Source of the DNA: Lachnospiraceae bacterium AM93-12TA
GTDB lineage: Bacteria; Bacillota; Clostridia; Lachnospirales; Lachnospiraceae
Direction of reading: 5' to 3'
Assembly (NCBI GenBank): GCA_027698105.1
Contig: JAQERH010000017.1
Coordinates: 1-62,253, forward strand
DNA: 62,253 nucleotides
Positions 1 through 62,253 of this stretch are shown one piece after another; position 1 is the first letter of the stretch; every line of letters begins with the position of its first letter. The position numbers and the translations under genes are program-made. The notes beneath the pieces are model-generated. The model was not told the origin of the DNA. It ran no database searches and worked only from the letters and a program-made list of their open reading frames with translations.

Positions 1-54
1 AAACATTTTCATAACGTTTTGTGCCTGAGCGAAGCGAAAGGAATGGATATAAAG

Positions 55-1704
55 ATGAAAAACCTGAAAACAAGAAGGAAAATAAAATCGGCTGTCAGTA
101 CAGCTGCGGCGATGACGGTGTCTGTACTGCTGCTGGCTGGATGCGGAGGAGCGAAGGATTCCGGTTCTGGCTCAGGCGAAGATGGAAGCCAGGAGAAACC
201 GGTGCGGAAGGAATCTGCCGTAGTGGTGATGACCACAGAATCCGAGCCGGAATCGGGATTTGATCCGGCTTACGGCTGGGGAGCAGGCGAGCATGTTCAC
301 GAACCTTTAATTCAAAGTACGCTTACAGTGACAAAGGAGGATCTGACTATCGGATTTGATCTGGCTACGAAAATGGAAGCTTCAGAGGATGGACTTACCT
401 GGACGGTGGATATTAGAACGGATGCAGTATTCACAGACGGGGAGCCGCTGACAGCAGAGGACGTAGCCTTTACCTACAATACACTGAAAGAGACCAGCTC
501 TGTCAATGACTTTACCATGCTGGACAGGGCGGAAGCAGAGGATGAGGATACAGTTGTCTTTCATATGAAACACCCCTACTCTATCTGGCCCTATACCATG
601 GCTTCCACAGGGATTGTCCCAGAACACGCCTATGGACCAGACTATGGAATGCATCCGATTGGATCCGGGCGCTACATTATGAAACAGTGGGATCAGGGGC
701 AGCAGGTCATTTTCGAGGCGAATCCAGACTACTATGGGGAGAAACCAAAGCTTAAAAAGCTGACCGTGCTTTTTATGGATGAGGATGCAGCCTTTGCCGC
801 TGTCCTGGCGGGACAGGCAGATGTAGCTTATACGGCTGCTTCTTATGGAGACCAGGAGGTGGAGGGATACCATCTGGCATCCTGCGAGAGTGTAGATAAC
901 AGAGGCTTCAATCTGCCTGCTGTTCCAGCTTATACAGATGAAAACGGCATCAGGCGAGGCAATGATTTTACCTGTGAGGTACAGGTGAGACAGGCTATTA
1001 ATCTGGGAATTGACCGCCAGGCCATGATTGAGCATGTGTTAAACGGCTTTGGAAGTCCGGCCCGCAGTGTCTGTGACAAGCTGCCCTGGTACAATGCAGA
1101 GGCAGAGACAGCCTTTGACCCGGAGAAGGCGGCAAAGCTGTTAGATGAAGCTGGATGGAAGACAGGAGCAGATGGAATCAGGGAAAAGGCAGGAGTGAAG
1201 GCGGAGCTTGAGATTTTATATCCGGCAGACGACTCAGTCCGCCAGGCCCTTGCCATGGATACGTCCAATCAGCTGGCAGAACTTGGAATTCAGGCATCTG
1301 CCAGAGGAGTGGGCTGGGATACAGCTTATACAGACGCCCTCAGCCAGCCGCTGATGTGGGGCTGGGGAGCACACACCCCTATGGAGCTTTACAATATTTA
1401 CCATACAGATGAGGAGCTGGGGACTGCCCAGTATTCGCCCTATTCGAATGAGACGGTGGATGCCTATATGGATGCGGCTTTGGAAAGCACAGACCTGGAA
1501 CAGTCTTATGAGCTGTGGAAAAAAGCCCAGTGGGATGGGGAAACAGGAGTATCTGGAATCGGGGATGCACCCTGGATCTGGCTGGTAAATGTAGATCATC
1601 TGTACTGGGTAAGAGATGGACTGAACATAGGAAAACAGAAAATTCAGCCCCATGGCCACGGCTGGTCAGTTGTAAACAATGCAGATCAGTGGTTGTGGGA
1701 ATAG
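55..1704 (+). CDS. Nickel/peptide-type ABC transporter solute-binding lipoprotein (NikA-like)
   Basis: This is the extracytoplasmic binding protein of a family-5 (OppA/NikA) ABC importer. The N-terminus is a basic stretch, a hydrophobic core and the lipobox LLLAGC, so it should be a membrane-anchored lipoprotein. The rest (549 aa, usual for the family) has the SBP_bac_5 pattern, including WTVDIRTDAVFTDGEPLTAEDV-like blocks. ATG 55 is chosen because the TTG and ATG further upstream sit on or before the only purine-rich ribosome site; ATG 43 is possible. It is followed after 21 nt by the permease and lies in one transcription unit with larBCE. That context makes nickel the likely substrate, but peptide binding cannot be excluded from sequence alone. 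Confidence 0.85.
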   Translation: MKNLKTRRKIKSAVSTAAAMTVSVLLLAGCGGAKDSGSGSGEDGSQEKPVRKESAVVVMTTESEPESGFDPAYGWGAGEHVHEPLIQSTLTVTKEDLTIGFDLATKMEASEDGLTWTVDIRTDAVFTDGEPLTAEDVAFTYNTLKETSSVNDFTMLDRAEAEDEDTVVFHMKHPYSIWPYTMASTGIVPEHAYGPDYGMHPIGSGRYIMKQWDQGQQVIFEANPDYYGEKPKLKKLTVLFMDEDAAFAAVLAGQADVAYTAASYGDQEVEGYHLASCESVDNRGFNLPAVPAYTDENGIRRGNDFTCEVQVRQAINLGIDRQAMIEHVLNGFGSPARSVCDKLPWYNAEAETAFDPEKAAKLLDEAGWKTGADGIREKAGVKAELEILYPADDSVRQALAMDTSNQLAELGIQASARGVGWDTAYTDALSQPLMWGWGAHTPMELYNIYHTDEELGTAQYSPYSNETVDAYMDAALESTDLEQSYELWKKAQWDGETGVSGIGDAPWIWLVNVDHLYWVRDGLNIGKQKIQPHGHGWSVVNNADQWLWE

Positions 1705-1725
1705 GAAAAGAAGGAGAACTGAGCG

Positions 1726-3693
1726 ATGAAACACACAGCTGGCTGGATGATAAGAAAAAGTCTCCGTATGCTTCTTCTGCTGATGCTTGTCAGTGCAGCC
1801 TCCTTTTTTCTGATTTCCCTTTCTCCTGTGGATCCCCTTCAAAGTAATGTGGGGCAGGCCGCTCTGGGAGCCATGAGCCAGGAACAGGTAGAGGAGCTTA
1901 AGGAATACTGGGGAGTAGGGACACCTGCCCTGAAACGCTTCGCTTCCTGGTTTTCCAATATTCTGTCAGGAGATCTGGGAACTTCTCTCCTCTACCGGAG
2001 GCCTGTAGCCCAGGTAGTGGGAGAGCGTTTTTTAAGCTCTCTCTGGCTTATGGTATCTGCCTGGGTGCTGTCTGGAGGACTTGGACTGCTCCTTGGAATT
2101 CTGGCCGGCGTGTTCAAGGGAAGATGGCCGGACAGGCTGATTACAGGATACTGTATGGTGACGGCCAGTACCCCGTCCTTCTGGATTGGCCTGGTGCTGC
2201 TTTTGATTTTTTCTGTTCATCTGGGGCTGTTTCCAATCGGCCTGGGAGTTCCCATTGGAATGGAGGCAGCGAAGGTGACCGTAAGTGATCGGATCATTCA
2301 TGCATGTTTGCCGGCTCTGACTCTGAGCCTGACGGGAATTTCGTCAGTTGCCCTCCACACCAGGGCAAAAATGGCTGAAATCATGGAGAGCCCTTATGTA
2401 CTCTATGCCAGGGCCAGGGGAGAGAGCCAGATACAGATTGTGGTAAGGCATGGTCTGAGAAATGTTCTTCTTCCGGCTATTACTCTGCAGTTTGCCTCTA
2501 TCAGTGAAATTTTTGGAGGTTCTGTGCTGGTGGAGCAGGTATTTTCCTATCCTGGACTGGGACAGGCCGCTGTGGCGGCAGGTCTTGGAAGCGATGTGCC
2601 TCTGCTCCTTGGAATTACCCTGATCAGCGCGGCTATCGTCTTCGCCGGGAATCTGACAGCAGATCTGCTGTATCAGGCAGTAGATCCACGTCTGGGCGGT
2701 CTTAGAACCGGAAAGAGGAAAAAAGCCAGAAAAGAGGAAAAACAGAGGCGGAAAAATATCCGAAACGACGGGACAGGCAGGAGAAAGAACAGAGAATATC
2801 AGGATAACGGAGAAAGGAAGAAAGAAAAGCAGAAGCTCAGCTATCTGCGTAGGAAATACCAGAGCAGAAAGAAGAAACATAAGCCAGGGACTGTCAAAAC
2901 AGCCAGATCCATGGAGAAAATTCTGGTTTCAGCTGCTGTTTTGATTGTTATTACAGCGGCGGGAGTATTTTTCGCAGAGCAGGCAGGAACAGCAGATTTT
3001 TCCAGGAAGAACCTGCCCCCACAGGCTGGATTTCCATTCGGAACAGACTGGCTTGGCAGGGATATGTTTGCCAGAACACTGGCAGGTCTGTCCATGAGCA
3101 TCAGGCTGGGCCTTTTAACAGCCTTTTTCAGTACATTGACGGCCTTTGTCCTGGGAACAGTGTCCGCTGTAGGGAAACAGGCGGATCGGGTGGTTTCCGG
3201 CCTGATCGACATGATTATGGGAATTCCCCATATGCTTTTGCTGATTCTCATTTCTTACGCCTGCGGAAAAGGCTTTGCCGGTGTCACGGCAGGAATTGCA
3301 CTGACTCACTGGCCGTCTTTAGCCAGGCTGATACGGGCGGAGGCACTGCAGATTCGGGAAAGTCAGTATGTAAAGATTTCAGCCAGACTGGGAATGTCCC
3401 GGCTGCAGATCATAAGAAAGCATATGATTCCTCAGCTTGCCTCTCAGTTTGTTACAGGATTTATTCTGACATTTCCCCACGCTGTTCTCCATGAGGCCAG
3501 CATCACCTTCTTAGGCTTTGGACTTTCGCCGGAGGAACCGTCTGTGGGTATGATTTTATCGGAAAGTATGAGATACCTGATCACGGGAAAATGGTGGCTG
3601 GCGCTCTTCCCAGGTCTGGCCCTGACAGGAGTGGTTCTGCTGTTTGAAGGGATTGGAAGACAGTGGAGCAGAAACAGCCGGGGCTGGCGGTAG
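1726..3693 (+). CDS. Fused NikB-NikC-type ABC transporter permease
   Basis: One uninterrupted 655-aa frame carries two complete BPD_transp_1 permeases. Residues about 1-325 are NikB/DppB-like, with the EAA loop near YARARGESQIQIVVRHGLRN. Residues about 396-655 are NikC/DppC-like, starting at MEKILVSAAVL, with a second EAA loop at KISARLGMSRLQIIRKH. They are joined by roughly 70 residues that are almost entirely Lys, Arg, Glu and Gln. NikB and NikC are normally separate polypeptides. The in-frame ATG at 2911 has no good Shine-Dalgarno sequence, which favours a real fusion over a missed gene boundary. The basic linker fits the cytoplasmic side of both halves. Upstream is the binding protein, downstream the two ATPases. 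Confidence 0.85.
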   Translation: MKHTAGWMIRKSLRMLLLLMLVSAASFFLISLSPVDPLQSNVGQAALGAMSQEQVEELKEYWGVGTPALKRFASWFSNILSGDLGTSLLYRRPVAQVVGERFLSSLWLMVSAWVLSGGLGLLLGILAGVFKGRWPDRLITGYCMVTASTPSFWIGLVLLLIFSVHLGLFPIGLGVPIGMEAAKVTVSDRIIHACLPALTLSLTGISSVALHTRAKMAEIMESPYVLYARARGESQIQIVVRHGLRNVLLPAITLQFASISEIFGGSVLVEQVFSYPGLGQAAVAAGLGSDVPLLLGITLISAAIVFAGNLTADLLYQAVDPRLGGLRTGKRKKARKEEKQRRKNIRNDGTGRRKNREYQDNGERKKEKQKLSYLRRKYQSRKKKHKPGTVKTARSMEKILVSAAVLIVITAAGVFFAEQAGTADFSRKNLPPQAGFPFGTDWLGRDMFARTLAGLSMSIRLGLLTAFFSTLTAFVLGTVSAVGKQADRVVSGLIDMIMGIPHMLLLILISYACGKGFAGVTAGIALTHWPSLARLIRAEALQIRESQYVKISARLGMSRLQIIRKHMIPQLASQFVTGFILTFPHAVLHEASITFLGFGLSPEEPSVGMILSESMRYLITGKWWLALFPGLALTGVVLLFEGIGRQWSRNSRGWR

Positions 3694-3746
3694 GCTCTGC
3701 CTGCCAGGAAAGAGAAGCATAATAAACAGAAGAGGATAAAAGAAAG

Positions 3747-4586
3747 ATGGACGAAAGACAGGAACCGCTTCTGGCGGTTAAAAACCTTTCAGTTTCTTTT
3801 CAGGAGGAAAGGGGATTTAAAAGGCGGTGGGTTCATCCCATCCGGAATCTGAGCCTTCAGGTATCTGCGGGAGAAGTTACGGTTCTGGCAGGGGCCAGCG
3901 GTTCGGGAAAAAGTCTGCTGGCCCAGGCAATCATGGGAATTCTCCCCAATCGTGCCGAGGCAGAGGGAATCATTGAGTTTAAGAGACAGGAGCTGACAGA
4001 AGAAATGCTTGCGTTTCTTCGAGGCAGGGAAATTGCTCTGATTCCCCAGGGAGTCAATGGTCTGGATCCTCTGATGAGGGCGGGAAAGCAGATCAGAAAA
4101 GGAGACAATACTCTGTCTGCCTTCCAGCGTATGGAGGAGCTGCTGGAGCGGTACAGTCTTCCGCCGGAGACAGCAGACTGTTACCCATTTGAACTGTCAG
4201 GGGGAATGGCGCGGCGGGTTCTGACAGCCGGAGCCATGATGGAACAGCCGGATTTAGTCATTGCTGATGAGCCGACTCCCGGCCTTGACGAAAGGGCGGC
4301 TCTCCAGGTGATGGGACATTTTCGGGAAATGGCGGATCAGGGAGTGGGGGTATTTGTGATTACTCATGATTTAGAGCTGGCCCTGCAGACGGCTGACAGA
4401 ATTTTGATTTTTTACGAGGGAGCTGTGGCAGAGGAACTGCAGATGGAGAAGAACAGGGAGGGGAAACCTTCAGGGAGGCTTACTGCGCCTCCAGTCCATC
4501 CTTATGCCAGGAGCCTGTTTGATGCAGTTCCAGGCAGGGGAAAGCCCTGGAAAGAGGAGACCAGGAGGAAAAAGCATGAAGCTTAA
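3747..4586 (+). CDS. Nickel/peptide ABC transporter ATP-binding protein (NikD/OppD-like)
   Basis: First of the two ATPases that power the importer. Walker A is GASGSGKSL, the signature is LSGGMARRV, and Walker B plus catalytic Glu is LVIADEPTPGLD, followed by the switch His in VFVITHD. At 279 aa it has the usual NikD length, including the short C-terminal extension (HPYARSLFDAVPG) typical of OppD/NikD proteins. The signature has Met where most have Gln, which is common in NikD. It starts 53 nt after the fused permease and overlaps nikE by 11 nt, so the two are probably translationally coupled. Confidence 0.87.
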   Translation: MDERQEPLLAVKNLSVSFQEERGFKRRWVHPIRNLSLQVSAGEVTVLAGASGSGKSLLAQAIMGILPNRAEAEGIIEFKRQELTEEMLAFLRGREIALIPQGVNGLDPLMRAGKQIRKGDNTLSAFQRMEELLERYSLPPETADCYPFELSGGMARRVLTAGAMMEQPDLVIADEPTPGLDERAALQVMGHFREMADQGVGVFVITHDLELALQTADRILIFYEGAVAEELQMEKNREGKPSGRLTAPPVHPYARSLFDAVPGRGKPWKEETRRKKHEA

Positions 4587-5175
4587 AGCAGAAGGAATCT
4601 CCTTTCGCTATGAGAAAGGGGGCAGACAGATTTTAACAGACTGTTCCATTGAGGTAAACAGCGGGGAGCGGCTGGGCCTTATGGCCAGAAGCGGGTTTGG
4701 AAAAACCACGCTCTGCAAAATTCTTGCTGGCTATGAGAAGCCGGAGAGAGGAAGCGTGACCCTTGACGGCGTTCCCCTGGAGTCATTTGGGGGAATGTGT
4801 CCGGTTCAGATGATTTTCCAGCACCCGGAGCAGTCAGTAAATCCCAGATGGAAGATGAAGGAAGTGCTCCGCGAGGGAGGAATCTCGCCGGGAGAGATGA
4901 CAGAACGTCTGGGGATTCGGGAGGAATGGCTGTCGCGTTATCCAGAGGAGCTGTCTGGAGGAGAGCTTCAGAGGTTCTGCATTGCCAGAGCGCTGGGGGA
5001 GAAGACCAGGTTTCTGCTGGCAGACGAAATTACTGCCATGCTTGATCTGGCCTCCCAGAAGGAAATCTGGCTGTTTCTTCTGGAGGAGCTGGAGAGGAGA
5101 GATATCGGTCTCATTGCGGTCAGCCACTCAGAAAAACTACTTGAGGAAGTGTGCTGCCGGGTGGTAGGATTATAG
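4576..5175 (+). CDS. Nickel ABC transporter ATP-binding protein (NikE-like), short
   Basis: Second ATPase of the importer. Walker A is ARSGFGKTT, signature LSGGELQRF, Walker B LLADEITAMLD and the switch His is in IAVSHSEK. Start ATG 4576 lies inside the end of nikD and follows a GAGGAAAAAGC ribosome site. At 199 aa it ends right after the ABC core and lacks the 50-70 residue C-terminal oligopeptide-transporter extension seen in many NikE/OppF proteins. The truncation is clean, with no frameshift evident. It is followed by larB after 37 nt. Confidence 0.85.
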   Translation: MKLKAEGISFRYEKGGRQILTDCSIEVNSGERLGLMARSGFGKTTLCKILAGYEKPERGSVTLDGVPLESFGGMCPVQMIFQHPEQSVNPRWKMKEVLREGGISPGEMTERLGIREEWLSRYPEELSGGELQRFCIARALGEKTRFLLADEITAMLDLASQKEIWLFLLEELERRDIGLIAVSHSEKLLEEVCCRVVGL

Positions 5176-5212
5176 ACAGAGAGAAGCCAAGAAAACACAT
5201 GGAGGAATGCAC

Positions 5213-5971
5213 ATGGATATAAAGGAAATGCTTCATCAGGTGCGGGACGGCGCCCTGTCGGTGGAGGAGGCAGAAAAACAGCTTAAAAATCTGCCCTATG
5301 AAGATCTGGGATATGCGAAGCTTGACTTACACAGGAAACTGAGATCCGGGTTTCCGGAGACGGTATTCTGCCAGGGCAAGCCGGACGCATTTCTGGCAGA
5401 GATATTTAAGACCCTGTACCAGGAAAACGGGGAGGTACTTGGCACGCGGGCTTCAAAGGAGCAGTATGAGCTGGTGAAGCAGGCTGTTCCGCAGATCGAA
5501 TACGATCCCATATCCAGAATTCTGTCTGCCGTCAGGCCGGAGAACAGGAGAGAACCGGCAGGGTGCGTAGCTGTCTGCACAGGAGGAACCGCAGACATTC
5601 CGGTGGCTGAAGAGGCCGCCAGAACGGCAGAATTTTTTGGCTGCCATGTAGAGCGGATTTATGATGTGGGAGTGGCTGGAATCCACCGTCTGCTGGCCCA
5701 GAGAGAGCGGATTGGAAAGGCAAACTGTGTGATAGCTGTGGCCGGAATGGAGGGGGCCCTGGGAACCGTGATTGCAGGGCTGGTGGAGAATCCGGTGATT
5801 GCCGTACCTACTTCTGTAGGATATGGGGCCAGCTTTCACGGTCTGTCCGCCCTGCTGACTATGCTTAACTCCTGCGCCAATGGAATTGCAACCGTCAACA
5901 TTGATAATGGCTATGGAGCCGGATATCTGGCTGCTCAGATTAACCGCCTGGCAGAGCGCGGGACAGAGTAG
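5213..5971 (+). CDS. larB: LarB, pyridinium-3,5-biscarboxylic acid mononucleotide synthase
   Basis: LarB carboxylates and hydrolyses nicotinic acid adenine dinucleotide, the first step of the nickel-pincer nucleotide cofactor of lactate racemase and related LarA enzymes. The C-terminal half is PurE-like (AIRC family), with VAVCTGGTADIPVAEEAA and the Gly-rich block AVAGMEGALGTVIAGL and PTSVGYGASF. The length, 252 aa, is typical. ATG 5213 is chosen because GGAGG at 5201-5205 is 7 nt upstream; ATG 5207 is too close. It sits between nikE and larC, which is the usual lar order. Confidence 0.92.
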   Translation: MDIKEMLHQVRDGALSVEEAEKQLKNLPYEDLGYAKLDLHRKLRSGFPETVFCQGKPDAFLAEIFKTLYQENGEVLGTRASKEQYELVKQAVPQIEYDPISRILSAVRPENRREPAGCVAVCTGGTADIPVAEEAARTAEFFGCHVERIYDVGVAGIHRLLAQRERIGKANCVIAVAGMEGALGTVIAGLVENPVIAVPTSVGYGASFHGLSALLTMLNSCANGIATVNIDNGYGAGYLAAQINRLAERGTE

Positions 5972-6041
5972 AGGAAGGGGCAGAATACCCTGACCGGGAA
6001 ACATGACAGAAAGAGTAATAAAACACAGAGAGGAAATCATT

Positions 6042-7448
6042 ATGGAGAAGGAAAAAATTTTATATTTAGAGTGTTATTCAGGAATCAGCGGAGATATGAC
6101 AGTAGGGGCGCTTTTAGATCTGGGAGCAAGCCGGGAGCGCCTGACAGCAGAGCTGGAGAAGCTGGGAATCGGCGGATATCATCTGCACTTTGGACGGACG
6201 CAGAAATGCGGCATTGACGCCTACGATTTTGATGTGCATCTGGAAGAGCACGAGCATGATCACGAACACCACCACGGTGAACACGAGCATACCCATGAAC
6301 ACCACCACGGTGATCACGAACATGGCCACGATCATCACCATGGTGATCACGAGCATACCCATGAACACCATCACGGTGATCACGAACATACTCATGATCA
6401 CCACCATTCCCATGTTCACAGAAATATCCACGATATCAATCACATCATTGACCGGCTGGAGGATGAGGAAACGCGCCGCCTGGCAAAGGAAATGTTCCGC
6501 CTGGTGGCAGAGGCAGAGTCCAAGGCTCACGGACTTCCGGTGGATCAGGTGCATTTCCATGAGGTAGGGGCAGTAGACTCGATTGTGGATATTGTCAGCA
6601 CGGCTGTATGCATCCGGGATTTGGGAATCAGCCGGGTGGCAGTTTCTCCCCTGTCTGAGGGACGGGGATATGTAAAATGCCAGCACGGCATTATGCCGGT
6701 TCCGGTTCCGGCTACAGCAGGAATTGCAGCAGCCTGCGGCCTGACTCTTCGTCTGACAGACAATGAGGGAGAGATGGTGACGCCTACAGGAGCTGCTATC
6801 GCCGGATGTTTGCGGACAGAAAAGGAGCTGCCGGAGCGGTACACCATTGAAAAAATCGGAGTGGGAGCAGGTACCAAGGATTTCAAAAATGCCAATATTC
6901 TCCGGGCTATGATTCTGGTGCCGGAGGATGAAGATGGACAGAAGACAGAAACAGAAGACAACAGAATAGAATTTTCAGAGAAGCCGGAGAAGGACGCCAT
7001 GTATGTGATTGAGACAAACATGGATGACTGCAGTGGAGAGGCCCTCGGATTCCTGATGGAATGTCTGATGGAAGAGGGAGCTGCCGATGTGTGGTATACG
7101 CCTGCTGTGATGAAAAAAAGCCGTCCGGCCTATATTCTTCACACGCTCTGCCGCCAGGAACAGATTGAGGATATGGAGGGACTGATCTTTTCACATACCA
7201 CCACCATAGGAATCCGCCGCTATCCAGTCGAGCGGACAATTTTAAGCCGCCGCGGAGAGTTAATGGATCTGCCGCTGGGAAAGATATCTGTAAAAGTGTG
7301 CTCGTTTAAGGGAGAAGAGCGCTTCTATCCAGAGTATGAGAGCATTGCCCGTATCAGCCGTGAAACAGGAATGGGATTTTCAGAAGCCTACCATCTGGCC
7401 AAGCTTCAGGCAGAACAGGCGGCTGGAAAATACAGTGACAGAAGGTAG
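6042..7448 (+). CDS. larC: LarC, nickel insertion protein of the nickel-pincer cofactor (single frame)
   Basis: LarC is the CTP-dependent cyclometallase that puts Ni into the pincer nucleotide. It opens with YLECYSGISGDMTVGALLDLGA, the family hallmark, and continues through both the LarC1 and LarC2 parts (468 aa) without a frameshift. In Lactobacillus plantarum the two parts are joined by programmed frameshifting. Residues 70-124 are five tandem 11-residue His/Glu/Asp repeats, likely a nickel store or chaperone segment. ATG 6042 follows GAGAGGAAA; the upstream ATG 6003 has no ribosome site. larE starts 16 nt downstream. Confidence 0.93.
   Translation: MEKEKILYLECYSGISGDMTVGALLDLGASRERLTAELEKLGIGGYHLHFGRTQKCGIDAYDFDVHLEEHEHDHEHHHGEHEHTHEHHHGDHEHGHDHHHGDHEHTHEHHHGDHEHTHDHHHSHVHRNIHDINHIIDRLEDEETRRLAKEMFRLVAEAESKAHGLPVDQVHFHEVGAVDSIVDIVSTAVCIRDLGISRVAVSPLSEGRGYVKCQHGIMPVPVPATAGIAAACGLTLRLTDNEGEMVTPTGAAIAGCLRTEKELPERYTIEKIGVGAGTKDFKNANILRAMILVPEDEDGQKTETEDNRIEFSEKPEKDAMYVIETNMDDCSGEALGFLMECLMEEGAADVWYTPAVMKKSRPAYILHTLCRQEQIEDMEGLIFSHTTTIGIRRYPVERTILSRRGELMDLPLGKISVKVCSFKGEERFYPEYESIARISRETGMGFSEAYHLAKLQAEQAAGKYSDRR
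6249..6413 (+). repeat. Five tandem 33-nt repeats encoding a His-rich segment of LarC
   Basis: Five consecutive units of 33 nt encode variants of HEHTHEHHHGD. Units differ at silent and a few replacement positions, which suggests expansion and drift of a coding minisatellite. His-rich loops of variable length occur in LarC and in other nickel proteins. Confidence 0.9.
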
Positions 7449-7464
7449 ATGTCAGGAGAAGTAA

Positions 7465-8391
7465 ATGGATTTTAATATCAGTCAGCAGAATACAGGTTTG
7501 GAAGAACAGAAGATAAGGGAGAAAGAAGCACAGCTGGCAGCCGTAATGGATGAGTATGGAAAGGGACCGGTCTGCCTGGCCTTTTCCGGAGGCGTGGACA
7601 GCAGCCTTATTTTAAAACTGGCCTGCGATACCGCCAGACGGCATGGGACGAAAGTGTGGGCCGTTACCTTTGATACGATGCTTCATCCTGCCTGTGATCT
7701 GGAAAATGCAAAAAAAGTAGCAGAGGAGATGGACGCCTCCCATGTTATTCTTGCAGTGAATGAGCTGGAACAGGAGGAGCTGAGAAATAATCCTGTCAAT
7801 CGCTGCTATCTCTGCAAACGCCGCCTGTTTCTCAGGCTTCAGGAATTTGCTTTAGAAAAAGGGTGTTCTGTGATGTTAGAGGGAACCAATGCAGACGATT
7901 TGAAGGTGTACCGTCCCGGTCTCAGAGCGGTAAGGGAACTGGGAATTCAAAGTCCTTTGGCAGACTGCGGCCTTACTAAAAAAGAGGTGAAGACTCTGGC
8001 GGGCAGGTATGGCATTTCCACTGCCTCCCGCCCTTCTACCCCCTGCATGGCCACAAGACTTCCCTACGGCGCCAGACTGGATTCCGATCTTTTAAAGCGG
8101 ATTGAGGCGGGGGAGGAATTTTTGCGGCAGGAGCTGTTTTCAGAGGGACGGCCCGGCAATGTCCGCCTGAGGGTTCATGGAGATACCGCCCGGCTGGAGA
8201 CAGATGCAGGACAGTTTTCTGCGGTGCTGGAAAAGCGGGCGCAGATTACAGAGAGGCTGAAAGCTCTGGGCTTTACCTACATTACCCTGGATCTGGAGGG
8301 TTTCCGGTCAGGCAGCATGGATGTGAATGTAAAAGCTTCTATGCCACAAACGCATACATTACCACATAGTGGCACAGACTTCCGCCCATAA
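7465..8391 (+). CDS. larE: LarE, ATP-dependent sulfur transferase for the nickel-pincer cofactor
   Basis: LarE adenylates the pyridinium biscarboxylic acid mononucleotide and replaces two oxygens with sulfur. The PP-loop is LAFSGGVDSSLIL (residues 38-50). Three cysteines stand where cluster-type LarE proteins have them: Cys114 and Cys117 in NRCYLCK and Cys194 in TPCMATRLPYG. In L. plantarum the first two positions are Trp and Ala and only the last Cys is present, as a sacrificial sulfur donor. This enzyme is therefore inferred to bind a [4Fe-4S] cluster and act catalytically. The last 53 nt overlap the convergent hemolysin III gene. Confidence 0.92.
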   Translation: MDFNISQQNTGLEEQKIREKEAQLAAVMDEYGKGPVCLAFSGGVDSSLILKLACDTARRHGTKVWAVTFDTMLHPACDLENAKKVAEEMDASHVILAVNELEQEELRNNPVNRCYLCKRRLFLRLQEFALEKGCSVMLEGTNADDLKVYRPGLRAVRELGIQSPLADCGLTKKEVKTLAGRYGISTASRPSTPCMATRLPYGARLDSDLLKRIEAGEEFLRQELFSEGRPGNVRLRVHGDTARLETDAGQFSAVLEKRAQITERLKALGFTYITLDLEGFRSGSMDVNVKASMPQTHTLPHSGTDFRP

Positions 8392-9007
8392 CAAACAGGT
8401 GGAAAATTTCATGGGAGCCGAAATTTTTATGTCTGGAGTTAAAAATAGGCAGCTTTAAGGCGTAGATTACACCCCCGGCGGTATAAATAATGCCGCCGGC
8501 TAAAAGCCAGCTGAAGGCCGCCGTAGGGAGCGCATTTATAATTTCCTGAAAAGCGGTTACACATACCCACCCCATTCCAATATAGATCAGGGATGAAAAC
8601 CACTTTGGACAATTAATCCAGAAGGCGTTAATGAGAATTCCGGCTGCTGCAATGGCCCATACCAGGGCTAACAGCAGAAAGCCGGAGCGGTTTCCTAGCA
8701 CAATCAGGCAGATGGGAGTGTAGGTTCCTGCAATCAGAATAAAAATCATCATGTGATCAAGCTTGCGCAGAAGACGGTTTACTTTTTCAGAGATATCCAG
8801 AGTATGGTAAATCGTGCTGGCTCCATAGAGCAGAATCATGCTGACAATAAAGACGGCCAGGGCAGCTGTCTGCATCCTGCTGGCTCCCGGTTCTGCCGCC
8901 GCCTTCATCAGAAGCGGAGCCGCCGCAACCGCTGAGCCTATCAGAGCAATAAAGTGTGTCAGAGCGCTTCCCGGATCCTTTATGTGAAGACCTGCAATCC
9001 ATTTCAT
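8339..9007 (-). CDS. Hemolysin III / PAQR family membrane protein
   Basis: A 222-aa seven-helix membrane protein of the HlyIII (YqfA, PAQR) family. Conserved elements are STIYHTL near helix 2, KLDHMMIFILIAGTYTP, and the C-terminal HLFVMGGSLCHYVVMY with the two His of the metal site. The function in bacteria is poorly defined; fatty-acid or membrane homeostasis roles are proposed for the family. ATG 9007 follows AAGGAGGTCGTTCT. The gene is monocistronic and convergent with larE, overlapping it by 53 nt. Confidence 0.9.
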   Translation of the reverse strand: MKWIAGLHIKDPGSALTHFIALIGSAVAAAPLLMKAAAEPGASRMQTAALAVFIVSMILLYGASTIYHTLDISEKVNRLLRKLDHMMIFILIAGTYTPICLIVLGNRSGFLLLALVWAIAAAGILINAFWINCPKWFSSLIYIGMGWVCVTAFQEIINALPTAAFSWLLAGGIIYTAGGVIYALKLPIFNSRHKNFGSHEIFHLFVMGGSLCHYVVMYAFVA

Positions 9008-9052
9008 AGAACGACCTCCTTAAAATTGACAAGGTTATAAAAAATTCATCAT

Positions 9053-9069
9053 GTAGTTTTAAAAACTAC
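9053..9069. promoter_or_regulatory. Operator-like inverted repeat in the hlyIII leader
   Basis: GTAGTTTT and AAAACTAC form perfect 8-bp arms around a single base. The site lies just downstream of the hlyIII start point predicted from the promoter at 9087-9115, a position typical of repressor operators. No regulator gene is adjacent, so the binding protein is unknown. Confidence 0.5.
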
Positions 9070-9086
9070 TTATCGTGTTTTCTTAT

Positions 9087-9115
9087 ACTATACTATTTTT
9101 CCCATTGTAATGCAA
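9087..9115 (-). promoter_or_regulatory. Sigma-A-type promoter for hlyIII
   Basis: Read leftward: TTGCAT (9115-9110), a 17-nt spacer, then TATAGT (9092-9087). The match and spacing are good for a vegetative promoter, about 80 nt before the hlyIII ATG. Confidence 0.65.
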
Positions 9116-9143
9116 GCCCCAATAGAATATCTTTGCGCTGATG

Positions 9144-9165
9144 CACGAGAAAAGCTTTTCTCGTG
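9144..9165. repeat. Perfect 22-bp palindrome between hlyIII and rluA-type gene
   Basis: CACGAGAAAAG is followed directly by its reverse complement CTTTTCTCGTG, with no loop. A perfect palindrome of this length fits a protein-binding site better than an RNA hairpin. It lies between the divergent promoters. Confidence 0.7.
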
Positions 9166-9187
9166 TATTCTGTTATAATTTCAAAAC

Positions 9188-9217
9188 TTGTCATAGCTGA
9201 ACTGTTAAAGATATAGT
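9188..9217 (+). promoter_or_regulatory. Putative promoter for the pseudouridine synthase gene
   Basis: TTGTCA (9188-9193), an 18-nt spacer and TATAGT (9212-9217), about 45 nt before the start codon. Confidence 0.5.
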
Positions 9218-9262
9218 AAAATAAAAGCAGATTAAATTCAGACAAAGGCAGGAAACAGCAGT

Positions 9263-10000
9263 ATGATTAAGATATTATATGAAGATGACGCCGTTCTGGC
9301 AGCTGTGAAGCCGGCAGGGCTGGAATCCCAGGCCAGCCGGAAACTGGAGCCGGATATGGTCAGTGAAATTAAAAATTATCTGATCCGCAGCAAGAGGAGA
9401 CAGGAGAGACAGGCAGGAGGGAATTTATCCACAAAAATGTCCACAAATTCATCCACACAGGATCAGGAATCCTATGTGGGAGTTATCCACAGATTAGATA
9501 AACCAGTGTCTGGAGTGATGGTTTACGCCAAGACAAAGGAAGCTGCAGCCTTTTTAAGTAAAGAGGTTCAGGAACATAGAGTGACAAAAATTTATCATGC
9601 AGTTGTATGTGGAAAACCTGTGGATAATGTGGGTAACTTTGTGGACAGACTGTCGATGGATCGGGAAAATAATTATTCCAGAATAGTGGATAACTCTGAT
9701 CCGGCGGGAAAAACAGCAGAGCTGTCCTATCGGGTGATTGGGGAAAATGAAGAGAAGGGGCTGACACTTGTGGAAATTCGTCTGAAAACAGGACGCCATC
9801 ACCAGATACGGGTGCAGTTTGCAGGTCATGGGCTTCCACTGTGGGGGGATACGAAATATAATCCGGCCGCTCTAAAGAAAGGGGAAAAGGGACCGCTGGC
9901 TCTGGCAGCTGTCAGTCTTTCCTTTGTTCATCCCGTAACAAAAGAACCCATGACGGTTTCTATGAGGCCCCAGGGAGGAGCCTTCCGCCTGTTTCCGTAA
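9263..10000 (+). CDS. RluA-family pseudouridine synthase
   Basis: Isomerises uridine to pseudouridine in rRNA or tRNA. The catalytic motif is HRLDKPVSGVMVYAKT (Asp79), followed by KIYHAVVCG and the RTGRHHQIRVQFAGHGLPLWGD-like block. At 245 aa there is no S4 domain, so it is a compact RluA/TruC-type enzyme; which uridine it modifies cannot be told. Residues about 45-68, rich in Ser, Thr, Arg and Gln, look like an insertion before the catalytic motif. The DNA of this insertion and of the next 200 nt contains a dense group of DnaA boxes. Confidence 0.88.
   Translation: MIKILYEDDAVLAAVKPAGLESQASRKLEPDMVSEIKNYLIRSKRRQERQAGGNLSTKMSTNSSTQDQESYVGVIHRLDKPVSGVMVYAKTKEAAAFLSKEVQEHRVTKIYHAVVCGKPVDNVGNFVDRLSMDRENNYSRIVDNSDPAGKTAELSYRVIGENEEKGLTLVEIRLKTGRHHQIRVQFAGHGLPLWGDTKYNPAALKKGEKGPLALAAVSLSFVHPVTKEPMTVSMRPQGGAFRLFP
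9425..9693. promoter_or_regulatory. Cluster of DnaA boxes inside the rluA-type gene
   Basis: Three perfect TTATCCACA boxes lie at 9425-9433 (+), 9483-9491 (+) and 9619-9627 (-). One-mismatch boxes lie at 9449-9457 (+, TCATCCACA), 9608-9616 (-, TTTTCCACA), 9628-9636 (-, TTACCCACA) and 9685-9693 (-, TTATCCACT). A perfect 9-mer is expected about 0.5 times on both strands of the whole window. The arrangement resembles the DnaA-box clusters that titrate or reload DnaA away from oriC. Function is inferred only. Confidence 0.55.
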
Positions 10001-10318
10001 AAGGAGAGATATGTTCAGAGAACAAGAAACAGGCCCGTTCTCCTCTTGAAAGGAAAACAGGCCCGCATCTTTTGTAAGTTTCTCCTTTGTACAATTCTCA
10101 TTAGTGCCTTAGAGAACTTACCATGGGTGGTTCATTTATGATTTGTACTTCTTTTGTACAGGAACTAGTATGAGCAGTATGAGAAAGAATATGCAAAAAA
10201 AGCACAGGGAAGAAACTGGGATTTCAGAAAAATAACCAGAGGATAGAAAGGGAGAGATTGCGGCATACTATTATTTACGGAAGCGGACAGCCGAAAATAA
10301 TAGAAAGCAGGTGGAACT
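10001..10318. other. Intergenic region with repeats and a hairpin
   Basis: No gene is seen. The decamer AACAGGCCCG occurs twice near 10028 and 10053. An inverted repeat with 13-nt arms and one mismatch (10268-10280 with 10291-10303, CTATTATTTACGG) lies just before the ribosome site of the next gene and could be a regulatory hairpin or operator. No clear intrinsic terminator is visible. Confidence 0.5.
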
Positions 10319-11443
10319 ATGCCGGAACTATCGAAAAAGCAGAGGAAGGCGCTGGTAATTTTCTCAGCGGCAGCCGGAGTATATATCAGCTTTAAATATT
10401 TCCTTCCTCTGATGTTTCCCTTTGCGGCAGCCTATCTGACAGCTTTGGTGCTGCGTCCCAGCGCTGCGTGGCTGGAGAAGCGGCTGCAGTTTCACATCAG
10501 GGGAAGAAATTTTGCAGTTCCCATCGGTGTGATTGGAGGGATACAGCTGATCCTTCTGGCCGGGGCAGCAGGATGGATTCTGTTTTACGCAGGCCGCCGC
10601 CTGTTTCAGGAGGCGAATGAAATTATAAACGCGGCTCCGGAATGGATTCGGCAGCTGGATCAATGGCTGACCTCCATGTGCCGTGTAGCAGAGGTGTTCT
10701 GCCGTTTAAGAGAGGGAGTGCTGGTACAGGCGGCTAAGGAAATGATTGTTGCCATGGCCCAGACTCTCCGACGGGTTACTATGTCCAATCTGGCCGTCAA
10801 TTCTGTGGCAGCCTTTTCCTTCTGTGCCAGAACCTTTGTATCGGCCGCTGTGTTCTTTATGGCGTCTGTTCTGTCTCTTCAGGAGATGGATGAGATGAGA
10901 AGGCGGAGAAGGCAGTCCGTGTTCAGCCGGGAATTTGCCCTGTTTGGAAGACGGCTGGCTATGACGGGGAATGCATGGCTGAAAACACAGTTTGTGATTA
11001 TGTTTGTTACAGCCTGCCTATGCGCCCTGGGTCTTTCTTTGATACGAAATCCCTACAGTATTCTCCTGGGAGCGGTCATCGGCGTGCTGGATGCACTGCC
11101 GCTGTTTGGGGCGGGGGCTGTTCTGGTTCCATGGAGCATTGTGATGGCAGTCCAGGGATGCTTTTACCAGGGAGGAATTCTGGCACTGCTGTTTTTCATC
11201 TGCTGGATGACAAGAGAATTTCTGGAAGCCAGGCTGATGGGAGGGAAAATGGGCCTTTCTCCTTTGGAGACTCTGGCGGCGATCTATGCAGGGATGAAGC
11301 TTTTTGGAATTCTTGGGGTGTTTTTAGGACCTATCGGCCTTCTGATCATTGAGGATCTGGCCGAGGAGTATGGGGAAAAACGGGAGAATGATAAACAGGA
11401 GGAGGGAATAAATGAGACAGAAAGTACAATACATGGAACATAA
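10319..11443 (+). CDS. AI-2E transporter family / YtvI-like membrane protein
   Basis: A 374-aa polytopic membrane protein of the AI-2E transporter superfamily, closest by layout to the sporulation protein YtvI. Hydrophobic helices are found at about residues 12-40, 70-95, 155-185 and in the C-terminal half, which carries the family pattern GVLDALPLFGAGAVLVPW and FGILGVFLGPIGLLIIEDL. The ATG follows GCAGGTGG. The end overlaps the Nudix gene by 32 nt, so the two are coupled. The substrate is unknown. Confidence 0.8.
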   Translation: MPELSKKQRKALVIFSAAAGVYISFKYFLPLMFPFAAAYLTALVLRPSAAWLEKRLQFHIRGRNFAVPIGVIGGIQLILLAGAAGWILFYAGRRLFQEANEIINAAPEWIRQLDQWLTSMCRVAEVFCRLREGVLVQAAKEMIVAMAQTLRRVTMSNLAVNSVAAFSFCARTFVSAAVFFMASVLSLQEMDEMRRRRRQSVFSREFALFGRRLAMTGNAWLKTQFVIMFVTACLCALGLSLIRNPYSILLGAVIGVLDALPLFGAGAVLVPWSIVMAVQGCFYQGGILALLFFICWMTREFLEARLMGGKMGLSPLETLAAIYAGMKLFGILGVFLGPIGLLIIEDLAEEYGEKRENDKQEEGINETESTIHGT

Positions 11444-12053
11444 AAACGCTCTGAAAAACAGAGTGCCCAGACCCATTGGCTGGAGTACGCGCCGCGACTG
11501 TGCAGTGGTAATTCCGCTTATTCTGGAGCAGGAGAACTGTTTTGTGCTGTTTGAAAGGCGGGCGGGGAGCTTAAAGGTTCAGCCAGGGGAAATCTGCTTT
11601 CCCGGCGGAAGTATGGAGCCGGGAGAGAGCCCACAGGAGACTGCCCTCAGAGAGCTGTCAGAGGAGCTTCTCGTAAAGCCGGAACAGGCAGAAATTGTGA
11701 TGGCCTGCGATTATCTGGAGATCCCGGCAGGATTTACGGTCTATCCGTTTCTGGCAGAGATTAAGGACTATCAGGGAACCTTTTCTGCCGACGAGACAGA
11801 AGAAATCATAAAGATACCGTTTCAGTGTTTTTTTGACCACGAGCCTCTGTGCTGCACGGCAAAAATTCTCACTGTGCCGGAGGAACCGTTTCCCTACGAG
11901 ATGATTCCCCAGGGGAGGGAATACCGGTGGAGAGAAGGACGCTATGATGTGATGTTCTATCAGTATCAGGACTTAATCATCTGGGGAATGACTGCAAAAA
12001 TGATGAAATCATGTGTCGATATTCTGCGGGAGGAGGGAATCGTATATGGTTAG
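11412..12053 (+). CDS. Nudix hydrolase, CoA diphosphatase type
   Basis: The Nudix box GSMEPGESPQETALRELSEEL is complete. It is preceded by FERRAGSLKVQPGEICFPGG, the extra motif that marks CoA pyrophosphatases (NudL/YeaB/CoAse), which cut CoA to phosphopantetheine and 3',5'-ADP. The length, 213 aa, is typical. ATG 11412 follows GGAGGGAATA and lies inside the end of the membrane-protein gene. The acylphosphatase start overlaps its stop. Confidence 0.88.
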   Translation: MRQKVQYMEHKNALKNRVPRPIGWSTRRDCAVVIPLILEQENCFVLFERRAGSLKVQPGEICFPGGSMEPGESPQETALRELSEELLVKPEQAEIVMACDYLEIPAGFTVYPFLAEIKDYQGTFSADETEEIIKIPFQCFFDHEPLCCTAKILTVPEEPFPYEMIPQGREYRWREGRYDVMFYQYQDLIIWGMTAKMMKSCVDILREEGIVYG

Positions 12054-12315
12054 AAAACATATTTTCTTTTCCGGCTGGGTACAGGGAGTGGGCTTTCGCT
12101 ATCGCGCCCTGTACGCGGCCAGGGGAATGGGTCTGACCGGCTGGGTGCAGAACCTTTGGGACGGCCGGGTGGAGATGGAAGTTCAGGGAGAACCGGAAAA
12201 GATTGAACGGCTGATTGCGCGGCTGAAGGAAGGAACCTTTATCGTTATCGATTCCATGACTATAGCCGACGTACCCTTAAAAAACGATGAGAGAGAATTC
12301 CGGGTGTTCAGCTGA
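12046..12315 (+). CDS. Acylphosphatase
   Basis: An 89-aa acylphosphatase that hydrolyses carboxyl-phosphate bonds. The signature VQGVGFRYRALYAARGMGLTGWVQN holds the phosphate-binding Arg and the catalytic Asn. ATG 12046 follows GGGAGGAGGGAATC and overlaps the last codons of the Nudix gene. Its end overlaps the stop of the convergent xdhC gene by 8 nt. Confidence 0.92.
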   Translation: MVRKHIFFSGWVQGVGFRYRALYAARGMGLTGWVQNLWDGRVEMEVQGEPEKIERLIARLKEGTFIVIDSMTIADVPLKNDEREFRVFS

Positions 12316-13303
12316 GATCTGCTCTCCAGGCAATCAGCTGAGCTGCCACTGAGACGGCAATTTCGGCGGGAGTCTGGGCCTTAATGCTAAGGCCGATAGG
12401 AGTTGTAACGCGGTTTCTCACATGCGGGAAGCCCTCTTTTTCAAGTTTTGAAAAGAGAGCTTCCCGCTTTTTTCTGCTGCCCATTACTCCGATATAGGAG
12501 GCAGCTGTGGACAGAGCAAAGCGGACAGCCGCTTCATCGCCTTCATGGCCGCGGGTCATAATGCAGAAGGCGTCTGTGTTACGGGGCGCGAGAGAACCGG
12601 AAAGCTTTTTTGAAAGAAGATCCGGTTTAAAGGGAAGGATGAAGGTCTCTAAAGCGCCTGGAAAACGATCCCTGCCTGCGAATTCTGTTCTGTCATCAAT
12701 TACAATATAGGGGAATTCCAGCCGATCCAGAAGCTGAGACAGCTCCAGGGACACATGGCCGCCTCCGAAGAGGAAGACACGGCCGGGGGCAGTCAGAGGG
12801 ATACAGAGACAGGCGCGGTTGTCTGTACTGCAAAGACAGGCCTTACTGGAAGACAGGATGCCATCTCCTGGCTGTCTGCGGCAGAGGGGAGCAAAACCAT
12901 CCAGAGGCAGAAGGAGAAAGCAGTCTTCTCCTGCCTGCATATGGGCCAGTGCAGTCTGAAAAGTTTCCTGATCAGACGGCATGATGGGAGTGAACAAAAC
13001 AGACGTGCTGCCTCCGCATATCATGCCCAGATTTCCAGCCTGGCTGTTATCTAAGGTAAAGGAGCGAAGAAAGCCCGCCGGCCTTGTGGTGCTGCTGTTT
13101 TGCAGTCCTCTTAGAAAGGAGGCGGCTTCCTTCAGGCACTGTCCTTCCAGGACGCCGCCTCCGATGGTTCCGGCCAGCAGACCAGATGTATCTGCCGTCA
13201 TCATAGCCCCGGCAGACCGGGGAGTGGATCCTTCTGAGGAGACCACAGAAATGAGGACAAGAGGGTGTCCGCTGATGGCAGAAGAAATTACATTTTTTGT
13301 CAT
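12308..13303 (-). CDS. XdhC/CoxI family molybdenum-hydroxylase maturation factor
   Basis: XdhC proteins bind the molybdenum cofactor, help sulfurate it and deliver it to xanthine-dehydrogenase-type enzymes. The N-terminal XdhC_CoxI domain has VVSSEGSTPRSAGAMM and GTIGGGVLEGQCLKEA; the C-terminal Rossmann domain begins PGRVFLFGGGHVSLELSQLL. ATG 13303 follows CTCAGGAGGT; the longer reading from 13402 has no ribosome site and a poor N-terminus. It is the last gene of the leftward molybdenum operon. Together with YqeB and YqeC it points to a selenium-dependent hydroxylase. Confidence 0.88.
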   Translation of the reverse strand: MTKNVISSAISGHPLVLISVVSSEGSTPRSAGAMMTADTSGLLAGTIGGGVLEGQCLKEAASFLRGLQNSSTTRPAGFLRSFTLDNSQAGNLGMICGGSTSVLFTPIMPSDQETFQTALAHMQAGEDCFLLLPLDGFAPLCRRQPGDGILSSSKACLCSTDNRACLCIPLTAPGRVFLFGGGHVSLELSQLLDRLEFPYIVIDDRTEFAGRDRFPGALETFILPFKPDLLSKKLSGSLAPRNTDAFCIMTRGHEGDEAAVRFALSTAASYIGVMGSRKKREALFSKLEKEGFPHVRNRVTTPIGLSIKAQTPAEIAVSVAAQLIAWRADLS

Positions 13304-13424
13304 ATAGAGTACCTCCTGAGCCGTAAGGCGAGTGTTTGCAAACGGCAGATAAAAAATAATAGGGATTGTCCGGAGAGCAGAGTCAGCTGATTCATCTGTC
13401 ATGCCTGTGTACTGCCGCTGTTTC

Positions 13425-14462
13425 TCAGGTCAGCAGCAGCACCTGATCCGGCAAAACCCCGAGGAAAGAGGGGAAAGAATCGGGAGTCTGCCCTTTTGGA
13501 AGTCTCCACCACAGGGGAGGACTGTCTGATGCCTGCCCCTGAAAACGGAAGAGGAACAGATCTTCAAAGGGTTCCTTTACATGGCTGCAGAGTGTGACGG
13601 GGAGGAGATTGGACGAAACCTCAGGGGAGAAGGAATGGGCGCGGATTCCCACTGCCTGAAGCCTGTCCGGGACAGGTCTTGCCGCAGTGAGACAGATACC
13701 CCAGTCCGGGACCTCTACAGTGAAATCTCCTGCCTTTCTGGCTTTTGCAATGTTTTTACATCCAGTCAGCCGGGCAGCTGTTGTGGTTTGCGGCTGTTCA
13801 AACAGATCTTTTGTGCTGTCTGCAGCGGAAATTTCTCCCCTGTCCATAACGGCCAGATGAGAGCACAGGAGAAAGGCTTCGTCTCTGCTGTGGGTGACCA
13901 GCACAGTCTGGCAGTCCAGGGCGAGAAGAAGCTCTTTTAATTCCAGCTGCAGCTGTTCCCTCAGATAGGAATCCAGAGCGGCGAATGGCTCGTCCAGTAA
14001 AAGGAGCCTGGGACGGCTGGCCAGAATTCTGGCGATAGCAGTCCTCTGAGCCTGCCCTCCGGACAGGGAGCCTGGCTTTAAATCCATCACATGTTCCAGC
14101 TGGAGAAGGCGGCTGAGCTGATTCAGGCTGTCCAGCTTTTTTGTTCGGTCTTTTTTTCTCTGCATTCCACAGAGAATGTTCTGCTTTACAGTCATGTGGG
14201 GGAACAGGGCATAGCTCTGAAACAGATAACCGACCTGGCGCTTTTGAGGCGGCAGGCAGATACCTGCCTGGGAGTCGAATAAAACAGTGCCGTCCAGGAC
14301 AATTCTGCCTCGATCTGGCTGTTCCAGCCCTGCAATACACTTTAAGGTTAAACTTTTCCCGCACCCGGAGGCTCCCAGAAGCCCTGCAATGGGAGCGTCT
14401 GTCTCAAAATCTGCATTTAAAAGAAAATTTCCCAGTTGTTTTTCAATTTTTACAGTCAGCAA
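13425..14462 (-). CDS. modC: Molybdate ABC transporter ATP-binding protein ModC
   Basis: ATPase of the molybdate importer. Walker A is GASGCGKSLTL, signature LSGGQAQRT, Walker B LLLLDEPFAALD. At 345 aa it includes a C-terminal MOP/TOBE-like region (residues about 235-345), the molybdate-responsive regulatory domain of ModC. The start is TTG 14462, placed 8 nt after GGGAGG; it overlaps the end of modB by 20 nt. xdhC lies about 120 nt downstream. Confidence 0.9.
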   Translation of the reverse strand: MLTVKIEKQLGNFLLNADFETDAPIAGLLGASGCGKSLTLKCIAGLEQPDRGRIVLDGTVLFDSQAGICLPPQKRQVGYLFQSYALFPHMTVKQNILCGMQRKKDRTKKLDSLNQLSRLLQLEHVMDLKPGSLSGGQAQRTAIARILASRPRLLLLDEPFAALDSYLREQLQLELKELLLALDCQTVLVTHSRDEAFLLCSHLAVMDRGEISAADSTKDLFEQPQTTTAARLTGCKNIAKARKAGDFTVEVPDWGICLTAARPVPDRLQAVGIRAHSFSPEVSSNLLPVTLCSHVKEPFEDLFLFRFQGQASDSPPLWWRLPKGQTPDSFPSFLGVLPDQVLLLT

Positions 14463-15135
14463 TGGGCGTTCCTCCCTTTTTTAATCGCTCTCTCTGCTCC
14501 AGGCTGTTTACCGCCAGCAGTACAGCTGCTGAGATAGCCAGATTGACACATACCCACAGGAAGGCCTGGCGGTCATTTCCAGTCCTCCACATCTGATAGA
14601 CGGTAGTGGAAATAGTAGCAGTTCTTCCAGGGGTGTAGCCGATCAGCATACTGGTAGCTCCATATTCGCCCAGGGCCCTGGCAAAGGCCAGGACGGCTCC
14701 GGCCAGAATTCCCTGCCTGCAGACAGGCAGGCGTATCCGCCAGAAAATGAAGGTGTTTGACAGTCCCAGGGTTTTTCCGGCTTGAGCCAGAGTCTCGTCA
14801 AAGCTTTCAAAGGCCCCCCTGGCGGTACGGTACATCAGAGGAAAGGAGACGGTGAAAGCGGCCAGAATCCCGCCTTTCCAGTCCATGACAAGCCTCAGGC
14901 CCAGATGTTCCAGTGCCATACCCAGAGGACGTCTGCTGCCTGCCAGAAGCAGAAGAAAATATCCAACCACCGTAGGGGGCAGCACCATGGGAAGAGTAAG
15001 GACAACGTCCAGACAGCCCTTTAAAAGCTTTGGGAGCCGGGCGGCATAGTATGCAGCTGCAATGCCGGAAAAAAACACCAGAATACTGCTGACTGCGGCG
15101 ATCCGCAGAGAATTCCACAGAGGATACCAGTCCAT
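14443..15135 (-). CDS. modB: Molybdate ABC transporter permease ModB
   Basis: A 230-aa permease with about five membrane helices. It has the ModB pattern VVLTLPMVLPPTVVGYFLLLL and the EAA loop ARALGEYGATSMLIGYTPGRT near residue 150. ATG 15135 starts 11 nt after the modA stop and follows a GGAGG-type site. It is translationally coupled to modC through a 20-nt overlap. Confidence 0.92.
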   Translation of the reverse strand: MDWYPLWNSLRIAAVSSILVFFSGIAAAYYAARLPKLLKGCLDVVLTLPMVLPPTVVGYFLLLLAGSRRPLGMALEHLGLRLVMDWKGGILAAFTVSFPLMYRTARGAFESFDETLAQAGKTLGLSNTFIFWRIRLPVCRQGILAGAVLAFARALGEYGATSMLIGYTPGRTATISTTVYQMWRTGNDRQAFLWVCVNLAISAAVLLAVNSLEQRERLKKGGTPIADCKN

Positions 15136-15146
15136 ATGCTGCCTCC

Positions 15147-15983
15147 TTACTCTGCGAGGGAAAAGCCGATACGTTCAAAGACAGCCTGGGCCTCAGGTCC
15201 GGACAGGAAGTCTAAAAAGGCCTGGGCCTGCTCTGGATGGGCAGAAGACTGCAGGACAGAGGCGGGGTAGATCACCTGCCCGCACATTTCCTCTGAAGCT
15301 TCGTCTGCCGGAGTAAGCCCTGCGCTGAAGGCATCGGTGCTGTAGATGATGCCTGCGTCTGCACTGCCTTCAGATACCTGGGCAGCTACCTCTTTTACAT
15401 TGCTTCCGTAGGTGATAAGGCCGTCTGCTGCCAGTTTTTCCTCATCCATTCCATACCAGGTTAAAATTTTTCCTGCATACTGGCCTGCAGGTACGTCACT
15501 GTTTCCCATAGCCAGGAGCATGTCACCTGCTTTCAGGTGTTTTGCCAGGGAGTCAAAGCTGTCAATGCCTTTCCGGTTTTCCTTCGGCGTGACCAGAACC
15601 ACTGTATTCTCCAGCAGATTGATCCGGCTTTCCGGAAGGATGAGATCCGACTCTGTTTCCAGCTGATCCATCTGTTTTGGGCTGGCAGAGAGAAACAGAT
15701 CACAGTCAGCTCCCTCCTGAATCTGGGTTTTCAGAGTTCCCGATGAATCAAAATTAAAAACCAGAGAAATCTCAGGCTCTTTTTTTTCATATGTTTCTGC
15801 GATTTCCTCCAGAGCTTCTGTCAGACTGGCAGCGGCGAACACCACCAGCTCGGCAGGTTTACCGGAGCTGTCGGAAGGCAGCGCTCCGGTTTCTCCGGAT
15901 AAAGAGGCAGAACAGCCAAAGATTCCTGCGGCAGCTGTTGTCAGAAGGAGAAAAAACAGGATGTTTAGTTTCAGCTTTTTCAT
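15147..15983 (-). CDS. modA: Molybdate-binding lipoprotein ModA
   Basis: Periplasm-facing molybdate receptor, 278 aa. The signal peptide ends in a lipobox (IFGC, Cys24). The mature part begins the ModA fold with ELVVFAAASLTEALEEIAETYE and continues with FNFDSSGTLKTQIQEGADCDLFLSAS, which contains the oxyanion-binding Ser residues. ATG 15983 follows GGAGGG; the longer frame from 16133 runs through the end of the MOSC-MogA gene and is rejected. Confidence 0.92.
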   Translation of the reverse strand: MKKLKLNILFFLLLTTAAAGIFGCSASLSGETGALPSDSSGKPAELVVFAAASLTEALEEIAETYEKKEPEISLVFNFDSSGTLKTQIQEGADCDLFLSASPKQMDQLETESDLILPESRINLLENTVVLVTPKENRKGIDSFDSLAKHLKAGDMLLAMGNSDVPAGQYAGKILTWYGMDEEKLAADGLITYGSNVKEVAAQVSEGSADAGIIYSTDAFSAGLTPADEASEEMCGQVIYPASVLQSSAHPEQAQAFLDFLSGPEAQAVFERIGFSLAE

Positions 15984-15994
15984 AAGTATCCCTC

Positions 15995-16978
15995 CTATGG
16001 ATGCTGGTTTTCGCCTGCAGTCTGCTTTGTACCAGGCGTTTCCGGCCTGTGTCCGCAGTCCATGACAGAGCCTCGCAGCAGGGACAGGCCGTGGGGCAGC
16101 TGATCCAGAAAAACGTCCATGCCCTCCATACACGCCTTCGGGCTGCCGGGCAGATTGACAATCAGGGTTTTTCCACGGATCACAGATACAGCCCGGCTTA
16201 ACATGGCCCGTCTGGTGATTGTCATGCTGGCTGCCCGGATAGCTTCGGCGATTCCTGGGGCAGGGCGCTCGGCCACTGCCAGCGTGGCCTCCGGAGTAAT
16301 GTCCCTGGGGGAAAAACCGGTTCCTCCTGTAGTCAGAATTAAATCAGGCTTTCTCTGATCGCAGAGGCGGATCAGCTCTTTTTCCAGCGCCGTCCGGCTG
16401 TCGGGAAGAATCAGACGTTCTATGATCTGGTATCCTTCTTCTTCAAGGCGTTTTTCAATGGCAGGGCCGCTCTCATCCTCCCTTTCCTCGGAAGAGCAGC
16501 GGTCCGACAGAGTAATGACGGCGGCCTGGAAGGGAAGAGGCTCCTTCCTGGAAACGACAGACATCTGGTCACCGACAGAGATGGTTCCAGACTCCAGCAC
16601 TTTGGCGAATACCCCCTCCCTGGGCATAATGCAGTCGCCCATTCTGTGGTAGATGGCACAGTGGCTGTGGCATTCTTTTCCTATTTGTGTGATTTCCAAC
16701 AGCACATCGCTGCAGCGCAGCCAGGTTCCCACTGGGAGGGAGGAAAAGTCAATTCCCTCTACCACCAGGTTTTCCCCGAAATCCCCAGGACCTACGGCGG
16801 CGCCTTTTTCATTAAAACGGGCAATCTTCTCTGCACTTAAAAGGCTCACCTGACGGTGCCAGTGGCCGGCATGGGCGTCTCCCTCAATTCCCCAGTCTGT
16901 TTCAAACCATCCGCTCTGTTCGTTGGTTTTCTGAATGCCCCGGACAGGGCTTTTGCATACGGCTCGTACCGTTCCCAT
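15995..16978 (-). CDS. MOSC domain fused to MogA/MoaB-type molybdopterin adenylyltransferase
   Basis: Two molybdenum-cofactor modules in one 327-aa chain. Residues 1 to about 145 form a MOSC domain (DAHAGHWHRQVSLLS, GDFGENLVVEGID, and a conserved Cys near GKECHSHC), a fold linked to Moco sulfur chemistry. Residues about 155-315 are MogA/MoaB-like (AAVITLSDRCSSEEREDESG, LTTGGTGFSPRDITPEAT, IVNLPGSPKACMEG), which adenylates molybdopterin. The ATG follows an AGGAGG-type site. It lies between moaA and modA in the leftward operon. Confidence 0.9.
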   Translation of the reverse strand: MGTVRAVCKSPVRGIQKTNEQSGWFETDWGIEGDAHAGHWHRQVSLLSAEKIARFNEKGAAVGPGDFGENLVVEGIDFSSLPVGTWLRCSDVLLEITQIGKECHSHCAIYHRMGDCIMPREGVFAKVLESGTISVGDQMSVVSRKEPLPFQAAVITLSDRCSSEEREDESGPAIEKRLEEEGYQIIERLILPDSRTALEKELIRLCDQRKPDLILTTGGTGFSPRDITPEATLAVAERPAPGIAEAIRAASMTITRRAMLSRAVSVIRGKTLIVNLPGSPKACMEGMDVFLDQLPHGLSLLRGSVMDCGHRPETPGTKQTAGENQHP

Positions 16979-17005
16979 AAATATTCCTCCAAGTGATATT
17001 TCATT

Positions 17006-17968
17006 TTATCCGCCGATTTGGCTCATATAGCGATGTTCACTGATTTCATCGGGCTGAAGAAAGCAGTGAGCCTTAGGCTTATTTCTGACAGCCTCCTGAA
17101 ACAGGGCCAGCAGTTCTTTTTCATTTCCCGATTTCAGGGCAGGCGTCAGGTCAATACTGTCTTCGTAGCAAAGACAGGGTTTTAACTGGCCGCCGCTGGT
17201 AAGCCGGATCCGGTTGCAGCTGGAGCAGAACGAGTGGCTGACTGCTTCAATAAGCCCTACAGTCCCCAGAAATCCAGGCGCTTTCCAGTAAACAGCAGGG
17301 CCGTTGCCCCTGGACTCTGCTACAGGGGAGAGAGTTGGCCATTCTGCTTTCAGGCGGGAGAGAGCCAGGCTGCAGGAGCAGGCTGCCGTTTTCTGCCCTC
17401 CCAGAGGCATCTGCTCGATAAAGCGCACGTCTACAGGCAGGGAGCAGGCCAGCCGGGCCAGAGGAATCAGCTGATCTTCTGTCTCAGAAAGCAGAACTGC
17501 GTTGACTTTTGTGGGGAGCTTTTCAGAACAGTTTTTGACAGCTTCCAGTACCTGGCTGACAGGGAAATTCCTCCGTGTGATCTGGCGAAACTGCTCCTCA
17601 TTAAGAGTATCCAGGCTGATATTTATAGCGTCCAGACCAGAGTCCAGGAGTTCGTCCAGATATCTGGAAACAAGAAGTCCATTCGTTGTCATGGTAACCT
17701 GGCTGATACCTGGAATTTCTTTGAGCTGCCGGATGAGATCCGGGCAGCCTGGACGGCATAAAGGCTCTCCTCCTGTGATTTTAACAGCCCGTATTCCCAG
17801 ACTGGCAGCTGCCCTGACGGCGGCCGCGATCTCGTCAAACGTCATGAGATAGTGGGAAGAGCTGGAATCCCCGGCTGTTTCCGGCATACAGTAGCGGCAT
17901 CTTAAATTGCACTGTTCTGTAATGGAAACCCGCAGATAGTCAATGGTTCTTCCAAAGGAATCACGCAT
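17006..17968 (-). CDS. moaA: GTP 3',8-cyclase MoaA (radical SAM)
   Basis: First enzyme of molybdopterin synthesis, converting GTP to 3',8-cyclo-GTP. The radical-SAM Cys20, Cys24 and Cys27 are in [15 protein letters not shown], and GGEPL follows. The second cluster that binds GTP is in [21 protein letters not shown]. The chain ends in Gly-Gly, which the enzyme needs. Length 320 aa. The start overlaps the moaC stop by 8 nt, so the two are coupled. Confidence 0.95.
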
Positions 17969-18473
17969 GGGAATCCTCCGTCCTGCTGTCTTCCTGGTTT
18001 ACAGTAAAGGAGAAATCGCCACTTTTTCCGCCGTGCTTTTCCATTAAGTGAATTTCCTCTATTACCATTCGTTTATCCATGGCTTTGCACATGTCGTAGA
18101 TCGTGAGGAGGGCAATGCTTACCCCTGTCAGAGCTTCCATCTCTACCCCTGTCTGCCCGGCACATTTGACGGTGCAGACGGTCTCCACCCCTGGAAGCTC
18201 TGGCAGCAGGTGGAAGGAGACAGCAGCTTTCGACAGGTTGAGACGGTGGCAGAGAGGAATCAGGTCAGCAGTCTGTTTTGCGCCCATGATTCCGGCAATC
18301 TGTGCCGTACCCAGTACGTCTCCTTTTTTTGCAGTTCCGGCCTCCACAGCCAGGTAGCATTCCCGGCTCATGCGGATGCGGCCGCAGGCAGAGGCAGTCC
18401 GGACCGTGGAGTCCTTCTGGCTTACATCTACCATTACAGCGTTGCCTTCCTGATCAATGTGTGTAAAATTCAT
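17961..18473 (-). CDS. moaC: Cyclic pyranopterin monophosphate synthase MoaC
   Basis: Converts the MoaA product to cyclic pyranopterin monophosphate. Family motifs are [39 protein letters not shown] and [23 protein letters not shown], followed by the catalytic-loop [12 protein letters not shown] 18473 follows GGAGGC; the upstream ATG 18491 sits on the ribosome site. 170 aa, normal for the family. Confidence 0.95.
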
Positions 18474-18497
18474 GTTTTGCCTCCTTATCATTGTGAA

Positions 18498-19523
18498 TCA
18501 GACGCCCTTTCCAAATCCGCAGTTAGGGAAATGGCATTCCGGACAGGAAAGGCAGAGCCCGCCATGGCCCAGCCCTGCCAGCCACTGGGCAGTTACAGGC
18601 ACGTCTGCCAGAAGCCTTGGGAGAACCAGGTCAAAAATAGTCCGTCTGGCATACATGACACAGCCGGGAAGGCCGCAGACAGGCCGTCCGTCCGGCAGAT
18701 AGGAGACCAGAAACATAGCGCCAGGGAGAACGGGAGCGCCGTAGCTGATAATGGATGCGCCGGAATTTCGTATGGCGGAAGGCGTTCTGTCATCCGGATC
18801 TACACTCATGCCTCCTGTACAGAAAATCATGTCAATGCCCTGGTCAGCCATAGCCTGGATGGCTCGGGAAATATCTTCTTCCCTGTCGTCACAGATTTTA
18901 TGGGCAGCCATGGTACAGCCGTATTCAGCCAGCTTTTCTTCGATTACCGGGGTAAAGGTATCCTGGATCAGCCCGTGGAATACCTCGCTGCCTGTAGTTA
19001 CCACGCCAAAGCTTTTCTGCTTCAAAGGGATCAGGGAAAAAAGAGGTTCCTGTCCTGCCGCCTGTCTGGCCTGCTCCATGGCTTCCTTTTGAATGACAAG
19101 GGGGATAATCCGGGTTCCGCAGAGACGATCTCCGGCTTTCACAGGAAAGCCTCCGGCCCTGGAAGCGATCATCATCTCCCCCAGAGCGTTGATTCGGCGA
19201 AGCCGCTCCGTGTCAGCCAGAAAGAGACCATCATACTCGGCAGTCAGCTCAATTTTTCCTTCCTTGGGTTCAGAAGCTTTCATGCCGGGACCCTGGCAGA
19301 GCTGGCAGAGAATTTTGGCTGCTTCATTTTCGTGGAGCATGGTTTCGTCGTTTTCCCAGATGTAGATGTGTTCCTTTCCCACACTTAAAAGCACCGGAAT
19401 ATCCTCCGGCCGGATGATATGGCCCTTCCGGAATACAGCGTCCTTGGTGACACCCTTAATAATCTGCGTAATGTCATGGCAGAGCACCTGCCCTACCGCG
19501 TCCTCTGTCCGCATCAGCTTCAT
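18498..19523 (-). CDS. MoeA-like molybdopterin-binding protein with a Cys-rich tail
   Basis: A 341-aa MoeA/MogA-fold protein: VTTGSEVFHG and DMIFCTGGMSVDPDDRTPSAI are the molybdopterin-binding blocks, and LPGCVMYARRTIFDLVLPRLL closes the domain. It is about 70 residues shorter than classical MoeA and lacks the C-terminal MoeA domain IV. Instead the chain ends in CLSCPECHFPNCGFGKG, a four-Cys motif that looks metal- or cluster-binding. ATG 19523 follows CAGGAGGTC. It is the first gene of the leftward Moco operon. Confidence 0.85.
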   Translation of the reverse strand: MKLMRTEDAVGQVLCHDITQIIKGVTKDAVFRKGHIIRPEDIPVLLSVGKEHIYIWENDETMLHENEAAKILCQLCQGPGMKASEPKEGKIELTAEYDGLFLADTERLRRINALGEMMIASRAGGFPVKAGDRLCGTRIIPLVIQKEAMEQARQAAGQEPLFSLIPLKQKSFGVVTTGSEVFHGLIQDTFTPVIEEKLAEYGCTMAAHKICDDREEDISRAIQAMADQGIDMIFCTGGMSVDPDDRTPSAIRNSGASIISYGAPVLPGAMFLVSYLPDGRPVCGLPGCVMYARRTIFDLVLPRLLADVPVTAQWLAGLGHGGLCLSCPECHFPNCGFGKGV

Positions 19524-19740
19524 AAAAAACGACCTCCTGAAAAATACATGTCTGACGATATTATAGCATAGATGTCCCATGCCGGACAGCCGTTATTTTT
19601 TCAAAAGATGAACGCTTCTTGCTGCTAAAAAAGGAGGGAAAGGTCAGATAATTGCCCTTGAGATAGCCAAAGGAACCAGGCTGTGATATACTGACGATGT
19701 AAATGAAACAGGAAAAACAGAAAACTGCATTGGAGGATAT

Positions 19741-20547
19741 ATGGATTTATATACGTGGTATCAATGGCTTGCCTTTTTTTATTGCTACAGCTTTCTGGGA
19801 TGGATATTTGAATCGTTTTATGTTTCAGCCAGAGAGCGGCATCCGGTAAACAGGGGCTTTTTAAGGCTTCCGCTGCTTCCTCTGTATGGAAGTGGCGCAC
19901 TGATGATGCTGATCGTTTCCAGGCCATTTCAGGATAGTCTCTTTCTTACTTGGCTGTCAGGCTTTGCAGGGGCAACTCTTCTGGAATATGTAGTCGGATG
20001 GGCAATGGAGCAGTTATTTAAGATACGATACTGGGATTACAGCCGCCAGAAATTCAATCTTCACGGTTATATCTGTCTCAGTTCCTCTATTGCCTGGGGA
20101 TTTCTGACAATCTTTATGACTCATGTGATTCACAGGCCTATTGCAAAGCTTATCTGCGGAATTCCAGTTTTACCGGAACTGTGTCTGGTGTCAGCTGTGA
20201 CGGTCGTTTTTCTCTGGGATACTTCTGTATGCATGAGAGCAGCCCTGGATCTCGGACGTTCGCTGGAGGCGGCAAACCGAATCCGTCAGGAACTGGAGGA
20301 TATCAGAGTCCAGACAGCTCTGCTGAAGATGGATGCAGAAGACAGAATTTCAGAAAAACGCGCAGAACTGGAAGCAGCACTTTCTGCTCTTCGAAGCAGG
20401 AGAGCAGAGTTTCTGCAGTATGCGCTGCAGGCCAATCCTTCTATGGTTTCCAAAAAATATGCAGAGGAATTAAAGGAAATGATAAAGAGCTTAGATGAAA
20501 GCAGAAAAAGCAGAACGGCAGGCAGAAAACAGGGAGGAGTACAGTGA
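19741..20547 (+). CDS. CmpB-type putative ABC transporter membrane protein with coiled-coil tail
   Basis: A 268-aa protein of the putative ABC-transporter type IV (ABC_trans_CmpB) family, common in clostridia and of unknown function. The N-terminal half has about five membrane helices and the family pattern YCYSFLGWIFESFYVS and RGFLRLPLLPLYGSGAL. The C-terminal 80 residues are a Lys/Glu/Ala coiled coil. ATG follows GGAGGATAT. The stop overlaps the GTG of the ModE-YqeB gene by 4 nt, so the two are coupled, an unexpected link to molybdenum metabolism. Confidence 0.78.
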   Translation: MDLYTWYQWLAFFYCYSFLGWIFESFYVSARERHPVNRGFLRLPLLPLYGSGALMMLIVSRPFQDSLFLTWLSGFAGATLLEYVVGWAMEQLFKIRYWDYSRQKFNLHGYICLSSSIAWGFLTIFMTHVIHRPIAKLICGIPVLPELCLVSAVTVVFLWDTSVCMRAALDLGRSLEAANRIRQELEDIRVQTALLKMDAEDRISEKRAELEAALSALRSRRAEFLQYALQANPSMVSKKYAEELKEMIKSLDESRKSRTAGRKQGGVQ

Positions 20548-21734
20548 AAAAACAGTTGAGTCTTCAGCTGATATTCCGGCTGAAAGGAGAAAATAAGGCT
20601 TTCGGCCCTGGGGCCGCCAGCCTGCTGGAGAGGGTAGAACGGTTTGGTTCCCTGAGAAAGAGCGCGGCTGATATGAGCATGAGTTACAGCAAGGCCTGGA
20701 CCATGATTAAAAACTGTGAAAGGGAGCTTGAAATTTCCCTTTTAAATAAAAAAATCGGGGGGAAAAACGGAGGAGGAGCAGAGCTGACTATGGAGGCAGA
20801 AAGCCTTTTGAAACGCTACCGGGCCTTTGAACGGGAGGCGAAAGGGCAGCTGGACGCAATGGCAGGCCGGTATTTCCCTGAATATATTGAACCATCGGAA
20901 ACAAGGCCCTGGATTCTGGTGCGGGGAGCCGGAGATCTGGCCACAGGAGTGATTCTGCGCCTGTACCACAGCGGCTTTCGGGTGGCAGCTTTAGAGTGTA
21001 GGAGTCCGTCGGCCATCCGCCGCCGCGCTTCTTTCTGTGAGGCTGTATGGACAGGGGAAACCCAGGTGGAGGGAGTAAGCTGCCGCCTGGCAGGGACACC
21101 GGGGCAGGCAGCAGAGATCTGGTCGCGGGGAGCGGTTCCTCTTCTAGTGGATGAAACAGCTTCCTGTGTCCGGGAGTTTCAGCCAGCTGCGCTGATCGAT
21201 GTGATTCTGGCAAAACGAAATCTGGGAACCAGCCGCTCTATGGCTCCGATTACCATTGGAACTGGGCCCGGATTTACCGCAGGAGCGGATGTGGACGCAG
21301 TGATAGAAACCATGAGAGGCCATTTTTTAGGGCGGGTTATCTGGGAAGGCCAGGCTATTCCGAATACAGGAATTCCAGGAGAGATAGAAGGGTTTGGCGC
21401 GGAACGGGTGATTCACGCCCCTGCAGACGGCCGGCTTTCTTTTGTAAAGGATGAGTCTGGAAACTGGATTGACATTGGAACGATTGTAAAGAAAGGGCAG
21501 ACCATTGCCATGATAGAGGGGACTTCGGTGAAAGCCTCCCTGGACGGAGTGCTGAGGGGACTCATCCGGGAAGGTTTTCCAGTGAAAAAAGGTCTTAAAA
21601 TTGCAGATATTGACCCGCGCCTGGAGCAGGCCGGGTTCTGCGGCACAGTGTCTGATAAGGCCAACGCTGTGGCCGGCGGAGTGCTGGAAGCACTGCTGGG
21701 GCTTGCCTCCCGCAGACAGATCCGCCTGTTATAG
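20544..21734 (+). CDS. yqeB: ModE-type HTH fused to YqeB, selenium-dependent molybdenum hydroxylase maturation protein
   Basis: Residues 1 to about 112 are the ModE/LysR-type winged helix (LERVERFGSLRKSAADMSMSYSKAWTMIKNCERELEISLLNKK). Residues about 122-396 are YqeB (EF2563 family), starting PWILVRGAGDLATGVILRLYHSGFRV, a protein tied to selenium-dependent molybdenum hydroxylases. The GTG start follows GGGAGGAG. The fusion puts a DNA-binding head on a cofactor maturation factor; a ModE molybdate-binding domain is absent. The end overlaps the convergent yqeC stop by 6 nt. Confidence 0.85.
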   Translation: MKKQLSLQLIFRLKGENKAFGPGAASLLERVERFGSLRKSAADMSMSYSKAWTMIKNCERELEISLLNKKIGGKNGGGAELTMEAESLLKRYRAFEREAKGQLDAMAGRYFPEYIEPSETRPWILVRGAGDLATGVILRLYHSGFRVAALECRSPSAIRRRASFCEAVWTGETQVEGVSCRLAGTPGQAAEIWSRGAVPLLVDETASCVREFQPAALIDVILAKRNLGTSRSMAPITIGTGPGFTAGADVDAVIETMRGHFLGRVIWEGQAIPNTGIPGEIEGFGAERVIHAPADGRLSFVKDESGNWIDIGTIVKKGQTIAMIEGTSVKASLDGVLRGLIREGFPVKKGLKIADIDPRLEQAGFCGTVSDKANAVAGGVLEALLGLASRRQIRLL

Positions 21735-22514
21735 CCAGGCGGAGGAACAGATCCACTCCAGGAGAAAAGAGCTGTCCTCGGAAAGACTTCCTACTTTGCA
21801 GGAAAGACCATGTTTATTCAAAATTTCTGCGGCAGCAGAGGCTTCTGTCTGAAGGACAGCCAGCGAGGCATCCAGGCGTCCCGAGTGAAACAGGCAGTCT
21901 GACTGATTGAGAAGAATCCGGATCCTGTCTTTTGTAAGGCAGACGCTGCGGCCCTGTCCCTTCGTCGTAGTGACAGAGGATACGGCGTCAAGCACGCAGA
22001 AAGCCAGCTCCTCTCCGCCGATCCTGGTATCGGGGCGCTCTTTCCAGACAGGATTCAGCTCATATCGGTGGACACAGTCCCGGACTGCCCGCCCCAGAGC
22101 AGACAGCCCGGCTGTAATGAGACAGAGATTCGTCTGAGGCGGGAGAACCGGCTCCTGATCATGGTGAAGCTTCAGAGGCAGACGGCGGGAGCCGTCTGCC
22201 TCGCAGAGGATGACAGAGGCCGTCTGAGCAGCCGCAGCCAGCAGCTCTGGCTTTATGGCAGTCATCTTTCCTTCGCGGGCCGTCCGTCCAGCGCAGACAA
22301 TCCCAGGCTTTGACAGCTCTGAGCACAGCACTTCTTCCTCTGGATCCATCAGCAGAATCCGGCTTTCCGGAGGGAGAACAGGATACATATGGGTCGTTGC
22401 AGTCAAAAGGATGGATGCTTTTTCTGCCCTGTCGGAAATCTGGCGGGCCAGTTCTCTGAGAGCGGTGGTCTTTCCGCCTGAACCGATGGCCGCTATTGTA
22501 AAAGCCTGCTTCAT
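21729..22514 (-). CDS. yqeC: YqeC, selenium-dependent hydroxylase accessory protein
   Basis: A 261-aa P-loop protein of the YqeC family. The nucleotide-binding site is IGSGGKTTALRELA near the N-terminus; VILCEADGSRRLPLKLH is the second hallmark. It is genetically linked to YqeB and to selenium-labile molybdenum hydroxylases in other genomes; its reaction is unknown. ATG 22514 lies 18 nt after the alr stop, so it is probably cotranscribed with alr, and it is convergent with yqeB. Confidence 0.85.
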   Translation of the reverse strand: MKQAFTIAAIGSGGKTTALRELARQISDRAEKASILLTATTHMYPVLPPESRILLMDPEEEVLCSELSKPGIVCAGRTAREGKMTAIKPELLAAAAQTASVILCEADGSRRLPLKLHHDQEPVLPPQTNLCLITAGLSALGRAVRDCVHRYELNPVWKERPDTRIGGEELAFCVLDAVSSVTTTKGQGRSVCLTKDRIRILLNQSDCLFHSGRLDASLAVLQTEASAAAEILNKHGLSCKVGSLSEDSSFLLEWICSSAWL

Positions 22515-22532
22515 AGAAAAATAAGCCTCCTT

Positions 22533-23669
22533 TTATCTGATGTAGACACGTCCAATCCGATCCGGCCTTTGGGAGGTATAGGAGGTATACACCTGGCCGT
22601 ATTTTGACAGCTCCTGAGGAGACAGGAAGGCGTTGCCGCTGGGGGAATATCCCCAGAGCGTCACCGGATCGCCCACTTTGCAGTCAAGCCCCGTGATGTC
22701 TACAAAACACTGGTCCATGCAGGTGTCAATATAGTGGGCGCGCTGATCATTTACCAGTACCGGACCGTGGCTGCGAGCCATGGCGCACAGAATACCGTCG
22801 GCGAAGCCTACAGAGACGACTGCTATATCTGTGGGCTTTTCTGCCTTGAAAAGCCGATCATAGCTGACTGTTTCGCCTGGCTCCACATGGCGGATAAAGC
22901 TGACGGTAGTCCGCCAGGACAGCATTTCCTGCAGTCCAATGGGATTGGATCCATCGGCAATATCACTGTAGCCTAACACCAGACTGCCTGCCCGGATATG
23001 GGTGGAAAAATCCAGAGCCTCCTTGTACCACTCAGAGGCGCCGGTATTGCAGCAGTGGATATAGGACAGCTGGAAGCCGGCCTCTTTGAGCTGGGCAATG
23101 CCCTCCTTAAATACAGCGAACTGTTCCATGGTGAAAGGATCGTCCGGCGTCTCTGCCTGGGCAAAATGGGTGAAGGCGCCTACCACCTGAATATTGGGGC
23201 ACTGGTGGAGGGCGTCGATGACCTCCTGAAGCTGCTTTCCGGGCCATGCGCCGATCCGGTTCAGCCCGGTTTCGATCTTAATCTGGGCTTTTACTGTCTT
23301 TCCCTGTCTGGCAGCCTCCCTGGAAAGGGAGTGTACACGCTCCGGGGTGAACAGGGGGATCTGCATATCCCAGTGAACCGCATGGGGGAGAGTGTCGTGG
23401 AGCACGGGCCCCATAATCAGAATTTCCGCGTCAGTAATGCCGCCTTCCCGCAGAACCAGTCCCTCATAGGTCTGGGAGCAGGCCAGGGTTTTGCAGCCGC
23501 AGCGCTCTGTGAGAGTTTTTGCAATTTCCAGGGCGCCCATGCCGTAGGCGTCTGCTTTCAGCACAGGGATAATCTGGGCCGGGGAGACGAAGCGGGAAAT
23601 TTTTTTAAAGTTTTCCTCCAGAACAGACAGATTCACTTCATAGTAGGAGTTGTAGCAAGTCAAATCCAT
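22533..23669 (-). CDS. alr: Alanine racemase
   Basis: PLP enzyme making D-alanine for peptidoglycan. The cofactor lysine is in PVLKADAYGMGA; the second catalytic base, Tyr, is in VSYDRLF; the phosphate loop is seen in IGYSDIADGSNPIG-like sequence. 378 aa. ATG 23669 follows GGAGGAATC; the upstream ATG 23702 is in the leader hairpin. The N-terminus NSYYEVNLSVLEENFKKI is typical. VanT- or Alr-type variants cannot be separated by eye. A + strand terminator-like hairpin lies 26 nt upstream. Confidence 0.9.
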   Translation of the reverse strand: MDLTCYNSYYEVNLSVLEENFKKISRFVSPAQIIPVLKADAYGMGALEIAKTLTERCGCKTLACSQTYEGLVLREGGITDAEILIMGPVLHDTLPHAVHWDMQIPLFTPERVHSLSREAARQGKTVKAQIKIETGLNRIGAWPGKQLQEVIDALHQCPNIQVVGAFTHFAQAETPDDPFTMEQFAVFKEGIAQLKEAGFQLSYIHCCNTGASEWYKEALDFSTHIRAGSLVLGYSDIADGSNPIGLQEMLSWRTTVSFIRHVEPGETVSYDRLFKAEKPTDIAVVSVGFADGILCAMARSHGPVLVNDQRAHYIDTCMDQCFVDITGLDCKVGDPVTLWGYSPSGNAFLSPQELSKYGQVYTSYTSQRPDRIGRVYIR

Positions 23670-23694
23670 AGCGAGATTCCTCCAATAAGAATTT

Positions 23695-23728
23695 AAACTC
23701 AAGATTTCGGAAAATCTTGAGTTTTTTT
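23695..23728 (+). terminator. Intrinsic terminator reading rightward, upstream of alr
   Basis: AAACTCAAGATTT (23695-23707) pairs perfectly with AAATCTTGAGTTT (23712-23724) around a CGGA loop, and seven T follow on the + strand. On the - strand there is no U-tract. No + strand gene ends within 1.9 kb upstream, so it would stop antisense or read-through transcription from the yqeB side. Confidence 0.75.
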
Positions 23729-23815
23729 GTAAGATGTATAGATAATACTACACATTTCTGTTTTTATCAACCGGGAAGAAGGGAAAAGTTTGCGTGGTCC
23801 TGGCGAACTAGACTC

Positions 23816-23844
23816 TTGACAAAGCACTGGCTACAGCGTAAAAT
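23816..23844 (+). promoter_or_regulatory. Promoter of the proS T-box leader
   Basis: TTGACA (23816-23821), a 17-nt spacer and TAAAAT (23839-23844), placing the start at about 23851, right at the beginning of the T-box. Confidence 0.75.
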
Positions 23845-23850
23845 CAGCAG

Positions 23851-24165
23851 TAGACAAATGGCTGTGAAGAGGCCCAGTAGATTCTGACACACTTCCAGAG
23901 AGGGGGCGGATGGTGGAACGTCCCTGTGTCACTCAGGATTGAACCTTCCTCGGAGCTGTGCATGAGGCAGCAGGAGACGAAGCGGATGAAAATCCCGGCC
24001 TGGCAGGAACAGAAGACCCCTGTCATTTCCTTATTGCGAAAGTGCAACGTATTTCCGGCGTTAACGGAGCGAAAGAGAACCGGCATGCCCGGTTAATCAG
24101 GGTGGTACCGCCGACAGCACAGACTGTTCGGTCCCTATTTTAGTGGGGATCGGGCGGTTTTTTTA
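23851..24165 (+). ncRNA. T-box leader controlling proS
   Basis: The conserved T-box sequence AGGGTGGTACCGC is at about 24099-24111 and an AGTAGA stem I motif is at about 23877. The leader ends in a G/C-rich hairpin (CGGTCCC pairing with GGGGATCG, about 24130-24155) and a T run, the terminator that uncharged tRNA-Pro would disrupt. A likely specifier is CCT (Pro) at 23944-23946 after GAA. Uncharged tRNA binding allows read-through into proS. Confidence 0.92.
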
Positions 24166-24207
24166 TTTTATCATTCCACCAAATATTTCACTAAAAGGAG
24201 AATTGTC

Positions 24208-25641
24208 ATGGCAAAGGACAAAAAATTAGTAGAAGCCATTACCTCCATGGATGTGGACTTCGCCCAGTGGTACACAGACGTGGTAAAAAAGGCAGAGTTA
24301 GTTGACTACTCCAGCGTAAAGGGATGTATGGTAATTAAACCTGCCGGATACGCAATCTGGGAGAACATCCAGAAGGAATTAGATAAGCGTTTCAAAGAGA
24401 CAGGCGTTCAGAATGTATACATGCCTATGTTCATTCCGGAGAGCCTGCTTCAGAAGGAGAAGGATCATGTAGAGGGATTTGCCCCTGAGGTAGCCTGGGT
24501 TACACACGGAGGACTGGAGCCTCTTCAGGAGAGAATGTGCGTACGCCCGACTTCTGAGACTCTGTTCTGCGATTTCTATGCAAGAGATATTCAGTCCTAC
24601 AGAGATTTGCCGAAGCTCTATAACCAGTGGTGCTCTGTTGTACGCTGGGAGAAGACAACAAGGCCGTTCCTGCGTTCCAGGGAGTTCTTATGGCAGGAGG
24701 GACACACAGCCCATGCCACAGCAGAGGAGGCAGAGGAGAGAACAGAGCTGATGCTGAATCTCTATGCTGATTTCTGTGAGGAAGTGCTGGTAATGCCGGT
24801 TGTCCGCGGAAGAAAGACAGACAAGGAGAAGTTTGCAGGAGCTGAGGCTACCTATACCATTGAGGCCCTGATGCACGATGGAAAGGCTCTCCAGTCTGGA
24901 ACCAGCCATAACTTTGGTGACGGCTTTGCCAAGGCCTTTGGAATCCAGTTTTCTGATAAAGACAACAAGTTAAAATATGTACACCAGACCTCCTGGGGAA
25001 TGACAACACGTCTCATTGGAGCCATTATCATGGTTCACGGCGATGACAACGGTCTCGTGCTGCCGCCGAGAATTGCTCCGACCCAGGTAGTAATTGTGCC
25101 TATCCGCCAGCAGGCAGAGGGCGTTCTGGACAAGGCATACCAGTTAAAGGATGTGCTTTCCGGATTCAGCGTAAAGGTAGACGATTCTGATAAGAGTCCG
25201 GGCTGGAAGTTCAGCGAGTCCGAGATGAGAGGAATCCCGGTGCGTGTGGAAATCGGACCGAAGGATCTGGAGAACAACCAGGCTGTATTAGTCCGCCGCG
25301 ACACCCATGAGAAGATGACAGTATCCTTAGACGAGATCAAAGAGAAGGTGACAGAGCTTCTTGATACCATTCAGCGCGATATGTTTGAGCGGGCTAAGGC
25401 TCACAGAGATGCCCACACCTACACAGCTTCCAATCTGGATGAGATGAAAGATCTGGCAGACAATAAGCCAGGCTTTATCCGCGCTATGTGGTGCGGCTGC
25501 CAGGAGTGCGAGGACAAGTTAAAGGAGATCGCAGGCGTCACCTCCAGATGTATGCCGTTTAACCAGGAACAGGTAGCTGATACCTGTGTCTGCTGTGGAA
25601 AACCGGCCACAAAGATGGTTTACTGGGGCAAGGCATACTAA
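24208..25641 (+). CDS. proS: Prolyl-tRNA synthetase, archaeal/short type
   Basis: Class II aminoacyl-tRNA synthetase charging tRNA-Pro. It is 477 aa, the archaeal/eukaryote-like type without the editing insertion of the long bacterial enzyme. Motif 2 is around [26 protein letters not shown] and motif 3 around [22 protein letters not shown]. The C-terminal zinc-type domain ([19 protein letters not shown]) ends in the Tyr characteristic of this type. Expression is controlled by the T-box immediately upstream. ATG follows AAAAGGAGAATTGTC. Confidence 0.95.
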
Positions 25642-25680
25642 AATAAAGTTCTGGGAAAAACAGAGAAAACAGAACATGAA

Positions 25681-25726
25681 AACGCTGCAGGGGGCAGAGA
25701 TATCTGCTGCTTTGCGGCGTTTTTTA
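25681..25726 (+). terminator. Intrinsic terminator after proS
   Basis: AACGCTGC pairs with GCGGCGTT-type sequence around an inner hairpin, followed by TTTTTTATT, 40 nt after the proS stop. Confidence 0.75.
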
Positions 25727-25798
25727 TTCAGAAAGCCAGGTTTCTGATGAACGATGTAAGAAAAAACAGAAAAAGGATTTTAGAAAGAGAAAAAATAT

Positions 25799-27067
25799 AT
25801 GAACCATGATTATTCCGGCAGCCAGAAGGCCGGGTTTGTGATCGCTCTGCCGCCGCAGGTGGAGTGGATTCTGAGAAAGCTGAGGGAAAAGGGCTACGAG
25901 GCCTTTGCCGTAGGCGGCTGCGTACGGGACACGATTTTAAAACGAAAGCCCGGGGACTGGGATATTACTACCTCAGCCCGTCCGGAGCAGGTGAAGGCAG
26001 TATTTGGAAAGACGGTAGATACAGGACTTCAGCACGGAACCGTTACCGTGATCCGCGATCACGTGGGTTATGAGATTACCACCTACCGGATTGACGGAGA
26101 GTATGAGGACGGACGCCATCCAAAAGAGGTGGAGTTTACAGCCGATTTAAGGGAAGATCTGCGCCGCCGCGATTTCACTATCAATGCTATGGCCTACAGC
26201 CATGAGACAGGTCTGGTGGATGTTTTCGGAGGTCTGGAGGATTTAGAGGCCGGCCGGATCCGCTGCGTAGGCAACGCCATGGAGCGTTTTACAGAGGACG
26301 CGCTGCGAATCATGAGGGCAGTCAGATTTGCCGCCCAGTTAAATTTTTCCATTGAGGAGGAAACCTGGCAGGCTCTTTCAAAGATTGCGCCCAATCTGTC
26401 TCATGTGAGCAAGGAGAGGATTCAGACAGAGCTTACAAAGACGCTGCTTTCTGGAAATCCCCAGGGAGTTCTGGCCATGGAACAGACCGGCATGTGTCCC
26501 TATATGACGGCTTCTTTTCCGGAAATATTTTCAGAGGCAGAAAGCCAGGGGATTGATTTGACTGAACGCCTCAGAAGAAGCGCTGAACTTCCTGCGGAAA
26601 AATATTTCCGGTACGGGGCCCTGCTGGCCCATATGGGGGAAAAGCGGGCAGAAAAGATTCTCAGAGAGCTGAAGCTGGACAATCACACTACCCGAAGTGT
26701 GAAGACCCTGACAGCCTTTGCAGGCTGTCCTCTTCCGGAAAAGGAGGCAGATGTGAGAAGGGTTATGAGCCAGATGGAGGACTGGCTGTTTGATGCATTT
26801 CTCATATTTGAAAATGTTCTGTTTCCTCAGAACAGAGAGCTGACGGCACAGACAGAAAAACAATGTCTTCAGATTCGGGAACGGGGGGACTGTATCCGCA
26901 TGAAGGATATGGAGATAACGGGAAATGATCTGCTGAAAGCAGGGATAAAGCCGGGAAAAGCAATCGGAGAGACGCTTTCGAGACTGTTTGCGGCAGTTCT
27001 GGAAGAACCGGAGAGAAACAGCCGGGAAAAACTGCTTTCCATGGCTCTCGAAACAGAAAATGATTGA
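25799..27067 (+). CDS. cca: CCA-adding tRNA nucleotidyltransferase
   Basis: Adds or repairs the 3' CCA of tRNAs; the two tRNA genes in this window do not encode CCA. The nucleotidyltransferase head has AVGGCVRDTILKRKPGDWDIT with the two catalytic Asp, then RRDFTINAMAY and the neck AVRFAAQLNFSIEEET. 422 aa, in the class II bacterial range. The HD-like body is degenerate. The stop codon overlaps the -35 box of the following RNA gene. Confidence 0.92.
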   Translation: MNHDYSGSQKAGFVIALPPQVEWILRKLREKGYEAFAVGGCVRDTILKRKPGDWDITTSARPEQVKAVFGKTVDTGLQHGTVTVIRDHVGYEITTYRIDGEYEDGRHPKEVEFTADLREDLRRRDFTINAMAYSHETGLVDVFGGLEDLEAGRIRCVGNAMERFTEDALRIMRAVRFAAQLNFSIEEETWQALSKIAPNLSHVSKERIQTELTKTLLSGNPQGVLAMEQTGMCPYMTASFPEIFSEAESQGIDLTERLRRSAELPAEKYFRYGALLAHMGEKRAEKILRELKLDNHTTRSVKTLTAFAGCPLPEKEADVRRVMSQMEDWLFDAFLIFENVLFPQNRELTAQTEKQCLQIRERGDCIRMKDMEITGNDLLKAGIKPGKAIGETLSRLFAAVLEEPERNSREKLLSMALETEND

Positions 27068-27092
27068 CAAATGTTTTGAAATCCGATATAGT
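27064..27092 (+). promoter_or_regulatory. Strong promoter of the noncoding RNA gene
   Basis: Consensus TTGACA (27064-27069), exactly 17 nt, then TATAGT (27087-27092). The -35 box overlaps the cca stop codon. Predicted start at about 27099. Confidence 0.85.
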
Positions 27093-27098
27093 AAACGC

Positions 27099-27604
27099 GT
27101 CATGGGATTAGAGTAAGAGCAAAACTTCCATGCAAATATTTATTGCCCACTCCGGGAGGAGTCAAGGCCATACGGACAGCCGGGGCAAGTGCCGAACTGG
27201 TAACATTTTGTTGCCTTATTGATTGAGTTAGAAGCTCAAATTTTATAAGTTGGTTACTTTATAACCGATACGCATATGCGTACAACCACTTGTGAAACGG
27301 TCAATAAGAGTAGTAAAAGTGAGATATTTGCTATATAGACTCTGGACTTCAAATTCCATGAAAGCCACAGGCAGCTTCCAAAGAGAGGAGCACCTGGGAA
27401 GATAGACATTCTGCATAGAAAGACTGAAAAAGTGCCGTAAATGACAGGCACATCATAGAATCAGACTTGTCAGGAGAAAAGCTTCTGCGGGAAAGCTGTA
27501 TTCAGAATCAGAATCAGATTCGGAGCGGCTCGCAGAAATATCATACATGGATGAAATATAATCGCAGGGATTGTACGCGAAGAGCGTGCAGTCCCTGTTT
27601 TTTT
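27099..27604 (+). ncRNA. Putative structured noncoding RNA of about 500 nt
   Basis: Between a consensus promoter and a strong intrinsic terminator there is no plausible ORF. Many helices are visible: CATGGGA/TTCCATG (27101-27132); ACTCC/GGAGT closed by a GGGA tetraloop (27149-27162); a long-range CTTATTGA/TCAATAAG helix (27215-27222 with 27301-27308) enclosing TTGAG/CTCAA, GGTTA/TAACC and a 14-nt palindrome at 27269-27282; GTGCC/GGCAC (27432-27451); TTCTGCG/CGCAGAA (27483-27537). It lacks the tags of tmRNA, RNase P RNA and SRP RNA. A member of a clostridial motif such as raiA is possible for the first 220 nt, but this is not established. Confidence 0.7.
27565..27604 (+). terminator. Intrinsic terminator of the noncoding RNA
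   Basis: A 14-bp stem (CAGGGATTGTACGC with GCGTGCAGTCCCTG, two G-T pairs) around a GAAGA loop, followed by TTTTTTT. It lies about 120 nt before speD, separating the RNA from the polyamine operon. Confidence 0.9.
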
Positions 27605-27722
27605 GTTGTCATTAGGAAAGTCCTGTGAAATAAAAAACGCTCCGCGAGCTTCTTTCTTGTGACATAGGAAATGTAATATAGAGTGATTTATGATTAAATT
27701 CAGCTTTGCAAAGGAGAAAACC

Positions 27723-28493
27723 ATGGGGGAAAAGATGAAGCTGTACGGGTTTAATAACCTGACAAAATCTCTGAGCTTTAATATTTATGATGTCTGTTAT
27801 GCAAAGACAGCCAGGGAACAGAAAGATTACATCGCTTACATTGACGAGCAGTACAATTCCGAGCGCCTGACAGGCATTCTTACCAGCCTGACAGATATGA
27901 TTGGGGCCAGGGTATTAAATATTGCAAAACAGGATTACGATCCTCAGGGGGCTTCGGTAACGATTCTGATTGCAGAGAAAACCATGGTTCCAGCCGGGGA
28001 GATGCAGCTAGCTCATCTGGATAAGAGCCATGTTACGGTTCATACCTACCCGGAGTATCATCCGGAGACCTGCCTGGCTACCTTTCGGGTGGATATTGAC
28101 GTGGCCACCTGCGGGGAGATTACACCACTCTCCACCCTGGACTATCTGATCCGCTCTTTTGACTCAGATATTATTACCATGGATTACAGGGTCAGAGGCT
28201 TTACCAGGGATGTGGACGGGCGAAAGCTGTTCATGGATCACCATGTGGCCTCCATACAGGACTATATTGATCCGGAAATCAGGAGGCGCTATGACGCCGT
28301 GGATATTAACGTATATGAGGCAAATCTGTTCCACACGAAGATGATGGTCAAAGAGGTGGATTTACAGAATTATCTGTTTAAGACAGATATTTATGAGCTT
28401 CCGCCCACCGTGAGGCTGGAGATTATGCACAGTCTGCGGCGGGAAATGATAGAGATCTTCAGCGGAAGAAATATTTATCATTCTGGGCGTTAA
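27723..28493 (+). CDS. speD: S-adenosylmethionine decarboxylase proenzyme SpeD
   Basis: Makes decarboxylated AdoMet, the aminopropyl donor for SpeE. It is the E. coli-like class (256 aa) rather than the short Bacillus SpeH type. Self-cleavage before Ser102 in [14 protein letters not shown] gives the pyruvoyl group. ATG 27723 is chosen because AAGGAG at 27711-27716 is 6 nt upstream; the ATG at 27690 has no ribosome site. First gene of the six-gene polyamine operon; speA follows after 42 nt. Confidence 0.93.
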
Positions 28494-28535
28494 AAGTACA
28501 GATGCAGAAAAGAAAGAGGGAGAGAGGAGAAAAAG

Positions 28536-29993
28536 GTGAGAGAGCTGACTCAGGATAAAGCGCCGATTTTTGAGGCGCTGGAGCGTTTTAAGCAGATGAG
28601 GGTTGTCCCCTTTGACGTGCCGGGACACAAAAGGGGAAGAGGAAATCCGGAATTAGTGAGACTGTTAGGAGAGCAGTGTGTGGGAATCGACGTGAATTCC
28701 ATGAAGCCCCTTGACAATCTGTGCCACCCGGTTTCTGTAATTGCAGAGGCAGAACAGCTGGCAGCCGAGGCGTTTGGAGCAGCCCACGCGTTTCTGATGG
28801 TGGGAGGAACCACCTCAGCTGTGCAGAGTATGATTCTGTCCGTAGTAAAGCGGGGAGACAAGATTATTCTTCCCAGAAACGTCCACAGAAGTGTGGTCGG
28901 CGCCCTGATTTTGTGCGGGGCAGTTCCTGTTTATGTAAATCCGGAATGTGATATGCGCCTGGGAATTCCGCTTGGAATGAAGGTGGAGCAGGTAGAGAGA
29001 GCCATTAAGGAGAATCCTGATGCCAGGGCAGTTCTGGTGAACAACCCGACCTACTACGGCATCTGTTCCAATCTTCGGGAAATTGTCCGGCTGGCCCACA
29101 GCCACGGAATGCTGTGCCTGGCAGACGAGGCCCATGGAACTCATTTTTATTTCGGAGAAAATCTGCCTGTATCTGCCATGGCGGCAGGAGCCGATATGGC
29201 AGCTGTTTCCATGCACAAATCTGGCGGAAGCCTGACCCAGAGCTCTCTGCTTTTAACAGGTCCGTCCATGAACGAGGGCCATGTGCGCCAGATCATTAAC
29301 CTGACCCAGACCACCAGCGGCTCCTACCTGCTTTTGTCAAGTCTTGATATCTCAAGACGAAATCTGGCTCTCAGGGGGAGGGAAGCCTTCGCCGGAGTCG
29401 TAAGGATGGCCGAGGATGCCAGAAAGGAAATCAATGCCATTGGCGGCTACTATGCCTTTTCCAGGGAGCTGATGAATGGAGACAGTATTTACGATTTCGA
29501 TGTGACAAAGCTTTCTGTCCACACCCTGGATATCGGCCTGGCAGGAATCGAGGTTTATGATCTCCTGCGGGACGAATACGACATTCAGATTGAATTTGGA
29601 GATTTGGGCAATCTTCTGGCCTACCTTTCTATCGGAGACAGGCAGCGGGATATCGAGCGGTTAGTCAGCGCTCTGGCGGAGATAAAACGCAGGTTTGGAA
29701 CGACAGGCGCTGCCATGGCAGTTCCGGAGTACATTGATCCCCAGGTGGCAGTTTCTCCCCAGGATGCTTTTTACGCAGACAAAGTGTCTCTGCCCATTGA
29801 GGAGACAGCAGGGTATATCTGCAGCGAGTTTGTCATGTGCTATCCGCCGGGGATCCCGATTCTGGCGCCTGGTGAGAGAATTACAGAAGAAATTTTGACT
29901 TACATCGCCTTTGCAAAGGAAAAGGGCTGTACCATGACAGGCCCGGAGGATCCAGATATCCTTCAGCTGAATGTCATCAAGGGAAGCCGTTAA
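28536..29993 (+). CDS. speA: Arginine decarboxylase (Orn/Lys/Arg decarboxylase, fold III)
   Basis: PLP enzyme of the aspartate-aminotransferase-fold Orn/Lys/Arg decarboxylases, 485 aa, like B. subtilis SpeA. Conserved blocks are FDVPGHKRGRGNPEL, DEAHGTHFYF and the PLP lysine in SMHKSGGSLTQSS. Arginine is inferred as substrate because an agmatinase follows in the same operon; lysine or ornithine cannot be excluded. The GTG start at 28536 follows GGGAGAGAGGAG. In the pathway it turns arginine into agmatine. Confidence 0.87.
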   Translation: MRELTQDKAPIFEALERFKQMRVVPFDVPGHKRGRGNPELVRLLGEQCVGIDVNSMKPLDNLCHPVSVIAEAEQLAAEAFGAAHAFLMVGGTTSAVQSMILSVVKRGDKIILPRNVHRSVVGALILCGAVPVYVNPECDMRLGIPLGMKVEQVERAIKENPDARAVLVNNPTYYGICSNLREIVRLAHSHGMLCLADEAHGTHFYFGENLPVSAMAAGADMAAVSMHKSGGSLTQSSLLLTGPSMNEGHVRQIINLTQTTSGSYLLLSSLDISRRNLALRGREAFAGVVRMAEDARKEINAIGGYYAFSRELMNGDSIYDFDVTKLSVHTLDIGLAGIEVYDLLRDEYDIQIEFGDLGNLLAYLSIGDRQRDIERLVSALAEIKRRFGTTGAAMAVPEYIDPQVAVSPQDAFYADKVSLPIEETAGYICSEFVMCYPPGIPILAPGERITEEILTYIAFAKEKGCTMTGPEDPDILQLNVIKGSR

Positions 29994-30039
29994 CGGAAAA
30001 TGATAAGAGAAATAGAGAAGCAGAAGAGAGGAGAACAGG

Positions 30040-30891
30040 ATGGAATACTGGTTTTCAGAGGAGCAGACTCCCAATGTGAAGCTGTCTATCCGTGTGGATC
30101 GCCAGCTTTACAGCGGAAAAAGTGAGTTTCAGCGCATTGATGTGTTCGATTCACCGGAATTCGGGCGTTTTCTGACACTGGACGGATATATGATGCTGAC
30201 AGAAAAGGACGAGTTTATATATCATGAGATGATTACCCATGTGCCCATGGCAGTCCATCCGGCAGTGAAACAGGTGCTGGTGATTGGAGCCGGAGACGGA
30301 GGAGTGATTCGGGAGCTGACCAGATATCCGGAGATTGAGCATATCGATCTGGTGGAGATTGACGAGCTGGTGGTGGAAGTGTGCAGGAAATACCTGCCTA
30401 AGACATCCTGCTGCCTGGATGATCCAAGGGTTTCCATTCACTATGAGGACGGAGTCCGTTTCGTCCGTTCCTGTGAGGACAGGTATGATTTGATTATCGT
30501 GGATTCCACAGATCCGTTTGGGCCGGGAGAGGGACTGTTTACCAGAGAGTTTTATGGCAGCTGCTTTAAGGCTCTCCATGAGGACGGCGTCATGGTAAAT
30601 CAGCACGAGAGTCCCTTTTATCCGGCTGATGCAGAGGCCTGCCAGAGGGCTCACAAAAGGATTGTAGAGTCTTTCCCTGTGAGCCGCGTATACCAGGCCC
30701 ACATTCCGACTTATCCGTCCGGCCACTGGCTGTTTGGCTTTGCCTCCAAGAAATACCACCCTTTAAAGGATTTAAAGGAGACTGCCTGGAATTTAAGAGG
30801 TCTTTCATGCCGCTACTACACGACGACTCTTCACAAGGGAGCCTTTTATCTGCCGGCTTATGTGGAGCAGATGCTGGAGGCGGTAGAGTAG
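30040..30891 (+). CDS. speE: Spermidine synthase SpeE
   Basis: Transfers the aminopropyl group of decarboxylated AdoMet to putrescine. The Rossmann core has VLVIGAGDGGVIRELTRYPE and VEIDELVVEVCRKYLP; the catalytic loop is IIVDSTDPFGPGEGLFTREFY, and NQHESPFY follows. 283 aa, standard length. ATG 30040 follows AGAGGAGAACAGG. Located between speA and speB. Confidence 0.93.
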   Translation: MEYWFSEEQTPNVKLSIRVDRQLYSGKSEFQRIDVFDSPEFGRFLTLDGYMMLTEKDEFIYHEMITHVPMAVHPAVKQVLVIGAGDGGVIRELTRYPEIEHIDLVEIDELVVEVCRKYLPKTSCCLDDPRVSIHYEDGVRFVRSCEDRYDLIIVDSTDPFGPGEGLFTREFYGSCFKALHEDGVMVNQHESPFYPADAEACQRAHKRIVESFPVSRVYQAHIPTYPSGHWLFGFASKKYHPLKDLKETAWNLRGLSCRYYTTTLHKGAFYLPAYVEQMLEAVE

Positions 30892-30941
30892 AAGCGGCGG
30901 ACTGGAAACAGCCTGATACAGAACACAGAGAGGAGATATTT

Positions 30942-31850
30942 ATGTCAGAAGAAAAGAGACAGATGCAGATCCTGCCCCCTAACATTTCCGTGTATATGGG
31001 ATTTGATGCAGAGTTTGAGCAGGCAGATACAGTCCTGTTCGGCGCTCCCTTCGATTCCACTACCTCCTTCCGGCCGGGAACCAGGTTTGCAAGTGAGGCG
31101 ATACGCCGGGAATCTTACGGCCTTGAGACCTACAGTCCCTATCAGGACAGGGATCTGGAGGACAGTCTGGTTATGGACAGCGGAGATCTGGAACTCAGAT
31201 TTGGAGATCCGAAGCAGGCGCTGGCAGATATTGAGGAGAGGACGGAGCTGATTCTGGAGGCTGGAAAGCGTCCCTTCATGCTGGGAGGAGAACATCTGGT
31301 AACCCTTGGAAGTTTCCGGGCTGTACACAAAAAATATCCAGATGCAGCCATGATCCATTTTGATGCCCACACAGATTTGAGAGAGGACTATCTGGGAGAA
31401 CCGCTGTCCCACGCCTGCGTGATTCGGCGCTGCTGGGAGCTGACAGGAGACGGAAGGATTTTCCAGTTTGGAATCCGATCCGGCGAGAGAAGAGAATTTC
31501 AGTGGGCGAAGGAACACACCTGCCTGCATCCTTTTGACTTCACAGGACTTGAGGAGACGCTGGAGCAGTTAAAGGGACGCCCTGTCTACTTTACAGTGGA
31601 TCTGGATGTGATGGATCCGTCTGTCTTTCCGGGAACCGGGACCCCGGAGCCGGGAGGCGTTACCTTTGAACAGCTGAGGCGGGCTGTGACCATGGTATGC
31701 GAGCGGGCTTATATCGCAGGATGCGATGTGAATGAATTAAGCCCCCACTATGATCTGAGCGGAGCCTCCACAGCGGCGGCCTGTAAAATTGTCAGGGAGA
31801 TGGTTTTAGCCCTTCAGAGGCAGGATCAGGAAAAGCACAAATTAACATAA
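30942..31850 (+). CDS. speB: Agmatinase SpeB
   Basis: Mn-dependent ureohydrolase turning agmatine into putrescine and urea. Metal ligands are in GGEHLVTLG, HFDAHTDLR and DLDVMDPSVFPGTGTPEPGG; CDVNELSP is the last family block. 302 aa. ATG 30942 follows GAGAGGAGATATTT; a longer frame from 30807 runs through the end of speE and is rejected. It feeds putrescine to both SpeE and the carboxyspermidine route encoded next. Confidence 0.93.
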   Translation: MSEEKRQMQILPPNISVYMGFDAEFEQADTVLFGAPFDSTTSFRPGTRFASEAIRRESYGLETYSPYQDRDLEDSLVMDSGDLELRFGDPKQALADIEERTELILEAGKRPFMLGGEHLVTLGSFRAVHKKYPDAAMIHFDAHTDLREDYLGEPLSHACVIRRCWELTGDGRIFQFGIRSGERREFQWAKEHTCLHPFDFTGLEETLEQLKGRPVYFTVDLDVMDPSVFPGTGTPEPGGVTFEQLRRAVTMVCERAYIAGCDVNELSPHYDLSGASTAAACKIVREMVLALQRQDQEKHKLT

Positions 31851-31891
31851 AAAATACAACAAAATAAAAAACAGGAAAAGGAGAAACAATC

Positions 31892-33094
31892 ATGGGAAAA
31901 GTATTGATTATCGGATGCGGAGGAGTAGCTTCTGTAGCAGTTCACAAGTGCTGCCAGAACAGTGAGGTATTTGAGGAGATCTGCATTGCCAGCCGTACAA
32001 AATCAAAATGTGATGCTTTAAAGGAGAAGCTTCAGGGAACCACCTCCGCCAAGATTACAACGGCTCAGGTAGATGCCAATGATGTGGATGCGTTAATTGC
32101 CCTGATTAACCAGGTAAAGCCGGATGTAGTCTTAAACCTGGCCCTTCCATATCAGGATCTGACTATCATGGACGCCTGCCTTGCCACAAAGACTCATTAT
32201 GTAGATACGGCCAACTATGAGCCGGAGGACACAGCCAAGTTTGAGTACAGCTGGCAGTGGGCCTACAGAGAGAAGTTTGAGGAGGCCGGAATTACAGCCC
32301 TCTTAGGAAGCGGATTCGATCCGGGTGTAACCAGTGTATTTTCGGCCTATGCCTTAAAGCATGAGTTTGACGAAATCAATTACATTGATATTTTAGACTG
32401 CAATGGCGGTGACCACGGCTACCCATTTGCTACTAACTTTAACCCGGAGATTAATATCCGCGAGGTTTCTGCTAAAGGCTCCTACTGGGAGGATGGCCGC
32501 TGGGTAGAGACAGAGCCTATGGAGATCAAGCGGGTATACAATTTCGAGGAGGTAGGAGAGAAGGATATGTACCTGCTTCACCACGAGGAGATTGAGAGCC
32601 TGGCTTTAAATATTCCGGGAATCAAGAGAATCCGCTTCTTTATGACCTTCGGCCAGAGCTACCTTACCCATTTAAAATGCCTGGAGAACGTGGGAATGAC
32701 TTCGATTGAACCGATTATGTATGAGGGAAAAGAGATTATTCCTCTTCAGTTTTTAAAGGCAGTGCTTCCGGATCCCTCCTCTCTGGGCCCGAGAACCAAG
32801 GGAAAGACCAACATTGGCTGTATTTTCCGCGGCAAGAAGGACGGAAAGGAAAAGAATTATTATCTGTACAATATCTGCGATCACGAGGAGTGCTACAAGG
32901 AGGTAGGCTCCCAGGCAGTTGCCTATACTACAGGAGTTCCGGCCATGATTGGAGCCATGATGGTTATGACAGGAAAATGGCAGAAGCCAGGTGTTTACAA
33001 CATGGAAGAGTTTGATCCGGATCCGTTTATGGATGCGTTAAACAAGTGGGGACTGCCTTGGAGAGAGTCCCATGAGCCTGTGCTGGTAGATTAA
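31892..33094 (+). CDS. Carboxy(nor)spermidine dehydrogenase (saccharopine dehydrogenase family)
   Basis: Reductively condenses L-aspartate semialdehyde with putrescine (or diaminopropane) to carboxyspermidine (or carboxynorspermidine). The N-terminal NAD(P) site is GKVLIIGCGGVASVAVHKC; ALLGSGFDPGVTSVFSAYA and DCNGGDHGYPFATNFNPEIN are typical of the CASDH branch of the Lys1/LYS9 family. 400 aa. ATG follows AAAAGGAGAAACAATC. The family assignment is supported by nspC directly downstream. Confidence 0.9.
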   Translation: MGKVLIIGCGGVASVAVHKCCQNSEVFEEICIASRTKSKCDALKEKLQGTTSAKITTAQVDANDVDALIALINQVKPDVVLNLALPYQDLTIMDACLATKTHYVDTANYEPEDTAKFEYSWQWAYREKFEEAGITALLGSGFDPGVTSVFSAYALKHEFDEINYIDILDCNGGDHGYPFATNFNPEINIREVSAKGSYWEDGRWVETEPMEIKRVYNFEEVGEKDMYLLHHEEIESLALNIPGIKRIRFFMTFGQSYLTHLKCLENVGMTSIEPIMYEGKEIIPLQFLKAVLPDPSSLGPRTKGKTNIGCIFRGKKDGKEKNYYLYNICDHEECYKEVGSQAVAYTTGVPAMIGAMMVMTGKWQKPGVYNMEEFDPDPFMDALNKWGLPWRESHEPVLVD

Positions 33095-33130
33095 GCAGGA
33101 TAAATCCGCAAAAGAAATAGAGACTGCAGA

Positions 33131-33185
33131 AAAGCTGCGTTTTTTCGGAGGAACCAGAGTATCCTTCTGCAAAGAACGCAGCTTT
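33131..33185 (+). repeat. Inverted repeat between CASDH and nspC
   Basis: AAAGCTGCGTT (33131-33141) and AACGCAGCTTT (33175-33185) are perfect 11-nt arms with a 33-nt loop. The first arm can also close a short GCAG/CTGC hairpin followed by six T, so an attenuator with two alternative folds is conceivable. Confidence 0.5.
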
Positions 33186-33220
33186 ATGTGATAGAGGAGA
33201 CATATAAAGGAGAGAAACGG

Positions 33221-34387
33221 ATGAAGAGAGCAGAAGCTGTTAAGACCCCCTATTTTCTGGTTGATGAAAGCAGACTGGTGAAAAACCTGGAGCTTTTGAA
33301 GGCGATTCAGGAGGATACAGGATGCAGAATCCTGCTGGCCCAGAAGGCGTTTTCCGGATTTTTTGCCTATCCTCTGATGGGCCGGTATCTGGCCGGAACG
33401 ACAGCCAGCGGCCTCTGTGAGGCAAGGCTCGGGAAGGAAGAATTTGGAGGAGAGACTCACGTTTTTTCTCCTGCCTACCAGGAGGATGAGTTCCAGGAAC
33501 TTTTATTGTATGCGGATCATTTTGTGTTCAATTCTCCGGCTCAGCTGAGGCGGTACGGAGAAAGGGCAAAGAGAGAGGGAAAATCTGTGGGACTCAGGGT
33601 AAATCCTGAGTGTTCCACCCAGGAGGGACATGCTATCTACGACCCTTGTGCTCCCGGTTCCCGTCTGGGAACAGTGAAGGAGCAGTTTGACGAGGAGCTT
33701 TTGCCTCTGCTTGACGGCCTTCATTTCCACACATTATGTGAGCAGAACTCCGACGATCTGGAGACTACAGTTCAGGACTTTGAAGAGAAATTTGGCAGAT
33801 ATCTGGGGCAGATGAAGTGGGTCAATTTTGGCGGCGGACACCACATTACCAGAGAAGATTATGATGTGGAACGGTTAAAGAAAATCATCCGGCATTTCAG
33901 GGAACACTATGATGTGGAGGTCTATCTGGAACCGGGGGAGGCAGTGGTTCTGAACGCAGGCTTTCTCGTTTCCTCTGTGCTGGAAACCATGAAAAATGGA
34001 ATAGATATCGCTATTTTAGACGCCTCTGCAGCCTGCCATATGCCGGATGTGCTGGAAATGCCATACCGGCCGCCGGTACGCTTTTCCGGAATGCCGGGAG
34101 AGAAGAAGTACACCTTCCGCCTGGCCGGCCCTACCTGCCTGGCAGGAGACGTGATTGGAGACTATTCCTTCGACCACCCGCTGTCAGAGGGAGAACAGGT
34201 GGTATTCGAAGATATGGCTCTCTATACCATGGTGAAGACTAATACTTTCAACGGCATGCGTCTGCCATCAATCGTGTGGAAAAACAGAGAGGGGGAGGAG
34301 ATTTTAATAAGAGAGTTCGGATACGAGGATTTTAAGGGGCGTCTTGGCTGGACAGAACCGGGCAGTTCAGGTAAAATAAAGCTGTAA
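33221..34387 (+). CDS. nspC: Carboxynorspermidine/carboxyspermidine decarboxylase NspC
   Basis: PLP enzyme of the alanine-racemase-fold decarboxylases that converts carboxyspermidine to spermidine (or carboxynorspermidine to norspermidine). The PLP lysine is in ILLAQKAFSGF; HTLCEQNSDDLE, VNFGGGHHITRED, YLEPGEAVV and GPTCLAGDVIGDY are the family blocks. 388 aa. ATG 33221 follows AAAGGAGAGAAACGG. Last gene of the polyamine operon. Confidence 0.93.
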   Translation: MKRAEAVKTPYFLVDESRLVKNLELLKAIQEDTGCRILLAQKAFSGFFAYPLMGRYLAGTTASGLCEARLGKEEFGGETHVFSPAYQEDEFQELLLYADHFVFNSPAQLRRYGERAKREGKSVGLRVNPECSTQEGHAIYDPCAPGSRLGTVKEQFDEELLPLLDGLHFHTLCEQNSDDLETTVQDFEEKFGRYLGQMKWVNFGGGHHITREDYDVERLKKIIRHFREHYDVEVYLEPGEAVVLNAGFLVSSVLETMKNGIDIAILDASAACHMPDVLEMPYRPPVRFSGMPGEKKYTFRLAGPTCLAGDVIGDYSFDHPLSEGEQVVFEDMALYTMVKTNTFNGMRLPSIVWKNREGEEILIREFGYEDFKGRLGWTEPGSSGKIKL

Positions 34388-34412
34388 GGATGAGAAACAA
34401 AGGAGAAAAACA

Positions 34413-35972
34413 GTGAGTATTTTAAACGTAGAACATTTAAGCCATGGATTTGGAGACAGGGCGATTTTCCACGACGTGTCCTTCCGCCTGTTAAAGGGAG
34501 AGCATATTGGCCTCATCGGAGCCAATGGAGAGGGAAAATCTACCTTTATGAATATTATTACAGGAAAGCTGCAGCCGGATGAAGGCAAGGTAGAGTGGGC
34601 GAAGAGGATCCGGGTGGGATACCTGGATCAGCACTCTGTGCTGGAGAAGGGTATGACAGTCAGAGAGGTGTTAAAAAGCGCCTTTTCCTTCCTGTTTGAG
34701 CTGGAGGAGCAGATGAATGGCATCTGCGACCGCCTGGGAGAAGCGCCGGAGGGAGAGATGGAGGCCATGATGGAAGAGCTTGGAACCATCCAGGATCTTT
34801 TGATGGCTCACGATTTCTACACTATTGATGCTAAGGTAGACGAGGTGGGACGGGCTCTGGGCCTGGCTGACATCGGTATGGAAAAGGATGTGACAGAGCT
34901 GTCCGGCGGACAGAGAACCAAGGTACTCCTTGGAAAACTCCTTCTGGAGAAGCCGGATATTCTTCTTCTGGACGAGCCGACCAACTACCTGGACGAGCAG
35001 CATATTGAGTGGCTGAAGCGTTATCTGCAGGAATATGAGAACGCATTTATCCTCATTTCCCACGATATTCCGTTCTTAAACAGCGTGATCAATATTATTT
35101 ACCACATGGAGAACCAGAGACTTGACCGCTATGTGGGAGATTACGATAAGTTCCGGGAAGTCTATGAGGTGAAGAAAGCCCAGCTGGAGGCAGCCTACAA
35201 GAGACAGCAGCAGGAGATTGCAGAGCTTCAGGATTTCGTGGCCAGAAATAAAGCCAGAGTCTCCACCAGAAACATGGCCATGTCCCGCCAGAAGAAGTTA
35301 GATAAAATGGATGTGATTGAGCTGGCTAAGGAGAAGCCGAAGCCAGAGTTTCATTTCCTGGAGGCCAGGGCATCCGGAAAATGTATTTTCGAGACAGAGG
35401 ATCTGGTGATTGGCTACGATCAGGATGAGCCGCTGTCCAGGCCGCTGAACCTTTACATGGAACGGGGAGAGAAGATTGCTTTAGTGGGAGCCAATGGAAT
35501 TGGAAAGACCACTCTCTTAAAGAGCATACTGGGACTGATTCCGGCGCTGTCTGGAAAGGCAGTTCTGGGAGACTACCTGGAAATCGGATACTTTGAGCAG
35601 GAGATGGCTCCCGGCAATACTACCACCTGCATTGAGGAGATCTGGAAGGAATTCCCATCCTATACCCAGTATCAGGTTCGCTCCGCTCTGGCCAAGTGCG
35701 GACTGACTACGAAACACATCGAAAGCCAGGTGAGGGTGCTTTCCGGAGGCGAGCAGGCCAAAGTGCGCCTGTGTAAGCTGATTAACAGGGAGACGAATCT
35801 GCTTCTCCTGGACGAGCCGACCAACCACCTGGATGTGGACGCCAAGGATGAGCTGAAGCGGGCTCTCAGGGAGTACAAGGGAAGCATTCTTCTAATCTGC
35901 CATGAGCCGGAATTTTACAGCGATGTGGTGACGAAGGTGTGGGACTGCCGGGAGTGGAGTCTCAGGATTTAA
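34413..35972 (+). CDS. ABC-F family ATPase
   Basis: Soluble protein with two ABC domains and no membrane segments, 519 aa. Walker A motifs are GANGEGKST and GANGIGKTT, signatures LSGGQRTK and LSGGEQAK, Walker B LLLDEPTN in both halves. The linker between them (about residues 230-310, rich in Lys, Gln and Glu) is the P-site tRNA interaction motif of ABC-F proteins, which act on the ribosome. GTG start after AAAGGAGAAAAACA. Whether it is a housekeeping translation factor or an antibiotic-protection factor cannot be decided by eye. Confidence 0.88.
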   Translation: MSILNVEHLSHGFGDRAIFHDVSFRLLKGEHIGLIGANGEGKSTFMNIITGKLQPDEGKVEWAKRIRVGYLDQHSVLEKGMTVREVLKSAFSFLFELEEQMNGICDRLGEAPEGEMEAMMEELGTIQDLLMAHDFYTIDAKVDEVGRALGLADIGMEKDVTELSGGQRTKVLLGKLLLEKPDILLLDEPTNYLDEQHIEWLKRYLQEYENAFILISHDIPFLNSVINIIYHMENQRLDRYVGDYDKFREVYEVKKAQLEAAYKRQQQEIAELQDFVARNKARVSTRNMAMSRQKKLDKMDVIELAKEKPKPEFHFLEARASGKCIFETEDLVIGYDQDEPLSRPLNLYMERGEKIALVGANGIGKTTLLKSILGLIPALSGKAVLGDYLEIGYFEQEMAPGNTTTCIEEIWKEFPSYTQYQVRSALAKCGLTTKHIESQVRVLSGGEQAKVRLCKLINRETNLLLLDEPTNHLDVDAKDELKRALREYKGSILLICHEPEFYSDVVTKVWDCREWSLRI

Positions 35973-35990
35973 CGCAGAGGGGAGGCGCCT

Positions 35991-37109
35991 ATGCAGAAAA
36001 AGATTTGTCCAGTATGTGAACGGCCGCTGACAGGTTCCGGATACTGCAGGCTGTGTAAAAAGCTGGTATTTAAGCCGCTGATCAGGGAGGTGGACTATTA
36101 CCTGAACGAGACCAGGCCGGGGCAGCAGACTGCGCTAAACGAGAGAAACGGAGGCCGCAGCCAGACAGCCCTGAAGGTATCGGAGAAGGATTTCAGGGAA
36201 AAGGCGGCAGACCTTTATAAGGACGCCACAAAGAAGTCTGAGAAAACGAACCGGAAGAAGAATGTTTCCAAAGCCTCCGGCAGCCAGGAGACGGTCTGGA
36301 ATGAGTCCTGGCAGAAGACATCTGCCAGCAAGAAAGACAGCAGAAAATCAAGATCCAAAATAGTCCCGGTGGCGGCTTTTCTTATTATATTTGGAGTGGC
36401 AGTACAGTTTATTCCCTGGATTGTCCACTTCATGTCAGACAGCGGTGCCCATCGCGTTCAGGAGTATCCGGAAAATGGGACCTGGGAATGGGAAGATGCG
36501 ATTCAGGAAGAGGCCAACTGGGACAGCGGTGAGAACAGTATGGGAAACGAGGCAGATTCCATCGAATGGGTGGAGCTTGATGCGGATGAGATAAAAGCAG
36601 CCGGACTCCGGTGCAATGGAGAGAATCATTTCGGAATTCGATTTGCAGAGGTGGAAAGACGGGTGAAGGAACAGGGTTACGACCTTGGCCTGGAGGTTCA
36701 CATGAACTGTTCCAGCTCTAATTACCAGTTTGATACAGGAGACGGGGCGGTGATGGAGTTTTTTGACACCTACTATGATTACAGCCTGTGGGATGAAAGC
36801 GGAGAAACGGAGCTTTCTGTGGTAGTCGGAAGCGATACAGGCACAGGGGAGGTACATTTTATCTCTGTAACCGCCAGAAATCCAGAGTTCAACGAGGAAG
36901 CAGTGCAGATGATGACAGCTATAACAGATCTGACAGCAGGAAAGGAAGGAACTGTTACAGCGGATGAGATAAAAGCGGCTGCAGATTCTGTGGAGTTTTT
37001 AGAGAAGCCGGAATATAATTATTATATTTACGGCTATGATGATAACGGGTATTCGATAGAACTGAGTCCGATGCACAACTGGGATGAAGAGGAAGGAAAT
37101 ACTGTATGA
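35991..37109 (+). CDS. Zinc-ribbon membrane protein of unknown function
   Basis: Not a family I recognise. The 372-aa chain starts with a zinc ribbon (CPVCERPLTGSGYCRLC), followed by about 90 Lys/Ser-rich residues, one membrane helix (about residues 123-146, VPVAAFLIIFGVAVQFIPWIV) and an acidic C-terminal domain that should lie outside the cell. The layout resembles other clostridial zinc-ribbon membrane proteins that report on the envelope. The stop overlaps the ansA start by 4 nt. Confidence 0.75.
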   Translation: MQKKICPVCERPLTGSGYCRLCKKLVFKPLIREVDYYLNETRPGQQTALNERNGGRSQTALKVSEKDFREKAADLYKDATKKSEKTNRKKNVSKASGSQETVWNESWQKTSASKKDSRKSRSKIVPVAAFLIIFGVAVQFIPWIVHFMSDSGAHRVQEYPENGTWEWEDAIQEEANWDSGENSMGNEADSIEWVELDADEIKAAGLRCNGENHFGIRFAEVERRVKEQGYDLGLEVHMNCSSSNYQFDTGDGAVMEFFDTYYDYSLWDESGETELSVVVGSDTGTGEVHFISVTARNPEFNEEAVQMMTAITDLTAGKEGTVTADEIKAAADSVEFLEKPEYNYYIYGYDDNGYSIELSPMHNWDEEEGNTV

Positions 37110-38134
37110 AACGAATCTTGCTGATTGCCACAGGAGGAACCATCGCCTCTGTACAGACAGAGAATGGACTGGCTCCCGCCTCCACGGCAGAGGAGCTGTT
37201 AAGCTATATTCCGGAGGCCAGAGAATTCTGCCATATTTCTGTCAGACAGCTGTTCAGCCTGGACAGCACTAATGTCCAGCCGGAGCACTGGATACGAATC
37301 AGTGAGGAGATACGGGAGGAGTACAGCCATTTTGACGGTTTTGTCATTACCCATGGAACCGATACCATGGCCTATTCGGCGGCGGCTCTCTCCTATCTCA
37401 TTCAGAATTCAGAGAAGCCCATTATTCTCACTGGCTCCCAGAAACCTATCAGCGCCCCTATTACAGACGCCAGGAAAAATCTCATGGACAGCCTGCGCTT
37501 TGCCTCCAGGGACGGGGTAAGAGGCGTTTACCTTGTTTTTGACGGAAAGGCTATTCTGGGAACGAGAGCCAGAAAAATCCGTTCCAAAAGCTACAGCGCC
37601 TTTGAGAGCATTAATTATCCAGTGGCAGCTTTTATTGATGAAAACAGGATTATTCAGTATGTAGACGGAGAGGACAGGAAGGGAACGGTACGGTTTTATC
37701 ACCATTTAAAGCCCAGCGTGTTCGTGCTGAAGCTGATTCCCGGAATGGAGCCGGAGATTCTCCAGTATATCGGAGAAAGGTATGACGCAATCATTATCGA
37801 AAGCTATGGTGTGGGAGGCATTCCCTTCTATAATAAAAGGAATTTCCTCAGCGGCCTGGAGAACCTGACAAAGAGAGGGAAAATCGTAGTGATCGCCACC
37901 CAGGTCATGTTAGAGGGAAGCGACGCAGAGGTCTATGAGGTAGGCTATAAGGCAGTCAACAGCTACAATGTCCTTCAGGCCTACGATATGACAGTAGAGG
38001 CTGCCGCAGTCAAGCTGATGTGGATTATGGGGCAGACTGGTGACTTCGAGACAGTGAAAGAGATGTTTTATACAAAGGTCAGCCAGGACATTCTGACAGG
38101 AGCGCTGCCGGGAAAGACGGTGAGCGAAGAGTAA
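37106..38134 (+). CDS. ansA: L-asparaginase, cytoplasmic type I
   Basis: Hydrolyses asparagine to aspartate and ammonia. The first catalytic Thr is in LLIATGGTIAS and the second in ITHGTDTMAYSAAALSYL. 342 aa with no signal peptide, so the type I cytoplasmic form. ATG 37106 overlaps the preceding stop. A strong terminator follows. Confidence 0.92.
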   Translation: MKRILLIATGGTIASVQTENGLAPASTAEELLSYIPEAREFCHISVRQLFSLDSTNVQPEHWIRISEEIREEYSHFDGFVITHGTDTMAYSAAALSYLIQNSEKPIILTGSQKPISAPITDARKNLMDSLRFASRDGVRGVYLVFDGKAILGTRARKIRSKSYSAFESINYPVAAFIDENRIIQYVDGEDRKGTVRFYHHLKPSVFVLKLIPGMEPEILQYIGERYDAIIIESYGVGGIPFYNKRNFLSGLENLTKRGKIVVIATQVMLEGSDAEVYEVGYKAVNSYNVLQAYDMTVEAAAVKLMWIMGQTGDFETVKEMFYTKVSQDILTGALPGKTVSEE

Positions 38135-38153
38135 GAGACAAAAGAGAAAACAC

Positions 38154-38200
38154 AAACAAAACGCCCGTCGGCTTCAACTCCGGCGGGCGTTTTGTTTGTT
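38154..38200 (+). terminator. Intrinsic terminator after ansA
   Basis: AACAAAACGCCCG pairs with CGGGCGTTTTGTT around an inner CGG/CCG stem, ending in a T-rich tract; the A/T ends make it usable in both directions. Confidence 0.85.
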
Positions 38201-38534
38201 AAATTGGGAATGGTAGGTATATATAAAAAAGAAATTGGCTTAGGGGGGCCGGACGGCTCTTCACCGCCCGGTATGAGTATGAAAAAGCTTTTTTTATTTC
38301 AAGCAATACTTGAAACAAAGGCCTGTCATCCTTTCGGATAACATGGTTACAGTATAGAGTATAATTGTGAAGAAAGTGTGACCGCTCCATAAAAAAAGAA
38401 TAAAGATCATAAAAAAAGAAAAAACCCTTTAAAAAGCGGGGGAAGTTGTATATAATAGTAAGTGGTATAGTTTGCTTATAAACCAGAATATCGTTTTCAG
38501 ATAGATAAATGGCAAAAAAACAGGAGGAAAAACG
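38201..38534. other. Leader region of mreB
   Basis: No gene seen. Two -10-like TATAAT boxes occur at 38360-38365 and 38451-38456, without good -35 boxes. TTTCAAG/CTTGAAA (38297-38315) is a small hairpin and a G/C-rich CCGG...CCGG stretch lies near 38250. The mreB ribosome site AGGAGG is at about 38521. Confidence 0.5.
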
Positions 38535-39542
38535 ATGATGATGATGCCGACTGACATTGGAATCGACCTGGGTACTGCCAGTATCCTTGTGTATATCAAG
38601 GGTAAAGGCGTTGTGCTGAAGGAGCCGTCCGTTGTTGCGATTGATCGTGACAAGAACGAGATCAAGGCCATCGGAGAGGAAGCCCGTCTGATGATCGGAA
38701 GAACACCGGGTAATATCGTAGCGGTCCGTCCCCTTCGCCAGGGCGTAATCTCTGACTATACAGTCACAGAAAAGATGTTGAAATATTTCATTAATAAGGC
38801 AGTGGGAAAGAGAACCCTGAGAAAGCCCAGAATCAGTGTGTGTATCCCCAGCGGAGCCACAGAGGTGGAGAGAAAGGCAGTGGAGGACGCTACCTACCAG
38901 GCAGGAGCCAGGGATGTAACGATTATTGAGGAACCGGTAGCCGCTGCCATTGGAGCTGGTATTGATATTTCCAAAGCCTGCGGAAACATGATTGTAGATA
39001 TCGGAGGAGGTACTGCTGATATCGCCGTGATTTCCCTGGGCGGTACAGTTGTCAGCACCTCGATTAAGATTGCCGGAGACGACTTTGATGAGGCGCTGGT
39101 GCGTTACATGAGAAAGAAGCACAACCTGTTAATCGGTGAGAGAACAGCTGAGGAGATTAAGATCAATATCGGTGCTGCTTACCAGAGACCGGAGATGCTG
39201 ACTATGGAAGTCAGGGGAAGAAACCTGGTGACAGGACTTCCAAAGACCATTGTGGTTACTTCCGATGAGACCTTAGAGGCATTGAGAGAGCCGGCCCTTC
39301 AGATTGTGGATGCCGTTCACAATGTGCTGGAGCGGACTCCGCCGGAGCTGGCTGCCGATATTTTTGACCGCGGCATTGTGCTGACAGGAGGAGGCTCTTT
39401 ACTCAGCGGCCTGGATGCCCTGATTGAGGAGAAGACGGGCATTACTACCATGATAGCAGAGGATCCGCTGACAGCAGTGGCCATTGGAACAGGAAAGTTT
39501 ATTGAGTTCCTTCACGGAGAGGGTTCCAAAAATTTTGACTAG
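38535..39542 (+). CDS. Rod-shape-determining protein, MreB/Mbl family
   Basis: Bacterial actin that guides lateral cell-wall synthesis. Phosphate loops are GIDLGTASILVY and VDIGGGTADIAVISLGG; IVLTGGGSLLSGLDALIEEKTG is the adenosine motif. 335 aa. The gene is not followed by mreC-mreD as the classical mreB is, so it may be an Mbl-type paralogue. ATG follows CAGGAGGAAAAACG; recD2 starts 8 nt after the stop. Confidence 0.9.
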   Translation: MMMMPTDIGIDLGTASILVYIKGKGVVLKEPSVVAIDRDKNEIKAIGEEARLMIGRTPGNIVAVRPLRQGVISDYTVTEKMLKYFINKAVGKRTLRKPRISVCIPSGATEVERKAVEDATYQAGARDVTIIEEPVAAAIGAGIDISKACGNMIVDIGGGTADIAVISLGGTVVSTSIKIAGDDFDEALVRYMRKKHNLLIGERTAEEIKINIGAAYQRPEMLTMEVRGRNLVTGLPKTIVVTSDETLEALREPALQIVDAVHNVLERTPPELAADIFDRGIVLTGGGSLLSGLDALIEEKTGITTMIAEDPLTAVAIGTGKFIEFLHGEGSKNFD

Positions 39543-39550
39543 GGGCAGCT

Positions 39551-41929
39551 ATGGCTTCAGTGAAAGGTTTTGTTGAGAAAATTAAATACCGGAACGAGGA
39601 GAACGGTTATACGGTTTTGAGCGTCACAGGCTCTGACGATGGGGAGGAGTATATCCTGGTTGGAAACTTTTCCTACATTGGCGAGGGAGAGCTTGTGGAG
39701 GCGTCGGGCCATATGACGGAGCATCCCGTTTACGGGGAACAGCTGTCTGTGGAGAGCTATGAGATTAAGCCTCCGGAGGACACTGTATCCATGGAACGCT
39801 ATTTAGGCTCCGGTGCCATCAAAGGCATCGGGGCTGCTTTAGCTTCAAGGATAGTAAAAAAATTTAAAAAAGATACCTTCCGGATTATGGAGGAGGAGCC
39901 GGAGAGGCTTGCTGAAATTAAGGGAATCAGCGAAAAGATGGCTATGTCCATTGCAGAACAGATTGAGGAAAAGCGGGATATGCGCCAGGCTATGATGTTT
40001 CTGCAGGACTATGGAGTGTCCATGAATCTGGCGGCAAAAATCTACCGGGAATACGGCCCGGCCATGTATGGAATTATCAGGCAGAATCCCTATAAGCTGG
40101 CGGATGACATTCCGGGAGTGGGATTTAAGATGGCGGATGAGATTGCCGCTAAGGCCGGGATCCTGACAGACTCTGATTTCAGAATCAAGAGCGGAATTCT
40201 GTACACTCTTTTAAAGGCGTCGGGAAATGGCCATACATATCTTCCAAAGGAGATTCTGATGGAACAGGCTTCAGAGCTTCTGGGAGTGGGGCAGGAGGAG
40301 ATAGAGAACCGCCTTCTGGATATGCAGATGGAAAAGCGTCTGGTGGTGAAACGATTCAGGGAGGAAACCGGCAGGGAACAGGCTGCGCACGAAGAACCTG
40401 CCAAAGAGGCAGAAGAGCTTTCGGAGAGCCTGGATGGAGACGGGGAAGCCTGGGAGGAACAGACGAACGAGGGAAGACAGATGGTCTATGCCTCCCAGTA
40501 TTATTACACAGAGCTGAATACGGCCAAAATGCTTCACGATCTGAATATCACAGGCGATCAGCCGGAAGAATCCATCAGGAAAAGTCTCAGGCAGATTCAG
40601 AAGCAGGAAAATATTGAACTGGACGAGCTTCAGATTCAGGCTGTCATAGAGGCAGTCAACTGCGGCCTTCTTATTATTACAGGCGGTCCCGGAACAGGAA
40701 AGACGACTACGATTAATACGATCATCCGCTATTTTGAACTGGGTGGTCTGGATATCCTTCTGGCGGCTCCCACGGGCCGTGCAGCCAAGCGGATGACAGA
40801 GGCCACCGGCTTTGAGGCCAGGACTATCCACCGTCTGCTGGAACTTTCCGGCGCGCCTGTGGAGGAGAAGACGGGAGATGCAGGCGAGAGAAGCAAGATG
40901 GCCAATGCAGGCATGAGGTTTGAGCGCAATGAAGAAAATCCTCTGGATGCAGATGTGATCATTATTGATGAGATGTCCATGGTGGATATTCACCTGATGC
41001 ATTCCCTTCTTCGGGCAGTAAATGTGGGAACCCGACTGATTCTGGTGGGAGACGTGGATCAGCTTCCCAGCGTAGGCCCTGGCAATGTGCTTCGGGATAT
41101 GATTGAATCCCAGTGCTTCCATGTGGTGAAACTGACCAGGATTTTCAGGCAGGCGGCCCAGAGCGATATCGTAGTGAACGCCCACCGGATTAATGAAGGA
41201 GGACAGATTCCCCTGGGAAAGAAAAGCCAGGACTTTCTTTTTATCCGCCAGGAAGATCCCAATGCCATTGTCCGCTCGATGATTACCCTGGTACAGGAGA
41301 AGCTGCCGGGTTACGTCCATGCGGACACCTTTGACATCCAGATTATGACGCCTATGAGAAAAGGCGCTCTGGGAGTGGAGCGGCTCAATGAAATTCTCCA
41401 GAAGTATCTGAATCCGCCTTCTCCGGAGAAAAAGGAGAGGGAGAGCGGGGGAACCATCTTCCGCACCGGCGACAAGGTGATGCAGATTAAGAATAATTAC
41501 CAGATGGAGTGGGAGCTGAGAAACAGGTACGGCGTGCCGGTAGATAAGGGCTCCGGCGTGTTTAATGGAGATGTAGGCGTAATCCGGGATATTAATGCTT
41601 TCTCTGAGCTTATGACAGTGGAGTTTGACGAGGGGAAGATGGTGGAATACAGCTTTAAACAGCTGGAGGAGCTGGAGCTGGCCTATGCCATTACCATCCA
41701 TAAATCCCAGGGAAGCGAGTATCCGGCAGTCGTTCTGCCTGTTTATCCAGGGCCCAGGATGCTGATGACCAGAAATCTGATTTATACGGCTGTCACCAGG
41801 GCCAAGTCCTGTGTCTGTCTGGTAGGAATTCCACAGGTATTTCAGTCTATGGTGGATAATGCGTCTCAGCAGAAGAGGTATTGTGGATTAAAAGACAGAA
41901 TTCAGGAGATAGAGGAAAGCCTTATGTAG
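39551..41929 (+). CDS. recD2: RecD2 family ATP-dependent DNA helicase
   Basis: SF1B 5'-3' helicase, 792 aa. The N-terminal part has an OB fold and helix-hairpin-helix repeats (GSGAIKGIGAALASRIV, LAEIKGISEKMA). Walker A is GGPGTGKTTTINTI, motif II IIDEMSMVD, and the final motif AITIHKSQGSEYPAVVLP. An acidic insertion around residues 277-310 (EEPAKEAEELSESLDGD) is unusual. RecD2 acts without RecBC in DNA repair. Close spacing to mreB and comFC suggests an operon. Confidence 0.92.
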   Translation: MASVKGFVEKIKYRNEENGYTVLSVTGSDDGEEYILVGNFSYIGEGELVEASGHMTEHPVYGEQLSVESYEIKPPEDTVSMERYLGSGAIKGIGAALASRIVKKFKKDTFRIMEEEPERLAEIKGISEKMAMSIAEQIEEKRDMRQAMMFLQDYGVSMNLAAKIYREYGPAMYGIIRQNPYKLADDIPGVGFKMADEIAAKAGILTDSDFRIKSGILYTLLKASGNGHTYLPKEILMEQASELLGVGQEEIENRLLDMQMEKRLVVKRFREETGREQAAHEEPAKEAEELSESLDGDGEAWEEQTNEGRQMVYASQYYYTELNTAKMLHDLNITGDQPEESIRKSLRQIQKQENIELDELQIQAVIEAVNCGLLIITGGPGTGKTTTINTIIRYFELGGLDILLAAPTGRAAKRMTEATGFEARTIHRLLELSGAPVEEKTGDAGERSKMANAGMRFERNEENPLDADVIIIDEMSMVDIHLMHSLLRAVNVGTRLILVGDVDQLPSVGPGNVLRDMIESQCFHVVKLTRIFRQAAQSDIVVNAHRINEGGQIPLGKKSQDFLFIRQEDPNAIVRSMITLVQEKLPGYVHADTFDIQIMTPMRKGALGVERLNEILQKYLNPPSPEKKERESGGTIFRTGDKVMQIKNNYQMEWELRNRYGVPVDKGSGVFNGDVGVIRDINAFSELMTVEFDEGKMVEYSFKQLEELELAYAITIHKSQGSEYPAVVLPVYPGPRMLMTRNLIYTAVTRAKSCVCLVGIPQVFQSMVDNASQQKRYCGLKDRIQEIEESLM

Positions 41930-41945
41930 GAGAGTCGGCGTTTCT

Positions 41946-42695
41946 ATGAAGGATAAGAATTACAATCATATCAAAGCATTTCTTGAATATCCCTGCCGCA
42001 TGGCAGAGGATCTTCTCTTTCCGCGCCGCTGCCCGGTCTGCGGCGGCGTGGTGATGCCGAAGGGGCGTCTTATCTGCCCGGCATGTCTGAAACAGTTATC
42101 ATTTGTGTCATCCCCGGTCTGTATGAAGTGCGGAAAAGAGATAGAAAGCAGGGAGCAGGAATACTGCGAGGACTGCCTTCGCCGGAAAAAGAGTTTTGAG
42201 CGAGGCTTTGCCCTGCTCAATTACGACAACAGGGCCGCTGTGTCCATGGCCGCTGTCAAATATCATAACAAGAGAGAGTATCTGGATTTTTACGCCAGAG
42301 CGGCGGCTCTTCGGTTTGAAAAGCAGTTTAAGCAGGCAGGGATCCAGGTGATTGTGCCTGTTCCTGTCCATGCTTCCAGACTGAAAGCCAGGGGATTTAA
42401 CCAGGCAGCTGTGCTGGCTAAAAAGCTTTCGGCTGAGCTTGGCATTCCCTGGGAGGAGCTGCTTGTCCGCGTAAAAAAGACAGATCCACAGAAAGGACTG
42501 GGCTCCTCAGACCGCCTGAAAAATCTGCGAGGGGCTTTTGAGGCAAAAGAGACAGTGAGAACATGGGAACGGGTGCTTCTGGTGGATGATATTTATACTA
42601 CAGGGAGTACGGCAGAGATCTGTTCCAGGGTTCTTCTTGGAGCGGGAGTGAAACAGGTGTTCGTATTCGCTGCCTGCATTGGACATGGAGCGTAA
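41946..42695 (+). CDS. comFC: ComF family protein (amidophosphoribosyltransferase-like)
   Basis: A 249-aa ComFC-type protein, needed for DNA uptake in competent bacteria and possibly a general DNA-metabolism factor. The N-terminus has zinc-finger pairs CPVC, CPAC, CMKC and CEDC. The C-terminal PRT domain has the PRPP motif VLLVDDIYTTGST. It follows recD2 by 16 nt. Its last codons contain the left copy of a 10-bp direct repeat flanking a 270-bp palindromic segment. Confidence 0.9.
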   Translation: MKDKNYNHIKAFLEYPCRMAEDLLFPRRCPVCGGVVMPKGRLICPACLKQLSFVSSPVCMKCGKEIESREQEYCEDCLRRKKSFERGFALLNYDNRAAVSMAAVKYHNKREYLDFYARAAALRFEKQFKQAGIQVIVPVPVHASRLKARGFNQAAVLAKKLSAELGIPWEELLVRVKKTDPQKGLGSSDRLKNLRGAFEAKETVRTWERVLLVDDIYTTGSTAEICSRVLLGAGVKQVFVFAACIGHGA

Positions 42696-42963
42696 TTTCG
42701 ATAGGGCAGGCATAATTATCCCACTATGAGGCGCGTTATTCTTTGTACACTGACGCTAAACAGACAAAATTTACAGGCCAAGTGACGATGGCGAGGCTTT
42801 CTAAGAGAGGTTCGCGTTAATTTCCGCCACCGAGCGAAGTGTCTGAGCCGAAGGCGAGTTTTCGCGGATGGCGGATAACAGATGCGCGAACCGAGCAGAA
42901 AACGCAGCCAGTCATAAGAACTGTAAATTTTGTTCTATGATTTTCTGCCGTTTGCATTGGACA
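42676..42963. repeat. Nested inverted repeats flanked by a 10-bp direct repeat
   Basis: GCATTGGACA occurs at 42676-42685 (in the end of comFC) and at 42954-42963. Between them ACAAAATTTACAG (42764-42776) pairs with CTGTAAATTTTGT (42921-42933), and inside it GGTTCGCG/CGCGAACC (42809-42816, 42885-42892) and TCCGCCA/TGGCGGA (42823-42829, 42869-42875). The whole would fold into one long interrupted hairpin. No ORF is present. This is what a small nonautonomous element with target duplication would look like, but classical terminal repeats are not adjacent to the direct repeats. Confidence 0.5.
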
Positions 42964-43057
42964 CAGACGAAAAAATACGATATGATGATAGATAAATCGA
43001 AAATTTGGAGACAGTCCTTTGCCAAAGAAAGGACAGCGTCTCCGGAAGGAGCTAGAA

Positions 43058-43870
43058 ATGAAGGAATATACGTATCAGCTTGAAAAAGATGATTACAGAG
43101 AGTGGATCCAGTGGAACATTAAAAAGCACGATCAGAAAAAAACGCGCTACATTACGCTGGGCGTTATGCTGGCGCTGCTGGCAATGACTCTGATTGGCAA
43201 TCTTTCCTCCGGCGCACCGCTGGCGGCGGCGATTGGTTCTTCAGTGATGTTTTTAGGTCTGGGAGGGATTATGCTTTATTTCACCTCTCTCCAGAACCAG
43301 GAGAGGATGATTTACAAGAAGAGCGGTCTGAAAAAAATGGAAAAGACAGGTTTTCCTACCGTAAATCTGATTCTCAGAGAGGATGGCTTTGATCTGTATG
43401 GTTCTAACCGGACAGAGGAACAGATGCATTATCAGTATACGGCTCTGGCTGAGGTTCTGGAGCTGGAACGCCTGATTCTTTTGAAGACAGCTGACGGAGG
43501 CTACCAGTTTGTAGCGAAAAAGGTATTTGAAAGCCAGGAGGAGAAGGAGCAGTTTCTGACCTTTCTCCAGGAAAAGATGGAGGATGCCAAGGCTCATCCG
43601 GAGAATTACAGTCTGAAAAATGAGGAGGATGAGGCTGAGAAGGAGCGAATCAGCCGTGTCTGGGAAGAAGGCTATGTGGTAAGAAATAAAAATACAGAAG
43701 GCCTTGGAAAGATCGGCCAGATGGCTCATATTTTAGCCCCTGCAGGCGAAGAAGAGGCGCTGGAAGAAAATTCCCGGACAGAGAAATTTGATGAGCCTGA
43801 GACTGCTGAGATTCAGGAAGAAACTCCTGCTTTGGAAAAGGCAGAAGACGCAGAGCAGAAAGAGGAGTGA
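43058..43870 (+). CDS. YcxB-like membrane protein
   Basis: A 270-aa protein with two membrane helices (about residues 28-50 and 55-80) followed by a YcxB-like cytoplasmic domain (LREDGFDLYGSNRTEEQMHYQYTALAEVLE) and a long acidic Glu-rich tail. Function unknown for the family. ATG 43058 is chosen because GGAAGGAG is 8-9 nt upstream; the frame is open further upstream without a ribosome site. The GNAT gene follows directly. Confidence 0.8.
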   Translation: MKEYTYQLEKDDYREWIQWNIKKHDQKKTRYITLGVMLALLAMTLIGNLSSGAPLAAAIGSSVMFLGLGGIMLYFTSLQNQERMIYKKSGLKKMEKTGFPTVNLILREDGFDLYGSNRTEEQMHYQYTALAEVLELERLILLKTADGGYQFVAKKVFESQEEKEQFLTFLQEKMEDAKAHPENYSLKNEEDEAEKERISRVWEEGYVVRNKNTEGLGKIGQMAHILAPAGEEEALEENSRTEKFDEPETAEIQEETPALEKAEDAEQKEE

Positions 43871-43875
43871 TGGAT

Positions 43876-44367
43876 ATGACAATACGCCCGGCTGTCCGGG
43901 AGGATGTGAGGGAAATGATGGAAATTTTTAACTATGAGGTGAGAAATTCCACTGCATCCTTTGCCATTACAGAGCAGTCCTATGAGGAACGACTGGCCTG
44001 GTTTCAGTCCCACGGAGGTGAATATCATCCTTTGCTCACAGCAGAGCAGAACGGACGCGTGGCAGGCTATGCCTGCCTGTCCCCATACCGTCCCTATGAG
44101 GCCTACAAAGGAACAGCGGAACTTTCTGTCTATGTTTCGCCGGATTTCAGAAGGCAGGGGATTGGGGAAGCGCTGATGCAGGAACTGCTGGGGAGAGCCC
44201 GCCGTTTCGGGAAGCTTCATTCCATCATTTCTGTGATTACAGCTAATAATGAGTCCAGCATCCGTCTCCACGAAAAACTGGGATTTTCCTATTGCGGAAC
44301 CATGCATCAGGTAGGAGAGAAGTTTGGACAGCTGCTTGACATAGTCAACTATGAGCTTTTGATTTAA
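43876..44367 (+). CDS. GNAT acetyltransferase, phosphinothricin/methionine-sulfoximine type
   Basis: A 163-aa GNAT close to PAT/MnaT enzymes, which acetylate phosphinothricin, methionine sulfoximine or similar amino acids. Family blocks: IRPAVREDVREMMEIFNYEV, STASFAITEQSYEERLAWF, the acetyl-CoA loop SPDFRRQGIGEALM and NNESSIRLHEKLGFSYCGTM. ATG 43876 lies 8 nt after AGGAG; ATG 43870 is possible. A strong terminator follows. Confidence 0.87.
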   Translation: MTIRPAVREDVREMMEIFNYEVRNSTASFAITEQSYEERLAWFQSHGGEYHPLLTAEQNGRVAGYACLSPYRPYEAYKGTAELSVYVSPDFRRQGIGEALMQELLGRARRFGKLHSIISVITANNESSIRLHEKLGFSYCGTMHQVGEKFGQLLDIVNYELLI

Positions 44368-44370
44368 TTT

Positions 44371-44421
44371 AGAAAGAGAAGAATCTTTGCCAGACCGGCA
44401 GGATTCTTCTCTTTCTCTTTT
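44371..44421 (+). terminator. Intrinsic terminator after the GNAT gene
   Basis: AGAAAGAGAAGAATC (44371-44385) pairs perfectly over 15 bp with GATTCTTCTCTTTCT (44402-44416), followed by a T-rich tract. Confidence 0.9.
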
Positions 44422-44602
44422 ATGAAAAACTGCATTCTATGAAATAAAAACTGCTTTTGCAAGAATTCTTTCCTGTAGGAAAAATGTAAGGAATTTGATC
44501 CTTGCAGCCGCTGTGTCCCGTGTGATACATTAAGAACAGAAAAGAATCAGAAAAGAGCAGGTGGGAAGAGGCCAGAGATACTGGAGCAGGAGGTTTGGGA
44601 AA

Positions 44603-45496
44603 ATGAAATTCAGAACGGGGATGATCCTTGCAGCTGTAGCTGTGATGTGTACCGGCTGCCAGGCAGAAAGGACAGGCGGGAATAACACGGCTGCAGAGAC
44701 AGAGATAAAAAAAGAGGCGGAAGAGACGCAGGAACAGGAGGATGTGCATTCTGTCAGCATTATTGGAGGAGAGGACGGCCCAACCTCGATTTTCGTAGCC
44801 GGAAAGGTAACAGGGATGGAGGAAATTTCTGATTATCCGTCGTTTGGGAAACAGGCAGAAGAGCTTCTGATTGATCCGGACGGAACTGGCCGTGTCTATC
44901 TGGATACTGTACAGAGCGATGGCGTGCTGATAGAAGAGGAGGGGAACTGGACTCCAAGGACAGATGACAGAGGGGTGGCAGTAATCCATGGCCTTTGGGG
45001 AACCGCGCTGCTGCGCCGCCAGGAAGAGGAACATTTGTGGTCTGTTGAGGCAGCGGCAGATATGAAGAAGCTGAACCAGTCCTATATGGAGGAGGAGCAT
45101 TCTACAGAGATCTTTCCAAGCAACGGAATGGTGTTTATCTACCAGCTGGAAAATGGGAACATAGCGGAAGAATATCAGATTATGATGGAAACAGGACAGC
45201 TGTTTGGCCAGAAGACAGAGGCAGAGGACGCTGGAGAAGAAATCGCCATGTTTGAGATGCTTCGGGAAGTAAAAAAACAGGAAGACAGGAGAAAGCCCGA
45301 TGAAACAACAGAGCCGGAGGTTCTGCTTGAAAATCTGAAGCAGGAAAATATAACGAAAATCTGGGATCAGACAGTGGCGGCAGACGGTGTGGAGGTATTC
45401 CTGTGCAGCTGCGGAGACAGGCTGACCGATCTGCGTCTGGTCTGGAAAGACCCTGAAACAGGGGAGCTGCAGGCAGAGCGGATTGAGTGGAAATAA
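44603..45496 (+). CDS. Lipoprotein with a Na+-decarboxylase-beta-like GGxDGPT motif
   Basis: A 297-aa secreted protein of unknown function. The signal peptide ends in a lipobox at Cys19 (MCTGC). Residues 51-67 read VSIIGGEDGPTSIFVAG, very like the GGADGPT(A/S)IF loop of the beta subunits of Na+-translocating decarboxylases, but the rest is soluble, acidic and has no membrane helices. ATG 44603 follows CAGGAGG by 9 nt. The gene stands alone between a terminator and YccF. Confidence 0.75.
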   Translation: MKFRTGMILAAVAVMCTGCQAERTGGNNTAAETEIKKEAEETQEQEDVHSVSIIGGEDGPTSIFVAGKVTGMEEISDYPSFGKQAEELLIDPDGTGRVYLDTVQSDGVLIEEEGNWTPRTDDRGVAVIHGLWGTALLRRQEEEHLWSVEAAADMKKLNQSYMEEEHSTEIFPSNGMVFIYQLENGNIAEEYQIMMETGQLFGQKTEAEDAGEEIAMFEMLREVKKQEDRRKPDETTEPEVLLENLKQENITKIWDQTVAADGVEVFLCSCGDRLTDLRLVWKDPETGELQAERIEWK

Positions 45497-45544
45497 AAGG
45501 CATAAGGATTTAGGAATCGTTCAGAAGAAAGAAGGAAGAAACGG

Positions 45545-45919
45545 ATGGGATGTCTTGGGAATATTTTATGGTTCATTTTTGGCGGCTGCCTCAGCGGTCT
45601 CAGCTGGTGTCTGACAGGATGTCTGTGGTGCATCACAATCGTAGGCATTCCGGTAGGCATTCAGTGCTTTAAGCTGGCCTCTCTGAGCTTTTTCCCTTTT
45701 GGGAAGGAAGTCAGATACGGCGGAGGTGCCGTTTCATTTTTAGTAAATTTAATCTGGCTCGTGCTGTCAGGTCTTCCGCTGGCTCTGGAACATGCTGCGA
45801 TAGGGTTTCTGCTCTGTGTAACAGTCATCGGCATTCCCTTTGGCCTTCAGCAGTTTAAGCTGGCTAAGCTGGCCTTAATGCCCTTTGGAGCTGAGTGCGT
45901 CAGAACCCAGGCAGTATAG
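45545..45919 (+). CDS. YccF domain membrane protein
   Basis: A 124-aa inner-membrane protein made of two copies of the YccF domain: GCLWCITIVGIPVGIQCFKLASLSFFPFGKEV and GFLLCVTVIGIPFGLQQFKLAKLALMPFGAE. Function unknown. ATG follows AGAAGGAAGAAACGG. Confidence 0.88.
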   Translation: MGCLGNILWFIFGGCLSGLSWCLTGCLWCITIVGIPVGIQCFKLASLSFFPFGKEVRYGGGAVSFLVNLIWLVLSGLPLALEHAAIGFLLCVTVIGIPFGLQQFKLAKLALMPFGAECVRTQAV

Positions 45920-45940
45920 CCGTCGAAAAAGTATGTCCAG

Positions 45941-46040
45941 GGAAAATTTTCTTGTTCCACCAAAAGTCACCGAAAAAGGATGCACAAGGAAAAAATTTTC
46001 TTGTTCCATTTAAAGTCACCAAAAATTTTTCCTTGTGCAT
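45941..46040. repeat. Direct and inverted repeats upstream of rpmG
   Basis: A 30-nt unit (AAATTTTCTTGTTCCA... AAAGTCACC) occurs twice, near 45944-45970 and 45992-46020. The second copy is enclosed by a 15-bp inverted repeat, ATGCACAAGGAAAAA (45980-45994) with its complement at 46026-46040. No U-tract follows, so it is not an ordinary terminator. It lies between YccF and the rpmG promoter. Confidence 0.65.
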
Positions 46041-46089
46041 AAGGGGAGGAGGCGGAACTTTTTTCTGAATGGAATCTCAAAACAAAATA

Positions 46090-46118
46090 TTGACGAATTC
46101 AGGGTTTTATGGTATAGT
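46090..46118 (+). promoter_or_regulatory. Promoter of the rpmG-secE-nusG operon
   Basis: TTGACG (46090-46095), 17 nt, TATAGT (46113-46118). The start would be near 46125, about 87 nt before the rpmG start codon. Confidence 0.75.
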
Positions 46119-46211
46119 AGACGGGCGAATGGAAGAGCTAGGTCTTTTTTTTATGCTCAAAAGCATGAGGAGAAGCCTGAAAAAATTTGAATTTAAGTGG
46201 AGGTGGAAGTC

Positions 46212-46361
46212 GTGCGCACAAGAATCACACTGGCATGTACAGAATGCAAACAGCGTAACTACAACATGACCAAGGATAAGAAGACTCATCCGGACAGAAT
46301 GGAGACTAAGAAGTACTGCAGATTCTGTAAGAGACATACTATGCACAAGGAGACAAAATAA
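46212..46361 (+). CDS. rpmG: 50S ribosomal protein L33
   Basis: A 49-aa L33 starting at GTG 46212, 8 nt after GGAGG. Sequence: [16 protein letters not shown], then [20 protein letters not shown]. Both CxxC pairs are present, so it is the zinc-binding (C+) form. It leads the usual rpmG-secE-nusG order. Confidence 0.95.
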
Positions 46362-46417
46362 TCTCCGTGCCAGTATAAAGGATCAGGCGTTCGCTTGAAC
46401 ATTTTGGAGGACAAAGA

Positions 46418-46621
46418 ATGGGTGAAACAGGGAATACCGCAAAGGCTCCCAAGAAGAGCTTTTGGAAAGGCCTTCAGGCTGAGTACAAAAAGATAATCTG
46501 GCCTGACAAAGCAACCCTTCAGAAGCAGACGGTGGCCGTTATCTCGGGAGCTGTCGCTTTAGGTCTGATCATTGCAGCCTTAGACACAGCGATTGTGTTC
46601 CTGCTGCACTATATCATCTAA
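46418..46621 (+). CDS. secE: Preprotein translocase subunit SecE
   Basis: A 67-aa SecE with the cytoplasmic amphipathic part FWKGLQAEYKKIIWPDKATLQKQT and one membrane helix at the C-terminus. Position between rpmG and nusG is diagnostic. ATG follows TTGGAGGACAAAGA. Confidence 0.95.
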   Translation: MGETGNTAKAPKKSFWKGLQAEYKKIIWPDKATLQKQTVAVISGAVALGLIIAALDTAIVFLLHYII

Positions 46622-46646
46622 CACACATAAGGGATAGGGTGAGATT

Positions 46647-47162
46647 ATGTCAGAAGCGAATTGGTATGTAGTTCACACTTACTCAGGCTATGAAAACAAA
46701 GTAAAGGTCGACATTGAGAAGACCATTGAGAACAGAGGCCTTCAGGATCAGATTCTGGAAGTATCCGTTCCCATGCAGGATGTAGTCGAGATTAAGAATG
46801 GAGCCCAGAAGCAGGTTGCCAAAAAGATGTTCCCCGGATATGTGCTTATTAACATGGTTATGAACGATGACACATGGTATGTAGTGCGTAATACCCGCGG
46901 TGTAACAGGTTTTGTTGGCCCGGGATCCAAGCCGGTTCCTTTAACAGAGGACGAGATGGCAAATCTCGGCTTCAAACCAGCCGGAGTAGTTGTCGATTAC
47001 GAGGTTGGAGATGCGGTTGTCGTTATCTCCGGTGCCTGGAAGGATACCGTTGGTGTTATCAAGTCCATCAACGATAACAAGCAGACACTTGAAATTACCG
47101 TGGAGATGTTCGGCCGTGAGACACCGGTTGAACTGGACTTCACAGAAGTTAAGAAGATGTAA
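46647..47162 (+). CDS. nusG: Transcription antitermination factor NusG
   Basis: A 171-aa NusG. The NGN domain starts [27 protein letters not shown]; the KOW domain has [24 protein letters not shown]. It connects RNA polymerase to Rho or ribosomes; rho itself lies 2.2 kb downstream. ATG follows ATAGGGTGAGATT. Confidence 0.96.
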
Positions 47163-47236
47163 GATGCGGCCTGTGTTTTGCAGGCTCGTGGGAGGGTTCA
47201 TCCCGCCATTACCACAATATTAGGAGGTGCCTTATC

Positions 47237-47662
47237 ATGGCAAAGAAAGTAACAGGATATATTAAATTACAGATTCCTGCTGGTAAAGCAACACCAGCTC
47301 CGCCAGTTGGTCCGGCTCTTGGACAGCACGGTGTAAATATCGTACAGTTCACAAAAGAGTTCAACGCTAGAACAGCAGATCAGGGTGACCTGGTAATCCC
47401 GGTTGTTATTACTGTATATGCTGACAGAAGCTTCAGCTTTATTACAAAGACTCCGCCGGCTGCCGTTTTATTAAAGAAGGCATGCAAGCTGAAATCCGGC
47501 TCTGCAGTACCGAATAAGACAAAGGTAGCTACCATCTCCAAGGATGAGGTCAGAAAGATCGCTGAGCTCAAGATGCCAGACTTAAATGCAGCAAGCGTAG
47601 AAGCAGCTATGAGCATGATCGCCGGAACTGCAAGAAGTATGGGTATCACAGTAGAGGAGTAA
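47237..47662 (+). CDS. rplK: 50S ribosomal protein L11
   Basis: A 141-aa L11: [39 protein letters not shown] and the C-terminal rRNA-binding [15 protein letters not shown] follows TAGGAGGTGCC. Codon use is biased toward highly expressed genes compared with the rest of the window. Confidence 0.97.
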
Positions 47663-47748
47663 GAGATTCTTACCGTCTGCAAAACGAGATGTTGAATTAG
47701 AAACGTGGGAGGGCAATCCCCGACAATACCACTAGGAGGTTATTTATA

Positions 47749-48444
47749 ATGAAAAGAGGAAAAAGATACGTAGAGGCTGCTAAGTTAGTAGACCGTACAA
47801 ATCTTTACGATGCATCCGAAGCCATCTCTATCGTTAAGAAGGCAGCAGGTGCTAAATTTGACGAGACAATTGAAGCTCATATCAGAACCGGTTGTGACGG
47901 ACGTCACGCTGATCAGCAGATCCGCGGCGCTGTAGTTCTTCCTCACGGAACAGGTAAGACTGTCAGAATCCTTGTATTTGCTAAGGGACCGAAGGCTGAC
48001 GAGGCTCAGGCAGCAGGCGCTGATTTCGTAGGAGCAGAGGAGTTAATTCCGAAGATCCAGAACGAAGGATGGCTTGATTTCGACGTAGTTGTAGCTACAC
48101 CAGATATGATGGGCGTTGTAGGACGTTTAGGACGTGTACTTGGACCGAAGGGCTTAATGCCAAACCCGAAGGCTGGAACAGTTACTATGGACGTTACAAA
48201 GGCTATCAACGATATCAAGGCCGGTAAGATTGAGTACAGACTTGATAAAACAAACATTATCCACGTGCCAGTAGGAAAAGCTTCTTTCACAGAGGAGCAG
48301 TTAGCGGACAACTTCCAGACGCTTATCGACGCAGTTCTGAAGGCAAAACCAGCTACATTAAAGGGCGCTTACTTCAAGAGCGTAACACTGACATCCACTA
48401 TGGGACCAGGTGTGAAGTTAAACGTAGCAAAGCTGACAAACTAA
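47749..48444 (+). CDS. rplA: 50S ribosomal protein L1
   Basis: A 231-aa L1: [53 protein letters not shown] follows TAGGAGGTTATTTATA. In most bacteria rplJ and rplL follow; here a strong terminator lies 14 nt after the stop. Confidence 0.97.
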
Positions 48445-48457
48445 TTGCGGCAGATAT

Positions 48458-48506
48458 AAAAAAAGGAGTCCTTTCCTGAGTTTTTCAGGAAAGGACTCCT
48501 TTTTTA
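48458..48506. terminator. Bidirectional intrinsic terminator between rplA and mgsA
   Basis: AAAAAAGGAGTCCTTTCCTGA pairs with TCAGGAAAGGACTCCTTTTTT around GTTTT. The U-tracts on both strands let it end rplA (+) and mgsA (-) transcripts. Confidence 0.93.
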
Positions 48507-48514
48507 TGACATTT

Positions 48515-48979
48515 TTATAAGCTTTTAGCTCTTTTGGCAATATTTTCCTGAAAGTTGATTACCCTATGCTCGTATTCTGAATTCATATAGCTGGAAGTAA
48601 TCAGGAAGTCAGCAGTTGCTTTATTGTTGGCGATGGGGATGTCATACACCTGGGCGATACGAAGCAGAGCCTTTACATCCGGGTCGTGAGGCTGTGCTGT
48701 CAGAGGATCGGAAAAGAAGACGATGAAGTCAACCCGTCCCTCTACTACCTTGGCGCCGATTTGCTGATCTCCGCCTAAGGGACCGCTGTTGTAGCCCTTC
48801 ACAGGCAGTCCTGTGGCCTCTGTAATCATACGGGCCGTGGTACCCGTTCCGCAGAGAAAATGATGTTTTAATATTTCTTTATGGGTATCGCACCAGTCAA
48901 TCAGCTCGTGTTTTTTCTGATCGTGGGCAATCAGAGCGATGTTTTTCTGCTTTCCAATAGTCATTGTCAGATAATCCAT
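48515..48979 (-). CDS. mgsA: Methylglyoxal synthase
   Basis: Converts dihydroxyacetone phosphate to methylglyoxal, a phosphate-starvation bypass of glycolysis. Family blocks: NIALIAHDQKKHEL, GTGTTARMITEATGLPV, SGPLGGDQQIGAKV, FFSDPLTAQPHDPDVKALLRIA. 154 aa from ATG 48979, which is 8 nt after AAAGGA; ATG 48988 sits on the ribosome site. Confidence 0.95.
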   Translation of the reverse strand: MDYLTMTIGKQKNIALIAHDQKKHELIDWCDTHKEILKHHFLCGTGTTARMITEATGLPVKGYNSGPLGGDQQIGAKVVEGRVDFIVFFSDPLTAQPHDPDVKALLRIAQVYDIPIANNKATADFLITSSYMNSEYEHRVINFQENIAKRAKSL

Positions 48980-48989
48980 AGTCACCATT

Positions 48990-49355
48990 CCTTTCGCTGA
49001 ATATTTTATGTGCTTCTTTTATCATATCATATCCTATCATATTTGCGTAAAGCAGGTGTGAAAAAAGTATAAAATCTTTGCAATTCCTGAAAGAATAGTA
49101 TATAATAATTTTGTGCAAGGCATAAAAGAATGCTCTGCCTGAGGAAGGCAGCAGCAGGCTTCTGTATGTTGAAGCTGGGACCCGTCTTAATTCTATACAA
49201 TCCCCAGAAAGCAAGTAATCGTATAAATTCAATGCAGCCTCTGTTTTTGGCGTATTCAGATCGCAGAGTACAGCCAGAGTGGCAGGAATTTAGCAAGAAA
49301 CCATAACAAATATGACAAACAGTAGCGTGAATAACAGAATAAGGAGAAGTGGTAT
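48990..49355. other. Divergent intergenic region, long leader of rho
   Basis: No gene seen. The rho promoter is at 49078-49106, leaving a leader of about 240 nt. ATCATAT-type direct repeats near 49020-49040 lie on the mgsA side. The leader has no evident terminator; long leaders of rho are sites of Rho autoregulation in other bacteria. Confidence 0.5.
49078..49106 (+). promoter_or_regulatory. Promoter of rho
   Basis: TTGCAA (49078-49083), 17 nt, TATAAT (49101-49106); start near 49113. Confidence 0.7.
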
Positions 49356-51068
49356 ATGAGAGAAAAACTTCAGACTCTGCCTCTTGTTCAGCTCAGAGAG
49401 CTTGCGAAGGCGCAGGGGATTAAAGGGGTGACGACTCTGAAAAAAGTAGAGTTAATTGAGCGTTTATGTGAAAAAACGGACGATAAAACGCCTTCTCAGA
49501 TATCTGAGAGGGCTGTGGAGAGTGAACCGCGCAGAGAGCGCCCGGCAGAGACTGCTCCAGAGAAGGCAGCAGAGCCGGAAGAGCGTCCGGCCAGGACTTA
49601 TCAGCAGAGAAGCTATGGAAGAAATGAATACAATTCCAATTACAGAGGAAACCAAAATTACAGAGGAAATAATTATAGAAATTCCTCCGGACGCAGCTAT
49701 CAGCAGAATAATTCCGGCTTTCACTCTGCAAGCCAGGATGGAAGCTTCCAGCAGACAGCAGAACGCGGGGACACAAGGAGTGAAGGAAGGATCCAGGAGA
49801 GTCGGTATCAGGACAACCGTAATCAGGATACCCGTTACCAGGATACCAGGAATCAGGAAAGTGGATACCAGGACGGCAGGAACCATGAGTACAGGGAAAA
49901 TACAGTAGAAGATGTAAAAGCAGATTTGCAGGAGTTAGACAGCGGGATTGAGGCAAAGGGAATTCTGGAAGTTATGTCGGACGGCTTCGGCTTTATCCGC
50001 TGTGAAAATTTTCTGCCTGGAGATAATGATGTGTATGTGGCCCCGTCTCAGATTCGTCGTTTTAATCTGAAAACAGGCGATATTGTACAGGGAAGCAGAA
50101 GAATCAAGACAGCCACAGAGAAATTTGCGGCGCTTTTATATATTGAGACAGTAAACGGATATCCTACCAGCGTAGTGGAGAGGCGTCCGAATTTTGAAAA
50201 TCTGACTCCGATTTTTCCGGATGAGAGACTTCATATGGAAATGCCAGGAATGAGAAATTCCACTGCTATGCGTGTTCTGGATCTTTTGTCTCCCATTGGA
50301 AAGGGACAGAGGGGTATGATCGTCTCCCCGCCAAAGGCAGGAAAAACGACGCTTTTAAAGCAGGTGGCCAAGGCAGTGACTGCCAACCATCCGGATATGC
50401 ATTTGATGATTCTTTTGATTGACGAGCGTCCGGAGGAGGTAACAGATATTAAGGAGGCTATTACGGGGCCGAATGTTGAAGTGATTTACTCTACCTTTGA
50501 CGAGCTGCCTGACCGTCATAAGAGAGTGTCCGAGATGGTGATTGAGCGGGCGAAGCGTCTGGTAGAGCATGGACGCGACGTTATGATTCTCTTAGACAGC
50601 ATTACCCGCCTGGCCAGAGCGTATAACCTGGTAGTACCTGCCAGCGGCCGTACGTTATCGGGAGGTCTGGATCCGGCAGCTCTCCATATGCCGAAGCGTT
50701 TCTTTGGAGCGGCCAGAAATATCAGAGAGGGAGGAAGCCTTACTATCCTGGCTACAGCCCTGATTGATACAGGAAGCCGCATGGATGACGTAATCTACGA
50801 GGAATTCAAGGGAACTGGAAATATGGAGATTGTTCTGGACAGAAAGCTGTCTGAAAAGAGGATTTTCCCGGCTATTGATATCTTGAAATCGGGAACAAGG
50901 CGGGATGATCTGCTGTTAAATCCATTGGAAACAGAGGCGGTAGATATTATCCACAAGGCTACGAATACGGCTAAGCCGGAGGAGTCAGTAGAGCGGATCC
51001 TGGATCTCTTTGCGAGAACGAAAAATAACCGGGAATTTGTGGATATGATTAAAAAAGTACGGATTTAG
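49356..51068 (+). CDS. rho: Transcription termination factor Rho with disordered insertion
   Basis: Hexameric RNA helicase that ends transcription. Domain order in 570 aa: Rho_N helix bundle ([26 protein letters not shown], residues 1-45); a disordered Arg/Asn/Gln/Tyr-rich insertion (about 50-185, with repeats of [10 protein letters not shown] type); the cold-shock-like RNA domain (about 195-265); the ATPase with Walker [14 protein letters not shown] and Walker [17 protein letters not shown]. coli Rho is 419 aa, so the insertion accounts for the extra length. ATG follows AAGGAGAAGTGGTAT. Confidence 0.95.
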
Positions 51069-51171
51069 GGCTGGAATGGGCTGGTCTGAGCGAAATAAAT
51101 AGTTCCGGAACAGGCGGTGCTGTGCCGGCAGAAAGAATCATGTGTTTCTCCGGCAGAAATGAAAAAATCCC

Positions 51172-51200
51172 TTGCAATAAAAGGCTTTCTATGCTATACT
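51172..51200 (+). promoter_or_regulatory. Promoter of rpmE
   Basis: TTGCAA (51172-51177), 17 nt, TATACT (51195-51200), about 125 nt before rpmE. Confidence 0.65.
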
Positions 51201-51326
51201 GTGTAGGCTGTGTATGGTAGAATTACTGCACGGCAGACAGAGAATCGCACAGTGTGCGGCAGAAAAATTTGGTACATTAGTACGTGTGGTCGGAAACCAC
51301 AGAAGAAAAATTGAGAGGTGAAAATC

Positions 51327-51533
51327 ATGAAGGAAGGTATCCATCCAGCTTATTATCAGGCAAAGGTTGTCTGCAACTGCGGCAACGAGTTCGTAACAGG
51401 TTCTACAAAGAAGGACATCCACGTGGAGGTTTGCTCCAAGTGCCATTCTTTCTACACAGGACAGCAGAAGGCTGCAGCTGCTCGCGGACGTATTGACAAG
51501 TTCAACCGCAAGTACGGCATCAGCGCAAACTAA
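51327..51533 (+). CDS. rpmE: 50S ribosomal protein L31
   Basis: A 68-aa L31: [22 protein letters not shown] and [13 protein letters not shown]. The cysteines CNC and CSKC are those of the zinc-binding type. ATG 51327 lies 8 nt after GAGAGG. Position after rho is usual in Firmicutes. Confidence 0.96.
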
Positions 51534-51550
51534 TAGCTTGGCTAAATAAG

Positions 51551-51588
51551 GGTTGGGTTTAATGGAGACATGAAACCCAGCCTTTTTG
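51551..51588 (+). terminator. Intrinsic terminator after rpmE
   Basis: GGTTGGGTTT pairs with AAACCCAGCC over 10 bp around a 12-nt loop, then TTTTTGG. It lies just before the ribosome site of the DUF1385 gene, so some read-through or a further promoter is likely. Confidence 0.8.
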
Positions 51589-51608
51589 GTTTTCATAAGG
51601 AGAATCGT

Positions 51609-52610
51609 ATGAAATATTCAGGAATCGGAGGACAGGCTGTCATTGAGGGAATCATGATGATGAACAGGAATGATTATGCAGTGGCAGTCAGGAAACCGGA
51701 CCAGGAAATAGAGGTAAAAAGGGATCGCTATGTGAGCATTACCCAGAAGGTGAGGCTGTTTTCCCTTCCCTTTATCAGAGGCGTGTTCCGCTTTGCAGAT
51801 TCCATGATCATAGGAATGAAGACGCTGACCTATTCCGCTAGCTTTTTTGAGGATGATGAGGATTCGGAACCAGGGCGAATCGAACAGTTTCTGAGCAGAA
51901 TTCTGGGAGAGAAGCTGGAAAGTGCCCTGATGGCTTTTGTGATGGTTCTGTCCTTTATTATGGCCATTGGAATTTTTATGCTGCTGCCTCTTTTCATTGC
52001 AGGGCTGTTTTCCAATGTGATTGAATCAGAGCGTTTGATGGCAGTGTTAGAAGGCGTAATACGAATTCTGATTTTCATTGCCTACATTAAAATTGTTTCC
52101 CGCATGGAGGATATTAAGCGGACCTTCATGTACCATGGGGCGGAGCACAAGTGCATTAACTGCGTGGAACACGGTCTTCCGCTGACTGTGGAGAACGTCA
52201 GAAACAGCTCGAAGGAGCACAAGCGGTGCGGAACCAGCTTCATTTTAATTGTAATGGTGATCAGCATCCTGTTCTTTATGGTAGTCCGGGTGGATAATGT
52301 CTGGATGAGATTTGCCAGCCGTATTGTGCTGGTTCCAGTGATTGCAGGCGTGTCCTATGAGATTCTGCAGCTGGCCGGGCGAAGCAATTCAAAATTTATG
52401 GATCTGGTGAGCCGTCCAGGCATGTGGATGCAGGGACTTACCACAAAAGAGCCGGATGACTCCATGATAGAGGTGGCTATTGCCGCTACAGAGGCTGTGT
52501 TTGACTGGAAGGCATATCTGTGGGAGAATTTTCCGGATACAGATTTAAGTGCTTTTGAAGAGCAGGAGAACAGGCAGGAAGAAACAAAAGCTATCAGGAG
52601 GGAAGCATGA
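51609..52610 (+). CDS. DUF1385 membrane protein
   Basis: A 333-aa protein of the DUF1385 family, regularly found next to prmC-prfA in Firmicutes. Hallmarks are GIGGQAVIEGIMMMN at the N-terminus and TFMYHGAEHKCINCVEHG, a His/Glu/Cys motif suggesting a metal site. Four or five membrane helices lie at about residues 105-170 and 215-260. Function unknown. ATG 51609 follows AAGGAGAATCGT. The stop overlaps prmC by 4 nt. Confidence 0.88.
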   Translation: MKYSGIGGQAVIEGIMMMNRNDYAVAVRKPDQEIEVKRDRYVSITQKVRLFSLPFIRGVFRFADSMIIGMKTLTYSASFFEDDEDSEPGRIEQFLSRILGEKLESALMAFVMVLSFIMAIGIFMLLPLFIAGLFSNVIESERLMAVLEGVIRILIFIAYIKIVSRMEDIKRTFMYHGAEHKCINCVEHGLPLTVENVRNSSKEHKRCGTSFILIVMVISILFFMVVRVDNVWMRFASRIVLVPVIAGVSYEILQLAGRSNSKFMDLVSRPGMWMQGLTTKEPDDSMIEVAIAATEAVFDWKAYLWENFPDTDLSAFEEQENRQEETKAIRREA

Positions 52611-53662
52611 GCAGTACAGTGACAGAGTATCCCTTTGAGACAGCGCCAACCTGGCAGGAGCTTCTGGATGCAGGTGCAGCCAGGCTTTCAGAGGTTGGAG
52701 TTTCAGAGGCTGGACTGGATGCCTGGTATCTGCTTTCTGACAGTTTTTCCATAGACCGGGTTCATTTTCTGATGGACAGAAACAGAACTGTGCATCCGGG
52801 AACCCTTGAAAAGGGATGGGCAGTCTTTGCGGAGCGCATTGAACGGAGAGCTTCGAGAGTTCCTCTGCAGCAGATTTTAGGCTGCCAGGAATTTATGGGA
52901 CTTTCTTTTCAGATCAATGATCAGGTACTGATTCCCAGACAGGATACAGAGACCCTGGTGGAAGAGATTTTAAAGGACTGCCAGGATAGAAATATAGAGA
53001 TTCTTGACATGTGTACCGGAAGCGGGTGCATCGGGCTGAGCCTGGCTGTCCTTGGAAGGTACAGAAGTGTTTCGGCGGCAGATATTTCAGAAGGAGCCTT
53101 AAAGGTGGCTTTGAAGAATGCCAGAAGCCTTTTTATGATACAGAAAAACGTAATTCGATCCCAGTCGAAAAAAGTGTCGGAGACGCCCTGGAGGATGGAA
53201 CTGTCTGTCTGGACGGGGGAGGAGCAGAAAGGCCGTAATGGGGGTTCTCTGTTGGGAAACAGACCGGGAACAGGACACCCTCTGGAGGTGGAGGAACGCC
53301 GTTTCACTCTGTTTCAGAGCGATCTGTTCTCAGAGGATGACGGACGCCTTTATGATGTGATTGCATCGAACCCTCCCTATATCCCATCGGCTGTTGTGGA
53401 TGGTCTGGAGCCGGAAGTGCGGGATCATGAGCCGAGGCTGGCTCTCGACGGCCTGGAAGACGGCCTGCATTTTTACAGGCAGCTGGCAGAAGAGTGCAGG
53501 AAGCATTTAAGGCCGGGAGGGCGGATTTACTTTGAAATTGGCCATGACCAGGGAACTGCTGTGACAGCGATGCTTGAGGAGAAGGGTTACAGGAATATCC
53601 AGATAATAAAGGATGCGCCGGGGCTTGACCGGGTAGTGAAGGCAGAAACTGCGAAAGATTAA
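52607..53662 (+). CDS. prmC: Release factor glutamine methyltransferase PrmC, with insertion
   Basis: Methylates the Gln of the GGQ motif of release factors; prfA is the next gene. SAM site [19 protein letters not shown] and catalytic IASNPPYIP (residues 254-260) are intact. The protein has 351 aa against about 280 in most PrmC. The excess is a polar insertion at about residues 177-231, between the SAM-binding helix after ALKNAR and [12 protein letters not shown] overlaps the DUF1385 stop. Confidence 0.92.
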
Positions 53663-53690
53663 AGAAGGAATAATAAAACAGGAGGTTGCC

Positions 53691-54767
53691 ATGTTTGATC
53701 GTTTAGATGATTTGCTGATCCGATATGAGGAGCTGATGGAAGAGCTCAACAATCCTTATGTGGTTGAGGATCAGAAGAAATTCAGAAAACTTATGAAGGA
53801 GCAGGCGGATCTGGCTCCGATTGTAGAGGCATATAAGAATTACAAGCAGGCTCACCAGGATGTGGCGGACAGCGTTGCTCTCTTAGAGGAGGAGTCTGAC
53901 GAGGAGATGAGAGAGTTAGCCAAGGAAGAACTGGCTGACGCTAAGAAGAGAATTGAGGAGCTGGAGCAGGAGCTTAAAATTCTTCTGCTTCCCAAAGACC
54001 CGAATGATGACAAGAATGTTATGGTGGAAATCCGTGCAGGAGCAGGCGGAGACGAGGCAGCTCTGTTTGCCTCTGAGCTGTACCGTATGTATGTGCGCTA
54101 TGCAGAGCGTCAGCGCTGGAAAACAGAGATTGTCAGCCTGAATGAGAATGGAATCGGAGGTTTTAAAGAGGTCGTGTTCATGGTAACTGGCCAGGGTGCG
54201 TATTCTAAGCTCAAGTACGAGAGCGGCGTACACCGTGTACAGCGTGTGCCGGAGACAGAGTCCGGCGGACGTATTCATACTTCCACAGCTACCGTAGCCG
54301 TAATGCCGGAGGCAGAGGACGTGGATATCGAGATTGATATGAATGACTGCCGTATTGATGTTATGCGTGCATCTGGAAACGGTGGACAGTGTGTCAATAC
54401 AACAGACTCTGCAGTGCGTCTGACCCATATGCCTACAGGCATCGTGATCTACAGCCAGACAGAGAAGTCACAGCTTCAGAACAAGGAAAAGGCCTTCCGT
54501 CTTCTGCGTTCCAAGCTGTATGATTTAGAGCTTGAGAGACGCCAGAATGAGGAATCCGAGGCCAGAAGAAGCCAGATCGGAACAGGAGACCGCTCTGAGA
54601 AGATTCGTACTTACAACTTCCCTCAGGGCCGCGTAACAGAGCACAGAATTAAGCTGACACTCTACAAGATCGATTCCGTTATGGATGGAGATTTAGATGA
54701 GCTGATAGACAGCCTGATTGCAGCAGATCAGGCGGCTAAGCTGGCGAAGCTGAATGAGGAAATGTAA
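53691..54767 (+). CDS. prfA: Peptide chain release factor 1
   Basis: Reads UAA and UAG stop codons. The peptidyl-hydrolysis loop is [36 protein letters not shown] and the specificity-loop region are typical RF1. 358 aa. ATG follows ACAGGAGGTTGCC, 28 nt after prmC. Confidence 0.96.
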
Positions 54768-54778
54768 ATAATGGCAGT

Positions 54779-54808
54779 AAAAAAAGCAGGGTTTCCTGCT
54801 TTTTTTAC
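54779..54808. terminator. Intrinsic terminator after prfA
   Basis: AAAAAAAGCAGG pairs with CCTGCTTTTTTT around GTTT; symmetrical A/T tracts, so it could work in both directions. Confidence 0.88.
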
Positions 54809-54851
54809 TATATGAATATGAGAAGTGCACTGCTCTGTCTTTCTGTTCCGG

Positions 54852-54881
54852 TTGACATACCGGCATTCAGAATAGTAAGAT
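54852..54881 (+). promoter_or_regulatory. Putative promoter of the tsaE-tsaB-rimI genes
   Basis: TTGACA (54852-54857), 18 nt, TAAGAT (54876-54881). Confidence 0.6.
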
Positions 54882-54911
54882 AAAATACAGAAACAGGAAA
54901 GGAATCTGATT

Positions 54912-55343
54912 ATGAAAATCATTGAAACATACAGCCCGGAAGAAACCTTTCAGGCAGGAAAGCAGCTGGGGGAGCAGGCGGAGAGAGGGCAGGTTTACTG
55001 TTTGAATGGAGATCTCGGCGTGGGAAAGACAGTGTTTACCCAGGGTTTTGCTAAAGGACTGGGGATTCAGGGAGATGTAAACAGCCCGACATTCACGATT
55101 ATCCAGCAGTATGAGGAGGGGCGCCTTCCGCTTTATCATTTTGATGTCTACCGGATTGGGGATATCAGCGAAATGGATGAGATAGGGTACGAAGATTGTT
55201 TTTATGGAGAAGGTGTATGTCTGATCGAATGGGCGTCCCTGGTGGAGGAGATTATTCCGGAAACTGCCATTGAAATCAGGATTGAGAAGGATCTGGAACG
55301 GGGATTTGATTACCGGAAAATAACGGTGGAGGAAAAAAGATGA
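54912..55343 (+). CDS. tsaE: tRNA threonylcarbamoyladenosine biosynthesis ATPase TsaE
   Basis: Part of the TsaBDE complex for t6A37 of tRNAs. P-loop GDLGVGKTVFTQGFAKGLG; NSPTFTIIQQYEEG and FDVYRIGD are family blocks. 143 aa. The stop overlaps the tsaB start by 4 nt. Confidence 0.95.
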   Translation: MKIIETYSPEETFQAGKQLGEQAERGQVYCLNGDLGVGKTVFTQGFAKGLGIQGDVNSPTFTIIQQYEEGRLPLYHFDVYRIGDISEMDEIGYEDCFYGEGVCLIEWASLVEEIIPETAIEIRIEKDLERGFDYRKITVEEKR

Positions 55344-56092
55344 GAGTATTAGGAATTGAAAGTTCGTCTCTGGTGGCCTCTGTGGCCATTGTGACAGATG
55401 GAATTTTAACAGCAGAATATACAGTAAACTTAAAGAAAACCCATTCTCAGACTCTGCTTCCTATGATTGATGAAGTAATTCGTATGCTGGAAATTGAGCT
55501 GGAGAGCATTGACGCTATCGCTGTATCAGGCGGGCCTGGTTCATTTACAGGTCTGCGTATTGGCTCCGCTACAGCCAAGGGACTGGGCCTTGCCATGAAA
55601 AAACCGCTGATTCACGTTCCTACTGTGGATGCCATGGCCTACAATCTCTATGGAACAGATGCCCTGATCTGTCCGATTATGGACGCCAGAAGAAATCAGG
55701 TTTATACTGGCCTTTATCATTTCCGGGATGGATTTGAGATTGTAAAGGAGCAGCAGCCGGCAGATATTAAAGAACTGGTGGAGGAATTAAATCAGCGGGG
55801 AGAGCGTGTGATTTTCTTGGGTGACGGAGTGCCTCCTTACCAGGCTGTGATTGAGGAACTGACAGAGGTTCCGTACAGCTTTGCGCCTGCTCATGTAAAT
55901 CGCCAGAGAGGCGCTTCTGTGGCAGCTCTGGGCTGCGTTTATCTGGCGGAGGGAAAGACAGAAACAGCCATGGACCATAAGCCGGATTATTTGAGAAAAT
56001 CCCAGGCGGAGAGAGAACGGGAACTGGCAGAGCGCCAGGGAGAGCTGGATAAGCTGGCGGCTGGTATTCAGGTAGTGGAAAAACAGGTATAG
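55340..56092 (+). CDS. tsaB: tRNA threonylcarbamoyladenosine biosynthesis protein TsaB
   Basis: Pseudo-ASKHA partner of TsaD. VLGIESSSLVASVAI and SGGPGSFTGLRIGSATAKGLG are diagnostic. 250 aa, including a C-terminal Glu/Arg-rich extension. Coupled to tsaE; rimI follows. Confidence 0.95.
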   Translation: MRVLGIESSSLVASVAIVTDGILTAEYTVNLKKTHSQTLLPMIDEVIRMLEIELESIDAIAVSGGPGSFTGLRIGSATAKGLGLAMKKPLIHVPTVDAMAYNLYGTDALICPIMDARRNQVYTGLYHFRDGFEIVKEQQPADIKELVEELNQRGERVIFLGDGVPPYQAVIEELTEVPYSFAPAHVNRQRGASVAALGCVYLAEGKTETAMDHKPDYLRKSQAERERELAERQGELDKLAAGIQVVEKQV

Positions 56093-56158
56093 GTAAAGCG
56101 GAAATACGAATAACAGGCAGAACTGGATATAGGGACAAGAAGACGGGGAACAACGAAT

Positions 56159-56659
56159 ATGAGAATGACAGAAGCAGAAATTCGTCTGAGACCCATGGAA
56201 GAAAGAGATCTGACAGGGGTGTCAGAACTGGAACGGTTAAGCTTTTCAGTACCCTGGTCAGAAACAGTTTTAAGAGAAAGTCTGGAGAGCAGACTGGACG
56301 TTCTGTGGGTTCTGGAACAGGAAGAGGAAAGCTGCAGCTTGAAGAATGAGGGAGAACACGGGACTGGGAATCTGGTTGGATACTGTAATCTGCGGATTAT
56401 TGCCGGAGAGGGAGAATTGATGCGGATTGCAGTTCATCCTGAACTTCGCGGCAGGGGACTTTCCAGGAAACTGATGGACAGCCTGTCGGAAACTGCCAGA
56501 GAGCAGGGGGTAAAAGCAGTTACACTGGAAGTGAGAACATCTAACCGTGCGGCTATAGAACTTTATAAATCCTATGGTTTCAGGGAGGAAGCAGTCAGAA
56601 AAAATTATTATGAAAATCCGGTTGAAGATGCTCTTATCATGTGGCTCTACTGCTCTTGA
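56159..56659 (+). CDS. rimI: Ribosomal-protein-alanine N-acetyltransferase RimI-like
   Basis: A 166-aa GNAT in the RimI position after tsaB. Family blocks: LERLSFSVPWSETVLRESL, acetyl-CoA loop VHPELRGRGLSRKLMD, LEVRTSNRAAIELYKSYGF. It acetylates the N-terminal Ala of S18 in E. coli. A 15-residue insertion (EEESCSLKNEGEHGT) precedes strand 4. The ATG has only a weak ribosome site; ATG 56165 is also possible. Confidence 0.9.
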   Translation: MRMTEAEIRLRPMEERDLTGVSELERLSFSVPWSETVLRESLESRLDVLWVLEQEEESCSLKNEGEHGTGNLVGYCNLRIIAGEGELMRIAVHPELRGRGLSRKLMDSLSETAREQGVKAVTLEVRTSNRAAIELYKSYGFREEAVRKNYYENPVEDALIMWLYCS

Positions 56660-56702
56660 AGAAATTACCACTTAAAAAAGGCATAAGAACGATTATAATT
56701 TA

Positions 56703-56735
56703 GGGGTATCCGCTGCGGATGCCCCGTTTTTCGTT
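56703..56735 (+). terminator. Intrinsic terminator after rimI
   Basis: GGGGTATCC pairs with GGATGCCCC around CGCTGC, followed by TTTTTCGTTTT. Confidence 0.85.
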
Positions 56736-56817
56736 TTGCGGGAAAGATTGTCCTGCGAAATAAAAAAAGCACCGCCTGGCAGGAAAGTATTTGGCAATAG
56801 AAGAAAGGTGAGGGAAC

Positions 56818-57060
56818 ATGAAAAAATACAAAAGCAATGGAGAACTGGAATCCGTGTGCTGCAACTGGTGCGGGAAACGTCTGATTGTAAAGAATGGGAT
56901 CCTGCGGGAAGGAAGCGCTCATTTTGAGCTTACCTGGGATTATTTTTCAGAAAAAGATGGAGAGATTCACAGTTTTGATCTCTGCGAGTCGTGTTATGAC
57001 GAGCTGATTAACCAATTTAAAATTGCTGTACAGGTGAAAGAGCAGACGGAACTTTTATAG
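56818..57060 (+). CDS. Small zinc-finger-like protein of unknown function
   Basis: An 80-aa protein with two CxxC pairs, CCNWCGKRL near residue 15 and CESCYDEL near residue 60, spaced like a treble-clef or rubredoxin-type zinc site. I do not recognise the family. ATG follows AAGGTGAGGGAAC. Confidence 0.7.
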   Translation: MKKYKSNGELESVCCNWCGKRLIVKNGILREGSAHFELTWDYFSEKDGEIHSFDLCESCYDELINQFKIAVQVKEQTELL

Positions 57061-57156
57061 AATCTGAGCTGCAGGATAGAAAAAAAATTTTCTTTGTGAT
57101 ATGATAAATAAGAAGGAACTGTAGGATGAAACTACTGCCGGATAGGAGGATCTGGG

Positions 57157-57489
57157 ATGATTATTGAACACAATCCAAAGGAGCTTGCAGCGATGGCGGA
57201 ATTTCATAAGGGAAACCGGGCAGAAGGACTTAGACTGCAGGAGGAGTTTGCATCTGAATTCAGAGAGGAGTACAAGGATAAAGATCACTGTCCCTGTAAA
57301 AAGGCCTGCCGTTACCATGGGAATTGTAAGGAATGTGTAGCGATCCACAGAGCGCATCAGGAGCACGTACCAAACTGCATGCGTCCTGTTTTGAATCAGA
57401 AAATCAAGCTTCTGTCTGAGCTGACAGAACATACGATTGCAGGTGAGATAGAAATGCCAAAGGAAATTCTGCGGAAGGAATTTCAGTAG
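57157..57489 (+). CDS. Small Cys-rich protein of unknown function
   Basis: A 110-aa protein whose middle reads HCPCKKACRYHGNCKECVAIHR, then HVPNCMRP: six cysteines in about 35 residues, suggesting a metal or cluster site. Small proteins with this CxCKxxCxxHGxCxxC pattern are common in clostridia and often misnamed; the role is unknown. ATG follows GGAGGATCTGGG. Confidence 0.75.
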   Translation: MIIEHNPKELAAMAEFHKGNRAEGLRLQEEFASEFREEYKDKDHCPCKKACRYHGNCKECVAIHRAHQEHVPNCMRPVLNQKIKLLSELTEHTIAGEIEMPKEILRKEFQ

Positions 57490-57560
57490 TAAAACCAGCC
57501 GATGATGCCGGAACAGCCTGCAAAATAAAACCAGGCGATATGATTTTGGAAATCAGGCGG

Positions 57561-57596
57561 AGAATCCTGTACGGCAGGGTTCTTCGTTCTTTTTCA
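57561..57596 (+). terminator. Intrinsic terminator after the Cys-rich gene
   Basis: AGAATCCTG pairs with CAGGGTTCT around TACGG, followed by TCGTTCTTTTTC. Confidence 0.7.
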
Positions 57597-57673
57597 CTTT
57601 ATTTAGGAAAGTTTATTCCGTATAAAATCAAAACTGCAGAACCAAAAAAGAAAACAGAGAGGAATTTTTTTAT

Positions 57674-58585
57674 ATGTTAGATGTTTGTCTGTTAGGTACA
57701 GGAGGAATGATGCCTCTTCCTTACCGGTGGCTCACATCCCTGATGACGCGGTGTGATGGAAGCAATCTTCTGATTGACTGCGGAGAGGGGACTCAGGTAG
57801 CCCTGAAGGAGAAGGGGTGGAGCCCAAAACCCATTGATATTATCTGCTTTACTCACTATCACGCAGATCATATCAGCGGTCTTCCGGGCCTTCTTCTGAC
57901 CATGGGAAACGCAGAGCGGACAGAGCCGGTTACCATGATAGGACCCAGAGGACTGGAGCGGGTAGTAGGTGCGCTTAGAACCATTGCTCCGGAACTGCCG
58001 TTTGAACTTCGGTTTATTGAGCTGACAGAACCGAGAGAGCAGCTCCAGATAGGGCCATACGTAATAGACGCTTACCGTGTCAACCACAATGTAGTCTGCT
58101 ACGGCTACGCGGTGTCTATTCCCAGAAAAGGGAAATTTGATGTGGACAGGGCCAGGGAACAGGAGATTCCCCAGCGCTTCTGGAACCGTCTTCAGAAGGG
58201 AGAGACTATTGAAGAGGAGGGACGTCTTTTTACGCCGGATATGGTTCTTGGACCAGCCAGAAGAGGGATTAAGGTAGTTTACTGTACAGATACCAGACCG
58301 GTCCCGGTGATTGCAGAGTATGCAAAGGAAGCGGATTTATTTATCTGCGAGGGAATGTATGGAGAGGACGGCAAGGAGGCCAAGGCCAGAGAATACAAGC
58401 ATATGACATTCCAGGAGGCGGCAGGACTGGCTAAGGAGGCCCAGCCTAAGGAAATGTGGCTGACACATTACAGTCCGTCTTTGACAAGGCCGGATGAATA
58501 CGTGGATAAGGCGAGAGCGATTTTTGCCCGCAGTAAGGCGGCCAGGGACGGCTGGAGCGCAGAACTGGGATTTGACGAAGATTAG
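57674..58585 (+). CDS. rnz: Ribonuclease Z
   Basis: Metallo-beta-lactamase-fold tRNA 3' endonuclease. The zinc motif is FTHYHADHISGLPGLL; later ligands are in VNHNVVCYGYAV, VVYCTDTRPV and LTHYSPS. 303 aa, the short RNase Z form. As the tRNAs here lack encoded CCA, RNase Z cutting followed by CCA addition (cca at 25799) is expected. tsaD follows after 20 nt. Confidence 0.93.
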   Translation: MLDVCLLGTGGMMPLPYRWLTSLMTRCDGSNLLIDCGEGTQVALKEKGWSPKPIDIICFTHYHADHISGLPGLLLTMGNAERTEPVTMIGPRGLERVVGALRTIAPELPFELRFIELTEPREQLQIGPYVIDAYRVNHNVVCYGYAVSIPRKGKFDVDRAREQEIPQRFWNRLQKGETIEEEGRLFTPDMVLGPARRGIKVVYCTDTRPVPVIAEYAKEADLFICEGMYGEDGKEAKAREYKHMTFQEAAGLAKEAQPKEMWLTHYSPSLTRPDEYVDKARAIFARSKAARDGWSAELGFDED

Positions 58586-58605
58586 CAATTAGGAGAGAAT
58601 GAAAG

Positions 58606-59643
58606 ATGAACGGACAAGAGATAAACGAAGATGTTTTGATTCTGGCCATAGAGAGCTCCTGCGATGAGACGGCTGCCTCCGTGGTGAAGAATGGAAGAGA
58701 GGTGCTTTCCAATGTGATTTCTTCCCAGATTGATCTCCACACTCTTTATGGAGGAGTGGTTCCGGAGATTGCTTCAAGAAAGCATATTGAAAAGATTAAC
58801 CAGGTGATTGAAAGCGCTCTCACAGAGGCCAATGTGTCTCTGGAAGACATTACAGCTATAGCAGTCACCTACGGGCCAGGTCTTGTAGGCGCTCTTTTAG
58901 TCGGCGTGGCAGAGGCAAAGGCATTAGCCTATGCGGCTAAGAAACCGTTAGTGGGAGTTCACCACATTGAAGGACATGTTTCTGCTAATTTTATTGAAAA
59001 TCCAGATTTGGAACCGCCTTTTGTCTGCCTGATTGTGTCAGGGGGGCATACTCATCTGGTCATTGTGAAAGATTATGGAGAGTTTGAAATTATCGGACAT
59101 ACCAGAGACGATGCGGCAGGTGAGGCTTTTGACAAAGTGGCCAGAGCCGTAGGGTTAGGATATCCGGGCGGTCCCAAGGTGGATAAGGCGGCAAAAGAGG
59201 GAAATCCCCATGCCATTGAATTTCCGCGTGCCAAGGTAGGAGATAATCCCTATGATTTCAGCTTCAGCGGCTTAAAATCAGCAGTATTAAACTACATTAA
59301 TCATGCCAGAATGACAGGAGAAGAAATTAATGTTCCGGATCTGGCTGCTTCTTTCCAGAATGCAGTGGTAGAGTCCCTGGTATCCAGAGCTATTATGGCA
59401 GCGAAGGAATACGGATATGACAAACTGGCGATTGCCGGAGGAGTGGCTTCTAATTCAGCTCTCCGGGAGGGAATGCGGGCTGCCTGCGAAAAGGAGGGAA
59501 TCCGCTTTTATCATCCATCGCCGATTTACTGCACCGATAACGCGGCTATGATCGGAACCGCAGCTTACTATGAATATAAGAAAGGTGCCCGGTCTGGATG
59601 GGATTTAAATGCAGTCCCGAACTTAAAGCTGGGGGAGCGGTAG
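58606..59643 (+). CDS. tsaD: tRNA N6-adenosine threonylcarbamoyltransferase TsaD
   Basis: Catalytic subunit for t6A37. [14 protein letters not shown], the metal ligands in [24 protein letters not shown] and [14 protein letters not shown] are intact. 345 aa. ATG 58606 follows TAGGAGAGAATGAA. It is 2.5 kb from tsaE-tsaB, so all three t6A genes are in this region. Confidence 0.95.
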
Positions 59644-59667
59644 GGATTTAAGAAAGGGAGTGACGCC

Positions 59668-60399
59668 ATGACGAAACAGGTTTCCGCGATTGTTCTGGCA
59701 GCAGGACAGGGAAAACGGATGGGAAGCAGAATTCAAAAGCAGTTTTTGGATCTGGGCGGTTATCCAGTTCTTTATTACAGTCTGAAAACCTTTGAGGAAA
59801 GCCAGGTATCTCAAGTCATCCTTGTCACTGGAGAACAGGAAATCGAATTCTGCAGGCGGGAAATTGTAGAACGATATGGATTCTCCAAGGTCAAGGCGGT
59901 GGTCGCAGGAGGAGCAGAGCGCTATCACTCTGTCTACCAGGGGTTGAAGCAGGTGTCGGCCTCTTCTGACATTGTGCTGATCCATGATGGGGCGCGCCCG
60001 TTTGTAGATACAGATATGATAGACAGAACGATCCGGGCAGCAGAGGAGTTTCAGGCCTGCGCTGCCGGTATGCTGTCTAAAGATACGGTAAAAATTGCAG
60101 ATGAAAACGGCTTTGCGGCTTCTACACCGGAACGCTCCAGAGTGTGGATGGTGCAGACACCCCAGGCGTTTTCCAGAGCATTAATCTGGAAAGCCTACCA
60201 GGCTATGATGGAGGATGAGTCACTGCAGCAGGGAGTGACAGATGACGCTATGGTTGTAGAGCGGCTGACCGGGGTACCGGTGCGGCTGGTAGAAGGTTCC
60301 TATGAAAATATGAAGGTGACAACACCGGAGGATATGGAGGTGGCTGCAGCCATCTTAAAACGCCGGGGTGGCAGAACGCTTTCTGAAACAGAGGGTTAG
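59668..60399 (+). CDS. ispD: 2-C-methyl-D-erythritol 4-phosphate cytidylyltransferase IspD
   Basis: Third step of the MEP isoprenoid pathway. The CTP loop is IVLAAGQGKRMGS; VLIHDGARPFVD and VQTPQAFSRALI are family blocks. 243 aa. ATG follows AAAGGGAGTGACGCC. The HydE-like frame begins about 24 nt after its stop. Confidence 0.94.
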   Translation: MTKQVSAIVLAAGQGKRMGSRIQKQFLDLGGYPVLYYSLKTFEESQVSQVILVTGEQEIEFCRREIVERYGFSKVKAVVAGGAERYHSVYQGLKQVSASSDIVLIHDGARPFVDTDMIDRTIRAAEEFQACAAGMLSKDTVKIADENGFAASTPERSRVWMVQTPQAFSRALIWKAYQAMMEDESLQQGVTDDAMVVERLTGVPVRLVEGSYENMKVTTPEDMEVAAAILKRRGGRTLSETEG

Positions 60400-60423
60400 A
60401 AGGTCTGAAAGGGGGCGGGGACA

Positions 60424-61527
60424 ATCGAAAGAATAGAAAAAAAGAACCAGCAGAAAAAAACAGGCAGGCCAGAATATCCGGAACAGGCGTTTTCTGCCTG
60501 TTTCAGCCGGGAACAGGAGGAAACCTGCTGTCAGCTGATTGCAGGACTGGCCCGCAAAGAGGGTTTAACCGGAGAGGAATGGAAGATTCTCCTTTCGGTA
60601 AGAACAGAGAGGACGGCTGCGCTCTTATTTCGGACAGCCAGGCGAATCAGAGAACATTTTTACGGAAAAAGAGTGTTTTTGAGAGGTCTGGTTGAGCCTG
60701 ACATTTTTTCTGGGACAGGAAATCTTTGGGAAAGCCCTGGGTATCTGACGGAACAGACGCTTCATTCAGCCTGCCAGGAAGGGTATCAGGCAGGTTTTCG
60801 CAGCTTTGTACTTCAGGTGCATCCAGAGAAAAAGTGGGAAGCAGATACATTTCTGTCAGATTTTATAAAACAGATGAAGACAGTCTGCCCTGACTGCGCA
60901 GTGACTCTGGCAGCAGGAGAATACCCGGAGAAAATGGTCCGCATGTGTTCCGAGGCTGGAGCAGATCGATATCTGTTCCGTTCTGAAACTGCCGGACAGG
61001 GATGCGGCGGCTTGCTGTGCCTGACAGATTCGAAAAGAGAGCAGAGAAAAGCATATCTGCAATTTTTAAAGAAAGACGGATGGCAGACAGGAGTGAGGCT
61101 TACTGCCGGTTCGTTTATCTGCTGTCCGGAGCGTTTGGCGGAGGAGCTTATGTTTCTTCACAGTCTGCAGCCGGAAATCGTAGAGATCGTACCGTTTGTC
61201 CCTGACTGCAGTGCTGTATCAGCAGAGGAGAAGAGGGACGCCCTGGAAATGACGCTGTACCTTATGGGGGTTATGCGTCTTCTTTTGCCCCGCGTACTTC
61301 TTCCGGTTTCGGAACATCTGGAATCGGTCATTTCAGGTGGACGGGAACTGGGACTTTTATGCGGAGCGAATGTGCTGATTCAGAAGCTGCATTCGAGTCC
61401 TGGCGGTCATGGACAGCAGCCGGACAACAATATAGCAGAAGAAAAGATGAGGCTGCGCCATTCGGTGGAAGAAATTGGATATGAGATTGTGGCAGAACGG
61501 GGAGACTGCTATGGCTTTTTTACGTAG
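60424..61527 (+). CDS. HydE-like protein lacking the radical-SAM cysteine motif; non-AUG start
   Basis: The frame is open from 60409 and aligns along its length with HydE, the [FeFe]-hydrogenase maturase: helix bundle (CCQLIAGLARKEGLTGEEWKILLS), YGKRVFLRGLVE, FVLQ, VTLAAGEYPEKM, EAGADRYLFRSETA, IVPFVP and SGGRELGLLCGANV. Where HydE has CxxxCxxC after RGxIE, this reads PDIFSGTGNLW and is about nine residues shorter; no cysteines remain there. No ATG, GTG or TTG occurs in frame before GTG 60673, which is inside the homologous region. ATC 60424, 8 nt after AAAGGGGG, is the best placed start, giving 367 aa. It may be a non-catalytic relative or a decaying gene. Confidence 0.7.
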   Translation: MERIEKKNQQKKTGRPEYPEQAFSACFSREQEETCCQLIAGLARKEGLTGEEWKILLSVRTERTAALLFRTARRIREHFYGKRVFLRGLVEPDIFSGTGNLWESPGYLTEQTLHSACQEGYQAGFRSFVLQVHPEKKWEADTFLSDFIKQMKTVCPDCAVTLAAGEYPEKMVRMCSEAGADRYLFRSETAGQGCGGLLCLTDSKREQRKAYLQFLKKDGWQTGVRLTAGSFICCPERLAEELMFLHSLQPEIVEIVPFVPDCSAVSAEEKRDALEMTLYLMGVMRLLLPRVLLPVSEHLESVISGGRELGLLCGANVLIQKLHSSPGGHGQQPDNNIAEEKMRLRHSVEEIGYEIVAERGDCYGFFT

Positions 61528-61758
61528 AGAGCGTTACACTGACACTTCCGACAGGAAAATCATCATCTCTGGAGAGGATGTCTTGAGAAAAGCTGGGGCC
61601 ATTTAACTGAGTGAGCAGAGAATTCATATGCAGGAGAAGAACCTTCTGGATATGGATTTCTCTATTCAGTTATGGCAGGCAGAACGGTACAGAAAAAAGG
61701 GATGTTTTTGGCTTAGAAGCAAGAATTAGAAAAAACTAAAAAACTTTAAAAAAAACAG

Positions 61759-61787
61759 TTGACTTCTGTCGAAAACAGTGATAGAAT
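61759..61787 (+). promoter_or_regulatory. Upstream promoter P1 of the tRNA/rRNA unit
   Basis: TTGACT (61759-61764), 17 nt, TAGAAT (61782-61787), preceded by A-tracts like an UP element. Confidence 0.65.
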
Positions 61788-61909
61788 ACTTTTCGTTGCC
61801 GCCGAGAACGGCAGCTGAGAACAACAGAAACAGCCTGATATGGCGGCTTCAAAAAAGATTTTCTTTGAAGAGAAACGAAAAAGTTTCAAAAAGAAAAATA
61901 AAAAAGTTC

Positions 61910-61938
61910 TTGACAAATGAAAAACAGCGTGATATAAT
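61910..61938 (+). promoter_or_regulatory. Downstream promoter P2 of the tRNA/rRNA unit
   Basis: Full consensus TTGACA (61910-61915), 17 nt, TATAAT (61933-61938), with A-tracts upstream. The start would fall a few bases before the first tRNA. Confidence 0.85.
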
Positions 61939-61952
61939 AGCTGAGCACGTTT

Positions 61953-62038
61953 GGAGAGATATCGAAGTGGTCATAACGAGGCGGTCTTGAAAACCGTTTG
62001 TCCGCAAGGGCGCGTGGGTTCGAATCCCACTCTCTCCG
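61953..62038 (+). tRNA. tRNA-Ser (UGA)
   Basis: Acceptor GGAGAGA pairs with TCTCTCC, discriminator G. The anticodon loop CTTGAAA gives UGA. A long variable arm (TTTGTCCGCAAGGGCGCG region) marks a serine tRNA; the T arm is GTGGGTTCGAATCCCAC. No CCA is encoded. Confidence 0.96.
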
Positions 62039-62073
62039 CTCTTGATAGACAACTAAATATAAAGTGTCAATCA

Positions 62074-62162
62074 GCAGAAGTACCCAAGTGGCTGAAGGGG
62101 CTCCCCTGGAAAGGGAGTAGGTCGTTAGTAGCGGCGCGAGGGTTCAAATCCCTCCTTCTGCG
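62074..62162 (+). tRNA. tRNA-Ser (GGA)
   Basis: Acceptor GCAGAAG pairs with CTTCTGC, discriminator G. The anticodon loop CTGGAAA gives GGA. Long variable arm (GTAGGTCGTTAGTAGCGGCGC) and T arm GAGGGTTCAAATCCCTC. CCA is not encoded. Confidence 0.96.
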
Positions 62163-62253
62163 CTGGATATTCAAAGAAACAGAAGTGACTGAGAATATCA
62201 GAACCTTGAAAACTGAACAGTATGTAAAACCCTGAAAATTCTAAGAACAAAAG
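62163..62253 (+). other. Possible rRNA operon leader at the window edge
   Basis: GAACCTTGAAAACTGAACAG is a sequence often seen in clostridial rRNA operon leaders and spacers. With tandem strong promoters and tRNAs upstream, an rRNA operon may start just outside the window. Confidence 0.45.

Follow-up and report, generated by a model that had tools for sequence, protein, structure and literature searches.

On the plus strand of the window, i.e. the whole stretch of 62,253 nucleotides of Lachnospiraceae DNA analysed here, positions 60424..61527 hold a frame of 367 codons plus stop whose product, to judge from its sequence, derives from HydE and is not a radical SAM enzyme, the catalytic core having been dismantled well beyond the cysteines. 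HydE is the radical SAM maturase of the [FeFe]-hydrogenase H-cluster; its descendant, designated pseudo-HydE in the following, would on balance be best regarded as a pseudoenzyme, in which the fold is probably kept, the pocket abandoned and a protein-binding role most likely. The alignment shows that the [4Fe-4S] site was lost together with the GGED motif, the TTALGT block and the lid on one long ancestral branch; at the protein level, the columns holding the chain together show relaxed purifying selection, and the former pocket drifts. The product, where still made, would be a folded non-catalytic protein binding a partner via conserved helical and terminal segments (residues 66-80, 276-290 and 351-365), with no chemistry involved.

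Regarding homology, the resemblance to HydE reported in the first-pass annotation is borne out, since residues 39-361 match positions 2-339 of the 340 in the HydE profile TIGR03956, and residues 33-326 match Thermotoga maritima HydE (3ciw, 7o1o) with an E-value of 1.3e-29 (chains about 1e-29). While that annotation had the match end at the GANV block, which is kept, the register runs past it to the end of the protein, with a second gap of seven residues. The profile score of 210.9 bits lies below the curated NCBIfam cut-off of 254.6, and related proteins score alike (P0006 194.2, P0008 193.3, P0001 214.4) against 529.9 bits for the canonical HydE P0010. In Pfam, no family up to an E-value of 1, PF04055 included, matches the window protein, nor any the relative P0006; P0008 and P0001 each have one match under the cut-off, neither of them PF04055, a family matched by canonical P0010 and P0014 with 62.0 and 67.0 bits. 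The match to PylB, the methylornithine synthase (TIGR03910; 3t7v) and likewise a radical SAM enzyme with the cysteine motif, is far weaker than that to HydE. The barrel is predicted by a model built on rows that were mostly canonical HydE, and the model from six rows of motif-less relatives alone has a pLDDT of 41.6. Among the matches listed from a collection of 5.39 million open-access papers, no description of a HydE devoid of these cysteines was seen.

In place of the CxxxCxxC loop, where canonical HydE proteins have FTNYCRxDCYYCGIRR, pseudo-HydE has PDIFSGTGNLW (60697..60729, residues 92-102), with the alignments placing a gap of nine residues there, much as had been estimated at first reading. 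In T. maritima numbering, transferred onto the motif-less proteins through P0010, the first cysteine (Cys63) is replaced by serine and the other two (Cys67, Cys70) are deleted in 9/9 of their rows in alignment A3. The GGED motif, which we take to be the SAM-binding motif of HydE, gives way in 9/9 rows to VHPE (60817..60828) or similar, D111 being changed mildly to Glu in 9/9. At the TTALGT block, now SEHLES (residues 296-301, 61309..61326), T268, T269 and G272 are replaced in 9/9 rows, T268 mildly by Ser in 8/9. Glycines 226 and 272 are both Glu in all nine rows, as is E254 of the window protein (61183..61185), which stands for a glycine invariant in 37 canonical rows. Y303, together with T268 and T269 presumably a cavity residue, is deleted in 9/9. 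The YLLYDN lid of HydE is missing as well, the seven-residue gap (canonical consensus VRKKYLL) following residue 326 (junction at 61399..61404) and being common to the nine rows. From the structural literature, we assume that the residues lost bind the [4Fe-4S] cluster, SAM and substrate in HydE. The loss of GGED, TTALGT, the lid and the glycines besides the cysteines speaks against any radical SAM chemistry, in agreement with the earlier view that no 5'-deoxyadenosyl radical can be made by the known mechanism. Other residues are kept in 9/9 rows, i.e. R87, E91, Q131, T161, R182, R186, E188 and R285 (T. maritima R54, E58, Q107, T134, R155, R159, E161 and R257), with T. maritima R180 kept in 8/9. 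A CxxC pair (residues 155 and 158), considered as a possible new metal site, is common to the six full-length rows of alignment A2, position 155 being Tyr in P0004 and P0005.

Relatives likewise lacking the cysteines, the search for which had been suggested with the first reading, do exist. When the best 120 of 551 homologue matches and the best 120 of 297 profile matches were combined, 174 distinct clusters were read, with C...C..C present in 162 and absent in 12. The latter comprise P0001-P0005, 90-100% identical to the window protein (P0003 being its own cluster), as well as P0006-P0009, P0016, P0017 and P0077, 58-62% identical to it; the five clusters hold 72 member sequences and the other seven 466. 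These motif-less proteins form one clade (support 100/100) with two subclades about 59% identical, sitting in the trees among canonical HydE of related Lachnospiraceae, a larger group also supported at 100/100. Orthologues with an intact motif in close relatives, which were to count against the first reading, were not seen within the clade; the nearest intact protein among the matches listed is P0010, at 48% identity. Among the 174 clusters from the best-120 lists, no second independent origin of a HydE without the cysteines was seen and, as a control, 35/35 HydE loci read from genomes carry the motif (34 by filter, L029 on reading). As for sampling, the clusters that are the window's own, fragmentary or frameshifted (P0003, P0016, P0017, P0077) stand outside A2, A3 and all trees. 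Alignments A1 and A3 take in P0009, which no tree does; P0004 and P0005 entered A1 and A3 and, of the trees, the first HydE tree alone. Two loci, L005 and L029, were omitted from that first tree because the filter required the GANV block, which they have as GANI and GGNV; both carry the motif.

Protein-level tests indicate that purifying selection is present in both subclades at the columns kept from HydE, but relaxed. A column test covering 330 of the 367 positions considered the columns conserved in canonical HydE: of those that the ancestral branch retained, 65/84 do not vary within the clade, vs. 10/42 of those it lost (p 9e-9). Within each subclade, changes avoid the columns kept in the other one (5/76 vs. 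53/254, p 0.003; reciprocally 10/78 vs. 93/252, p 4e-5), and the differences between subclades clump along the chain (p 0.0012). The C-terminal segment IGYEIVAERGDCYGF (61474..61518, residues 351-365) is the most conserved of the clade, with 14 of 15 columns invariant, followed among 15-residue segments by 66-80, 156-170 and 276-290 (12 invariant each) and 306-320 (11); the least conserved are 96-110 at the cluster loop (4 invariant columns), 186-200 (2) and 321-335 (1). Under neutral simulation to 60% identity, about 8 to 9 stops accumulate on average and 1 of 1,200 sequences has none, an argument that is biased because protein searches favour intact over broken frames; with 14-26% of the simulated frames still stop-free at 92-94% identity, decay of recent date stays compatible with the data. 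Of 61 recent changes, 57 could arise by a single base change; tested for conservative character, these changes gave no significant result (p about 0.07). Relative to IspD, pseudo-HydE evolves 3.0-4.8 times as fast in five comparisons, two of which use P0129 as the assumed IspD partner of P0007 and P0008. For canonical HydE, 15 pairs drawn from six genomes that have both genes, at distances larger than those of the clade pairs, average 0.85 on this scale (range 0.63-1.29), and P0010 compared with the six gives 0.85-1.29. Codon bias amounts to 0.045 for the N-terminal section, where it hardly exceeds the off-frame values of 0.024-0.039, and to 0.079 for the rest, vs. 0.084-0.203 in nine neighbours, on which the codon table had itself been trained; intergenic values are negative.

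The frame had been described as intact, and it is indeed free of stops from 60409 up to its terminal codon at 61525-61527; what had escaped notice is its start. After the in-frame stop codon (60406-60408), the window sequence offers no ATG, GTG or TTG in frame until the GTG at 60673, so that a full-length product would need a non-AUG start, e.g. ATC at 60424 or ATA at 60433, or else translation starts at residue 84. In the latter case, the part with a conventional start (60673..61527) encodes 284 amino acids devoid of the N-terminal helices. A GGGGG run (60411..60415), 8 bases 5' of the ATC, may be a ribosome-binding site. Within the window's subclade, P0004 and P0005 are annotated from the late start only, as is P0003, and P0001 and P0002 from an intermediate residue; P0006-P0008 have a Met-initiated N-terminus comparable in length to that of the full window frame. 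When six sequences are compared in pairs, residues 24-83 exceed the remainder of the protein in conservation in 13 of 15 pairs, equal it in one and fall slightly short of it in one (P0006-P0008, 72 vs. 74%), which would be odd if this region were untranslated throughout the group.

As to genomic setting, ispD (59668..60399, plus strand; PF01128 on its homologues) lies directly upstream of pseudo-HydE and, downstream on the same strand, tRNA-Ser(TGA) and tRNA-Ser(GGA) occupy 61953..62163 (61953-62039 and 62074-62163), with a promoter-like site of their own at 61910-61938. Inspection of the frames of the window revealed no hyd genes. Clusters of pseudo-HydE and IspD that each come from a single contig pair on equally long contigs (P0002 with P0121, 4970; P0006 with P0128, 4128), by which the two genes are probably neighbours in two lineages. 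In 8 of 12 relatives examined, both tRNA-Ser genes stand about 0.1 to 0.8 kb 3' of ispD, leaving too little room there for a gene the size of hydE; in the other four no tRNA is in view, one of these (G225) having ribosomal-protein-like frames after ispD.

Concerning origin, pseudo-HydE groups with P0010 in two trees (92/85 and 90/75), an alternative to this grouping not being rejected (p-AU 0.179), and the IspD tree leaves the branching of the four lineages unresolved. The genome closest by TsaD among those searched, G401 (94%), has canonical hydE, hydG and hydF in a row, each scoring above its cut-off (540.0, 949.7 and 544.2 bits), as well as two proteins that pass the Pfam threshold for the large subunit of [FeFe]-hydrogenase. 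As this row lies far from tsaD, the evidence somewhat favours a relocated duplicate, an older paralogue, over a direct orthologue of P0010; the tree comparison would accommodate either descent. Pseudo-HydE was not found among 397 genomes of the Lachnospiraceae group, 225 of which have a HydE match (listed identities 32-42%), nor in the nearest group, where 6 of 8 genomes have a match, at best 48% (the canonical protein of G401). Further, partly overlapping draws of 195 and 392 genomes gave G401 alone over the strict threshold, and pattern scans of contigs, using few short patterns and hence insensitive, gave either no relative or three, each of which carries the motif and is 35-39% identical.

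Among the matches listed, no canonical HydE cluster corresponds in closeness and abundance to the species bearing pseudo-HydE. The close canonical clusters there are small (P0010 with 8 members, P0014 with 6, P0012 and P0013 together with 3) or, as for P0011 with 119 members, 98% identical to the G401 protein and of its kind, compared with the 72 and 466 members of pseudo-HydE, which suggests that the bearers have no vertically inherited canonical HydE. Of note, the P0015 cluster is chimaera-like, its first half being nearly identical to P0011 and its second diverging, probably as an artefact of metagenome assembly.

Pseudoenzymes generally share homology to an enzyme, the disappearance of its catalytic residues and the conservation of other columns, and here catalytic loss runs across the 12 clusters of the clade together with purifying retention at the protein level. 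Against the pseudoenzyme reading stand the missing start, the frameshifts, the fast rate, the weak codon bias and the non-significant result on conservative substitutions. Most of these would suit a redundant or obsolete copy of hydE in slow decay, whose remaining constraint is an ending remnant, an account to which we give lesser though appreciable credence. Catalysis would then have been lost once the copy became dispensable, and the start-less window copy would be a pseudogene or would yield an N-terminally truncated product. Such decay is consistent with the absence of ATG, GTG or TTG before 60673, with the abandoned pocket, with the stop-free frames that chance alone would sometimes leave between sequences as close as those of the window's subclade, and with P0077 and P0017, which go out of frame part-way, and the fragment P0016, which begins just beyond the frameshift point of P0077, sequencing error being possible in each case. 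Yet changes at kept columns are still avoided in both subclades, residues 24-83 are better conserved than the remainder in nearly all pairs, and frames stay intact at 59% identity. For the window copy itself, decay is nearly as likely as a functional pseudoenzyme.

The remodelled barrel could alternatively have acquired a new ligand-binding or catalytic function through the newly fixed acidic residues E254 and E300, which we judge unlikely. Ten columns conserved to at least 90% in canonical HydE carry another, clade-invariant residue (E254, E300, D272, A163 and Y211 among them), and T161, R182, R186 and E188 are all retained; nevertheless, the share of lost columns that are invariant (10/42) is smaller than that of ordinary variable columns (84/204), so there is no new constraint on the pocket taken as a whole. 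Highly improbable is one proposal of the first-pass annotation, that the protein is a scaffold or regulator of hydrogenase maturation, here taken to act beside canonical HydE, HydF and HydG. Descent from HydE and the hyd row and hydrogenase-type proteins of G401 would agree with it, whereas the missing canonical counterpart among the matches listed does not, and neither the setting between ispD and the tRNA-Ser genes nor the frames of the window, among which no hyd gene was noticed, give grounds for assigning such a role. As for an assembly error or a deletion in a single strain affecting an ordinary hydE, it was rejected because independent clusters carry the same gaps, the nine-residue one being found in 11/11 clade clusters covering the loop, down to 59% identity.

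Under the favoured pseudoenzyme reading, a clade that keeps the protein while dropping the cofactor site would offer a natural experiment on the HydE barrel without chemistry. More speculatively, and with little likelihood in our estimation, a HydE descendant with a new partner may have replaced canonical HydE in uncultured Lachnospiraceae, the bearers having no [FeFe]-hydrogenases or doing without the radical step of HydE. If bearers devoid of canonical HydE did make hydrogenase, that step would perhaps not always be needed. Radical SAM proteins are usually recognised via their cysteine motif; because Pfam leaves pseudo-HydE unnamed and the HydE model scores it below its cut-off, the case also stands as a warning for annotation.

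Elsewhere in the window, several gene groups could be named by inspection. A LarC-like frame (6003-7448) bears a long insert of His/Asp/Glu-rich repeats (HEHDHEHHHGEHEH...) and is adjoined by LarB- and LarE-like genes (5207-5971 and 7465-8391). A mostly minus-strand block of molybdenum-cofactor and transport genes (MoaA-, MoaC-, MoeA-, ModA/B/C- and XdhC-like) extends over 12308-23702 and includes a plus-strand frame (20544-21734) in which a ModE-like N-terminus is fused to a YqeB-like domain. Besides, a polyamine-type row at 28536-34387 comprises decarboxylase, spermidine synthase-like and agmatinase-like genes, together with carboxynorspermidine dehydrogenase- and decarboxylase-like ones.
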